NCBI GenBank assembly: GCA_020055645.1
Contig: CM034547.1
Span: 34,850,909-34,914,908 of the forward strand
DNA: 64,000 bases
Source of the DNA: Tomocerus qinae
Lineage: Eukaryota; Arthropoda; Collembola; Entomobryomorpha; Tomoceridae
Reading direction: 5' to 3'
The translations under genes were made by a program, and so were the position numbers. Positions 1 through 64,000 of this stretch are shown here, in pieces. How positions within the stretch are numbered: the first letter of the stretch is position 1; each line of letters opens with the position of its first letter. Under the pieces are notes generated by a model. That model ran no database searches, was not told the DNA's origin, and worked only from the letters and a program-made list of their open reading frames with translations.

Positions 1-187
1 TTTTAAAATGGATAAATATTTCGGAAATGACAACTTTACTCGAGTACTGTACATTGTCGTGTGATGCATTGCTGGTATTGTAACCTACATAAATCATTTT
101 AAAATATTCATAATCTGGTTTAAGCTTTTGTAGTTCGTAGTTATATGATAAATTATAACCAGATATATCAAGAAAAACAATAAAATA

Positions 188-1328
188 AAAAATATAACAG
201 GGAAAAACCTGGAAAAAATATACGGTGAGAATACCAGAAAAACTCGAAAACAAGGCATTATTTAGATACCAAGATATAAATTAAACTCGTAAATTTACAA
301 TTTCCTTCAAAAACTCTCCCCGTGCGTTTACCGCTAATTTTCTTGTAACAACCCTACAACTTGCCTAAAACACTAGATACACACTAGTATCAATACCAAC
401 TAGACTTAGAGTGCGAGCGATGATAACTGCAGATATTAAATTCCTGAAAAGTTAATCATTGAAACGAGATGAACCTACATTTAAAGGCAAGGCAAACTTT
501 TTCGTATAAATAGCAGAAAAATCCTAATTTCACAGTTACTTTGAACATTATGGCGATTTTTCCACACAACAATCACTGACATATCTAAATATATTTTACC
601 GTTAAATGTTGTTAATGCGGAAAGATTCATATTTTTAATTGTTGCTTAATTACAATGGATACGACAATTTAATCTGGATTTTGATTTTCAGAAAATAACT
701 TGGGAATCGTTTCAATTACTGAGTGAATACAACGTTGTATTGACGATTGCAAAGGTGTTCCCACAGAACACTAAATAGCAGCTTTGACTGGTGTTCCCAT
801 TGTCTAAAATATTTTCCATCCCCGCTTTAGGAGTGGAATTACTGATTTTGTCCTATAAATTGCTTTGTTTTTCGAAGAGTCAGTTGCAATAATCAAGACT
901 TCCTGTATTCTATTCTTATTATTTCATAATAAGAGAATCACGAGTCGGAGTTTTTGAAAATGACCTTAGATACTAGCTAATTTTAATTTAAAAACCTCCC
1001 CTTCCCCTTAGCATAAAACTGTACACTTTGTATACCAAAGGGTACCAAAGGTATCAATTCGGTGTATCATACTTTGTTGTGCCAATTTATGCTAAGAGGT
1101 TGTTGAGGGGAAAATGGAGTGAGGTGCTGTAGTGAGGTGCTAAATTCCGATTCCGACCCCAGACTAAGTTGCAAGTGAATTAGCTGTAAACGCACAGGGA
1201 GAGTTTTTGAAGGAAATTGTAAATTTACGAGTTTAATTTATATCTTGGTATCTAAATAATGCCTTGTTTTCGAGTTTTTCTGGTATTCTCACCGTATATT
1301 TTTCCAGGTTTTTCCCTGTTATATTTTT
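188..1328. mobile_element. Non-autonomous DNA transposon with ~150-bp terminal inverted repeats
   Basis: The segment at about 188-339 returns as its near-exact reverse complement at about 1179-1328. The outer ends share AAAAATATAACAGGG. About 840 bp of unrelated AT-rich DNA lies between the arms, with a smaller inverted pair (CTTAGCATAAA near 1007 and its complement near 1088). No transposase reading frame is present, and I could not define a target-site duplication. It looks like a MITE or foldback-type element of about 1.14 kb. Confidence 0.75.
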
Positions 1329-2374
1329 ACGGTAAGCATTCAAGATTTTAATTACCCTGCAGTGATCCTTGTAGTACTAGTACGCTATGAATATTGCATT
1401 ACTCCTGTGTTTTTATATAATCATGTCTAGTGTCGTTTCTCGGGAATCTTGAACATTCGTGTTAATATTCGGCCGTGTGTACGTAATGTGTATGTGGAAT
1501 AATAAGCATGGGGGTGGATATGGATTTTGTTTGTAGGTATATAGGTATAGATAACTTTGGAAATCCATGAACACCTACATATATAAGTTTGCATAGCTTG
1601 ACACTTATGGCACCATGGCACGTGTTGACAATGTTTAAGCAACGAAATAAATCTAAGGATCACTACCGATATAATTTACATACGCACAATTCAGAAGACA
1701 AACAATACATCTCTATTGATCATCTCAGCAAGCTACACATGATCTAGCTTCTATAGACTGCTTTCCTTTTAAATTATTGATCCGTCCGTTTTTACTGCTT
1801 TCTTTAGATTGTATTTTATTTTGTAACCCTCTTTAGATGCATATACGTGCCTGATTATGCGACATATTCAAGCATACATAACAGCAGAACAGTTTTATAT
1901 ACTGACTAGTAAACCCCAGCATGAATGGCTCAATTCCAAAAGGTAGACAATTTTCGAAAAATTAATACACGCATCAACATTTTGGTTGAATTTCAAATTA
2001 TGCTAATTAATACTAACCCGAGTGTAGGTAATTTTGTTATGCAATAATATGCATATTGTCTCTCCCTACCACACATAGATCAATACATACATAGGTAGGT
2101 AGGTTTTATTGCTTCATCTAAAACGATGGTTATAATATAGATTATGGTTGAAATTCATTTTGCATTCCACTCCAGTCAGACAGGTTAAAAATGTGGACTT
2201 TATTATCAATGAATAAACAAAATTATTACTTTGTGTGGAAAGGTTTTATTTGGGGGTAAAAACTCATATTTTTACATGTGAAATGCTTGGTGAATATGGT
2301 GAAAAGTGAAAGTCCTATATTATGCCAATTACGTACATATAATAAACGAAGAAAAATTGCATAAATTGACTCAC
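1329..2374. other. Non-coding stretch, probably intron of the receptor gene
   Basis: No coding exon was recognised. TM5-TM7 of the receptor encoded to the right should follow on the minus strand here or beyond the left edge, but I found no matching sequence. The frame of exon 2375-2531 continues about 20 hydrophobic codons past its donor before a stop; I read this as intron. Confidence 0.5.
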
Positions 2375-2531
2375 AGAAATTACAGTTAGTCGAGGTCCTT
2401 CCAAAATCCAATAGAAAGGGTCTAAGTTGTAACCGAACCAACAGACGTAAGATTGAAATCGTTTTGCCGTGATTATTGCCCATCCAATTGTTAAACACAG
2501 TGGTGCTCCCCATCCAATTATGTAGTACACC
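2375..2531 (-). CDS. Pdfr: PDFR-like exon: TM4, ECL2 and start of TM5
   Basis: The acceptor is CATTTAG and the donor GTGAGT. It encodes VYYIIGWGAPLCLTIGWAI (TM4), then VCWFGYNLDPFYWILEGPRL (ECL2 into TM5). GWG-P and C-W are class B hallmarks, and YWILEGPRL points to a PDF receptor. It ends in phase 0. This is the last receptor exon I can recognise before the window edge. Confidence 0.86.
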
Positions 2532-5500
2532 CTAAATGTATACACATGTGTATTAACTTAATACCTTGATTAATACGCATTTCCTGAAGCTTAAAGTGCA
2601 AAAAATAGGCAAGATTTAGATAACCATATATATAGATATTGATAATAATACATCTAAAGAAAGGTTGTAGTCTTTTAGAAAAACCAATTAACATTTATTG
2701 GTTTCTATTCAAAAGCTTTTACTTACAATACTTACAACTTAATATTTAGATGAACCTTTACAGACTTACAATCTAACATTTATATCTGATACCTAACATT
2801 TGTGGATATATTACTATCACAGATTGTATTTATATATTCCTCATACGTTTCTGTTGTCCTCTGTTTGAGACATGTCTTAACATTTTAATTTTCTACAAGG
2901 ATAAGCATGAATACTAGATTTGTAGTCATCAAAGCGTGCAAATAACGTTTTTGCTTAAGTCAATTTCTTCATTTTCTGAGGTACCCACTCAAATTCCTTT
3001 TAACTAAAACTTTGCATAGGTTGTACTATATACAAATATATGGATGAATTTTGTATGCAAACAATGTTTGCATAAAAATATTATTCACTTGCTTTTTTAG
3101 AGGATGATAGAGAGGGCTTTGGGCTTAAAGCTAACATAGAAATGAGTAAAGTGAGTATTCAATACAGAACCTATCGAAAGATTTGCTTGCAGACAGATCT
3201 ACGGTTACTGAATTCATTAATGAATTAAGAAACTGAACTCAAACAATAAGAGCAAGAGCTGTAGAATTCGTTTCTTTAGAATCTGTTAAGGTTTTCAGTA
3301 ATATCCACAACGAATGGATAAGTGGCTGGTGGGTTCATGATGACTGACAAAAATCTGATCTCATTTATGCAGTGTATCTTATTGAATATTGGTACTGCAA
3401 CACTACAACTACAGTACTACAAAAAACATTTTTGGATATAGGAATATGGGGGCTAGTTGAGAAGAGGAAATAGTGATAACAAAATTGCACTTAGATTTTA
3501 AAAATTTCTTGAGAAATGGCAAATACTAACCATAATGTCATCATAATATAATTATGGTCTTAATAAGGCTCAAGTTTTAACTCTATTCCATGCAAACACT
3601 TCGGCTAGACAGATTTAATATGTAACTAGATCGGTTGCTTATGCGAAGGAGTGTGCGACTACCTTAAGTGAGGAAAACAGTGTAGAAAAACCGATTGAAG
3701 AAAAATATGGATGGAAATTGTGCGCTGAGCTTTCAATGCAAATGCAAGTTAGATGCCTTTGTATCTATGTAGGAAAGTAGGAAATCACTAGCACTACTGT
3801 ATGGGAAAAGAAGACAGCCACTGAACCACTTAACCAACTTTCAACGTCAAGTTTCTTCTCCTTTCAAGAGTATTCAAAATAGGGCAGAAGACTTTACATA
3901 TCAAATCACTTAAAATCAAATCTGCTCATTTCCTGAATTTACTAAGCTATTATGTACACAATGGTTCATTTTCCCTCAGAGTTCTTTAATCCTAGTTACC
4001 CCATCGTGACTTTCGGGATAAAAAACCTTTAAGATCACGTATATGCACATACATTATATTTCATATTAGTACCTTCCGTACCTTCCTTGAATTCTTAAAA
4101 ATAAATTATGGTTCATTAATGTATTTCCTTTTCATAATTCTAAGGCTGTTTATTTCTACTTATACATAGCCCAGTCCTCAAATTGACATAACCATCACTT
4201 AAATACACTCATCCATTTTTCGAAGAAATTTAACCTATAGTTTACGTTTTGAATTCACTTAAATCTATTGTTTACTTCCATAAACTCTTTACTAAATCAA
4301 GACTCGACCATGCACCAAATTCAGCTACGGAATCATTTCTTAGAATGAGGGTTTGAACTAATTTGGGAACAAGATTTTTGATTTAAGTGATTTGACTTAT
4401 AAAGTCTCGATAGTATTTTTGTAACTTGTATCAGGTAAATAGATAAAAAAATCAATCTCTTGCTTTCACGCGGAGAAAGTTCAGTTCTTTAATTTGATAC
4501 TGGTAGTGTACTACTTAAATGCACTTTGACATGTAGACTTTCAGACTCTGTTGGAAAGGGTGGAAAATAAATTCGAACTACTACTTTGGACGACTTTCCT
4601 GAGTGCTGAGAGAAGATACCCAACGTTTTCAGCAAGTACTGCAACATGACACTTTATCTTTCCTATTAATTAAAGTCGTAAAAATTGGAGCAGCCACTAG
4701 GGACCCCCGATACAAACGGTTTTTAAAGCAAGAAGAATACAGTTGATGCCCTTGTGACAAATTGGCCAAGATTGGAAGACTGTTCTTCCTAATTATAATA
4801 CAGAGACTTGAAGGTATTTGCAACATTTATGCATGATAATATAGGCATAGTAGGCCGTCCTTCATCAAGCAGCCTCTTTCCTCTTAAAACCAACTGGAGA
4901 GTACTTGAAAAGTAACTTGATGACACGCTACTTAAGTTACGGGTCTACTTCTATGCCTAAGAAGCACGAAAACGTATACCTGCCATCATTTAGGTCGCTC
5001 ATGCTCTTCAAATGCATACCACATCTAACCAAACGAAGTATACATTATGTATGAAAACTTATTTTTTCGTGGAATATTAATCTATGTATGCCGTATGCTC
5101 TGAAATTTCATCACCAACATTCCAAAACTACATGATATCAAAATAGTATTACAACATTTACCATTACATATCTATTCTATACATTCAAAACAGAAGAACT
5201 TTGAGAAGAGTATTTAGTACTTGGAAAATTCCGATTATTACTATATTAGTGGCAGACAAATTTTGCTGCACTTTAATTTACTTTAGGATAACTGCAATAG
5301 AGGTGTAATAGCACCAATCTACTACGAGTAAAACATAAATGTTTTAATAACGTATAAGGCATATAACGCATTTATTGTATGTTGTCCTAAGCCATTGAAA
5401 GGGGTTTTTTAAAATAAAAAGGACCTGGAGCTTTCAAGCCAAAATATCCAAGAGTGTTATACCGAGTTTATATATACGATTCATCATTCATAGTATAAAG

Positions 5501-8500
5501 GGAAAGACAACAGTACTTACACCAGACTTCGTCGTTCTTGAAAAACTGCTACGGTGATCATATTGTGCAGATACAATCCTTCAACAAACATCCAGAGAAA
5601 CATGGCTGTCCGGGCATACTCCAGCAATGAATAAAAACACTCGCACAAATACTCCTGAAATAGATACCCAAAAACAATTATTATTTTAATAATGCATCCA
5701 GCACGTACAATTAAACTTTTGTCTGCTCTACTTTAGAACCTTTTTGCCCTGTAGACTTGAATGTTTTCTGTTCCTATACACTATGTGTAATAGGATAAGT
5801 ACAATAAGTTTGAATAAAAACTACAGCATATTACCACAAATACACATTTATCACAGAGTAATAGAATATTTAAATTTTGACTATAAGAACTTTTCTCTTT
5901 ATTATTGTCGTTCTCTCTAAACTATTCACTTTTATTACAAAAGTAAGGGAAATGTCATATTAATTGGTCTAAATAATTTAATTATTAGTTTTTGAGCAGG
6001 GGACAAAAAAGGACATTTTTGCCTTTATAATAAAAAATGTTTAATTAGTTTTTAAAAAGCAGTCCTATTGTGCTTTGTTCCTTTTTTATGTAGCAATTTT
6101 CCCCACTTACTTTGGCTTAAGAAGTAATTAATAGCAAGCAAAAAAGGTAAAAAAAGACAGAAAAGGTCTTCTTTTTTAAAAAGTAATTAAAAAAATAGTA
6201 AGTATTTTTGTTTGTTTATGATTTTCATTTTTATGGAAAATTCTAGACTGAGACTGTCAGCGGAAGGTGCAGTTTTTATTATCAGTCGCGTATTCAACTA
6301 GATAACTACATGAACCGAAGCTATGAGCGATTTCATTTCATCATTGTGAAATAGTTCTACAAAAAAAGGTCTAGTCTAAATCGGAGAAGCTCGTTATTTG
6401 CTAGGCTTGCTTCCTGCTTCTACTAGTCTATCTTCATTATTATACTAGTCCGAAGTCGTAGTATAACTATAATAAAATAAATAAACAGTATTAACAAAAC
6501 GATTATGACGAATTTAAATTTTTTTGAAGATAATCATACAACACTAAAAGTAATTTACTTTTAGGACAGATATTTTACAATATATGGAAGTATAATATGC
6601 ACCTAGATGCTCATACACGCTTTTGAGTAGTGTGTATTGTGTATGTACGTGTAGCGTTAGTGTCCATGCATCGTATTAAATAAACTTCATAATAATCTGG
6701 CAGCAGAGCTTACCTGGTTCTCAATTCCGGGCTTGCCAATGTCCGATTCACCTCCAGATGATCTTACAACATATTGGTCGCTGTACAGAATGAGTCTGAC
6801 CAAAACTTGTATACCCATGGCTATGAAAAGATTTTGATGTATACGCGTTCGATTGTTCCACAAATTCCTTCGCAAAATATAATGAAAAATTGTCTATTAA
6901 TGGTCAATCCATCATGAACATTTTAAGATTCAGAAGGTCCAACACCCCTCGGGCGAAGTATCTACTGAAAGTATGAATTTGCTCAATTGAGTTGAGCACA
7001 AAAGCATTACAAATATAATTTTTTCATGGAATCGAAGAAATCTGGAGAACAACTCAACTGAAAATATTCACTTTTTTAACCAAAGATTTTTACAGGGTCC
7101 TGGAGGGTCACAAGTAGATGTATCCATTCCAGATTTATCCCGTTAATTTTTTTGGAGAACTTTTTTTGCGACATATCAAGTAATATACCGTAATAATCGA
7201 AATAATTCCGCGCGGAATTATTGTTTCAAGCACATTCAAGCACAAATTCCTGAAAAGGCCAAAAATGTCGAAATAATTCCGCGTCCGCGGAATTATTTTT
7301 CATTAAGTCAATATTTATGATATTTTCAATGAATGGGATAAAAAATTTTTAAAAAAATTTATTTAGAGGTCATCATCTGAAGATAGGGATAAATTTATCG
7401 AATCGATTAAATCGAGGTCCATGTCTTCTTCATACGAAGGCAATAAAATATCGTCCTCATGGATTAAGGGCTGTTCCATTTGCATATACTGCTGCTGTAG
7501 CGTTTCTCGCCCTTCATAACAATCCTTGCCTGGTTTGAAGGCCGTCATTAAATTGTCCTGGGTTCCATCTGTGGAATTTAGAATTCCACAAGAGAAGAAG
7601 GATTTTTTAATAACGTCTGCTTTAAGGAATCCCAGGCTTCGACGATCCAACTGCAAACTACACTCAAAGAGGGTGGCTCTGAATTACCACCTTTAGTAGT
7701 TTCCAGGAGTGGATACCCACACATTGTATTGTTCGTAATTCTTTTTTACCTTTCATCATCTTTTAAGGTACACACGAACGCGGAATTATTTCGATACGCG
7801 GAACTATTACCATTAACAGCCAAAAAGGCAAAGTAAAATTGAAATAATTCGGCGTACGCGGAATTATTTCAGTACGCGGAATTATATCGATTATTACGGT
7901 AATATTATATCACTCGAGTGTTATCCATGATTTCATGGAGTATGAAAATATATGCAAAGTATACATCTACAGTTGGACATTTAGAATCTAGATAGAAAAG
8001 ACACTACTGCTACTTAAATTAATAACAACTTAAATTTTGCTATTCATTATTGTTATCTACAAATTACTGCGCATAATGTGTAATCGGATATAAGGAACTT
8101 TTGATTTGTCTAGTGAGAAATTATGGTTTGGAGTTTGGGAGTTCGGGCTGACCAGTCTTGTATAATGTTAATGAAATTGATAATTATTCCTCACACATTA
8201 AAATTAATGCAATTTCCGATCTGCATCTACAAAGGAAAACCTATGCGATTAATTTAATAACAATATAACGCTAGTTCTCAAAACATATCATCTAATGTAT
8301 TTTTTCCAAGTTGATGGGCATAAAAATGGCAAAAGTTTTCCCATGCCGGGAATCGAACCCGGGCCTGCTGGGGGCTTTGAAAGTAATGAAAGCCAGCTAT
8401 CCTAGCCACTAGACCACATGGGATTACTTTTAATAAAATCATATACAGTCATCATTATTCTTTCAGTTATATCTTCCAAAAATAAAGAAATTTTATTGTC

Positions 8501-11500
8501 CGAAGGCAATAAAATCGTATAAACATGATAAAAGGATTAATGAACCAAATAGAATACCCATGAAAGAACAGATAAAATGTGTACACAGAAATTGAAACAT
8601 GTTGCTATTTCGCGAGGTGGTGTTTGTTGATTCTTCGCTGTTTAAAATTCCATATAGCTCAACAAACTTATTCCCGTGAGTGATTTGCTTACTCCAACTT
8701 TAGTCCTTACTTGTACTTTCCAATGCTGTTTGTAATGTGTTTTCATCCACTACAAATTACGTCCACTTTGTAAATTCCTTTTGCGGTATTTAAAAATTCC
8801 TTACGATGTGATGTATTTAGAAATTGCTTCTACAGTCGTGTCGTACTGCTGATGTGCCTAATAGTGTCACTGCCACTTACAAACGTTTACCAATTCTGCA
8901 ATTTTTCTCATTGATTTTCGACCTGATTAGTGTTTTAGTTAAGACCAAAACGCAATTTTAATTAAATTGTATTCATTTGTATTTATTTTTAAAAAGCAAA
9001 AAGTTTCCCATGCCGGGAATCGAACCCGGGCCTGCTGGGGGCTTTTTTGAGCAACGCTCGTATTGAAAGCCAGCTATCCTAGCCACTAGACCACATGGGA
9101 TTGCTGAAAATATGGGTCTCCGATTGCCTATGATTATCCACGTATACAAAACTTACAATCTACGTCCATGTGTTCACTTCGTTTTATATGAATGCCAAAT
9201 GGGCGTAGACTGTCTGTACAGTGTACAGCACATCATTGCAGCACATGTACATGTGTATATGTATGTGCAGTAGTGTGCTGTGCACTATGAAGAAAACAAA
9301 CTAGTAAATAGGATTATTGTTTTTAATTATTATGTTTCAACTTCAATGTTGAAATTTTGAAACGGCCTTTATTTTATGAATTACAAATCATAAACTTACA
9401 GTTATTACAGTATACTTGTATAAAATCATCTCCAGAACATTAGTTCAACCCAATCCCACATTGCATTGAATGCATTACTTACTCGAGATGCTTTGTAAAC
9501 TCAATTTGTGTCACTATAGGCTCAGCCAGTATTGCATATATGGAGAGTAACTTAATTTAGGCATTAGGTTGCTTATACTTAAAGCTTTTTCAATTTAAAA
9601 ATTTACAAACAGATAGACAATTATAGAGAACATACTTACCGGAAATGACAAAAGATGAATAACGACACCAATAACGCTATCATGGAAAATGCGAGTCCAA
9701 ACATTTCCATCATTCGAGTAGATTTGGCGACTGTGGTAATATACTGAAATTATGAGATAGTTGCTTTCATTTCTTTAAACATTACTTAATGTTCATTTTG
9801 TATCATACATAACTCATATTCTAAGTATGACTAAGGATAACCTATAGAATAGTTTGTGGGACAATGGAAAAAGTCACTTTGTTATAATAATAATCTAGTC
9901 ACTAGTCTAACGTCCAGTTACAGTTCATCTTTCTATATCTTTTTAATGACTTAGATTCAGGGTACTCTCTCTCTCTCAATAGTATCTACTATATATGTCT
10001 CGATCATAGGAATGCTATATTCAATATTTTAAAAAAATATGTAGATTGAATTGCTTATACACATGACACATACGTACAAATTCACAGCTAAAGGTGCTTT
10101 TAACATTCTATCCTATATAGCAATGAAAAATTTTGCTATAATTGCTTTTCGGTTAACAATTTTAGCCACCATCAATTTTAGTCAGGTAAAATAGCCTACT
10201 GGCTACAAATCAAGTTCGTACATTATCAACATTAATGTAACCTAGTTATGCGTTCCTTACTTCATTAATATTTCTGGAGAGATCATCTAAATTCGGCTCC
10301 AAGCATTGGCTATAGTTTGTCCACCCTTTATTCCCGGCTTGTGCTGAACCGTTTCGAGAGAGCCATTCCCCCTTTTCACTACATGTTCGAAATGCAGATT
10401 CTGGTAAAAATACGAAATACATGCACATACATTACATGGTTGATTTAGGTTACATTACATTATGTATCCATTATTACTATTAATCGACGTATATAATACA
10501 AAAAAGATCGCTCCTGTGTTGTAAGTAAAAAGTGCGTAGAATCATCACAAAAGTTCAGTAAGACCTTTTTCAAGAAGTTTATCTGCATGGACTTTAACTT
10601 ACGAGATAGACGTACATTTTACATAAAATGACATGTGGTTAGTATTAGCTAACTAGTAGAGATTCTAGAGATCCGCAATGTTTAAAATAAAGCTACATCA
10701 TTATACCTCCGGAGAGAAGCTGCATGGTTATATAGTATGTAGTAAGGTTACGTGGAACGACTCCAAAGCGGACATCACTCTTTAGAAGACTTCCTCCGAA
10801 AGGACTCTTAATGCCAGCTAAGCTAATAGTATGCCTAGTGCAGCTTCATGATAAAAATCAGCCTAAGATTGCTTAACAGTCAACTAAGTTATTAAAATAA
10901 CAATCACTTTGAACTCGATAATATTGACGAGCCAAGAATAGATAAAATATTGTTTAAACGAAACGTGAATAAATAAAAACAATAAATTCATATCTGACAG
11001 TATATAGAAAACAGTAATGCTTAGAATGAGAATAAATATAAAAGTGATATGCTATACTACTGGTGTGGTGTGCGGATCAATACACATAAACATGAACACC
11101 GTGTGGGTGGCTACTTACTAACCTGATATTGCTCTTTTATTATTGGCCACGGTACGGGCTATTGTTTGTAAAATGTATTTAGTGTGTGTAAACTAGGGAA
11201 TAAATATGCGATTTGTCCCTTCTGCTTTTCATTGCATAATACATATAATACATATAGAGGATTATTGCAAGTCCATCAAATTGAATTCGGCCATGTCACA
11301 TGTGGTTTGTAGATCGGCAAAGTTATCTATCCATTTAGATTGAAAGAAATCTGATCACCTTTTCTTTTCCATGTGTCTCCAGAGAAATGCTGGATATTAA
11401 ATTTAAACAAAGAACAGGAACGCAAAGATGCAAAGAAAATGGGGAAAACCCAGACGCTAGTTCGAATGCATCCTGCACAAGGAACCATTTTTTCCATCAC

Positions 11501-14500
11501 AGAGTTCGACGTTACCATTCAAGTAGATAAGATATATGTACTATTGTAGAATAGTTCTATTATAATATATAACTGCATGACATATAAAGTAGGTAATTGA
11601 ATCAGACGCAAAGATCCAAGAGCAAATCTATGCGATTGTGAATGCATTTGATAAATATTTCATTTTTTATTGATTCTAGTAACTGGTAGCAGAAAATAAC
11701 AATGTCATTTTACGCTTCTAGCTTTTAGTTTTTCCAGTGTTACAAAAATACTAAGGTCGATCACTCAAATACACCCAAAGGAGTTCCCTTAAGCCGATAC
11801 AGTGGGCCTGCGACCCTTTGAATCATTCTACTGGGTGTGTGTTGTTTTGCGAAAGATTAAAGGATAAATCTAAAAATACTTTCTACCTGCCGACCGCAGG
11901 TACTCTAAAGGCAATTTTGTTACCTGGCCGTTGCACAGGGAGTAAGAAAACCTTAAGTGCCCTTCTTGTGCTTATATTTTTTTGGTGGTACTACTCCGCT
12001 TATGCTTGCTTCTCTTTCACACAAAGAAACAATGTGCATATAGAAATAGCTTCCAACATGATTGCCTAAATGTACTGTACACTTAGGCAATCATGTTGGT
12101 TGTTCAGTATGGGTATATGTGATCAGCATATTTTATCGCATGGCCATTGTAGTGAACTATACCTTGCAAATATATTTAAATATATGATGACTACGTAATG
12201 TAAATTACTTACTGCATAAATTAAATTTGTTGTAAAGCACAATTACATCGAGATTTTTTAGCTTTCTAGCTTGTTCTAGCAAATAAATTAATGGAATTTC
12301 GTAGATCAGATAAAATAATTTATTTTATGTTGGATAGTAAGCAATTTTATTTTTTAAGAGGAAGAAAAGGGGGCAGCTTGGTAATTTTCATTGACAGAAT
12401 ATATCGAAACAAAAAACAGTTTGGCAGGAGATGTGTGGTATTGGAAGCGCCAATCAGATTGTCAGGTTCATTTAATCACTGAAAATAATTTACTCATAAG
12501 TGAAGGAGACCAAAGCCAACATACACATGGATCTAAAATAATAGAGATAGTAGTTTTACTTTTTTAAATCGGCTAAGAAATGCCACTAAAATGCATCCGT
12601 CACAGTCACTAGCGATTCTGTACAGGTAAGCAATTTTAAACAAGCTTTAAATCCAGTATAATATTTACATGGTTTCATATAGAGATAGTTAAATATTTTG
12701 CTGATAATTTAAATATACGGAAAGAGCTTGAACTAGTTCCAGTTGAAATTCGTCCAGAAATGCCCCAATATTCATCGCTCGTCATACACTAACATGCTTT
12801 AGACGGAATGTGCTACCGAAGTTTCCAAAAAATAGTTCCGAAATTGATCTTACTGATAACTTACGGCTATCTAAAGATGGAGAGAACTTCGTTTTGCGGG
12901 ATGCCAACTCGAAAAGTCGCTTTTGGTCAGCATTAAAGCAAATTAAATTATATTTTGAACCGCAATAATACACATATTATAATCCATCTAATATTATTTG
13001 CCGGAATGAGAATAATTTAAAGTTACTTTGTAAATGTGAAAAAATTTATATGGACGAAACTTTTCAAACAATTCCAAGGCCCTTGTTTTTTCAGATGTAC
13101 ACTTTACATTTCCGTTGTGATTTCTACGATTTATCATATTATATTAGTAGAAAATCTTTTAGAATTACAAAATAAAAATCTAGTATTAGTTTTCTGTATA
13201 AAGGTTAATTAGTTTTTACAAAATTCTTTTAGTATGGAATATTTTCTGATTAAATTGCAGAGATATAATTAAATTGCTTTTATCATGTAGCAGCTGTAGT
13301 TTTTTTGAAAATATTGTAATTAAATAACACAGCGTATACACATGTGTATTGTTTTCACAAATGTATGGACACTAAGTAGTGCTTTAGTTGAGACAAGGAT
13401 AAAAATTTCATTGCAAATTGGTGATGTCATTTTTTAGAGATTATTAATATTTTTTAACATAGCAGCAATTTTAGCGAGTAGGTTTTTAGAAAATATTGTA
13501 ATTAAATAATGAAACGTATGCACTATATATGCCATTGGTCGTACATTAACAGAATAAAATACAGCATAATATTATGCTTGCACGCTTCACAACCAACACT
13601 ACACTTTTCTATGTTCCTGCGTAGCATATAATAACCTGAGCTACTAAATGCAAACATTAATTGGTGTATGTGAGCTTTTCATTCACCCTATAAAGCATAG
13701 GCTAGAAAATTGGGTTTCTTTCCTCGCGGTCGGTCATTTTAACCTTTTTGTAGTTCTTGGAAAAAGGATTAAGGCGCGGATTAGCTCATCACCATTCTAC
13801 TATATTATGTTAATAATAAACGCACACCTTCCCACACCTTGCTCACCGCTCCGTAATATAGAAATGAAATTCTGCACAACCAGCTAGGGTGTTTTGTCTT
13901 CATAAAGCAGGGAACTCACCAAAAAATTGTAGAGAAATTGTAAAAATCCATTATTGAAATTATCGCATACGTTTTAAAAGTAAAGGTTTCTATTCCGAAA
14001 GGGATGAGGGGCTTGGCTTAGTGTTTAGGTGTCAATGTTTTCATCATTATTGTCAAGACAGACTTAGAGAAACTAAATATAATATTACCTGTTCAACAAT
14101 TACCTCAGCCCACTGTAGTACTCGGTAAATAAAAGATGGGTACCCATATGTCAAAAGATTTGATATCCTAATAATTTTCGAAGTGTACGAATGTTCGTCT
14201 GAGAAAGATATGAAGTTAGTGGTCCTAAGTATGAAAAAGTATTTCCGATTTTGATCTGTAAGTTCTATAGAGCAATATGACATCTTTTGAACACCTGCCA
14301 TCCTTCCAATTCCAGATTCATGTGGTATATAGCCTAATTTAAATCAAGCCATCGATTAGCGATTTCAGCTCCCAAATCTACGGTTGTTTATTAAAAATTA
14401 CCACATGGTTCTTACTGTTTATCATGTTGATGCTTGTTTTGTTCTTTTTATATCAACTTAAATTAAGAGATCCCAATAATACAGTTTCTGTATTATTATA

Positions 14501-15200
14501 AGAGCTGGAAGAACAATATCATCGCATAATTACACTAGGTATTAAATTACTTATTACAACTAAATTGACATCTGGGAGCAGACTGTATAATCTATCTGTA
14601 GTATAAGATAAGATAATCACCAAATTACAAGTTGTGATAATATCTTCCTTTTATTATAACGTGGGTTGAAACTAAGAAGATATTTTATGTAAGTAGAATT
14701 TCCATTATATGTTCTTCATTCAAGCTTCAGTGATCATGTTGAATTAACTCCCGAAACGTTAGAGCAATGTTCAAAGCAGGAATATCATTAATAATTCTAA
14801 CAAGATGATATCTAGTAGGTTTGCCTGTTTACACATTGAATGCGTATAGGCAGATTAATTTCGTACCCACATAGAGGTATTCCAAATGCCACTGCCACAC
14901 CATACGTATAAGATATTTTGTTACATTATTGAAAGAAAATCTTTTACGATTCCAATTTGCAAATTGGGGGCTAAAGCTAAGCCTACTTCAGCATAATGTC
15001 AATCTACAAATATAACACTTCTACCACAATACAATCTTGATCAATATTTGCTGAATGCAAAAATTGGAAAAATAAAGGAAACTTACTTGATTTATGAATT
15101 CCTGGATAACCAGAGTTGGCAGGACAAGGAAGCTCTGCCATTTCACCAGCAAAAGTTGGTGGCCAGCAAAGAAGGTTGTCCCATATTGCTGGACAGTAGC
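2375..15200 (-). CDS. Pdfr: PDF-receptor-like class B GPCR, partial (six exons)
   Basis: This is a secretin-family neuropeptide receptor at the plasma membrane. PDF receptors signal through Gs/cAMP in arthropod clock and other neurons. The exons in transcript order are 15087-15200, 10261-10400, 9640-9743, 6714-6867, 5521-5654 and 2375-2531. All junctions are phase-compatible and together encode about 267 residues: the cysteine-rich hormone-binding domain (five of six cysteines visible), TM1, TM2, TM3 and TM4/ECL2. Diagnostic strings are LLCWPPT, GWTNYSQC, RIHQNLFIAMGIQVLVR, LLEYARTAMF, EGLYLHN and YWILEGPRL. YWILEGPRL and LEYARTAMF match my recollection of insect PDF receptors better than calcitonin- or CRF-type receptors. 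The signal-peptide exon and TM5-TM7 were not found. The introns hold two tRNA genes and a pogo-like remnant. A diuretic-hormone-31-type receptor is the main alternative. Confidence 0.85.
5521..5654 (-). CDS. Pdfr: PDFR-like exon: TM3 and ICL2
   Basis: The acceptor is TATTTCAG and the donor GTAAGT. It begins EYLCECFYSLLEYARTAMF and continues MFVEGLYLHNMITVAVFQ. The cysteine before the helix should bond to the ECL2 cysteine in exon 2375-2531. EGLYLHN is the class B TM3 signature. It starts in phase 0 and ends in phase 2. Confidence 0.88.
6714..6867 (-). CDS. Pdfr: PDFR-like exon: ICL1, TM2 and ECL1
   Basis: It encodes NLWNNRTRIHQNLF, then IAMGIQVLVRLILYSDQ and a hydrophilic ECL1. R-x-x-I-H-x-N-L-F is the conserved class B signature at the start of TM2. 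The acceptor is taken at GCGAAG, so that CG|G restores an arginine. The donor is GTAAGC, phase 0. Reading may extend a few codons upstream if another acceptor is used. Confidence 0.83.
7188..7899. mobile_element. Pogo/Tigger-like transposon remnant with TA target duplication
   Basis: Terminal inverted repeats CCGTAATAATCGA.ATAATTC sit between TA dinucleotides at 7186-7187 and 7900-7901, the Tc1/mariner/pogo target. The 712-bp body keeps a C-terminal transposase-like fragment on the minus strand (7363-7656). CGGAATTATT or its complement AATAATTCCG recurs near both ends. The element is too short to be autonomous, so it is an internally deleted copy. It lies in a receptor intron next to the tRNA-Glu pair. 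Confidence 0.78.
7363..7656 (-). pseudogene. Pogo/Tigger-like transposase C-terminal fragment
   Basis: An open frame of about 97 codons contains ADVIKKSFFSCGILNSTDGT followed by an acidic, serine-rich tail. I-x-K-S-F-x-x-C-G-I-x-N-x-x-D-G-x-x-D closely resembles the region after the DDE catalytic domain in pogo/Tigger (CENP-B-like) transposases. The DNA-binding and DDE domains are missing, there is no convincing ATG (the frame opens at TTG after an upstream stop), and TIRs flank it. Confidence 0.7.
8338..8423 (-). tRNA. trnE-UUC: tRNA-Glu(UUC) with a 14-nt intron
   Basis: The RNA folds as a cloverleaf. The acceptor stem is TCCCATG/CATGGGA with discriminator A. The A box is TGGTCTAGTGG, the anticodon stem GCTGG/CCAGC and the anticodon TTC within CTTTCA. 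The B box is GGTTCGATTCC. A 14-nt intron (8373-8386) follows base 37, the canonical tRNA intron position. Its 3' end AAAGCC can pair with GGCTTT across the anticodon. A T-run typical of Pol III termination follows the 3' end. Confidence 0.95.
9005..9100 (-). tRNA. trnE-UUC: tRNA-Glu(UUC) with a 24-nt intron
   Basis: The mature sequence is identical to the tRNA-Glu at 8338-8423, with the same strand, A and B boxes and anticodon. The intron (9040-9063) is a different 24-nt sequence, although it also ends in AAAAGCC, which can pair with the anticodon region. A TTTTT terminator follows. The two copies are about 580 bp apart in a receptor intron and look like a tandem duplication with diverged introns. 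Confidence 0.95.
9640..9743 (-). CDS. Pdfr: PDFR-like exon: TM1
   Basis: The acceptor is ATTTCAG and the donor GTAAGT. It encodes YITTVAKSTRMMEMFG followed by the hydrophobic segment LAFSMIALLVSLFIFCHF, a typical TM1. It starts in phase 0 and ends in phase 2, with CG of an arginine codon completed by the next exon. Confidence 0.82.
10261..10400 (-). CDS. Pdfr: PDFR-like exon: second part of hormone-binding domain
   Basis: The acceptor is TTTTTACCAG and the donor GTAAGG. The exon contains SAFRTCSEKGEWLSRNG and then GNKGWTNYSQCLEP. W-T-N-Y-x-x-C is the usual end of the class B ectodomain, and NYS is a possible glycosylation site. It starts with two bases of a split lysine codon, matching the phase-1 end of the previous exon, and ends in phase 0. 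Confidence 0.85.
12053..12099. repeat. Perfect 17-bp inverted repeat (hairpin)
   Basis: CCAACATGATTGCCTAA at 12053-12069 is followed, after a 13-base loop that is itself nearly palindromic (TGTAC T GTACA), by its exact complement at 12083-12099. It may be a tiny foldback or hairpin. It is too short for a typical microRNA precursor. Confidence 0.6.
15087..15200 (-). CDS. Pdfr: PDFR-like exon: first visible part of hormone-binding domain
   Basis: The acceptor is TTGTTAACAG and the donor GTAAGT. The exon starts with two bases of a split codon, ends in phase 1 and encodes GYCPAIWDNLLCWPPTFAG followed by EMAELPCPANSGYPG. Three of the six conserved ectodomain cysteines lie here. The upstream exon must end with one base of the split codon and should carry the first cysteine and a signal peptide. 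I could not locate it in the next 11 kb. Confidence 0.85.
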
Positions 15201-18200
15201 CTGTTAACAATACAATGATACATTACTGAAAACATTCTAGAAATGCCTGCATGGAGTTTTAGTCCGAACATGTCAAAATTACACTTTTGAAGTTGGAAAG
15301 CATGTTCTCCAAATCCAATTTTGCATAGGTTCACTCATTTCAATCTAGTATGTGTATACCCGGCGCATTTTGTCTGAAGGTGTTTGTGCGTCCCTAAGGA
15401 GGAAGACCTGATTCTAAGGTGAACTGTGAACTACCTAAAAATAAATAATTTATCTTCTCTTGAGTACTTTGTAAGTCAACATTCACACATACTAAGTACA
15501 TGCACCTACTATGTACACAGAATAACACGTAGCGAATTTTCTGAAAGCTTTTTTCTAACCATTGTAAACATGTGCTTGGGAAGTGACATGTCTTCTTTTA
15601 CACTTTCACCGATATCTAGATGCATTATGTTCTCATATTTCTATCTCAAGGATGTCAGGGTTTTCTTGGAAATCATCGACAAGAACTTGACGAAATGGAG
15701 GCATAAGGAATAATCCAATTTCAACAATTTCCATTGCATTGTCCTTCTGTAAATGTTTTTTGTTGAATTTTACCCTAAAAATGCATGACTTTAATTGTTG
15801 AAAGTTGAATGTTGACGAAGTTTACTGTTTGCTTAAAAAGCTTTTACATAAGGACATGAAAATGAAGATTGCAAACACGTTGCACTGCAATTGGTAGGTA
15901 TAGTATATCTTTTTGACAATAGATTTTAGTAGAATCTACTGAAATGATGTGTTCTGCTAATAGTACTAACCCTTTAGAAGAGCAAAAGACAGGAAGCAAA
16001 GAACGTTCCTTCTTTGGTTCTGTGAGAAAATGGTCTACTTCCATTTCATGAACTTTTCTTTCTATAATATAACTACAGATCTACTTATATATGGCAAGAT
16101 GGGTTTGCATGACATTCAAACAACTTCCTTTATATTTATGATTACTGTCCAGGTCCAGTGTATAAAAGCTGTTGTAAGAATGCTTCTTCCGCGCTTGTGA
16201 GCCAACCGAACCTTCCAGCACATCACAGACAAAACTTGTTCACAAAGCAGTGCAGCGAGGCGATGTACATTGCATCATGTAGTTCGTAAAGAGGATGACA
16301 AAACGTGTCTTTCGATGAATAAATGCCAAAATGTTGAAGTGAATGAAAAGGCACTTAAACGTGGAGGAAGAAAAGAAAAGGATAACATCATAGGATGGAA
16401 GACGGAAACCTTAGTATATTGTAGTTTATGTTCAAACTACGTGGTGTATTGTGCATAAGAGTGTAGATTAAGTATTCACCAAAGAACAGGGAAATCTATG
16501 CTAAGATCCTGCCTTTTGCATAACTGAACAAAAGAATTTGCTTACTATTCTATTTTCTAGTAGATTACAATTACATGGGATATAGCCTATATAGTACTAG
16601 CATTGAGTTCTCATTCTAATTCATATATTCTCATCTGCAACTGCAAAACTACTATTTTACAATAGACAAAACCTGATTTCCTTTAAATATTTGCGAAGTA
16701 ATCTCCCATCTCTTAGGCTCGTACGAATAAGTAGCCTACATTCATAATACTTATGTCAATAGGTCGTTAAAAGTTCCCTTTAGTCTTTGTCTTTTGAAAT
16801 GTAATTTTCAAGCAGATCATAGGATTCTAAAACAGAAGCAATTGTACGAGTTCCTTTTTTTGCTCCTATTTCTGTAATTGAGGTCAATACTATGAGTTGT
16901 AGAAACAATCACCCACGCTCTTTCTTATTTTTTTCAAGAGATGTCTTTTGCTTTTCTGCTTATGTATTAAAGATTTTACTTGTCATCTCCAAATACAGAC
17001 ACCACTATTATTATTTGTTTGTGTGCGTATGCCTATACAAGAGTTTCGTAATGAAGGTCGGAATCTTGTCTATTTTAAATTCTGCGTGAAAAGTTGTTTC
17101 TCTTATTTAGGGATCAATACAAAAATTTACCTAACCTACACCACACTGAAACTGATTAAAATTCTGTTGAAAATACTGGTGAAAGTTTTATACGTATAGA
17201 GTTGACAGTTGGCATAATAAATGGTAATGCTTCCCATCACAATTTTTAACATCAAGCATGTTTTATGTTAGGCTAGGGGTTTTTGACAGTGTTTTATTTT
17301 ATCCGGCTTTTTTATATTTTAGCTAGCCAGTAGGCCATTTTATCAGGCTAAATCGGCTGGTGGCTAAAATAGACATACCCTAATTTACATTGGTTTACAT
17401 TCAGCCAGGAGAAATCCATTTTAGCCACTAGCCGGTGGATAGTTAAACACTTGTTTATGAGTCATATTATGCATAATATATCTGAAGTCTCAGTGAATTT
17501 GCTTTGATTAATTTAATCAACAACATTTCGCTTCGAATTTAAAAACAAAGTATAAAATTGTCGCCTTGTTCCGAATTTGGAGATTAAAGGAGACGCTTAA
17601 TTAATTAATACGGGAAACTAAAAAGTACTTTATGACACTTTTAATTCAATTCTAATATTAATGTTGAATAGAAATAAAGAAAGAATAATAAGTATAACAT
17701 ATAGCACAATAGAATTCAGTTCTTTATACGCCTGTGAAACGTTTGTGTAATTTAATTATTTCGCTGCATGTATCAACCGCACTTTGGATTCACTAGAAAT
17801 GATAACATTTTAAGCTGCCGAATCAATGAAAGTAGTTTAAAGTTTGTCTGACTTCTAAGTTGTCACTTGACAGTTGCGACTTTTCCTCTGCCATAAATAT
17901 GTATAAGACGGTGATAGATTTGAAGATTGAGACAAACAGATACTTGAACTACTGGAACTATATAGAGCTTACCTGTAGCCACAATTCAGCATATTCACAT
18001 TTCAGCTTCCAAGAACGACTTAAAAGTTTGCCATTTTGTGTGCGTAGGAGAGAGTTGACAAAGAGAGGACACACATTTAAAAGTTTTCATGAAGTTCGTG
18101 CCTATAATGATCTTAGCAAGTAACTTCATCTGATACATTTGACAATACGAACTACATTATTTTTGGTTGTGAGTTGGAGTTACATGACCAAACAGTCTCG

Positions 18201-21200
18201 ACTTTCTCCACCGTGTCGAACAGTAATGTATACAATTGAAAATCTGTCAGGAATCTAATTAAAAGGTGATACAAGAGACGGAAGCTAAATTGTTTCCATT
18301 TCCTTTTTATGTTTTCCGTTGGAAGGATGTCAGAAATTCAAGCCGGTATTTTCACATTACCAGCTGTAATTCAATTTACAATATAATAGGGAGTTTCTTA
18401 GTAATTTTTACACCACCAGCAAGATTTCCTAGATTTTCATTCCGAATGCACTCATTGCAAAGCAATGATCTATGGAAATATGGGAGAGTCCAGAGTTTCC
18501 AAGATTTTAAGAGACTGGACGATGTCCCTAGAGAAGTGGAGTTTCAAGGAGAAGCGAAATTGGTCTTCCGCTTATACTTTGAGATTTGCTAGTCTCATAA
18601 TTGGAAAGCACCCTAATGGAACAGTGACTTATAGAGTTGTACTGCATAGTTAGTATAATATAACCAGAGTCTAAGTGTCTTTTTGCTACAAAATAACTGA
18701 GGGTATGTATAAGTAAAGTTAACGTACTTGTTAAGAATGCGGTAAAGCCAGTAATGAATTCCAGTACAGCCAATAAGAACAAAAACTAAGGTACAATTAC
18801 TACCTTGCCTTGTTTCTTTTGAATGAAGTTTTCTAAGAACATCTTCTTGGAATGAATTAAACATAAGAACTGATTTAGACATAGCTAAAATGAGAGTTCA
18901 AGATTTCTATCTACAGCCAAGACTTCATGTCAGATTTTTTGGAATTGAATTAATTACATCTAGAAGTTTGTTTTCTTCAATTACGGGATGCGGCACTCAT
19001 TATAAGTTGAGTTGCACATATATCGGGTCACGTAGATTTCCTTAATTCGGTAGCTAGCCTTTTCTACACTATACTTATAATTAATTATGCAATTAATTTA
19101 AATTGTGCATAACACTCGGGCTCCATTATACAACATAATTAGAAGCCTTAGGAGAAAATCCAAAGTAGATAAACTTATTCCACACAATTATTGTATCGTA
19201 TAGTACTCGTTTCAGTTTTAAAACAGTTATTTATGGCCTTGTACAAATAGCTGATATAATTCCCTAAAGGAATAGATTCAGTGCTGATGAAATGGGGAAA
19301 GTGCATGATAATGGATTCTGGAATTGCAAAAGTAGATCAAAACTTTCTCAACTTTCCCCAATAACATAGTAACTGTTCGTTGAGATTGAGAATACCGTTT
19401 CGCTAGATTTGTCTCATTAACCGGATGAAATTCTTATCTCAGCATGGACAATAATAGTAGGTGATAATGTGATATTCAACACGGCAATACAAAGGAGGAC
19501 TTATACGAGTATATACTTTAGGGACCCAACACACAAGTGACAGTTAGCATGAAAAAGAAGATTGAGTGAATTACAATTAATTAACTAATTAATATCTGTT
19601 CCTCAATTAATTCTTCTTTGCCACAGGTTTTTGAAGGATTATGCTGAATAATATGACAGCCATTCTCCTCAAAACACCCTGACCACAAAACCTTCTATAA
19701 GCACATACATGCAAATATAACAAAATAAACCCGTATTTAACACTATAAGTCTATCAAACGCTATAGCAAGGATTCTATTATGTCTACAATCTTAAAGCAA
19801 ACGATGGCTGAAGTATGAAGGTAAAGACGAATGCAACTAGTAAAGAAAGATTGTAATCACCAAGTAGTTACAATTAGTGAAGTTGACGGTGAACACAGAG
19901 AACTTGCTTTTGTACCAACCTAATTACTACGCAGTGTAAAACCCACCAATTTCACATCATTATAATTGCTTTATTCCCACCACATCTATGAATCTATTTT
20001 GATGGAAATGGGGCAAATTGCATTCAAATAATAAAATATTAATGCAGTGGAAAGAATCATTAAAATTATAAAGGTGAAAGTTTAAGTTTCAAAGTGAAAA
20101 TACATTAGGACTCCAATAACATGTTTAGAAAAGGAACAAAGTGTCTCAATCTCGTAAATGGCTGCCGGTTTTCTATACTCGGAGTCGAGTGTGACATCGT
20201 AATGTTATTAAAAACTTAAAAGGGCGCTTTCAAATTGCACCGGATCCTTTCCCTGTGGTACTCATGCAAGATTTCCAATTTCCTGACTGAGCTACAGAGT
20301 AGTATGTTTGTATTATTTGCCAACTTAGATACATACGCAGTAAGAAACTTACTTCTAAGCTACAAGCACAAGAGTAGTAAACTTGTTTACCAAATAAGGG
20401 CCATGCGTTAGAATTCTAATAAGATCAAACAAGTTTCTCAGAACCACCTGTGATGCGATTTGCTATTATGGTTATTTGGTTATTTAATTTTAGAAACTAG
20501 TCTGAATTCTGTATTTACACGTAAGTATAGAACTCGATCCATACTTCATTCGAGAATCAATAGAAGCTTCGAGTCAGTAAACTAAAACTAACTGCGTTAA
20601 ACACATCGAGCACGTGGTAGATCATACGAATTCCTTAATTGTAATACATTGCGATCGAGATAAACCCATGGCCATGATTCCGGTAAGTATATACCAACAG
20701 AAATGGTGTTGGTAAATTATAAGTATATATGTGCAACTATTTGTACTGCTGAACCCACTTTCTCCCCCAAGTAATCCAAACCAATGTCTATGTACAATCT
20801 GAATACTTCCTCCCGCAATACACCACCGATATTACAAATATGACTTTTCTGCAAGATGAAACTTCTAATTAAGGAAAGAAAATGATTGAATTGTGGGTAA
20901 ATATCTACCCGTTCCTTGAACATTGATAAGACAGATGGGCCATTAATGATGAATACATAATTCCATGGTTTAACTATTTAAATTAACTACAACTAATACC
21001 TCTATACTGTACTACCCAGCACTAGGTTTAAAAGTTATCTGATGTCATGCAGGAGGAAATGGCAAGCCCATAAAGAGTAACGTCCTGATTACCCCTGATA
21101 GTGAATATAAGCAACATGCTAGTAATTTTTCATTTTTCATTGTAGCATTAGGTAAGTTAAAATTTAATTGATAGTACAGAATAAGTTATAGTGATAGAAG

Positions 21201-24200
21201 TTAAGGTATCTATTACATACTAAATTGTCGTTTCGCATCGTGATGAAGCCATTAATTCCTACCCTTTACGACCCTATACGAATCGTCCCTAGGCTCCCTA
21301 TTGATTTCCAACGAGTTAGATTAAGTATGCATTATGCAAAATCTAGTTTCCTCCCGCTGTGTATTTATAACCTAGTATGATGTTCTCCCAATCCCATTAA
21401 TTTCTTGATGAGAAAAGACCGCAAAGACGAGTATGTAACTAATTTGGTTAGCAGACATTAGAAACTATAATGGAAACTTATCATTTGGGTTTGGGTGTAC
21501 AGTACAGGTACAATATTAGGAAAACGGCATGTGGATAAAATTTGCTATGCTTGTGGGCTTTCCTTACTTTGACCAAATTATGCCTTTAAAAATGAAAATG
21601 AATGTTACAGAATCTAAACCCGATGCTCTCAGTTCTAAAACCTTTACTAAAATTCATGTCCATTAGAATCATTGGTCAAAATATTGTAAAAGGGGAAAAC
21701 ATGTATATTTGTATTGAGATATAGGAACAGGCATTCTGAGAAATAACAAAAATGATGGGAAATGATAATAAAGGTCCTTTGACTATGTAAGTGTTTTACC
21801 ATATAAGACTAAATGTCAAATGTTGGACAAGGCAAAGAAGGGTTCTCAGCGAAAGAATAAGGTAGACAGTGACATACCTGGCAGAGACGTGACATTTTCT
21901 GTAAATTGGGCCAAACATTCCTCTGTCGTAGAAATGCTATGACGTTTCTTCAGACACATTTTTTAAGCTTTCAACAACAACACGTTGATGCTATTGGTAA
22001 TTACTTCTCCTTTTCTCCAGGGCAGGTTATTGGGAAGTTGGAATCTAAGTTGACAAGAGCCTTTGTTTAGAATTGTCACAATGTATACAACCGAAGTAAT
22101 AATTTGAGAAGCCCTAAGTAGGTAGTCCTAACAATGGGTCAATTGAATGGCTGGTTAACAAAAGAGTACAGATTCAGCAAGCCTAAGTTAGTTTTAGTAA
22201 TTTCGAGGAGCCACGAACAAGTAGTACTATATCTAACACGATTTAGTGTGTTTTTTGGAATTGCTGATATGAGATCTCTATTCGAGAACTGAGGAGAAAG
22301 TACCTGAGGGGCAAAAGCTACGAATGAGTCAAGTCGTTGTAAGTCAAGTCTACTCTAGAAGGATGATATTATTGTATGTGAGATAATTAGACTTTCGCTT
22401 GCTCAGTTACATCCTCCTTGAGATTTTTCTTCATTCATGAAAATTCTGTAGAACTACTGAAATTAACAGGCTTGGGGCAATCACAGAAAAAAGTTGGCGA
22501 CGAACAACCAGAATATTGCAGGACGAAATGTATCTATACTCTTTATCTTTGTAGTCTTATTCTGTAGGTTGCTTTATACCTTACAAGGATGCTGTGAAAG
22601 TTGGAGACTGACAAGTCTAAGCCTAAGGTAAGCGTCACGGACCACGGAATGCCTATGCTAAAAAAATGTAAAAACCAAATTAAATTACTCACTTATGTAA
22701 GTAAAAACCTTTTCAAAGAAAGCAAATGCAACCACGATTGGTAATTAAACTACTCAGGTCTGTCAATTTATACCAGAGAAGAATTGTAAAGATTATTTTG
22801 TTCGTGGGGTTTCTTGAGATTAACAGATTCTAAAGAAAATGAACAAATAGATGTTAAATTAAAACCTCAAGTGTGTATTACTTATTGTCTTTTGATTGCG
22901 TCAGTAGGTTAGACTTTAGACACGGTTTCAGTGTATATTGGTTTTGTGTTTCTTGTCCTGAAAAAATTTCACGGTGAACTTCACTCTTTGAATTGGCTTA
23001 CATAAATTTTGTAATAGTAGCCCTGGATTCAATCGGGCGGAAAATCGTTTTATTACTTGCTATGCAGTTGGTTGAGACAGAGCAGATTTTCTTTGGTATT
23101 TCAACAAGGCAAATTTCTCAACCAACGAGGTAAAAGAAAATTTGGAATGTCTTGAGCTTTCGTTAGAAAATGTGTTCAATGTGATAGTTTTTTGACAATG
23201 AAAGTAAACCTTGTCTATTTCATTCCTTCAATGTGACAGCGATGTTTCTGGACCTATCGAATAAAGATGTACACAAATTGCTCATTTCTTTTTTACCAGT
23301 TCTGCTGGAAGTGAATATATGTGACAATTCTTCTGTAATCTAAATGGAAGCTGCGTTGAGAGAACTTTGACAAATTAAACCGATGGCTTAGGCAGAATGC
23401 ATGCTGAGAGAAATAAAATTGTCTGAGAGAAAAGAGAAAGAAATACGTCTGTAAGCTGAATCCAGTGCTTTTATGAATTCACCAGTCTGAAAATGAATGT
23501 TATAGCTATTTACTTTCTAAGGCTGGTCAGGCCACGAATAGGACAGACTTAGATTATTAAACAAGTCATTATTAACTTGTGTGGGACTCGGCCAAAAGTG
23601 AAACAAAGTGTTCGGTTCAGATATGAAAACCAAAATCCGCTTAGAAATGCTAAAGTTGTCCAGATGAAGGAATCTACAAATATATTGGGCTTTGAGGGTT
23701 TCTATAATAGTAAAATACAAATAGTGGGTATACTACTTAATGTTTCCTATACTACTAAATATGGCTATGCAACAGGATTTGGTAGTTCTAGCCTATGGTT
23801 AAGATTGTTGGTTACTTTCAAGCTGAGTAATAGTGTGCAGACGAGCTTTCCCCAATTTCACTTTGAATAATGTTAACAGGAACCAAAGTGAAAGTTCGTG
23901 CTTCTCCTGTGACACGACTAGAGACACTGAGAGCTGTTGTGGCTTTCTCTTGTTATTTTATAGCCACAGCCATTGAACCGGGCAAGCTGAAGTCAAATCT
24001 GTGCACTGCTCTACTCAACTCTACATGTAACAGGCTACCATTAACATGAACTAAGTTCCTAGTGTAAATAAGGTATGGAGGAATATTATTTGTAGGATCC
24101 GGAAATATTACGACTCTGATCTGAGAGTTGGGAACAAGAGAGAACATTTAGCTCTAAAGCTGAACTACCTATCTATTATTTGAACAAGACTTGGAGATAG

Positions 24201-26628
24201 TATTTGCATTTCCTTTCATTTATAGTACTCCCAGTTCAACTACACTTTAATACTGTTTTGATATAAAAGTTAGAGAATCAGTTCAGGCGCTTTTGAAGTC
24301 CAATTCATCCGCAATTATCAGTAATGTATAATTAGTAACTTTAGACAACTTCATTACTTCGAACGATCGATTCGGCTCGTTCTCACCTTTTCTACCATTT
24401 CAAATCGAAATTGCGTAGGAAGCTAATTAATTAGCTTTGATTGATGTACAGAATAAATTCTAATAGACCTCAAATAACTATTTCATTGTGGTTAACATCA
24501 ATAGTAATACTAACTAACTACCAATAGCTGACAATATTTCTTTGAGAATAAAGAAACTGGGTTCATTTTATTTTGTTTTCGAAACATAAAGCTTTAATTT
24601 TCATTTGCGTGTTTAGGCAAAATTCATTCTAGCAATACAATTGAAACTTTCGGTGCAAGTACTACAGTAAAAATGACAATAATATCATAACATTGATTAA
24701 TTGAAACAATTTGCACAGAAACATTACAGTACGATCAAAAAGGTAGCTAATATTATTTTCCATAACTATAACGAAAACAATATAAATCCTACAACACTTA
24801 AATTTTGGTGAAAGTACTATTGCAAGCGCCGGAGAAAGTTTAATATGGAGTCAGCATAGGGAAAGTGAAAGTATTAGTTAACTATATTTTTATGTCTAGC
24901 TACGCGTATAGTCGCAACATTTTTATCTCAACGACCATTTAGTCGAATGATTGATCCAACCCTAACAAAACTTTGTATTTACAATACAGATCATGAAAAG
25001 CGAAATCATACAATACAAGAAAAAAGGCATGGCTGTTTGGGTTATATAACCATTCTATCATAATCATAAGTTTACATCTAACAGATTCGACGACATCACA
25101 TCTTTGTTTAGTTAGTGAACCCGAAGATGTAATCGAATTTCGTGAATGGCTTTTTAATATACAGGGTGGTCCGGAAAGAACTAGAATTATGGTTGTTTGG
25201 TGAAAGCAAAAACATTTACCGACCAATTTCCTATCAATGTACCTAGTATTGTAGTGGGCATAATTTATGTTTTAAAAATGACCATGACCGCTATTTTAAC
25301 AAGAAGCGTACTTTAAATAGATTCTACTTATAGATTCATATCATAATGTTTGGTAAGGGGTTCCGTAATGCACTCAAAGTGTTCCCATTATCAAAGAAAA
25401 GTTTAGCAACATTACTCTGGCAAACAATTTGTGTTTTAAGCACCAGAACCAGTACAGCCAATTTTTAGATTAATTACGCGTCGAGTAATTGGGTATCGAC
25501 GGGAGTGTGGGGAAATTATTACAGTCTACGGTTCTTATGGCCTGTGACATATATATGCATGAGGCGATGTAAGATTGGTTTACTCCATTCGAAGCCAAAA
25601 TCAAAAGTCTTCGTCTTCCTCTCTTCTGTAATGCTGTTACTGCATAGCCTGTTTTACAACGAATGCCTTTGGGATGTTTTCTGTCATTTCCTTTTTATCA
25701 TCAAAGATCACGCACGTGCTACGAAATGTACATTTAATAATAGGCAAAGGGCAAACTTCTCCTTTATCCTTTATAAGAAGGTCGTTTCGTCTAAGAAATG
25801 TTACTATATATGTATGTCAGCAAGTGGCAGCCATAATATCTAGGTTCACTTGTTACGGTTGTGGACAGTGGTAGATAGCTTCGTGATAAATACTAAAATG
25901 GAACATGTTATCTGTCTGAGGTTGGCGGATTCTCAGGTTTCATCGTTGATGTTAAAATTGCTTTCTCCCAACTCCTTCATTTGAAATCTCTTATACAATT
26001 TCTATCAAGCTCTCAAGCGAAGCATGTTACTGCAATTACCAAGGCTTCTGACACCAGAACTGACAAAAGCAAAAGGGAAGACCCTTGGATCATTTCAGTT
26101 TGAGCACAAACGAAATTCGGATTCATCTCAAAGCAAATTCCCACAAATATTTCATGAAACTTTCCTAAACACATGGGTAGAAATTCCAAAAAGTCTAATC
26201 TTACAAACTGCATAGTTTGGCTTCGTTCACCTTCGCCTACTCAGTATTTGTACCTGTTTGTACCTTCACAACGATTACGTCTACTTTTAGACATCTCCTC
26301 TTAAGATTGTTAATAACACTCAACTTGGCTTACTTGAACCGTGAGGCTAAAAAATACGCGGAGTTGTAAAAACTGTTTTATTGAGCTGTTGAATACAAAG
26401 TACAAAATAGACTAACCTTATACTATAAATCAACTACATAAAACATAAATTCAATAGACAAGGGCCATATACATATACCATGTCGCTACAATTTACAATC
26501 ACACAACGCACATATATAATATTCTCAATCTTCTCTTGTCATAAACCGCATATTATAACAATGGTACAGTTTTGACAATAACTTACTGAAGAGTAATTTA
26601 AAATTTTACTGGGTTTGTTGAAAATCTT
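15201..26628. other. 11.4 kb without recognisable exons
   Basis: Only short chance frames occur on both strands. A loose inverted pair (GGCTGGTGGCTAAAAT near 17352 and ATTTTAGCCACTAGCCGG near 17420) suggests an old foldback. The first exon of the PDF-receptor-like gene should lie here or be lost in it. Strong isolated minus-strand donors (for example CTACAG|GTAAGC near 17975) exist, but no matching reading frame does. Confidence 0.5.
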
Positions 26629-26805
26629 TCAGTCATCAAGCTTGCAAATCGCAGCGTGATCAATCAAAGTTACTAGCTCATAGAATGTTTCATTACACAA
26701 TGGACATGATGCTGGTTGTGCACCTAAGTCTGAGTTCAGTTGTAACCGAGGTCTCGAAAGAATTTCTGCTGAACTTGAAAAAATCCCATTGTCCTCCGTA
26801 TTGGC
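26629..26805 (-). CDS. Second C2HC zinc-finger terminal exon (duplicate cassette)
   Basis: The acceptor is TTCTAG, phase 0. It encodes 58 residues ending in a C2HC finger, CPLCNETFYELVTLIDHAAIC, given here as Cys-x2-Cys-x12-His-x3-Cys, followed by KLDD and a stop. The spacing equals that of the vertebrate optineurin/NEMO finger. It is equivalent to the finger exon at 29609-29764 but diverged. A possible polyadenylation signal (AATAAA, minus strand) lies at 26377-26382. Confidence 0.7.
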   Translation of the reverse strand, partial: ANTEDNGIFSSSAEILSRPRLQLNSDLGAQPASCPLCNETFYELVTLIDHAAICKLDD

Positions 26806-27128
26806 CTAGAACATACAACAGCTTTCATCAATTTTTAATTAAAATTTTATAATTCTCAATGCGCGTTCATTTTAAGACCAAACAAGATATTTCTAAGGAG
26901 CAAATCATGACCGTTTTATGGTATTGTGATATTGGGATAAGGAATCAGGGTCAGTATTACAGCACTTGTAAGCTGAAGCTATGGATTATGAATGAAATAA
27001 AGTCGACTTTTTTCAGTTTTTCCTATATAAACGAATATGAGCCTATACCTTAAGTATCCCACGTAATGTTGAATTATGATAGATTATGTATATATACTAC
27101 TACATTAATAAAGTGTTGAAATACTTAC

Positions 27129-27201
27129 GGAATTAATTTTCAGCATTTGAAATCGAGATGTAACATTTTCTGTCAAGTGGTCTGCAGACGAAGCTTCTCT
27201 C
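27129..27201 (-). CDS. Linker exon of the duplicate NEMO-like cassette
   Basis: The acceptor is CCCTTGCAG and the donor GTAAGT. Reading AG|G AGA GAA from the previous exon gives REASSADHLTENVTSRFQML, then KINS. It is 73 nt, takes two bases from the previous exon and ends in phase 0, as the final finger exon requires. Both other frames stop inside the exon. Confidence 0.6.
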
Positions 27202-27685
27202 CTGCAAGGGACATTTTTATAAACAGTGAGATTACAATAAAATGAGCCCACATTTTATGAACAAAAATTCCTATTGGGTAAAATTATAAAGACCGAACGC
27301 GTTAGACTGTGATACCATTTACCATGCCATAAAAGGAGAGCCGACCCATTGCTACTATTGTACAAGTACATGTCACCAAAATTATAGTTAAGGTCATTTT
27401 TAATTCTTATAAGGTTATTTTTAAGTTATATAAAGGTAACTTAACATATCTGTCCTAATTCCATATGAAAATTGTCACAACTTTCATTTCGCCAGTTCGT
27501 ATAATGATTAATATGTTTGTGTTTGCGTGTACCAATATACATTCTGGTGAAAGTACCGGTGAAAGTACTATATTAAGTTACCCAAAATTCTTGTAGTATT
27601 AGTAAGACAGTATGACACACACTATGACTACAGCCAATCTTGAAGTTACCTTTTCGTAAATGTATTATTTGAATGTTATACATGC

Positions 27686-27867
27686 CTTTTCAAAATCTCC
27701 TCAAACCGTACATCCTGTAATTTTTTAATTTTATTCTCCTTTGACTGCACCTCCCACTCCAATTTTTCAATATATCGTAAAGCGTCTTCTTTTTCTTGAA
27801 CAACTCGTTGATAACTGGCTGCCGAAACCTTATAATCACTTTTGTAAACTTCATCTTCTTGACAAGG
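27686..27867 (-). CDS. Second, diverged UBAN-type coiled-coil exon
   Basis: The acceptor is TTTGTTACAG. It encodes EDEVYKSDYKVSAASYQRVV and more coiled coil, ending EEILKR. VYKSDY and the terminal LKRHV (if read through) resemble the YKADF and RKRHV ends of the vertebrate NEMO UBAN helix. The E-R...R-E ubiquitin-contact residues seen in the exon at 31531-31709 are absent. The donor that keeps the frame is AAAAG|GCATGT, a GC-AG intron. Start phase 0, end phase 2 and length (182 nt against 179 nt) match the first UBAN exon, indicating an ancestral duplication. Confidence 0.65.
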
Positions 27868-29608
27868 CTGTAACAAAAAATTAAAAAGGCGAAGTCAATA
27901 GGGCTGTAAAATTAACTTTTGTTGCATTTATTAAATATGTTTGTCAATATTACAAAATTATTTGACCCATCTACTAATGTCAAAAGATTTTGTTGTAAAT
28001 GCGCTCACTATTAGACTCCCAAAAGGCACTACATAAAGATATAAGGATACATGGAAGGGGAAATAAGGTTGGGCCCGTAAATGGGCAATAGGCATTCGAA
28101 TGTAATTATATTTTAGCAATTGACTCTTCCCTTACCAAGGGGGCGCAACCAAAAATAATGTAAAAATAATACATTTGCAATTTTTGGAAAAAATCAAATC
28201 CTCTCTCTTTCTTGGATTTAGGGGGCATTACCCCCCCCCCTCCCTACTGGATACGTGCTTGTCTTATCAATCAGTTAAATGTAGAGAGAGAATGCTTTTG
28301 CAATAGTAACATTTACCAATTTTTAGATTAATATTGTATTTTTCATAACCTAAAGGAAGCGAAAATAAGTAGCGCTATATAAAGGTAATAATGATAATCA
28401 TTACAATCGCAATACCTTTAATGGAACAGAATACAATTTATTATTTTATTGACCTATATCCATGGGCTAATGGCACAACGGGAACTCATGATACATAATT
28501 TACATTGGTTATATGCTAAAACATATCATCAATTTGTTATTTATATTTTATATCATTAATTTAATTTATAATCCAACAAATAAGTGCCTAGTTTATTTAT
28601 TTTTGAAATTATGGTAAGTAAACCCATCCCACTGGATTATTAGAATTTTGAATCCTTATGCCTATTGGAGTATAGCACGGCCTATACACTCATATAATTC
28701 CGTGCACTTAATTTTAATTAACATGAATTCAACTTATGTCAAAACCGTAGCTTTGTATCATGTATTGTATATGTTGATATTTTGTAATTGAATTTTTAAA
28801 TTAATTGTGATTTTTTAACTATATTGAAAACAAAAATGACGTCAGTAAATTATAGTTCATTTCATAAGTCATAACTTCAGTAAGTGCATCTTAAAATTAC
28901 AAAGTTAAAGTTTAGAAATAATTTTATATATGTTATTATTATTGTAATGATTTATTTATTTAACATCGAGATATTGAATTTCCATTAATTATTGCACACT
29001 TAAATACAACCTACATAACATAAAACATTCATGATTATGACGTTCAATCGTGGTAATTAATTGCGATTAGTTGGTTGATTAATACTAATCGCTTTTTTGG
29101 AGATTATAATAATCGCACTAATGCTATCAGAATAAAATGGATTTTAAATCCTATTTAATACACTGAAAATAGGGAATTCAAAATTTAAATCGTTAGTTAT
29201 TTTGGTTAGGTACGTACATGCATGACTTACATGATAACCAGTCAATTATAACCATGAGTTTAATCCGCTCATTTAGCCATGCAAATACTCTATACTGTAC
29301 ATTGTACAATAATTAATTTGCACTATTCGTACTAAAAATCTACATGAAAAATCGGTTACGTAAGCGCGGAATCCTTAAAATTTCAAAGATTACATTAATC
29401 ATAAAATGTTCAATACCTATCCTTATCATAGTATTTATTATTATTATTATATTGCACTTTAACTAAATTATCGGTAGCTGTAACACTGTTAGCACTTTAA
29501 CTAAATAGTTATCCGCGACTGTAACTCTGCTAGCACTTTTACTATATATACAACAAAAGGAATTTAAACGACAGAACGACACGCTTTTTAAGATCATGGC
29601 CATCTAAG
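27868..29608. other. Non-coding gap between the two zinc-finger cassettes
   Basis: It is AT-rich and has no exon-like frame, so the downstream cassette has no visible 5' exons of its own. A minus-strand AATAAA (29434-29439) about 170 bp after the stop of the main isoform is a likely polyadenylation signal. A run of ten C at 28231-28240 follows a degraded repeat-like stretch. Confidence 0.5.
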
Positions 29609-29764
29609 CTATGGGAAAACGAATGGGTCAGTAAATCCCATGCTTTCAGGTTCCAAACCACACATCGCGGCGTGTTTCTGAAGCTTAGATATATCACCAA
29701 AACTATTTTTGCCACATACTGGACATGGTGGAATTTCCGGTTCTCTTGATGAAGCAATGTTGTC
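29609..29764 (-). CDS. NEMO/OPTN-like exon 9 (C2HC zinc finger, stop)
   Basis: The acceptor is TTGTGTTTAG, phase 0. It encodes 51 residues with PPCPVCGKNSFGDISKLQKH then AAMC (Cys-x2-Cys-x13-His-x3-Cys), ending FTDPFVFP and TAG. The finger is of the NEMO/optineurin ubiquitin-binding type, with one extra loop residue. Confidence 0.85.
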   Translation of the reverse strand, partial: DNIASSREPEIPPCPVCGKNSFGDISKLQKHAAMCGLEPESMGFTDPFVFP

Positions 29765-32700
29765 CTAAACACAAAGATAATAATTAAAATGAAATTGGTT
29801 AACTTACACCGATTTTCTAAAAAAAACGGTACTTACATTGGATACTCTGGAGCTTGATGAAGCTTGGGAGTCAAGGTTGGCAATCTCATCATCTCTAAAT
29901 AATTAAAACATACTTTTACAGGGTTTATGTATATGTTACAGATTTAATCATTCTACAAATTGGAGGAGTCAAGTGCAGCGTACAAATACACATAATTATT
30001 TAAACGACATTTCTTTGCTATAATTTTTTTCCATTGAAGCAGTAATTCAATCAATATAAATCTCGTGCGACTACTTTTTGGCTTATTCAAGAGCTAATCA
30101 TTAATCATATATTATTTCATTTTCATTTCTAATGTAGGTAATAATAATTAATACCAATACTTACACATAAATACTTATATAATTTGAGAGGAAGATTTGA
30201 GACAAATTAATGCAAACTTAGCTTTTAGAAAGCACGGTGAAATGAAATATTATAGACACAAGACACAATCAATGCACACAAAACTACAAATAGCATGAAT
30301 TTTACACGATAAGAAATGTCTTACCGAGATCCAAATATATCATGTTTGATAAATTCCATGATTTTATTAGGGGAAAACATATTCCCTAATATCTTTGTTG
30401 GTGAAGACGAAACAGGAGTAGGAGATATACTGTTACGCTCACATAAACTGACGAAAGGTTCAATGCTGTTAAAATTGGGAATAATGGAATAAATCTATGC
30501 TTCAACATATAATACAGCAACACTTCAAACAATCGATCTTAATGAAATAAAAATTGTTATACAAGCCGAATAATATAGCTTCAGAGTTTGTAGGTTGACA
30601 AACGCGAAGCAAAATTACATGTAACATGGTAAATTTTTAAGACAAAATTATTAAATACCAATAATATCAAACAAACTAAAAAGGCCAAAGATTTAAAGAT
30701 TTAGAAAAGATTTAAAAGATTTTTGCCATCATCAAATGATGGCAAAAATCTGTTAGTTCACATTTGACTGTTTTTTCTACTTTCGACCTATAAAAATCCT
30801 TTTCTTCAAGAATTAAACCAGTCAGAAATCAAATTAAAGAAAGTTAAAGGTCAATTACATTATTTTACATATTATAAACTAAAAATAAGCCCGTCTTACG
30901 GATGTGAACGGGGAGTAATATTAAAATATCAAATCAACATATTAATAGTGTACCAAAAACATTGTTTAACCAAACAATGAAATTTTTCTATGAAAATGTT
31001 TAAAGTCCTGTTAACAGCGCCTGATTTTCATAATAATATGAATATGATCATTCATTTAAGCGCAAATATGACTTCTTTTGGCCACTATTATTTGTTCCAA
31101 AACTGGGAATGATTTTTACAAAATTTTGCATACTGAGAAGAAAACATAATTTCCACCAGCGAGTAAAAAATTCAAAGCAATGTAATGGTATTTAGAGGTA
31201 CTAGTACAGCTATTATTATAGCGATATTAGTATACCTACTAATAATATACGCCCGTGCTACCATATAACCCCCGCGTCAAATCATTAAAGCTTTTTGTCA
31301 GTCATATAAGTAGTAACATGATAAAAAATGGACTAGAAGTGCGAAAATTAACCACAATACCTTTGGCAAACGAAAAGGGGAAAACATAAGATCTCCACAA
31401 CACTGATCTCTTGTGTCATACATACACAAGAACCAATTGGACAAATTGCATTTGATTTGGATTTAGAAAATAAACACGAACAAACCAGAACTAACACAAA
31501 ACCCCTCCTTTAAAACATGATTTGTCATACCTGTTAACATGTTCTGTAGCAAATGTCAAGTGTGTTTTATGTAAGTTGTCCAACTCATTTTGACTTAATT
31601 TTAGTTCTTCTTTCAATGAACTTAACTGCAGCAGCAAAAGCGATTTTTCTTCCTCTACTTTCGATCGATTTTCGCGTTCTGTCAAGTAATCTAACCGGAA
31701 TGCTTCCATCTAAAACAGAATAATTTATTTATCACCTAAAGTTAGTAAGCTATTGTTCCATTCCAAAGATTCACAACATATTCAGTAGTTAATATGAATT
31801 GAGTAATAATTTGTAAAAAAGTAAATATTAACAACCTCCTGCTTCAAATTAGCAGCTTGTTCATTTTCTGCCTTCATTGCAGCAACCCTAGTAGTTAATA
31901 AAATATTTTCATTTAGGGATTGCCTCAACTGATGTTCCAGCCGCGTTACTACGCTGTTAGTAGTTTCCCAATTCCTTTCCATGGTTAGATTGATATCGTT
32001 AAGGTTCTCCAACTTCAGGCGTAAATCTTCAATTTCTTTTTTCAGAGTCTCTATTTGTGCATCTTTCCTTAGCAAAGTTTCTTCATATGTCACCTTAGTC
32101 GACTCAAGTTCTGTCCTAATCTTCTCCAACGTCAACTCATTTTGCTCTCTCTCTTTTTCCCATTCATCTTTCAACATTGCCAAGTCTGTATTTATTATTG
32201 GTTGTACTTCAGTTGCTTTTAGTTCTTGCTCCCGGAGAAGCTTTTTAAGTAATTCCGTTTGATACTTTTCTTCATTTAGTAAGGCTTCATTTTCTTCCAA
32301 TAATGTTTTCAATCGTCGCAGAGAATCGTCCTTTACCGATAATTTTGCTTCCAAACTCTTAATAAATAAATAAAAATTTAAAGCCACACCCATCTATCAT
32401 AATTCTGTAGTGGACAAATAAATTCAAAAAAGTACGAATTATTATTCAAATTAATTATTTTGGGGCAATTGAGCTTCAAAAAAGAATTTAGCTTCTTCCT
32501 CAACAATTGCACTATACGTGGAAAATTTGAAGTGGTTTACGTTGAAATTGGTGCTCGCAATGAGCTACATTATGGTATCATGGAGCTCATTTGGCTGCAA
32601 AAACATTGGAATACTAAAACTAATTTGCACAATTGATTTGTAAAACCACAAAATATTTTGCAAATGAGTGTAATAATAAACAATATAAAATGGCATGGTT

Positions 32701-35239
32701 GTCAATTGAACAACGGTAGTACAGTATGAACTACAAACCATCCAACCAAGCCATCCATGACTGTGACAAGACACTTCGATTCCCCATTCGTTAGAGTAAA
32801 ATATAAATGAGGGAGCAATTACTAACTTTTAGTTCATCTTTGGTGACGGTGAAGGTTGAACCACTTAGTAATGACATCGAATCCTCGGTTTCTTGCAATT
32901 TCATTTGACCTTCAAGAACTGAGATTCGGGATTTTAATTGTTCCTTTTCTTCACGCAACTAAAATTTAAAATTAAATCTCAGTGGAAAATGAAGTTATAA
33001 TATATGAATATGAATATATGAACTGTCCATACACCACATGAAGTTTGTTCATGAATTCGTACTCAATATTCATTGTTTTTCTCCTTTCATCCCCATAATT
33101 TTCTTCAATATATAAAAATTTTATTGTCACAGATAATAATACGATTTCTTAGAACACCAACCTTCAACACCAATTGCTTGCTTTCTTCGTGTTTTTCTTT
33201 GTCTAGTTCGTGTTGTTTAGCAGCATTAGCTTCAAACGCTCTCCAGGTTTCTATGTTTCTTTTAGTTAGTTCGCGATTTTTTTCCAATTGGCCTAAAAAT
33301 GAATTATTAAACAAAATTTACTCATTCTTAGACCTAGACGTGGTCTGCATAAATATAAATAAATAATTATCAATTTTCAACCCATTGAGGGTAGGTTTGA
33401 TATTTTAGTATTTTTAGTCTTTCTCAATCTCACGTTTTCTCAAATGAAAATCAAAATTGCTGGGCTAAGCATTGAGCACACCATATCTGTCGAATACCTA
33501 GACTGTATTATAATAAAGAATAATGTCAATTCTTTGGTTGCAAGTTGTAAGGGGATCATTAATTTTGGGAGAAAGGATTGTTTCCAAATAATCAGTTTAT
33601 GAGTTATTGCTCATTTTGGATCTAGGACATAAAGGCCACTAATGCCCAAGGTAATATAAAAACGAATCCAAGCCCGGATGCAGACTACATTATAGCATTC
33701 TGTTTATGGCCACAATAAGTTTTTTCATAAGTCAAAATGAGTTTCCTTAATCCCACGCACGCTCGTCCCTGTTTTTTAAAACGTATTCTATTTTATACTC
33801 AATTTTAGACATGTTCAACAATTTAGTTTGAACACGAATATGAAAGGATCATATTATTTTGGTTCATAGGTGGAACGTAAATGAAATTCATAATCCAAAC
33901 AATCTGTATCTGTAGTCCCAAGGAGTGTCAACAGTGTCAACCAAGGTTAAACCCAACCAGTTAAAGCTCCTTGGGTATACCCAAGGAAAATAGAATATAA
34001 TATACTGAGAAGCAATGGTATATTATTCGATTTATTGGGGGTTCGGAACAAGTGAGGAAAAATTACATGACTATAGCCGATCCCTAATTCCCCCCCCCCC
34101 ACTTAGGGATCGGCTAGATGTAAATACACACTCGCCAATGACGTCATTGGCGAGCTTTTCCCACTCACTTTTCATTTTTCCATAGGGATCTGCACCAGGT
34201 TAGGTATACCCAAGGAGCTTTAACTGGTTTATGTATCCCTTGGTTTCTCTTTGGCTGTTTTTTCATAAGGAGGGTTCAGTCAGGCACTTTGCGTGAATAT
34301 CTATAAGGGACGTTTTTCGTCCCTTATCCGATTGTTGCCAATGACAACTGGTAGGATTTGTCCCTTATAGATATTCACGCAAAGTGCCTAGCTGAACCCT
34401 CCTGTTGAAACTGTTGACACTCCTTGGGTATACCTACATCGAAACCTTGGCACCTGGGTTTATCGGGTACCCCATCCAGCCTTCAGATTCAGACGGCTAC
34501 TTTGGTAAGTACTCCCCTCTATGAAAAGCCGAGGTTTCGGGGTTTTCGGTGTATGATATCACTGGTAGTACCCTACCTTCAGACCGTGCCGTTTGATAAT
34601 ATGATTATCTGAATATACAGCTAAATCTTTGGATTCTATCGGTACTCGATGCCATAGTATTTTTTTACCTTTTAGAACTTGATTTTCTTCTGTGAGATGA
34701 GCAACTTGGTTTGTCGCGTTATCAAAAATAGCTTCAGTGCTTGAATTGGACAAAGAGGACCCATTTGTGGTTAACGAAGGGTTATCGCCTGTTACAAAAC
34801 TGGGTGTTAGGGATTCCGCTAAAGAAACAGTGGAATTTGCAGCACATTGAACTGATGCCGGCAAAGATGTTTGGGCTTCCATAATTTTCCTTACTTCTTC
34901 GGGAAGTAACTGCCATAGTACAACATGTAAATTAAAACACATTTTATTATTTTGCTACGTATTGGATGGACCATTTATACTATAACCTGAATTAGAATTT
35001 AAAGAAATACAGACAGCGGTGAAATTTACCTCACATGGAGAAGGTGTTTCTGTTGACTTTTCTGATTTTATTGACTGCCCTTGAATAGCATTTTCGCCTA
35101 CGGACTCATCAACTACATTTTCGCCTTCAATCTCGTCAACTATAATATGTTCGTTGGGTCCAACTTTACCGATCACCATAAACGAACCATCTTCATAACC
35201 GTCGTCGTCCGTTAATTCTTTCCAATCTGGTCGGTTCAT
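29609..35239 (-). CDS. NEMO/optineurin-family UBAN adaptor (Kenny-like), 589 aa
   Basis: Proteins of this family bind linear or K63 ubiquitin chains. NEMO/Kenny scaffolds the IKK complex in immune signalling, and optineurin and Kenny also act in selective autophagy. Nine exons are joined in frame: 35030-35239, 34669-34909, 33162-33292, 32827-32958, 31836-32357, 31531-31709, 30325-30465, 29837-29894 and 29609-29764. In order they give an acidic N-terminus with a LIR-like GSFMVI (residues 18-23); a coiled coil resembling the N-terminal NEMO/OPTN helix (LTEENQVLKGQLEKNRELTK); a long central coiled coil; UBAN (DYLTERENR, about 419-427); a Ser/Pro linker; and a C-terminal C2HC finger (Cys552, Cys555, His569, Cys573). 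The length is close to human optineurin (577). I cannot decide between NEMO and optineurin orthology from sequence alone. Confidence 0.85.
29837..29894 (-). CDS. NEMO/OPTN-like exon 8 (short linker)
   Basis: The acceptor is ATTATTTAG and the donor GTAAGT. It encodes RDDEIANLDSQASSSSRVSN and ends in phase 0. Confidence 0.72.
30325..30465 (-). CDS. NEMO/OPTN-like exon 7 (Ser/Pro linker)
   Basis: The acceptor is TTTTAACAG and the donor GTAAGA. It encodes IEPFVSLCERNSISPTPVSS and a short helical stretch (NKIMEFIKHDIFGS). SPTP is a possible phosphorylation site. Phase 2 at both ends. Confidence 0.75.
30717..30751. repeat. Perfect 16-bp hairpin with 3-base loop
   Basis: AGATTTTTGCCATCAT, then CAA, then its exact reverse complement. 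It lies in a NEMO-like intron. Probably a foldback remnant. Confidence 0.55.
31531..31709 (-). CDS. NEMO/OPTN-like exon 6 (UBAN ubiquitin-binding motif)
   Basis: It starts MEAFRLDYLTERENRSKVEE and continues EKSLLLLQLSSL. The D-Y-x-x-E-R-x-x-R...E-E-K spacing matches the UBAN consensus that contacts linear diubiquitin in NEMO, optineurin and TNIP proteins. It starts in phase 0 and ends in phase 2 (AACAG|GTATGA). Confidence 0.88.
31836..32357 (-). CDS. NEMO/OPTN-like exon 5 (long coiled coil)
   Basis: This 174-codon exon, phase 0 at both ends, is almost entirely heptad-patterned, from SLEAKLSVKDDSLRRLK to NEQAANLKQE. It is the longest exon of the gene and precedes UBAN directly, as in NEMO CC2/CoZi. 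Confidence 0.85.
32827..32958 (-). CDS. NEMO/OPTN-like exon 4
   Basis: This 44-codon coiled-coil exon is phase 0 at both ends, with acceptor AATTTTAG and donor GTTAGT. It begins LREEKEQLKSRISVLEGQ. Confidence 0.8.
33162..33292 (-). CDS. NEMO/OPTN-like exon 3 (N-terminal coiled coil)
   Basis: The acceptor is CATTTTTAG and the donor GTTGGT. It encodes QLEKNRELTKRNIETWRAFE and further coiled coil. The L-x-x-x-N-x-E-L and W-x-A-F pattern resembles the helix that binds IKK or TBK1-type kinases in NEMO and optineurin. It ends in phase 0. Confidence 0.8.
34131..34154. repeat. Perfect 24-bp palindrome centred on TGACGTCA
   Basis: CTCGCCAATGAC followed by its exact reverse complement. The centre is a CRE-type octamer. 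It sits inside the nested foldback, so it may be transposon structure rather than a regulatory site. Confidence 0.6.
34268..34403. mobile_element. 136-bp foldback inserted into the older foldback
   Basis: AGGAGGGTTCAG...GGCACTTTGCGTGAATATC at the left end is repeated in reverse complement at the right end, giving ~44-bp arms with very few mismatches. It lies between the middle and outer right arms of element 33917-34428, which implies later insertion. Confidence 0.75.
34669..34909 (-). CDS. NEMO/OPTN-like exon 2
   Basis: The acceptor is TATGGCAG. It encodes LLPEEVRKIMEAQTS, a Ser/Thr-rich stretch, then the start of a coiled coil (AHLTEENQVLK). The donor is AAAG|GTAAAA, phase 1. Confidence 0.78.
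35030..35239 (-). CDS. NEMO/OPTN-like exon 1 (start codon, LIR-like motif)
   Basis: It starts MNRPDWKELTDDDGYEDGSF and has donor GAG|GTAAAT, phase 0. The F-M-V-I core preceded by acidic residues fits an Atg8-interacting motif. The exon is strongly acidic overall. This ATG is the only plausible start. Confidence 0.8.
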
Positions 35240-36390
35240 TTTTGAATTCTTTGTTCTTGGCTACAGGATTCACTCAAAAAAACTGTAAAAACATACAATT
35301 ATCAAAATTACCATAAACTACAATAAAAAACTAACCATCAGCCGTCAACTGATTACAAGCTAACCAACTCGCCTTTTAAAGTCAAAAATTCCCCATTTTA
35401 AAAATTGTTTTTTGTTAATTTTGGATTCTTTTTCGGAATACTATATTCAAATATAATAGTACAAGGCTGAGGGTCAATGGCAAAAAAATAATTTTTTACT
35501 TTTCCTACGACGTTTTTAATGACGATGCGCAACCACGATCATATGAACATGAGCTGAAGACTACAAACAATAGCAAAGTTTTGTAAGTTCCGCAGTAAAT
35601 AAGCTGTAGACAAACAGGCATTCTATAAGTATCGAATCATAGTTTTGTGGTAGGAGTTGATCATTACTATTAGATAAACGTATATTGGGACATGCACATG
35701 GAATTGTGTCGGTATTCTTGTATATAAGTAGTAGAGTATCTAATGTCTTTTATATAAGTACGATGTATGCATGTCCGTATCCTTGTCGTCCGTCCTACGT
35801 CCTCAAAACGACAAATGAGAAAACGCAACATCATTGTCAAATCGTCATCAAAACTTGTCTTTATTTTTTATATTCGGTCATTCTATTTTATATACATTTC
35901 CTTAGTCAATTCTTTAATGTTAATGTCAAAAAGTTTATTTAATTCAGTCCAATTAAAATGTAGCATCAACAGTACCATAAATACCTATTCAATAGTGTCA
36001 ACAAGGTTAAGCTCTGTTTTAGCTGTGGTTTTTTTCGGTTTTTAACAAATATGCAATGCTACGACAATACTCATCTATTGGAGTGAAAATGTTTTAGCAA
36101 CAGAGACATACAGAGAGAACATAATAGAGAAAAAATTTTTTAAAGTTTGCTCCGGTTGGAATTTCGGACAGACAGCTGGACTGCCAGACAGCATGACAGA
36201 GGAAAGCTAATAATAAGTCCTATACCCGTCACCAGTATGAGTGCATTAAGTGAGTCATACTCACACTGCCACTACTCATTCGCATTCGCAGCATGCATTA
36301 TGGATGGATAAAAATTTGTAGATTAGATATGGATAGATATGATAAAACTGTGGCATCATCCTCATCAAGCACAATGAGAAACAAAATTAA

Positions 36391-36486
36391 ATTAATGTTT
36401 TCAACAATGTACCCCAATGCATACCTCCGTGTACTAAATTTAGCACATGAAGGTATGCATTGGGGTACATTATTGAAAACATTAAT
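36391..36486. mobile_element. 96-bp palindromic MITE, copy 1
   Basis: The whole unit is an almost perfect palindrome, ATTAATGTTTTCAACAATGT...ACATTATTGAAAACATTAAT, with centre near CTAAATTTAG. An almost identical 96-bp copy lies at 38870-38965. Both copies are bounded by TTAA, consistent with a TTAA or TA target. Confidence 0.8.
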
Positions 36487-37090
36487 TGAACATGCATGTA
36501 ACAATACCCAGACATCGGATAGTTATAGTTAAATAATTATTATTTTTACTGGTGCGAATGCGAGCTCTGAGACTTTAGGGACCAACGTTTGGTAACTTCA
36601 GGATTCCAAAAATAAAATTTTATAGTCACTTTTAAAAAAAACTTTTTTCGACTTTTAGAAACTAAAAAGTTACGGAAAACGTAAAACACAATAACGCAAC
36701 TAAGTACATACAGGGCAATTCAGATATTATTGAACTGGGTCTATAGGCTCTCTATTATAGCTCCTTAATGGAGGTTGCTACCAAAATGAGACTACTACCA
36801 TTGGAAAGAAGGCAATCTTAGCAACCGAACTGGGTATAAGAAATATTTTATTGGTTTAGGCCTAGACCTAGACTAGCCTATGCGTAGCAAAATTTACCAA
36901 ATTTTTACCAAAAATCTCTTTATTGGCCTTTGTTAAAAATCATGTGATTTCGTTCATCTTTGAATAACTTCTAACTCCTGTTCAACATTAATTCATATGC
37001 CACATTAGTCCTTAGAATTGATATTTAAATGTAATTTGGGTTGGAGTAAGGAAGTGGTTGCACAAATACCTACCAATGCTATTATTTTAA

Positions 37091-37116
37091 TTAGGTTAGG
37101 GTTAGGTTAGGTTAGG
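37091..37116 (+). repeat. Short interstitial TTAGG array
   Basis: Five TTAGG units with one extra G. TTAGG is the ancestral arthropod telomere repeat, so this and 39840-39858 support an arthropod source. Confidence 0.8.
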
Positions 37117-37415
37117 TCCCTCGAAAGCGGGTCCTGGCATGCCCTGTGTATTTCATGGCGCGATATTTTAAATTTGTAACCAGTCTTAAAGCTTGCGGCC
37201 TTGGAGTACCTTACCTTACTGTTTACATGAGGATAGGGGACCGTGTCCTTGTATTATATTATAAGTTCTTTGGGTTAACCCTACCGAAAGGTACCTAATC
37301 CAGGAGTTAACCGGACTTCAGCCTAGCCAGGTGGTCAGTGGCGACAAAATGCGATTTATTTCGAACTTTAAAATTGATATTAGAAAGAATTTTCGGTCCT
37401 CTGTGTTGCACCAAT

Positions 37416-37535
37416 AATAGAGGTTTCCCACAATTGGTGGCCGGTCACCAAATTAACATGAATTAACAATTAACATGTATTGAAATGACTCCAATACCTG
37501 TCTGTGTTATCCTGGAATTGTGGGAAACGTCTATT
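37416..37535. repeat. 120-bp foldback
   Basis: AATAGAGGTTTCCCACAATT (37416-37435) is inverted at 37516-37535 with one mismatch. A second palindrome, TTGGTGGCCGGTCACCAA, sits just inside the left arm at 37434-37451. Confidence 0.65.
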
Positions 37536-38005
37536 CAATGAAGAAGCTGTATGGTATAAGAAATCTCCCAGTTTAAATTAGATGGATGTTTTTAGAAATA
37601 TCATCACTATCACGCAGGCTAAGAACCGATTGTCACAGACGACAGCATTTATACTCTACTTCAGAATATAAAAAAACTAATTTCACGATTTTTTAAAAAA
37701 TCAGTCGGTTTAGCTCTCCTAATGAGGAAGCGAGCATATAGAACCCATGCACAGTCTGTCTGTCTGTCGTCTGTCCGTCCGGGAATTAATTTCTTGCTTT
37801 ATGTGGTTGTGGTTCATGAAAGCATGGAATTATGCTATGAAGTATTTCTTGGTGATGTCAGTTAATTTTCAATGCAAATATGCCAAATGAAAGGCGAACA
37901 GATTCTCTTGGTTTATCTGTATATTGATAATTGAGAAAGCTACTATTTTAGGTATTTTACTTTATACAAAAAGAAAACAATGTAGTATGTTGATAACTTG
38001 ATATA

Positions 38006-38494
38006 TTACTTTAGCGTCCTTTTTGTTTCGAGATTTCTTTTTGCGTCGAAGTATCCTGCTTGATACCCAGACATGTACCAAGATAATAGTAAAGCTGGCA
38101 GTTCTCCCTTATCATAATTAAAACTGCCATCGGGAGAGGCAAGAGATGCAGGCATTGGTGGAACGGGAAAATTAGGCATGAAGTTAGACATATCCGAATT
38201 TTCATTTGCTGCATCACACATGAGGGATTTTCCACAAACAGGGTCTCTTTTTGAAGTACAGGTAACTGGCTTTTGATTTATCAAGTCTTTAGATGAATCC
38301 GTAAATGTAATGGTAGAAAAATTGTCACTTATTTCTGAAATATTTCGCTGTGACATGTCTACAGGAATCCATGGCCCCGGTCCAGGTGTTGGAGAAGTAG
38401 CGTTATCTTCGATTTTAGTCTTTTTCCACTGTTTAACTGCCTTGTCATATGCGCGTATAAGCTCAGTATCGTCCCATACATCATCTTCAGATAA
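38006..38494 (-). CDS. Smn: SMN exon 2 (Gemin2-binding helix to YG box and stop)
   Basis: The acceptor is AAATTCAAG. The single exon carries WDDTELIRAYDKAV near its start and SWYMSGYQAGYFDAKR near its end, in one uninterrupted frame of 162 codons plus stop. A 116-codon frame beginning at 38356 is simply its downstream part. Confidence 0.95.
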   Translation of the reverse strand, partial: LSEDDVWDDTELIRAYDKAVKQWKKTKIEDNATSPTPGPGPWIPVDMSQRNISEISDNFSTITFTDSSKDLINQKPVTCTSKRDPVCGKSLMCDAANENSDMSNFMPNFPVPPMPASLASPDGSFNYDKGELPALLLSWYMSGYQAGYFDAKRNLETKRTLK

Positions 38495-39262
38495 CTTGAA
38501 TTTAATAAAAGAGGAATTGAGAGATTATTATAATAATATATAATATATCATCAAAAACAATAATAAAATAAAATTAATCATCTTTAAATGCAGAGTTTAA
38601 AATTATGTAAAGGTATTGTTACATTACGCTAACATGTCCGTACAGAAAGGATAGGAGATTTATACTTGCTATCCTTCTAATGCAAACAAAGTTTCCATAG
38701 GGTTAGATTTGTCGCCAAGTCAGTCTGTGTTAAAATTGATTTAAACCTGTGAAAGCTATGTCACACCCTACTGCCCCGTACGAAAGTCATTTTGGATATG
38801 ATCTCTAAGCTGTTTCCATAGGGCTGTAAAATACAGATCAAATTTGTAAACTTAAATGGAGATTGACCAATTAATGTTTTCAATAATGTACCCCAATGCA
38901 TACCTCCGTGTACTAAATTTAGCACATGAAGGTATGCATTGGGGTACATCATTGAAAACATTAATTTGATCTGTTTTTTTACAGCCCTATGGAAACAGCT
39001 TAGAGATCATATCCAAAGTGACTTTCGTACGGGGCAGTAGGGTGTGACATAGCTTTCACAGGTTTAAATCAATTTTAACACAGACTGACTTGGCGACAAA
39101 TCTAACCCTATGGAAACTTTGTTTGCATTAGAAGGATAGCAAGTATAAACCTCCTATCCTTTCTGTACGGACATGTTAGCGTAATGTAACAATAAAGGGA
39201 CAGGGACAACGGATGACGGAGTGAAAACTTACATTTCTTTCACTGATCGACGCCATTACCAT
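38006..39262 (-). CDS. Smn: Survival motor neuron (SMN) protein, Tudor-less, 172 aa
   Basis: SMN oligomers with Gemin2 assemble Sm rings on spliceosomal snRNAs. There are two exons, 39233-39262 and 38006-38494, joined in phase 0. The N-terminus MVMASISERN runs into LSEDDVWDDTELIRAYDKAV, the conserved Gemin2-binding helix. After a short Pro/Gly stretch (SPTPGPGPW) comes a Ser/Asn-rich linker, a proline patch (PNFPVPPMP) and the C-terminal YG box ALLLSWYMSGYQAGYF. The central Tudor domain that binds dimethylarginine of Sm proteins in human and fly SMN is missing. There is no intron between helix and YG box, so splicing cannot restore it. A second in-frame ATG lies at 39254-39256. SMN is divergent from NPRL2. 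Confidence 0.94.
38614..39194. mobile_element. 581-bp foldback filling SMN intron 1
   Basis: TATTGTTACATTACGCTAAC at 38614 onward is the reverse complement of the sequence ending at 39194, and the match extends inward along ~240-bp arms with small indels. Possible target duplications are TA (TA|TTG...CAA|TA) or AAGG. The 96-bp palindromic MITE (38870-38965) occupies the centre. The element takes up about 79% of the 738-nt intron. Confidence 0.85.
38870..38965. mobile_element. 96-bp palindromic MITE, copy 2
   Basis: It differs from 36391-36486 by about two bases and has the same length and TTAA boundaries. It sits at the centre of the 581-bp foldback, so it is either an insertion in the loop or the core from which the larger element grew. 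Confidence 0.8.
39233..39262 (-). CDS. Smn: SMN exon 1
   Basis: Ten codons from ATG (MVMASISERN), donor AAT|GTAAGT, phase 0. Translation may instead begin at the third codon (MASIS), giving 170 aa. Confidence 0.85.
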
Positions 39263-39488
39263 CGAATCGAGTAATTAGTACTTTTAATTGGTTGTTGTTG
39301 TGTTGTGTGTTGGCTACTAAAAAATATGTTCACGGCGCGTAGTCACTAGTGTTTCAGTTTTCAGTATCCCTGCACTGCCAACGTGCCACAAGGTCAACTG
39401 CAGTTTACCTGAAAATATGCAATTGAAAACAAAATATAATACATCGCCGAGGTTCGCAATACGCTTCTTTTTTTATTACCGCACTCTA

Positions 39489-39650
39489 AAGCCTAAACTA
39501 TAGTTCCCGTTTCATCGTTAAGTTCACGTTTGGTGACGTCAAAATGACGTCATATCACATTTAAAATTTTTTTAAAATTACTGTAGTGACGTCATTTTGA
39601 CGTCATCAAACGTGAACTTAACGATGAAACGGGAACTATAGTTTAGGCTT
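39489..39650. mobile_element. 162-bp foldback carrying four CRE octamers
   Basis: AAGCCTAAACTATAGTTCCC at the left end is inverted at the right end, giving ~70-bp arms that are almost perfect. It contains TGACGTCA at 39534-39541, 39545-39552, 39587-39594 and 39598-39605. It lies 230-390 bp upstream of the SMN start and about 1 kb upstream of NPRL2. Confidence 0.8.
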
Positions 39651-39839
39651 AACCGTGCGTATGGCCTGAACTTTTGCTTTGCAACTTAAAGCGTAAAGAT
39701 CCCTTGTGCTGGCTGGGAGCACAAGGAAGGGATAGACATGGAAAAAAGAGGCTTATCAAATGTTAGATTAATATTTGCCTCTTTTTTGACCTAACCCAAT
39801 AAAATTGAAACGACCAAATATTTTTTATGTTAATTTTTA

Positions 39840-39858
39840 TTAGGTTAGGTTAGGTTAG
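39840..39858 (+). repeat. Short TTAGG array
   Basis: Nearly four TTAGG units in the SMN-NPRL2 intergenic region. Same unit as at 37091-37116. Confidence 0.75.
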
Positions 39859-40259
39859 AAGAAAGGCGAAAATAGTGACGGGTGGCTTATAAAGTGAGTA
39901 AATATACTGAAGACTAAACTCGTCATTCTTAAATTGGGGAAAGAACTTAGAAACATTTGGGTATCATTTTCCATTGGGAAAAGAACTTAGAAAATTTCCG
40001 GTTACTGCGTCCCGTTTGCAGCAACCCAAACAGAGTGAACGCTAATCAAAACTCAAAGTTAGCAGTTTATTCAGTTGATGGTTGTCCGTTAGATTTATTT
40101 GCCTATTTGATGGATTAAATATTGATAACTGACTAATATACCACAACTCTGGTCAGTTTATACGGAACTTACAGTTCAGTCGGTGTAGTGTCCATAGTCA
40201 ATAATGTCCAGTCCAATGTCAGTTAAAATTTTAACGTTAAATTTTGTGATTAGTGATGT

Positions 40260-40287
40260 AAATAAATTATTATTATTATTATTATTC
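40260..40287 (+). repeat. (ATT)n microsatellite
   Basis: A run of ATT/TTA triplets in the NPRL2 upstream region. Confidence 0.7.
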
Positions 40288-40631
40288 AAAATTAGTACCA
40301 CAGATCCTGCCGGGCCGGATGCTAGTAAATATAACGTGACCTCTCACTGGCTCAATCACATTCGCTACGACCATCAGAAGATTCTGTAACACGAAATTCG
40401 AATTGCATTTTGGTTGGATTAATCGAAGCTAAAGCTACTATACTACTGCAGTAACTGACTGTTACAAAACATTACAAAACTAACTAACTTACAAAATTTA
40501 TTTTTTTCTGGAAACATTTTGGTGTTTAGTTTGATTTTGTAAGCGTTTGTATTTTGATATATATTATGTGATTTCATTCAGGTGCATTGAATGAAAGTCA
40601 GAAGTTTGAGGTATATCATATACTACCTTCT

Positions 40632-40716
40632 ATGATGACAATGACTGATTCCACTATTGACCAAGGAAATTCGGACAACAACGAAGAAGGTCTATTTGAA
40701 GGATGTGGACGAGAAG
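40632..40716 (+). CDS. Nprl2: NPRL2 exon 1
   Basis: Encodes MMTMTDSTIDQGNSDNNEEG and ends GAAG|GTAATA in phase 1. It is absent from vertebrate NPRL2. The start is inferred, because the frame stays open upstream as far as 40582. Confidence 0.7.
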
Positions 40717-43116
40717 GTAATAGCCTCTAGAATGGTGCTAGTTGGATTATATTATTATTCTATTACCATAATCTAGTAATAGCCTCTAGACACTAGCAGA
40801 CAAGAATGAAGGGCATAAAATTGCGATTGGAATGCAGCAAGGAAAAGGAAAGGATCATGTATTCAGTATACATTTTAGTCATTGCTTATTTGTAAAATTT
40901 AATATGGTTTTTGTTTTGTTTTTTATTAAAAAATTGTTATAGGTCCGATACGGGCAATATTTTTAAGCGAATTTCATCACATAGCGGGACCGAAAATAGT
41001 TTTTCAATATCCACCGGATACCATTTCGAAAGAAATATTTGATGCTGTTTCGACTTACATTATTCCTAAGACACATTTGCAAAGACTCACTATGACTGTA
41101 AATGTATTAGGAAAGAAAATCATTGGATTTCCCATTCAGATCAAAAATGATAAATACGAAAGAAATGCGTTTTATTTCAATACATGCTTTGTTTGTGACG
41201 CCTGGGCAAGAACTGTGCAATATGAGTCTGTTTTGACTAAACTGGCAGAATTTTTTAACGCCTTGGAGGTGGAAACAGAATATCTATCAAAAAATTCGAC
41301 AATGGGGCCCAATACTGAAAGAGAATTAGAAAATGTTTTCGAAGCAATTATTTCTGGTCTAAACGGCAGTCTTCGTGAATGTTCAATTGTTTTTCGTGAG
41401 CGGTTATTGAAATTGAAAGTGGTACCGGCAGTCCTTAGTGATCCTCCTCAAGTTGAAAACCATCAAGTTCCTGTTTTCATAATGGATGTGAATCCGATTG
41501 AAAAGTGGGACCTTACCACGCAGCAAATTATTCCCTATGTCGACGGATTTAACCACGTTGTTAAAATAGGTAAAAAAGGATCTTCGGTTTTTTAAGGAAT
41601 GATTAAGGAACATTTATTAAGATTGACAACTACTAAAACTACTTCATGGTTTGCTCTGCTGCTATCGAAATTAAAAGCTTATGGATGATGGATGCTACCT
41701 GTGCTTGCCAGTTCTCACTTAAAAACAAGTAGTGGTAGTAGTAGTTAATTGTTAGTTTATATCCTTTTAAAATATTTCACATTTGGTTTGGTACTTATGG
41801 TGAATGTATTTGTTTACTTGCAGGGTTCTTGGCGGATGTTGATACTAATTTAGTGAAAGTTTGTTTGCAGAATTTGTTATACTATCGAGTTATCAAGTTT
41901 ATTCCCATATTTCAGTATAGTAATACGTACTGTACTACCCCAGAAATCCATTCAAAACTGATTATGGGAAGTACTGCTTTTAAAGCGGAATGTACTTATA
42001 TTGTATCCAGGACCGAACACGTAAGGAGTCTCAAAATAGTATATATACCTAGTATTATAAGTATTAATAAAAATTTCTGGTCTCAGTTGAACACTCCGTA
42101 GTAAGCCAATGTTAGGGTACAGATTTCGAAATTCGAAAGTCTCATTACGATTGTACTTCACGCTGCTTCACCTCGCTCGTATAATCACCAATTATTTATG
42201 ATATTTGTTATTGCTATATATTCGTTGTTACGAATAATTCAAACATACAAGAAACTACATTGATTATTGTTTACGTACGTGTGCATAAGTCTAACGTCAC
42301 GTTTTATACGCAAATGTGCAATTCAATAAAACTAAACTTTCTTTTTAAATAATTATACCTTAACTGTTAACTTTTGTTACTAACTATTAACCTTTATTTT
42401 TGTCCTAATCATTAAGGAAATGTTGTCTAGCAATAACATGATTGATTTGATTTAAACGGAGGTATGTGGTTTTTAATATTGTTGAATAAGGTGATTAAAT
42501 ATTTACTTCTTTTTATCTGTTACAGACAAGACCAAATTTTGCTGATGTTGTTCGATTTTACTGTGGAATGAAAAGAGGTGTGACTATAAAAGAACTTTGT
42601 TGTAGATTCAGAACAGTTTCAGCAACTTCTACTACAACGAATCGTTCATTGTCTTTAGACGGCTCTAAATATGGATCCTCAAAATATAGTGACCATTCTC
42701 TTTCGTCGTCTACACAATCCAGGACATCATCAAATCCAACGACGCCAATTAAACTTAATTTCCATCCAGCAACACAGTCTTCAAAATCGTCCGAATTCAA
42801 ATCCATATCCAGTGTAATTGACGAAAGACGCTTAGTTTTGTTTGGTCTTGTGCATGGCATTATTCGTCGCATTGAAAAGTATCCGATTCTGCAATGCAAT
42901 CTTCAAAGAGTGCCATATCATATTAGTACTGGGTTTAACTACGACAGTGAAAGTAAGGATCACTGGTTGCAATATAGGAAGAAATACGAATCTTTGTATA
43001 AGATGTTTGATGGACAACATACATTCGACCAGATTTGTTTAGCCCATGAACTATCACAAAGTCAATTAGATGATATGGTAGAAAGAGACCCTGATGTTGT
43101 TAATATTTGGAAGTAA
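40632..43116 (+). CDS. Nprl2: NPRL2, GATOR1 complex subunit, 499 aa
   Basis: NPRL2 with NPRL3 and DEPDC5 forms GATOR1, the GTPase-activating complex for RagA/B that turns off TORC1 at the lysosome when amino acids are low. The exons are 40632-40716, 40943-41569, 41824-42020 and 42526-43116, all joined in frame. Conserved strings are FLSEFHHIAGPKIVFQYP, YERNAFYFN, WDLTTQQIIPYVDGF, LLYY, FQYSNTYC and VIDERRLVLFG. Arg102 in YERNAF aligns with human Arg78, the GAP arginine finger. The protein is longer than human NPRL2 (380) because of a ~29-residue acidic N-terminus and a Ser/Thr-rich insert at about 332-398. The frame is open upstream of the ATG back to an acceptor-like TTTCATTCAG at 40581, so an upstream coding or 5'UTR exon is possible. 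Confidence 0.94.
40943..41569 (+). CDS. Nprl2: NPRL2 exon 2 (longin-like N-terminal domain)
   Basis: The acceptor is TTGTTATAG and the donor ATAG|GTAAAA. It contains the N-terminal longin-type domain with the predicted arginine finger, and ends within WDLTTQQIIPYVDGFNHVVK. Confidence 0.94.
41824..42020 (+). CDS. Nprl2: NPRL2 exon 3
   Basis: The acceptor is TTTACTTGCAG and the donor GTAAGG. It encodes FLADVDTNLVKVCLQNLLYY and IPIFQYSNTYCTTPE and ends in phase 0. Confidence 0.93.
42526..43116 (+). CDS. Nprl2: NPRL2 exon 4 (C-terminal winged-helix region, stop)
   Basis: The acceptor is ATCTGTTACAG, phase 0. It contains ADVVRFYCGMKRGVTIKEL, a ~66-residue Ser/Thr-rich insert, then DERRLVLFGLVHGIIRRIEK and the conserved end DPDVVNIWK. 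Confidence 0.93.
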   Translation, partial: TRPNFADVVRFYCGMKRGVTIKELCCRFRTVSATSTTTNRSLSLDGSKYGSSKYSDHSLSSSTQSRTSSNPTTPIKLNFHPATQSSKSSEFKSISSVIDERRLVLFGLVHGIIRRIEKYPILQCNLQRVPYHISTGFNYDSESKDHWLQYRKKYESLYKMFDGQHTFDQICLAHELSQSQLDDMVERDPDVVNIWK

Positions 43117-45284
43117 AATTGCCACAACAAAAGGTTTCTGAACATTCCATTTTTATTTTTACCTTATTTCTGGTTATAATTAATGAAAAAACTCAATCGA
43201 TTTTAATGCAGAATGTATAAAATGTGTACCCAGGTGAATAATTCAAATTTCAAGCAACTGAATGAATGAAGACTAACGACAATAATAGAATACTCTTTCT
43301 CTACTATTTGCGCAGTAAATGGACTGAGACTAAAATTGATTGCCTTATAAGTAATTACGTAAGAAGGAAAAAACTTTTGCCCGAACTTACAAAACTGTTA
43401 GTTGAGTTTTTTTCACTAAGAGTCGATTCGAAAATAATAATATTAACACTCCATATTCAATGTTGAATCCAATATTCGTTGAAATGAAACTTTGAAATTC
43501 AAGTGAAATATTCGATATTTTTGAATTTTTTTTGGGATTCTAGTCTAGTATTCTAGTCTTAGGATTATCCTCCTATCTTCGAATATGCTCTTTTTTGATG
43601 ATGTCTATCTAATAGTTGTAATTAATTTAATGCTAATGTCATCTATTGCCAAAATGGCAAATATTGGGAGCCAAAGATACGGTTAAAAAAAATTCCAATT
43701 GTTGAAGTATATTGGCAATTTTGACTTTTTTGACTGCCTAGTCAATTCCAATAATTTTTGGTCATGAGTCATGAATAACCACATAAAATTTTGTTTTCTG
43801 TTGAATGTATATTATTTCTATATTACAGAGAAACGCAATAACTATATTTTAGCAAGAAAAAATTAAAATCATTTGTGCTAAAAAATTTTGCTATTAAGCA
43901 AAAACTTATCATCTTTTATCGAATGTGGTTTTTATTTATTTTCACTTACAATTTATCGGACCCTCCTCTTCAAAGGAATAAAATCGAAATATTGTGCCTC
44001 CCTAATTAAATTTTCAACAAAATGTTGTAATAATCAATGTTCAACTAAATAAAGTAATATTAAAAATGTTTTTAAAAAAAGTATAGCTGCAATGCTTTGG
44101 TGTGTATTTGTTGTTTACTCCATCCACTCAAAGTCTGTTTTTGAAACGTCCCCTTTATTGACACACTCGTCATCGAGGTTCGATTACTTTGTGTGCCATA
44201 CATACGCGGACCAAGTGTTGGGTCTAAAAATTACCCTGATTTTGTTGAGATAGAGTTTGAACTTTAAACCATATGAATTTAAGAAGTGAGACTCTATTGA
44301 TCATAAAACTGATTTGGGCTGTTGTAGGAACACTATTTTGAAAATAACCAACTGCTGGCATTTGTACTTTTTGGCGTACATTCCTATACTTTCCCACTTT
44401 CTCACTCTATGTATTCTCACTCTCACACGAAATGTATTTTTTACTCACATTTTACTATAGACTGTTCTGCACACAACTTAGCACCTAATCCACACAATTT
44501 TGGGGTTGTCCCCTTGTATTGTTATCTGTATGAAGTATGGGGTAGTTTCATTCATCTATACTAATGGCTGTATTATATGTTGACTTAGATTTCTTGGGTC
44601 TGCGTAATTCTCTTTTTGGGGAAACGTGTCATAAAGCAGCCTACACTTATTGATGCCAATACAGGTTTCATAAAAAGTAACGCTTCATATGACTTTCACC
44701 ATGTAATTTGGTCACAGTGGTGAAAGCTGTAACACATCTTTAAAACTTTGGTAATAAAAAAATTAAGTCTAAGGTGTGTAGTCGAGCGAATTTCTGTTAT
44801 GATTTTCCGTTTGGTTTCAGATAAGTCATGATGATATACACCAAGAAAGTTAGATAAGTTTATCTAACCTTTAGTTAGCTGTGTACTAGTTGTAATAATA
44901 GACAAAACTACAACAAAGTGAATATCATATCATATCATGTCATGCAAAAAAAGATTGACCATGACACTTTGAATTTGGCTTTTATTGTGTTGCCTATGAG
45001 TTTGTTACAGTGCTATAAAGCTATATTTCGCTTTACGCAACAAATAAACGTAAACGAAATATAGAGAAAGATAACAAAAGTTTTGGTTTATGACTCGTAT
45101 CTCCTGCTTCTTACTGTGCGTGGCGTGACGTGGTATGTGACTGTAAGTGTGTGTCCTCCTTCCTCGAAACTGTTTATATTTATGTTCCTGGATATTAGGA
45201 GATGAGACAAGAGATGTGGTAATGATAACTGTCCCACGTACACTTTTCTATGATACTTATGATATCGTCATTTTATGATTATAG
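43117..45284. other. NPRL2 3' flank and intergenic DNA
   Basis: No exon seen. Plus-strand AATAAA hexamers occur near 43976 and 44046 and could end the NPRL2 transcript with a long 3'UTR, but none is close to the stop codon. Confidence 0.4.
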
Positions 45285-45397
45285 ATATGTTGGCAAAGCA
45301 TTCGATGGAACAGCCGCCGAGACATACAGGGCGACATAAAAAAGTAGATTTGGTGAAAGCAGGAGGGAAGACAGTAGCACATACTTATCCTTACTTG
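45285..45397 (+). CDS. Weak candidate exon, unknown product
   Basis: After an acceptor-like TGATTATAG, a frame reads MLAKHSMEQPPRHTGRHKK and then DLVKAGGKTVAHTYPYL before a possible donor GTGCGT. It is richer in G+C than its surroundings. Two other frames are also open for about 20 codons, no family is recognised, and the donor is weak. Confidence 0.18.
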
Positions 45398-48300
45398 GTG
45401 CGTCTCTCTCTGTAATGTCAGTCCAATGTCATCCATAGATTTCCTCTTTTTCTCCTAGTGTCTACTTAATCTGACTTTTTCTGTGAAAGAATCATAGAGT
45501 GAATGGGGATGATCCTCACATGAGTAATTCAGGCTTTCTGCGAGGGTTTGGCTGTGATTGCAGTATTATGTTCATTTCATATCCCTTATATATACTGTTC
45601 TAACTGTTGTGTTTCTGTAGGATATACATTACATATATATGTGGTGACATGCAATTTAGTCAGAAAATCAGAACTCTGGTTAGTCACTTAACAATCAAGA
45701 ACTAGGCAGAAAGGAGAAATGTTTAGGTAGTATTACCGATGGCATTGATGTATACACATTAGCGGTGCTATATAAACCATTTTTAATCTATTCAACCGTA
45801 TTGAATGCTTAGGACATGGCTACTAATTGATATTCCAAATTCCACCAGTATTACCATATGTCTTTAACTTTTCCGCTTTCTTCTAAAGCATATAAGTAAA
45901 TATGTACTTGTCACTTATTATTACTATTACTTTCACCTCTATTTCGTTTCTACTTATTACTCCAACAATATCCGCTCTGAATACTGAAGTTAATATAAAT
46001 ATATACTATATACAATAAGGTAAATGTCTATCTCTCTCTATTATAGCATGGCCACCCAATGATCTGCTTAAAGGCGTTGTTTGTTAAATCAGTTGGAATA
46101 TACAATTCGTTTGTATGTGTTTTTATAATATTCGTTTACTGTTTGCTTAGGTCTGTTATCATAGTATCACAGTATTTTCGCTTTCTATACAGTTTTGTGA
46201 ATTGAGCATCTTTCGACTAAAAGACCCCACGAAGCTTTTGGCATCTCCATGATTTCACTTGAGTTATGATTCATGTTGTTTTAGATGACAGTCAACAGAA
46301 CAGAAGAGAGAGAGTAGCAATGCAATGAAAAGGAAGAAGGGACGACTGAGCTGACTTCTCATTTATTATATCCTATTATTTTCATATTGCCTATCAGATT
46401 ATTACGGGATGTGGAGATTGGGGAAGCATATTTCATATAAATATGTTGAGTAGTGCTACTCAGATAAATATAATTGACTCATCTCATCCATAAACCCACT
46501 GCATTAACATTAGTTTTCGAACCTTATGCTATTGAGCAAAAGACTATTGAATACACATACACAATCTCTATTTTCCACCCCTGCTTGTAGCAATATAGAA
46601 TCCAAGAGGATGATCGAATGAAGCCAATGAAAGTAAAGATATGGCAGATAGATGACAGATTTGATTATGTGTACTTATTTTGGGATGTTAGTTGGCTTTA
46701 TTTTATTTATGTACTTTCTTTTAGTCAATGTGCGTGGTCTGTCTATCTGTATATGATAAGTACCAAGTTATAATTCTTCTGTGGGATGCACTTACGATGA
46801 TCTTATGACGGCTTCCCACTTCCCATTTCTATCTGAACAACTGGCTACCTACCTATAGTCAAAGACCACTATTGGGATCTAACACAAGCCCTTAAAAAGA
46901 CAACGGTATAAATTTCAAAGTAATATCAAACTAACTGTAACTCAACATTAAATGCTATATTATATTATGCTTTATGTATGTGTACATTTCAAACGATCAG
47001 AAGACAGATAGTAAAGATAAAACCTTTATACAAGCAATGAATCATGACCATAAGTAAAAGTCCATCACTTCTTGAATGGAAATTGAAATTACAAACCGGT
47101 CACTGCACTACTATAAGTGTCACTTATATAACTGAGGACTGTCTAAAAACGACACTTACCTTGTTACATTCTTGTTTGTGTAAAGTTATTAGATATCTTA
47201 GTTGTTATTATTGTACAATACATTACCTGTCTGACGATTGGCATTGTAAAAGAGAAATGATTGAATTACATAGGATTAAAGTTTTCTGAATTGATATCTG
47301 TGTGATATTGAGAGCCGTACGCTGTTGGATCCCCTTGAATGATTACAATTAGCCTTTAGCAAATCTATATACAATTAAATACCAAATGTATTTATTTACA
47401 TCTATAAACAGGAACACATCTACCAACATTCAACAATATTGTTGTGTGGTTTTAGTAAACAAACTTACTAACGAGAAGAAATTTTATTTCCCAACAAATA
47501 TTAAATCAATTTATATAATCACAAGCTTGTTATTGTTATATTATACCATGCTATATCATAAGCGTAATTCATACGCACATGTAGTGCGTTCCATCCAATG
47601 CAATGTTAAGCATGTCTGTGTCATAGTGTCATACATCAAAACCAGTCCCTTCTTCAAGTAAACTTATATCCCTGACACCGTCATTAACAAATATACTTTT
47701 AACACTGTCGTGTGTATTGAAATCGAATTGATTTGATTTTTATGATTTGGTTTGCTAAGAGTTGTGCTTGAAAAACTTCTCATTGTCAGACTTGTAAAGT
47801 CAGATGCATGTACGTGAAGTCAAAATTTGACAAATCGTTTTCCACAGCAAAAAACTTGAATGGAAATAATGGAAGATTGCACTTATTATTAATGAGTACC
47901 TACTACCCACTGTATGAAGGGATGATTCAGTAAAAGACACCTTAAAATCATTTTTTGTAGCGTTTTATGAAGTGTACAGTAACGACGAAGAGTAAAAACA
48001 GATCTATTAGCCAGACCAATGAAGGTGGGCAAGAGCACTTTTTGTCTCGTTGAAGTATTTAGAGCATTTAAATTGGTTGCTACTACATTTTTATAAAGAT
48101 AAAAAGCAGTAGATAGTTTGGGATCAATGGTGGGTACGGACGCAAACGGTAGACTATACTGCACTGGATAGATCCACTGGATATCATATAAAGGTCGGAT
48201 CGCATCGTACTGCTTCTTGGCATTTAGGAAACTATTTTTTGTAGTAATATTATCTATTTTGTGCGTTTTCATTAAATAAATTCATAAATTAAACCTATAA

Positions 48301-51300
48301 TTAAAAACGTTTGTGCTTAATAGGAAAGATTTTTTGTCGGAATAGAAAGAACTGATTTTTGGGTGAGGGCTTTTATAGACAATATTATCATACACATAAA
48401 AATATGTAAATTAATACGTTTACTAAATCCTCGTTTCCCGTTCATTCCATTCCGATCCCTTCCCTACCGCATCCATTGTTCATTTTTTTCTCAAAGTAGG
48501 TACTGAAACCTCTTGAAAGGTCTCACTCTCACTCACGCACTCACACACTACTACATATTCAGAGACTATTACATAGCATTAGATTAACGGACAATGGATA
48601 ATAAATATAGAAATTGATGCTGTAATGAAAAGGCTGTAAAGGGAGATAAGTTAAGACAACTCATCTTGAAGGAGAAACTGGCTTGCTTGTGCACATTATC
48701 TTTGACAAGGACGAGACATTATTATTAAAAGAGTTTTTAATGGCTCTTTGCACCTCATTTGCTGCTGTCAGTCATGCACTGGAGTCTCGCACCTCTCCGA
48801 CGCAACTTCCATTATTCAATTCAACTGAGTTGTCCAAAACTAAAGGAAAGATTTGTCGGTCTATGACAAACCAAAATGCGTAAAAGTGTCTTCACGACAC
48901 TTTATGTTGAAAGATTTCCATCATTACGATAGGTACTTAACATACCTTGTTCCATCTCTAATAGCATTGTAATACCAAAATACATACATTTGGAGTTACC
49001 TACATATATGCGCTACATTAACTAGAAGAATGAAGGTTTGCTTTACAGGGTTAGTATTTGTGCATAAGTGTACACAGATTACTGATGAATTTGTATAAAC
49101 TAATAGGGTTTGGGCCTATAATTGAATTAATGGTTCATACATGTTCATAATAAGATTACTTCTCAATGTGCTTATTATCTACATATATTCCATAATTCCA
49201 TATAGCGAACTAATGAGTTTAGAAAATATTTTTTTAAATTCATCTTTTAAGCACATGACTTTATTACACAAAGGAATATAAAACGAGTCTAAAAGTTTCA
49301 TTTATCTGGTAAGTAAAAAAATTAAGATTTCTCATTTGATTTCCGTCGCTCTGCTGAAGAAAGGATGAGGACGGATTTATGACTACGCGGCTGCTGCAAT
49401 GTACATTGCATGCAGTACCCTTCCACCTGCCTCTGGGGAATATACCTATAGTAGATGCGTATTGTTAGCATTAGGGAAGACCTACCATTATGTCATTATC
49501 TGGGATAGGGAACAAGAGTGAGAGAGATGTTAGTGAAGACCATATGCACTTACGGCTAGCCAGAGAACAAGAAAAGAAGACTCGGAGGAAATTATGGAGA
49601 TTCGGAAGCTGGCAGGTTGGCAAGGCACTCAAATCAGCTCAAGCCCAACTCATCCCAAGTCTTACAATCTACTTACATTACTTAAGGTGACTGTGTATAC
49701 GATTTGGGAATCTCTGGTGACTATCAAAATACATGTTAAAATTTTTTGCCATTCTTGATATAACTTCCAGAGTTTTACTCCGATTTTCTAATGAAGTACA
49801 TTTACGGAAAGGTAAAAACATTGGCTAGGATTTAATTTGGGAAAATTTTCGATTTTTTTGATTATTTAGCAGTAGCAATGGTTCAAAATTTTATGCGAAT
49901 TTCTATCCAGATGTCATCATTAAAGTGTGACATGTATAAAAACTGAGGCAATAATCGAACATTTTCCCAAATTAAATCCTAGCCAATGCGTTTGCCTTTC
50001 CGAAAATGTACATCATTAGAAAATCGGAGTAAAACTCTGGAAGTTATATCAAAAATAGCAAAGAGAGTTTCATAAAAAAGGTTGAAATGTAAACTGCCTC
50101 ATACTTGACCGGATGTGCAAGTCATAGAATATCCGACATTGAAGCAATGGACTGATATCAACTTGACATGAGCTAGAGCATTGAGCTTTTTCTCTATGCC
50201 AACGCTGATGGTGTCATAATTTTCATAGTGTCATTGCTTGATTACAGTCAGTAGTAATTCGATCCCATGGTTACTGATGTCCCACCCAAGAGATAGCAGT
50301 GCAATACTCGAAATAATGTGTGGAAATGCAAATGTGCCTCTACATCCAAATGTAGCCAGTTCATGGCATGAACAAATTCTTGTGCACATTGGATGAAGAT
50401 TTTGCAGTGCAGATTGCTGTTGCTATTGGCTCCCTGTGTTAAATAGCTACATACCATTCAAAATTAGGAACTTCCTTGGAAACTTTCAATTTTGTTATTT
50501 TGAAGTATTGCAATATACTGCCCAGCGTCGAATACTGCGATTGTGTGGTTATCTCCAGTTAGTTTTTCGGTTAGTAGGGCTATGGGTTTCGGCTACCGTT
50601 AGAAGCATATTTTTATTTGAATTTTGAAATATTTAAAAATTTCGAATTTCGAAATAAAAGAGGAACAGCCACCTTAAGTCTTCTTACCTACCAGACAGAC
50701 ACCTACTACCAACCAATCCAACTTACCAACCAACAACGGGGAAATTATCAAAAAAACGCATTAAAATACCGTCGGGCTTTATCTAACTGCCTTGTATGAA
50801 CCATCAGCCAAAATCTATAACCTCGTAGACAAAAATCATGTGAATTAAGTATGATCTGCTGACACATTATGTCTGCATCTCTATGAATGCACATTTCTAC
50901 GATATCCATGTTTATTAGTAGTGGATGATATTCCATTACTTCCAGCTTCCTAGTTTCGTATACTGTATACTCCGTAACCTGTTATAGTACAATACGTAAT
51001 TACATTGATAGGGCCGCCGTCACAGGTATTTCACAGTTTATATCTGGCTAATTTGGTACTCTAATTTCGAAAATGATTAATTCGTATGCAGAAATCATGT
51101 TCCGGAGATTAATACTGCCAATCTTCTCGGTTCAAATCAAAAGCACTCAAAGATCGAAAACCATTTGCTCTTAATTTGGGAATTTTGATTTTGAAAATAC
51201 AGTGTGTGTGTTGAAAATACAGCAATTTGTGTTTTATAAAAAGTATATGATTGTATGTATGAAATTGGAACACTTTTAATTTATGACAAACCAAAGGTAG

Positions 51301-52884
51301 AATATCAAACCAAATTCAAATAGAATTCACTTTTTAATATATACGAAATAAATTCTAACAATTAATATTATGTGTATATTATGGTATATCATATAAAGTG
51401 GTATTATCTTAATGTACTATCTAAAGTATGAGAGTAAAATGGGTGAATAAGTTATTATATAATACTTTTTAGAATCGTATTGTTATAACGCACGGGATAT
51501 ATCTTGTTATAATGAGTCAATTAGTTTTCATATAGGGAGACAGTGGGTTGCAAATTAGTCTCTTGTGACACCCATTGTGTTCTTCGAAGAAAAAGAAAGC
51601 CCATTTAGAAACTGAAGAAATGATGGGGTTTGTTGGGTCTAGCCCAAGTTCCTTTTAGTTGAAAATCCTGCATTCGAATGCATTATGAGTAGGAAGGAGT
51701 CCACCAAAGCCATGCAACAGCCAGACTTGGTGGTTGGTGTAAAATAGGGAAACATAAATATAATTCTCACATGCGTATGGTCTACGTAGTATTATGACAT
51801 GGCTGTTTCTGAAATTCAGTTTTGTGCCTTATGGTCGTAGTGAGAATTAAATGATCTTTTAAAGACCATTCCCACTTACAATTACAAAGTTAAATTCCAT
51901 TGTCCATAAAGTTATTGCGTCTCAACCCAAAACTATTTCTCTTCTCTCTCTCCCTATGAAATGAAGTGAAGTGGAGTAAGTCAGTTGGATATTAGGCGAA
52001 TGTGATTTAGTCTGTCCGGGTTAATGTGGTTTCCGTGGCTTTGTTTTATCTCTGCACGTATAACACAAAGCTCTATTAGTACAGAATTGTCTGTACATTC
52101 TTTGTTGTCTAATGCTATCCTATTATAATATGTTGTTCCGATTTCTCCGCTTTTGCTTTACTGTCCGATGTACACAATGGAACATGCTTATGATACTACG
52201 GTAAGCAAACATAAGCACGAGACTGTCCCAGTTCCGGTTCTTTTAGAGCATATAGACACATACCTCGTAAAAGCATAATTTCCCTTTAGACTAACTCATC
52301 TCCTAAATTTCTATAAGACAGAGACTACTATTGTACTTACTCTCCATACGGAGTGATTTGTGTACCCGGAGAAAAAATGGCTTTCATCTCATTTGAAAAT
52401 TAACGATAAGTTTAGTTTCAGTCACTGAAGTAAAGTCTGGAGCGTACTGAATAATGTCCTGTTAATGTAAAACTCGTGTGTAATACATACACTGTGTTTG
52501 CGTAAGCAGATGGAGCTTACCAATGTTCTAGTCAACTTTTACTTTATTTCCATAAAACCTTAATGGACTTCACCAGGAAATTATTTATAGGGGAAAACAT
52601 AATTTTCAACAGATTCTGTGGAATCTAACTGCGAGGAGGTACTTTTACTAAGTATACCATAGACAAAGTACATCTACATAATATAAACACTCCTATCCAT
52701 ATATTAGAACACTACATATGTTATAATATGAAGTCCAATTCTAGAATTGCATGTCCAGGTACAGAATATACCTTAAATTGTTCACAATTTCCTTGTATAT
52801 AGCTAAACACCATTTTTATATAAGTTAATTTTTGAAAACTCATTATAAGAATGTATAAAATATTAGTAATAGTCATTACCACAG
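45398..52884. other. 7.5 kb with no supported gene
   Basis: AT-rich, with chance frames only, including a 127-codon minus-strand frame at 47889-48272 without recognisable motifs. A foldback lies at 49747-50060. A slightly GC-richer patch near 49360-49690 has short open frames on both strands that I could not resolve. Confidence 0.4.
49747..50060. mobile_element. 314-bp foldback element
   Basis: TTGCCATTCTTGATATAACT at the left end is matched in reverse complement near 50040-50060, and the ~105-bp arms (49747-49852 and 49955-50060) share CCAGAGTTTTACTCCGATTT and ATTGGCTAGGATTTAATTTG. A ~100-bp unrelated loop lies between. No coding capacity. Confidence 0.8.
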
Positions 52885-53024
52885 GTACGTATTCTGTAGG
52901 TACAGTAAGCACTGACTGTGCTGGTGATGATTCGGATGATGTTGATGATGATGAGATGACTCTTAGCTTTCGAAGAACAAAACAGGAGAGAAAGGGAATC
53001 ATCCGGAGTGGAGTGTACAGACAG
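52885..53024 (+). CDS. Candidate internal exon with acidic stretch, unknown gene
   Basis: It is bounded by acceptor CATTACCACAG and a near-ideal donor CAG|GTGAGT. It encodes GDDSDDVDDDEMTLSFRR then TKQERKGIIRSGVYRQ: an acidic patch followed by a basic one. It starts with two bases of a split codon and ends in phase 0. An internal AG at the TTCTGTAG could be an alternative in-frame acceptor. The family is not recognised, and no neighbouring exon with matching phase was found. Confidence 0.42.
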
Positions 53025-56000
53025 GTGAGTAAAGGGCTAGAGGATTAGTATGCATACAAAAGCACCTCGCAGCGCAATATAGTGACCCCAGGGGTCATGA
53101 TCAGAAAGTCCAAGGGGGGTCATGAACCTGTATTTTACTTTTACTATTTTACTCCAAAGGCCAGCTCCTTCTCCACACATCCAACAATGTACCTACTACT
53201 ACGCTCTTTTCTGTTCTCCTTTCCACTGAGGAATGGCATAGGCAGTAGATGACTAATCATAAGCTGACTGGACCTGAAACTGAAATTAACTGAACTCAAT
53301 CCTCAGAGACTTACTTAATCTATAGATACCAAGCAACACGCAGACTCTTAACTATCATATTATAATGGGGAACTAAAACAAAATTGTCCGTCAGTTTTCC
53401 CGTATTGCTTAAGTGACTTGCCTTGCTCATCTTGCTTTGCCTTAGACGGAAATCTCGGATGCACTTTGACTTCTTTCGCCCCGGCCTGCCTGTCTTGGCT
53501 AAACAAAATAACAACCAATCTAATAAACAAGAAAACAACTACCTTTTTGACAACACTTCGTTTTATTTTACATTAGAGTGTTATATATCATTAACAGTGT
53601 TCATCATCAAAATTCAAAACCATGAATCCTCAAATGAATCGCTGTTCAATTTCTTCTGAAAAGCTGCATGAGCAAGACCTTTTATAGTTGTGCCTATTTC
53701 ACCGTACTTGTTATTGCTAGACCTATAGTAGTATCGTTTTACAGTATTGTATTGCCTCATCTCAACTACCTTTCATACAAGATGTATATCACATATTCAA
53801 AGATAATTTCAAAAAGTCTTCTACAATTACTGTTTTTGATAGTGGTATCTACTTAGTTATATTTATTTCTATTAATATATCTCACTATATTCATATACTG
53901 AAAGCATAAAGTAGTTTCACTTAGATGCATTTCATTAAAGCAGAAATGCTATTCGATGTAGGTAAGAGGAGAACGTTAATTGCTGTTACCTACCTGATTT
54001 TGTTTTCGTTTAGGTTTTGTTGAAACTGAGTTTGTGTTCCTTCTATTTGTTTGCATGGAGTACCTGACTCTATTTGCCGCCCATTTGCCAAAAACCACAA
54101 GGGGTGGAAGTCGGCTTCCGTTTCGTATCGACTGAATCGATTCAAAGAAATGCTTCTGTACTCTAATATATTACTTCATGTTTTTCTCTTACAATGCCAA
54201 AGAAGCTTGTTGATACTTAAGATCCATTTCTCATACAAACTCATTAGAACATAACAGAAATAACGAAAGTTTTAGTAAGCAAAAGCAATCTATGAAACCT
54301 ATTCAGTGGATTAGTCACTTAAAACATGGTTTTGTTCGCTAAAACATTTACTAACTTTGATGCATGATGGTTTTGCAGCATTGAAATAACAGCTTTGTTT
54401 TACATCTTCTGGTCCCTTGAACCTTTTGTCCTTATTTATTTTTTATAGTTGATGAGTAATTTTTCATAATGAAATAATAGATTTTCTGAGATGGTTGCCT
54501 CTTGATTACCGGGTACCCTCTGAGTGAAAACTTAGGTTAGTATTTATTTGTAATTAAATCTGAAAAAATCTAATTAGTAATGGAAAGAGATATGATTTTG
54601 TGAGTAGGCAAGTGATACCGGTTAATCAGTGTCGCATTACAAATAAAAACAACTAAATATGATCTCCGCAATCTCCTAATCTAATGAGAGGACTTAGTAA
54701 CGAGCATATCATTTGACTCTATTTATTGGTGTACAGTGTACAAAAGCAGGGGGAGAAACAGATAAAGGGAGAGAACAAAGTACACCAATTAGTTGATAAA
54801 GCAGTCCAAGTCTCTTTGCAAAGAGCTTTGGTACTATATACTATAAGTACCACTTGTAGTCTGTATTAGACCTTACAGATATATTACCTGAGTAAGTGTG
54901 TGCATAGCAAATAATTATGTTTCCCATCTCAGTTTCCTCCTACGTTATCCAAGATTAAACATTTCCTCTTGCTACATGAGAACTGAGTAGCAAATATGCC
55001 AATTTTATTAATAATCTTAACTTTGAAGTTTGAATTTGAATGTGAATCGCTGGGTGCAGGTTTAAAACAATATCCTTAAGGCACTTATGTACATCAAGTG
55101 TTACTAGAAAACAGTATTCACAATCCTTTTCAGTTTACGAAAACAATCAACCTACTTAAAGTAAGTAGCATGACTCGACTGTTGCATGAGTGGCTTTCCT
55201 TGGCTACGTTTACTTTGCATTTCCCCGTCCCTGCTTCCTATAAGTGTGCTTTAATTGTGTCTACTACCTGTACACTTAGAGAGCAGAGTGAGAGAGCAAA
55301 TACTGCCATGGCCTTATAGCAGTATTATTACTTGCATCTTATTATTTACTCATCTTTACATTATCATCATCTGCATGCAATCTATCTAACGCGATTCACT
55401 TGTTGGCAGTTGTTCCGTTGGTACATGACTAAGATCACTATACTTATAACTCCATACAGAAGTTCAGGAGCTCCTCATACTTCTCCAAAGAGCATCAGAG
55501 TAGGACTTTTCCAGTCTTCTATTTCTCAGGGCATGCAGTATAAAGTCAGATCTCTAGCGTGATATTTACTTAAATAATGCTCATCACATTCTGTGTAAAT
55601 ATGTACTTTATGTCTCTTATAAAATTCTACTTATACAGCAACTATATACTTTTGCATATAACGCAATAGCCATGTTAAATACTAGGGCTTGTAAGTATGC
55701 ACAGTTACTCGTAAGCTACTTATTAAAACGACTACCTACTTGAGAAATTCACCTGCTACAATAATTATGCAAATTAAATCGTGCAACTCTTTGTCTTCTC
55801 CTCAAGTGAATTGAATTGAATTTACTCGGTTACTTATTCACTCATCACTACTTGAGAGACTCCAGAGATGTGTAATAGTATCAAACGAGACTACTACGAC
55901 GTGTCTAAAGTCATGATTACAGCAATTTTAATTTAAAGCCGTGCTTAATTGTACTATAATTAAACAGTTTTGTCTGGAAAAACTCGTCCAACTACTCGTG

Positions 56001-57096
56001 CCTATCTGCAAGGAAAGCATTATTCTATAGCATGGAAATACACATAACTATTCACTACAGACACCAATATAGGAGTATCAGGAATAATACAATTATACAC
56101 CTGCATGTTTATTGTTAGTAATACAGTCACTAAGCTCCCCGTGCTTTTGGAAGTATTCTTGTCAGCTTATCGTTAGCTTGTATTTGTATTTTTTATACAC
56201 TCTTTTTGTATAGTTGGTGTTGATTTTTCATTCGCTAACAGGGCCTGTTTGAAGTTTGGGGAATGAGTTTTATTCTTTCCACTTTTTTGAATCAACAGAT
56301 TCACGCTATATTTTAATTACTTCTTGATTTAGCTTTTCTTTAATCCCCGACTATAGCTATATGGGTTTAAAATATACCTTGATGTATCTGTACTTATGTA
56401 TAGTGCATACTCTGCTTATGTACTTACATACGATTTATGGGTTTCACTTTCCGGTTATCTTCCGTATTCAGCCTCTTGAATCTTCAGTCTTAATACCTTA
56501 ATAAGAGCAATTTTTCAACATGTTATACCATTTTTGTTTACATTAAAGTGCAATGTAGAAAATGATAAAGTACCCATGTAGAAACTGACATTGCTTGCAA
56601 GTGGAATGGAATGGAATTAACAAATGGAGTAAACCCATTTATTATTTACATATGCCTAATTAATTCCGATACTTCAAAGCGATTAAGGAAATGTAGTTCA
56701 GTACATTTTTTGTCCCAACTTATTTTGGAAATCATTTTTATTTTCAAGGAGAATTTGATTTCAATTTTGGGTCTTGTAGTACATAAAACGTTTGTTTTTG
56801 TGCACTTCGATAGCTAAAGTCTAGTTTCTGAAAATAACAACAGTTCCTTACCATTACTACGGTGCAAAGAGAATCAAGATAAAGGCATTGTATTAAATCG
56901 TCATTAGTATAAACAAATGATGCTACCATCAATTATCAAAGTTGCCGATATGACTGCATTAATCCTAGCGTAATTGCATTTACACTGACTATATATTGCA
57001 TTTTCCACTTCCATCGTCTAGCTTTGTGAAATGGTAAACATACTAAAGGAAGACATGACTATAATAATAACAGCTAAATGCAGAGTTTATGCATAC
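53025..57096. other. 4.1 kb with no supported gene
   Basis: I see only chance reading frames and simple-sequence patches. It could be intron of the genes represented by the exons at 52885 (plus strand) or 57097-61207 (minus strand). Confidence 0.4.
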
Positions 57097-57225
57097 TTTC
57101 CTGTTTGTGTAGCGAAGATAGACGTTGGTGCATAGCCTGGTGGTGTTCACTCTTAAAGTTCATGTTTCCGGGTGGCATGGCTTGCAGGATGATATCTAGG
57201 ACTCCCAACAAGGTATAGCCGAGCA
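57097..57225 (-). CDS. Membrane-protein candidate exon C
   Basis: The acceptor is GACTTTCTCCGCAG and the donor AAA|GTATGC. It starts with two bases of a split codon. The same frame is open further upstream to about 57263 (AYHFIATFSAVLG), so a start after TTATAG at 57263 is an alternative with an equally hydrophobic result. Confidence 0.4.
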
Positions 57226-60200
57226 CTGCGGAGAAAGTCGCAATGAAATGATAGGCTTGAGAGCTATAATCCTTTTATCTCTACGATGTCCTTTGTGGTT
57301 TTTAAGTACCACTTGTATTTACACTAGTCCGCACATATTGCATAGAGCTGCCGAATTTATCTCAAATGAAAACTACCTTTCACTTCAATTTAGTTTGAGG
57401 CAAGGAGAGTCTCGTGTTGACTTGACTTGAATGCAATGCTCTCTCAACCTCAAACTTATGTTTTTAGTTAATATAGTGGCTGAGTTTGAGTGAGATCAGA
57501 ATTTGGCTTTCGCCATTTGTGCTCTGCTCTGTGTCACTTCCTGAGACTCATTTTATTTAAGTCCAGATCCAGACCGAGGCCATTATTCCCGTCCTCTTCA
57601 TAATGCATAAGAGGCATTTAGTCTCTCCTCTAATTCTCAGTCAGCCCCTTCATTTATACTATTTCTTATTTATTATTATGATCATTACCAACATGCTGGT
57701 TAATCCGCAATGAATAACTTACTCTACATTAGAGCAACCAACTACTAATAGCAAAGGCAGGTCGCACAAATACCAACAAAAGCCCCCATTCTAATATTTA
57801 TTACCGTAGCACAGCAATAAGCAAATTATTATTCCGCATTTACAAATAGCACTAGAACGCATAACTACAACTAATGCACGTAACTGCCTCGTGGACCTTC
57901 TATACATTACACTTTACTACGATAAATATCTTCCGAGTACTTTATGATTCCAAAATGGAGCTACTTATTTACTGCGTTATAATTTTCAACTTCACGGTTT
58001 TAGTTTTATTTATGAATGTTTATACTCCTATTTACATCAATCATTATCGTAACTTGTTATAGTTAGCTATAATTAGGTACCACTCAATGTAGAATGTACA
58101 ATATTAATACATGAATGAAGATTTACTGCTTTAAAGAGCGTTTTCTTGCACTAAAATTCAGTTCAAGTTTTACATTGGACATGTAAAACGGACATGGACT
58201 ACATTTTTCTATTAACTATTATAAATCATCATTTGACGGGCTCCAATAATTTTTCAAGTGCAAAATCTTCCGAGTGCAAAATCACCTAAGCAGTGTACAT
58301 CTGAAGACTGTTTATTACTTCAAATTGATTGTATATTCGATGTACCCAATGTAAATATAATATGACTGTGTCATTAGTGCGCGGTACGCAACTAGTAATT
58401 CATTTATACATCATTAATTTAATTTTAGAAGTCAGACAAGTACTGATAACTGTCTTCTTATTGCTATTTTACTACCAGGCGCATGTTTCCATTATGTATT
58501 GTTAATTCTCATATGCAGTACATTATTATCTCTACTGTATTCAAGTCTCACCCCACATATGTAGCTCTTTTATCATCCTAGCCATTAGCAGTATATGTGT
58601 GTAAATAAATGCATTGAAAAATGCACAGTACAATGCAATACATAGTTACGGCAAACACAAATAATAATTATGGGAATGACTTGCAAACTGATTTTGTTCG
58701 TTGGCTGTTCTTCGTACAAAAGAAGAAGGTAACGATGCCGGCTCCAATGGCAGGTTTAGTTTCGTCGTCTTCTTTGGAACAGTAACACAGTTTTTTCGGA
58801 TGAGATGACCAAAGGGAGTTATTTTACTTATATACCTATCGACACGTAATGATATAGTATTTCGAAAGATTACTAGGGTAGGCTACATCTATACAGTCCT
58901 GTGATACAATATCAAACAATGTAGGACTGCGTGCCTACCTAATTTCACAGAATAAATGGGATGTGCAATAAATGAGCTTCGTTAGGTTACGAATTTATGT
59001 CAACAGTTTTCTCGGTAAATGGCACACATTTCATAAATATGTAGGTATTTATTTAGATAGTTTCATTTGAAGAATTTGGACAAAAACTTAATTTTTAATG
59101 TTTACTATATTGGCTATATAAACGGAAATCCAAAATCTGAGTCCAGTGCAGTCCAGTGAAATTCAAATGAAGTGGAATAAGTTCAAGTGAAGTTGAGCCC
59201 AGCTGAGAGATCTTGACACGTTGTCAGTCTCCGAGGCACAAAGAGACTTGACCGACCAATTATCACCCCATGCCTTCACATCACATCACTTCACTTTATC
59301 TATTTGATGCCTTCCTCTTCTTTCCTCTATCAGTGCATTGTGCTCACATCCTATTCTCTGTTCCATAGATAATCCACAATAATAGACTCTGATATACGGT
59401 ACTTATCCCCACTATTCCTATTATGATCCTGTTACAAATAACACACAAGTCACACTGCACATAATAAAATACTCAACAGTACCGCTCTATTCTACGTCTT
59501 TCCATATGGCTTATTATTTCTGGCATTATTCAACTTGAGACTTGTTTCTTTTGAATTACTTTGGTTTGACTTGTCTCGGTTATGAGACCTGTACGCTGTT
59601 ACACCTCGTAGCACAACTCACACGTAACATCCTTAAGAATCCAATGTAATAGTTACTACAAGAAAGAAATGCAAATGCTTTCTTCTGCCGTCTTCTCTTC
59701 AAGTCAAAGTCAATTTGTATTTGATGGGTACTAAATGGATCTGCGGTGTGAATAGTTAAACAGTAAACGCTAAGTACATACCTAGAACCACTATTTTGTA
59801 CTCTTAACTGGTTTACATTACGTTCTCGTATTTATCCCGTGGTTTAACAATACATCATAAGGATGTTATGATTTTAGATTTATATGGATAGCATAGTATT
59901 TCATAATTGAAGCATGATAAAACAAAAACTACAAAACTTTAAGCGAGTATTATAACAACTGTCTACCTATCAAGCTTGAATTTATTTATTTTGTACATTA
60001 GTCACACCGGACTTTATCGTAGAGTCAATTTATTTCTCCTCGTATACTACAGTATTATCTTTGTTATGATTTATAGTTTAAAATGCACTTAGTAGATGAT
60101 CCAATTTAAATTCTTCCAAATGTTTCCTGTGCATATCGAATACTGTTACTTAAACAAACTCATTTGGAAATTCCAATGATTTTTATTTGTGATACATTTT

Positions 60201-61207
60201 TTTCTAATAGCGACTGACCACAAAGTAACCTCATGTTTGCATCTCTCATCTATCCTTCCAATTTGGTTACAATGATGCAGCCTATAAGCAACAATGTTAT
60301 TATGGCTTGGTTTTGAAATCTGTAGGGCACTCGTCACCAAGTTTTAAAAAAGCAAGATTTGAATTATACTTGAATTAAAGTAATGCTAAAACTGTATACT
60401 TATCCCACAGATACTCTATGTCCCTTGAAAAGTTGAAAACCATACACAAAGGGAACACAAGGAAAATGGATTTGAGTAAATGATATGTTTAGCCCACAAT
60501 TTTAAACTTAGAAAGCTGGTTGCTTCTATTCAGTTAAGTTAGTAAAATTCTCCCATTAAAGTAATTGTAATTAATGTCTTATAATGCATAAAAAATGCAT
60601 TGGGCTACATCTAGAGAGCGGCTACATAGAACACTCTTGTACTAAGTACTACTGATACCGGTAAATCTGTACATTTTATTGCGTATTACGGATGTTTCGA
60701 CCATAAAAGAAACGATTTACAAATATACGGCATTTGTAGACTATTGAACATACCTATAGAAGTATACCTATAGAACAAGGTGTAATAATGAAAATAAATG
60801 AGGTGTTTAATTATAAAATGTGGTTTAATTTCAGTTAACATTTATTGCCAGTGCTACTACAATAATACGTGTCGAATTTAATAGTACTATACAAATTAGC
60901 ATTACATCCCTATTCTGATTCTAGTTCACTTTCTTTCAGTTCAGTCAGTCAGTTCATGTCGTAAAAACGTAATTGCCTTTTATTGTATTGTAAAACACGA
61001 CGTATTGTGTTGCAGGTAGTTAGTCACTTCATCTTACGTGTTTTTCTGCTTTACTGTCCAATGTCCATTCTGTTGCATCTCGTAGAGAATCAACACCATA
61101 CAATATGCCGATATACCTATAGAAAAGACGAGCATTGTGCTGTGCGAAGATACCTCGTTTGATTATAAGTGCAGAATCACCCCGAGCCATAGCCACGCGG
61201 TTCTCCT
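57097..61207 (-). CDS. Putative membrane-protein gene, three exons (possibly a two-pore K+ channel)
   Basis: The three minus-strand exons 61154-61207, 58718-58771 and 57097-57225 join in phase 1 at both junctions. They read MARGDSALIIKR, then DDETKPAIGAGIVTFFF, then LGYTLLGVLDIILQAMPP and NFKSEHHQAMHQRLSSLHKQ. Joined, the second and third exons create one continuous hydrophobic helix (GAGIVTFFF-L-LGYTLLGVL), which supports the model. LGYTLLG followed by a polar helical region is reminiscent of M1 plus cap of TWIK/K2P potassium channels. No pore motif (TxGYG) was found in the window, so the family is a guess. One donor (T|GTACGA) is weak. The gene should continue leftward beyond 57097, and its start is also unseen. 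Confidence 0.35.
58718..58771 (-). CDS. Membrane-protein candidate exon B
   Basis: A 54-nt exon, DDETKPAIGAGIVTFFF, after acceptor TGTTCCAAAG. Phase 1 on both sides. The frame stays open upstream (KKLCYCSKE) but has no acceptor there. Confidence 0.35.
61154..61207 (-). CDS. Membrane-protein candidate exon A
   Basis: A 54-nt exon, ENRVAMARGDSALIIKR, preceded by a long pyrimidine tract and TTGGCAG, with donor CGAG|GTATCT. Phase 1 on both sides, matching exon B. Confidence 0.33.
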
Positions 61208-64000
61208 CTGCCAACAAAATACAAAGATGATGATGAGCGACAAGAATGAAGAAGGCAAAATGAAATGAAAAAAAAATCGTTTTACTCATCTCGCTCGTCT
61301 TGTCACTACAGCACGTTGTGAGCATCTCTCGGTCTATACAAACCCATCTCCACGTTTATAGTTCCCCTATACAGCTGTATTAAAGACATAAAATAATTAT
61401 ATACACAGTACATGTGCATTTATATACATTCAGAATGATCTTAAATAGAAGTACATGGTCTGTGATAAAATAAAAATAGTAATGCATAGATGCAGATAGA
61501 AAGGATTTAGACACGTTTACTTTTACAGAACATAACAACAGAAGGAAAGACATTTGTATTGTGAAGTCAGTAATGTTGTCCTCCTAATTGTAAAAGCATT
61601 AACAAGAAACCGAAAGCAATAGATTAATAACTTCTCCTGTCCCGACTCGACTGTGCGTGCGAGGACTAATCTTTCTTAAGTCCAATCCAATCTTTAGCTG
61701 GTAATCTCGTGTGGATGCAAAAAATTTATTTATATTCACTTCTTTCTCTAGACCCACCAAAAGTATCACCTGGAATACCTTTGTATTTTTGTGTGAGCTG
61801 CAATTCCAAGGCAAATTGCTATTTACTAAGAGTAACCACAACAGACTACCATTACTTACTAATGGGAATATTGTTACATTTATATAATGAATGTGATGCA
61901 GTCGTGGCAAATCAAGTCAGTCAGTTCAGACAGTCCATTATACGCTATTTCATCTCATCAACGCTTCTTCCTTTTACAGACAAATGCCATAGGTACATTG
62001 GAGTGCAATATAAAAGTCAGAATTGTGGACAGATTGACACACCTGATGCACTATACATAATGCTTTTGCCAATCCAATAATAGCGTTCATTTAAAATTAA
62101 ACTACTAGAACACTATCTCTCATGATCATACCTTAATCTATTCCCTTAAATAAATTACAATAATATCCATGCAATATGCTCTTGTTTCACGAAGCACTTG
62201 TCAAGAGAAAGCCCATCACTCACCTCGTAAATTAGTGCCATCTTATACATACTATACTGGATCAATTTATTAAACTTGTGCAAACTGCTTTTATTATCCA
62301 CATTAACGTAATACGTTTGTAAACCGAAGGTTTTATGCATATTTTATGAAACTGCATTTATTCGAATGTATATTTTAGCTTTAAACCAAGTTAGCAATAC
62401 CAAAGACATTAATGCGTAGTAGCAAAATCTCGAAGGGCTTCATTTTATCTTTCTCAGAATATATTTTTGCTTTTGGAAGACAGGGATGGGGTAGCGGCGT
62501 ATTGTCAACCCGATAGAAGTTTTTGCCCATTCGTGCCCCCCCCCCCAAATCGAGAAAAATAAAGAAATTTTTGTCTAAAATCGCGAAAATTAGCTATTTT
62601 TTTCTCGGTGCCCCTCCCGAAATTTTTTTCTGGCTGCGGCCCTGGTAGTATAATAATTCATAATACACTAAAAATATGTTTAACTCTATTCGAGTCAAAT
62701 AGTTTAAGGGAATCAAGGATGAGCAAATAAAAGTGGTTTAGAATTGGTCTCTGGTAAGGGTGACAGATAGACAGCAGGCCTTACAGAACTTATAGACATT
62801 ATAGATAATTAAAGCAAATACGTATTCATCTGCGTGCCTAGTCTATTCCACGTGTGTTAAGCAAGTTAACCAAACTTTTAATAAGAAAAGGACTTTTTTG
62901 CTTTCAGTAGGTAGATATAGTAGGTGTTGGCAGTGAGTACTGACAAGGCGATGAGGTAATACACGTAGAAACTATTTATTTATTTGTGCATATGAACAAG
63001 GTACGTTTAATTGTCTACCTAAATACATAGTTGAAAGTTTATCCATCTTGTTTGAAGTCATGTCTTGACTTTGACTTAATGTTCTGTAATGGACATGCCA
63101 GGAGAAGTTTATGTGTATGTATATGCAAATTCTAGGTCTAGTGTGTCGTAGGTACATTACGTGCGTACTTTTAATTTATTTATCTGTCTTCAATAAGGTT
63201 TAAAAAGGCAAAGTTTTCTTGTTCACTTCAAAATGCCTCGAAGAAAACAAGCGGAGATGTTCAGGGGAAACTTTGCTTTGCTCATGCATAATATTACGGG
63301 TGTAAGTATTTGGTCGGAGAATACAGTATGAGTAAGGCACAACATGTCACGTTGAAGTCATAGTCATTGGTTTAGTCAGCCTCAGCACACGTTCAGTAAA
63401 TATGCGCAAGCATTTAATTTAATAGCAGAGTCAAAAGAATTCATCTGTCTTGTTTCGCGATCTTTGGAAGCTTTTCCATTTGCATTGGAGATATGAAATA
63501 ATATCATTAAATTAAACATCCTCCTTCAGTAATTATATGTATAAAAAGTTTTTCTGAACTCTGTTCATGTATAGATAGTGTGATATTAACTACAATTGAA
63601 GCATCGAGAAATAAAAATGCAAACTGCTATCTGTAGTGGCTAACTAAAGATATTTCAGACAAGACAATTCATTATTGCCATCGTCGTGTGTGATGTGTTG
63701 TAAGTTGTGTGATTGTGCTCCGCTGCCGCTTGGCCTGCCTACCATACCAAGTCTATAAGTTATATAAACTTGACATAAACGTACAATGACTTTTGTCTTA
63801 CTGCTAAAGCTCATGTCTTGTTCGGCATTCCCTTCCAAATCCTTCCCAGAGAACCAATCTCACAACATAAGATAACTTTTTATTTTATCTTTACGATTCT
63901 TCTGTTGTGTTATCACTTATCGTGAAGACAATGCAGTAAAACGTCGTATTGAATTTACTCTTCTCTTTCTTCTACTCCAACTTTAATACCTGCGCTTGTC
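61208..64000. other. Right end: no supported gene
   Basis: Chance frames only. Around 62470-62650 a GC-richer patch with a run of 11 C (62536-62546) and an inverted CGAGAAAAATA/TATTTTTTTCTCG pair looks like a degraded repeat, with no recognisable family. Confidence 0.4.

Follow-up and report, generated by a model that had tools for sequence, protein, structure and literature searches.

The window analysed here, a 64-kb stretch of Tomocerus qinae DNA, contains on its minus strand a nine-exon gene, A1, whose exon chain translates without a stop across all nine exons into a protein of 589 amino acids, in which a LIR-like SFMVI at the N-terminus is followed by coiled coils, a UBAN and a zinc finger. 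Exon 1 (35030–35239) carries the start codon and, after acidic residues, the LIR-like GSFMVI (residues 18–23), a sequence pattern only; exons 2 (34669–34909), 3 (33162–33292) and 4 (32827–32958) are assigned by translation and codon score, the latter two being of coiled-coil type, and exon 5 (31836–32357) encodes a long coiled coil that runs into the UBAN and ends in phase 0. The UBAN lies in exon 6 (31531–31709; 179 nt, phase 0 to 2), a linker with a counterpart in the paralog A2 in exon 8 (29837–29894; ending in phase 0), and a C-x2-C-x13-H-x3-C finger with the stop codon in exon 9 (29609–29764), behind which an AATAAA begins at 29439. Exon 7 (30325–30465; phase 2 to 2), which the earlier note does not mention, is in frame; it is absent from A2, its codon score is negative, and it is doubtful or optional.

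On the same strand, 3′ of A1, there are three further exons with open frames and coding-like codon usage: the UBAN-like exon B1 (27686–27867; EVYKSDYKVSAASYQR...; 182 nt, phase 0 to 2), the linker exon B2 (27129–27201; 73 nt, phase 2 to 0) and the terminal exon B3 (26629–26805), which starts in phase 0 and encodes a C-x2-C-x12-H-x3-C finger and a TGA, with an AATAAA beginning at 26382. These are phased like exons 6, 8 and 9 of A1; given the doubts about exon 7, the A tail may consist of exons 6-8-9 and thus correspond one-to-one with B1-B2-B3. The exon coordinates that the earlier note gave for A1 and for the downstream set are all correct when rechecked on the sequence.

From its sequence we assign A1 to the arthropod genes of the Kenny/IKK-gamma/optineurin type, which encode an autophagy and signalling adaptor, a ubiquitin reader with roles in autophagy and in immunity. 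With exon 5 as context its UBAN scores 27.4 bits (E 4.7e-6) against CC2-LZ (PF16516), for which the curated cut-off is 35.3, and the full-length protein gives E 2.1e-4; the UBAN carries equivalents of optineurin D474, E478, R479 and R482, with a serine at the 483 position. The best PDB match of A1 is the ATG16-1 coil (E 0.0039), with optineurin UBAN chains next (E 0.09–0.17). The C-terminal CCHC finger has a C-to-H spacing of x13, against x12 in human optineurin, and no Pfam finger family reaches its cut-off on it. A genome search with the PF16516 profile gave a single match, in A1 exon 6 (E 0.07, below cut-off), and says little since two bacterial control genomes were also matched. A1 differs from NEMO proper in that the N-terminal, IKK-binding NEMO domain (PF11577) was found neither among its family matches at E up to 5 nor, with a limit of E 1, in the six-frame genome, one control genome giving a match. 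Drosophila Kenny, described as homologous to both IKK-gamma and optineurin (PMC12962666), and insect IKK-gamma have the same layout of N-terminal LIR-like motif, coiled coil, UBAN and C-terminal finger, and SFMVI follows the same pattern as ESFVVL of Tenebrio TmIKK-gamma (described in PMC7555931).

Homology and age of the downstream set

Comparison of the two tails shows that the UBANs align with a score of 51 against a shuffle mean of 27 (p about 0.002) and the fingers with a score of 51 against a mean of 18, with 0 of 2000 shuffles as high. Window-wide tblastn of A against B gives E values of 0.09 and 0.8, not significant alone, and the case therefore rests jointly on order, strand, adjacency, phases and open frame; on these features of the sequence we regard the tails as homologous, open and phase-matched. 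The second UBAN-linker-finger set reported previously thus exists, is homologous and in order, and its UBAN exon matches that of A1 in phase and, at 182 against 179 nt, closely in length. The accompanying claim that the second UBAN lacks the ubiquitin contacts holds for E478, R479, R482 and E483, the first three being replaced in B1 by S, A and Y respectively, but not for S473 and D474, whose equivalents B1 keeps; A1 itself has a serine at 483.

The UBAN of B has 9 of 36 identities with A1 and 11 of 36 with human optineurin. B1 has no match to CC2-LZ at E up to 10, in a search whose HMMER filters drop many weak matches; with exon 5 as context the only family match is Fib_alpha (0.023), and the best PDB match of B1 is TRIM63 (0.28). 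The finger of B3 matches zf-C2HC_2 below cut-off (E 0.0013), and a structure search with its model gave no match at E up to 0.001. In this model (pLDDT 83–85 over residues 31–50, mean 66.5) the finger has the optineurin/NEMO-type C-x2-C-x12-H-x3-C arrangement and a predicted beta-beta-alpha fold, and it aligns at 0.7 A with the NEMO finger 2jvx, yet this finger ranks only 21 among other C2H2 fingers, and the model cannot separate a NEMO/optineurin finger from other C2H2 fingers.

The spacings of the finger bear on the age of the set. B has C-x12-H as in human optineurin, while A1 and A2 both have x13, so that B, which also keeps S473, is probably older than the split between A1 and A2 and has been open since. 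The A1/A2 dS is 0.78, and in simulations of neutral drift a B-like frame is still open after 0.39 substitutions per site in a fraction of 0.0008; these simulations assume that B split before A1/A2 and ignore indels. B thus has little of a recent tandem duplicate of the A1 tail, having the optineurin-type finger spacing and a UBAN no closer to A1 than to human optineurin. No long DNA match between the tails is seen among the 20 largest of 41 direct families and the 25 longest of 95 inverted pairs in 26300–35300, as expected for an old copy. Inverted pairs spanning exons 6–9 do occur among those 25 longest, and are weak and A+T-rich (I7, for example, at 71%).

Splicing signals and the search for 5′ exons

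Several signals indicate that the B set looks functional. The probability of finding no stop in its 142 codons is 2.2e-5 at the local stop rate, and B1 ranks 10th among the stop-free segments of the window under a codon model not trained on B; codon scores for B1, B2 and B3 are 0.26, 0.29 and 0.12 bits per codon, compared with 0.08–0.29 in eight of the nine A1 exons. All three acceptors are an AG after a pyrimidine-rich stretch (8–11 of 15, as for A1). An upstream AG ending at 27904 would bring a TGA into frame if used as the B1 acceptor, and AGs 10 and 13 nt inside B1 would shift the frame for a phase-0 donor. The donor of B1 is a GC (AAG|GCATGT), a point not made previously, and is in the top 0.5% of the 1963 minus-strand GC sites by its flanking bases; with the GT that lies 4 nt downstream (CAT|GTATAA), B2 would be read in a stop-bearing frame, and the GC donor is thus needed. 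Both tails are followed by a stop codon and an AATAAA, although eight other AATAAA hexamers lie between them and the hexamers prove little.

B1 has no in-frame ATG, and there is an in-frame TGA 5′ of it. The interval 27868–29433 contains no coding segment above background, the best scoring 4.7 bits against a median of 6.4 and a 95% level of 9.0 bits in 54 control intervals. A scan for first exons running from an ATG to a phase-0 GT with a donor score above 2, in which codon score was also considered, yielded three candidates in all. Two were rejected: they share a donor at 28136 and fall inside, or on the border of, a dispersed repeat on the minus strand (28139–28261), between the A1 3′ end and B1, which overlaps 28139–28228 of the longest candidate (28136–28228) and has at least 45 matches in its own genome, itself included, with 40 of 376 candidates scored; the third, at 29218–29223, has two codons and a fair donor. 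Only one set of 5′ exons was found at the locus. There is a single A1 paralog in the assembly searched, A2, on another contig and without a B set; no second B was found in the 334 Mb searched, nor a third 5′ half, the 15 listed hits of the A1 protein with E no higher than 1 all belonging to A1 (9) or A2 (6). As in the earlier note, which saw no separate 5′ exons for the second set, these searches found no 5′ half for B, locally or genome-wide, and no separate 5′ exon above background, although a tiny or untranslated one may exist.

Two other origins for B are less likely. In one, B is the 3′ portion of a small gene of its own with a short or untranslated first exon in the 1.6 kb gap or elsewhere, the product of which would be a short UBAN-like/finger protein lacking the LIR and long coil. 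B does have its own stop and AATAAA, the 3′ end of A1 appears complete, the two-codon ATG exon has a serviceable donor, and extra PCQE codons at the start of B1 mean that the intron position differs from that before exon 6. We nonetheless consider such a gene unlikely, as the gap is no richer in coding segments than background, the only longer ATG exons sit in the dispersed repeat, no third coiled-coil half was found in the genome searched, and a UBAN that no coil leads into would be atypical of the family. The missing 5′ half is also what would be expected of a fresh remnant, left by a third copy of the gene that was working until recently before it lost its 5′ half, with the GC donor as its first splice lesion. 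The non-canonical donor, the dispersed repeat just upstream of B1, and A2, which shows copy turnover and an apparent frame break in exon 2, can all be read in this way, but the absence of stops, the three intact acceptor AGs and the intact codon usage, together with the favorable flanks of the GC donor, make it improbable; after as little as 0.1 neutral substitutions per site the frame would still be open with a probability of 0.055, to be multiplied by 0.35 for splice bases that are still intact, and a loss would thus need to be recent.

A candidate alternative 3′ end of A1

We favor, with a little more confidence than doubt, the explanation in which B serves A1 as an old alternative 3′ end and yields a second C-terminus. 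Exon 5 ends in phase 0 as had been pointed out, but phase 0 is found at five of the eight internal A1 donors (exons 1, 3, 4, 5 and 8), and phase thus does little to single out exon 5 as the donor; the exon 5 donor (GAG|GTTGTT) is itself weak, the lowest among 10 donors scored. The exon 5-B1 join would insert four residues including a proline (PCQE) where the A1 coil continues, and breaks the coil in a simple custom heptad scan. A join of exon 8 to B1 is also open (681 amino acids including exon 7), and by skipping one terminal exon B could replace the last finger exon only, giving a product with UBAN-A, UBAN-B and finger B. In the family the CC2 coil passes directly into the UBAN, and exon 8 is a short loose linker; B1-B2-B3, moreover, correspond one-to-one to exons 6-8-9, and we regard this arrangement as very improbable.

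For the alternative 3′ end we count the uninterrupted frame of the B exons, with their codon usage, phases and acceptors; the UBAN and finger homology in order; the lack of an in-frame ATG in B1, the upstream TGA, the gap without coding segments above background and the repeat-borne candidate; the lack of a second B or third 5′ half in the assembly searched; and the probable age of B relative to the A1/A2 split, since which it would have stayed open. The GC donor counts on both sides: an enrichment of such donors in genes with alternative splicing is described for human, nematode and Arabidopsis (PMC2490688), and a site in decay would also fit. Also against are the weak phase argument, the PCQE insertion and coil break, the lack of a CC2-LZ match, and the chance of a two-codon or untranslated first exon.

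If B is such an alternative 3′ end, the tail A transcript would splice exon 5 to exon 6 and end after the AATAAA at 29439, and the tail B transcript would read past that site, join exon 5 to B1 and end after the AATAAA at 26382. The two proteins would have the LIR and the dimerising coil in common, while their ubiquitin-reading parts would differ. Tail A is predicted to bind linear (perhaps K63) ubiquitin chains; tail B, lacking equivalents of E478, R479 and R482, is predicted not to bind linear chains in the usual way, and would either direct the shared N-terminus to another ligand or provide a ubiquitin-blind partner in mixed dimers. One adaptor gene would then choose between two ubiquitin-reading ends by splicing. 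Tentatively, and with more doubt than for the alternative end itself, we suggest that a three-exon 3′ switch lets this Kenny/optineurin gene produce its own ubiquitin-blind, E478-less variant, so that the tail would steer the LIR and coil of the resulting dimers to cargo tagged with ubiquitin (tail A) or to a different ligand (tail B); LIR/coil function would then be separable from ubiquitin reading in a natural system.

In human optineurin the ALS variant E478G abolishes linear-ubiquitin binding (reported in PMC4999505), and with its serine at 478 the natural state of B resembles the loss of that residue. B differs from E478G in that R479 and R482 are missing as well, with S473 and D474 retained, and in being an extra tail and not a mutation. 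As part of the same joint suggestion, and no less speculatively, the E478-less tail could act as a normal regulator, a genomically encoded equivalent of the human ALS allele, and would offer a normal-physiology model for the E478 lesion.

A literature search that mostly covered sources outside subscription turned up no NEMO, Kenny or optineurin gene described as having a duplicated UBAN-finger cassette; the Tenebrio IKK-gamma gene is a single exon, and the available part of PMC7555931 mentions no second UBAN-finger set. There is a precedent in C. elegans ALLO-1a/ALLO-1b, which we also count in favor of the alternative 3′ end: one LIR-bearing autophagy adaptor gene has two alternative C-termini that differ in cargo preference (described in PMC10874384), and T. 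qinae would add a second case of autophagy cargo choice through alternative C-termini. The tails specific to the two ALLO-1 isoforms have lengths of 34 and 48 residues, and neither 'UBAN' nor 'zinc finger' occurs in PMC10874384, whereas tails A and B are both homologous UBAN-finger sets. Exons 3 and Ab of U2AF1 are tandem duplicated homologous coding exons of which one or the other is used (according to PMC5224494); here three exons, including a terminal exon and poly(A) site, would be swapped as a block.

A Kenny/optineurin-type gene and its paralog

Gene A1, on the minus strand from 35239 to 29609, is complete: its nine exons translate when joined as 589 codons without a stop, and all eight introns have GT-AG borders. 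Exon 1 carries a LIR-like sequence pattern, GSFMVI (residues 18–23), preceded by acidic residues and shared with Tenebrio IKK-gamma, for which excerpts of PMC7555931 give ESFVVL at residues 27–32; an N-terminal LIR is described in excerpts on Drosophila Kenny (PMC5668318). Exons 3–5 have a coiled-coil appearance, a UBAN is encoded by exon 6 (PF16516, E 4.7e-6 when flanking exon 5 residues are included, under the curated cut-off), and exon 9 encodes a finger spaced C-x2-C-x13-H-x3-C. The top match in a sequence search of PDB is the ATG16-1 coil (E 0.0039), with optineurin UBAN chains next (E about 0.1). Because Kenny is described as the fly homolog of both IKK-gamma and optineurin (PMC12962666), the most fitting name for A1 is Kenny/optineurin-type gene; neither A1 nor a profile search of the genome showed the IKK-binding NEMO domain (PF11577), and we therefore do not term A1 NEMO proper. 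Intron 2 contains nested inverted repeats at 33912–34436 (51-nt arms, 92%) that resemble a foldback mobile element, and a tandem repeat with a unit of about 40 nt lies in the 3′ UTR (29454–29548), directly ahead of the A1 AATAAA.

A six-frame search of the assembly (334 Mb, 115 contigs) with the A1 protein gave 15 matches at E up to 1 (35 candidates scored), nine in A1 itself and six in a paralog, A2, on a different contig, C1 (27009030–27011839). A1 exons 1–6, 8 and 9 each have a counterpart in A2, with their order conserved, and A2 exons 3–6, 8 and 9 are open once joined; in this assembly the frame of exon 2 appears broken, a place where A2 may be either weakened or misassembled. Over exons 3–9 the two are identical at 203 of 373 aligned residues, with dS 0.78 and dN 0.29. 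Tandem TTAGG runs also occur in the assembly: an 8-unit pattern, with overlapping matches counted, was matched 143 times forward and 136 times reverse, against 0 in controls. We take these runs to be an arthropod sign.

The downstream UBAN-linker-finger set

Downstream of A1 on the same strand lie three exons, B1 (27686–27867), B2 (27129–27201) and B3 (26629–26805). The earlier note took these to be a second UBAN-linker-finger set, and open frame, phases, codon scores and homology agree that B is one. From 27867 to 26629 they form one uninterrupted 143-codon frame (the chance of 142 stop-free codons at the local stop rate is 2.2e-5), with start phases of 0, 2 and 0, identical to those of A1 exons 6, 8 and 9. 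With B sequence excluded from training, the three exons score 0.26, 0.29 and 0.12 bits per codon for codon usage; leave-one-out scores are 0.08 to 0.29 for eight A1 exons, and exon 7 (30325–30465, phase 2 to 2), which scores −0.09 and has no A2 counterpart, may be an optional exon or no exon at all. An AATAAA lies 3′ of each stop, at 29439 for tail A (A1 exons 6–9) and at 26382 for tail B, which is weak evidence by itself because eight more lie between them.

The B and A1 UBANs align with a score of 51 (shuffle mean 27; p about 0.002, somewhat generous since the shuffles retain composition and not heptads), and the fingers also with 51 (shuffle mean 18; 0 of 2000 shuffles as high). Single matches in a window-wide tblastn search are not significant (E 0.09 for the UBAN and 0.8 for the finger), and we regard the case for homology as carried by order, strand, adjacency and phases instead. 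A CC2-LZ profile search gave no match to B1, which we therefore term UBAN-like, a putative assignment by position, alignment and motif.

As excerpted from PMC4999505, optineurin D474, E478, R479 and R482 touch linear diubiquitin close to its linkage, linear-ubiquitin binding is lost with E478G, and S473 serves as a TBK1 site. At the equivalents of 473–474 and of 478, 479 and 482 (human optineurin numbering), A1 has L-D and E, R, R; A2 has L-N and E, C, R, and is thus altered at D474 and R479; B has S-D and S, A, Y, so that the claimed loss of UBAN contacts holds at the last three positions, with S-D present at 473–474. Judging from these residues, we expect A1 to read linear chains, are less confident of A2, and expect that B does not do so in the usual manner.

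Among 36 UBAN positions, B is identical to A1 at 9, to A2 at 6 and to optineurin at 11, and A1 and A2 are identical at 21; in the B finger 12 residues separate the second Cys from the His, as in human optineurin, whereas A1 and A2 have 13. The simplest reading of these comparisons is that B branched off before the A1/A2 split, although rapid change in B could partly mimic this signal. No second B came within E 0.001 in the six-frame genome search; raising the limit to 10 adds two weak matches (5.75 and 6.12), taken as noise, and in the 19 kb around A2 the B query matches only the A2 finger (E 0.045), the A2 coil (0.34) and weaker noise. Simulated neutral drift of 0.39 substitutions per site (half the A1/A2 dS, and premised on B splitting before A1/A2), starting from the present B sequence with no indels, left the frame open in 0.0008 of 20,000 runs, and intact splice bases at that level are a further factor of 0.007. 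Because drift so seldom leaves both intact, selection probably kept B for most of the time since the split, if B predates A1/A2, which does not imply any transcript route. B is thus probably old and under selection, and we consider it improbable that it is a fresh remnant.

The 5′ end of B and its possible splice partner

B1 has no in-frame ATG, and an in-frame TGA lies 5′ of it. In the 1566-nt gap upstream, the best coding segment on the B strand reaches 4.7 bits, against a median of 6.4, a 95% value of 9.0 and a maximum of 17.2 in 54 control intervals. A scan for candidate first exons that begin with ATG and have a phase-0 donor with a score over 2 gave three; two share a donor at 28136 and were rejected, lying almost entirely inside a dispersed repeat (28139–28261) with at least 45 genome matches, its own copy among them (40 of the 376 candidates were scored), and the third consists of two codons. 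We think it unlikely that B is a separate short gene, if the least so of the alternatives. In line with the earlier note, which saw no separate 5′ exons, the gap has no coding segment above background and, with A1 as protein query and a limit of E 1, the genome matches include no third 5′ half, although a tiny or untranslated first exon may exist. A1 is thus the likeliest supplier.

Exon 5 of A1 (31836–32357), the long coiled coil leading into the UBAN, would be the natural partner of B1, because B1-B2-B3 mirror A1 exons 6-8-9. Its end phase fits B1, as had been claimed, but the fit is not particular to it, as exons 1, 3, 4 and 8 share the same end phase, 0. The phase of exon 8 would thus permit B to be joined there, an arrangement to which we give very little weight. 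Among ten donors scored with generic site frequencies, that of exon 5 is lowest (−2.1), and flanking bases score highest (5.2) at the GC donor of B1, whose second intron base was left out of the score. Low donor strength at exon 5 would fit a regulated choice; this is only suggestive because the A2 exon 5 donor (GAG/GTGGTA) is likewise non-consensus. If exon 5 were joined to B1, PCQE would be added at the junction, and a simple scan shows the heptad interrupted by it.

The best available explanation, which we favor with some reserve, is that B is an alternative 3′ end of A1, one gene with two tails. Both proteins would have the LIR and coil in common; tail A would be a reader of ubiquitin chains, and tail B, without the linear-chain contacts, might select other cargo or act as a partner blind to ubiquitin. 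Of known working systems the nearest is ALLO-1, whose two C-terminal isoforms are described in excerpts of PMC10874384 as favoring different paternal organelles.

Neighboring features

A survival motor neuron (SMN) open frame lies on the minus strand at 38006–38524, with the Gemin2-binding and YG-box domains within a single ORF, and coding segments of the GATOR1 subunit NPRL2 are on the plus strand at 40930–41595 and 42499–43116. Two minus-strand tRNA genes, perhaps intron-bearing, are at 8338–8423 (86 nt) and 9005–9100 (96 nt); one of the pair is called as Ile(AAT) and the other received an odd four-base anticodon call.
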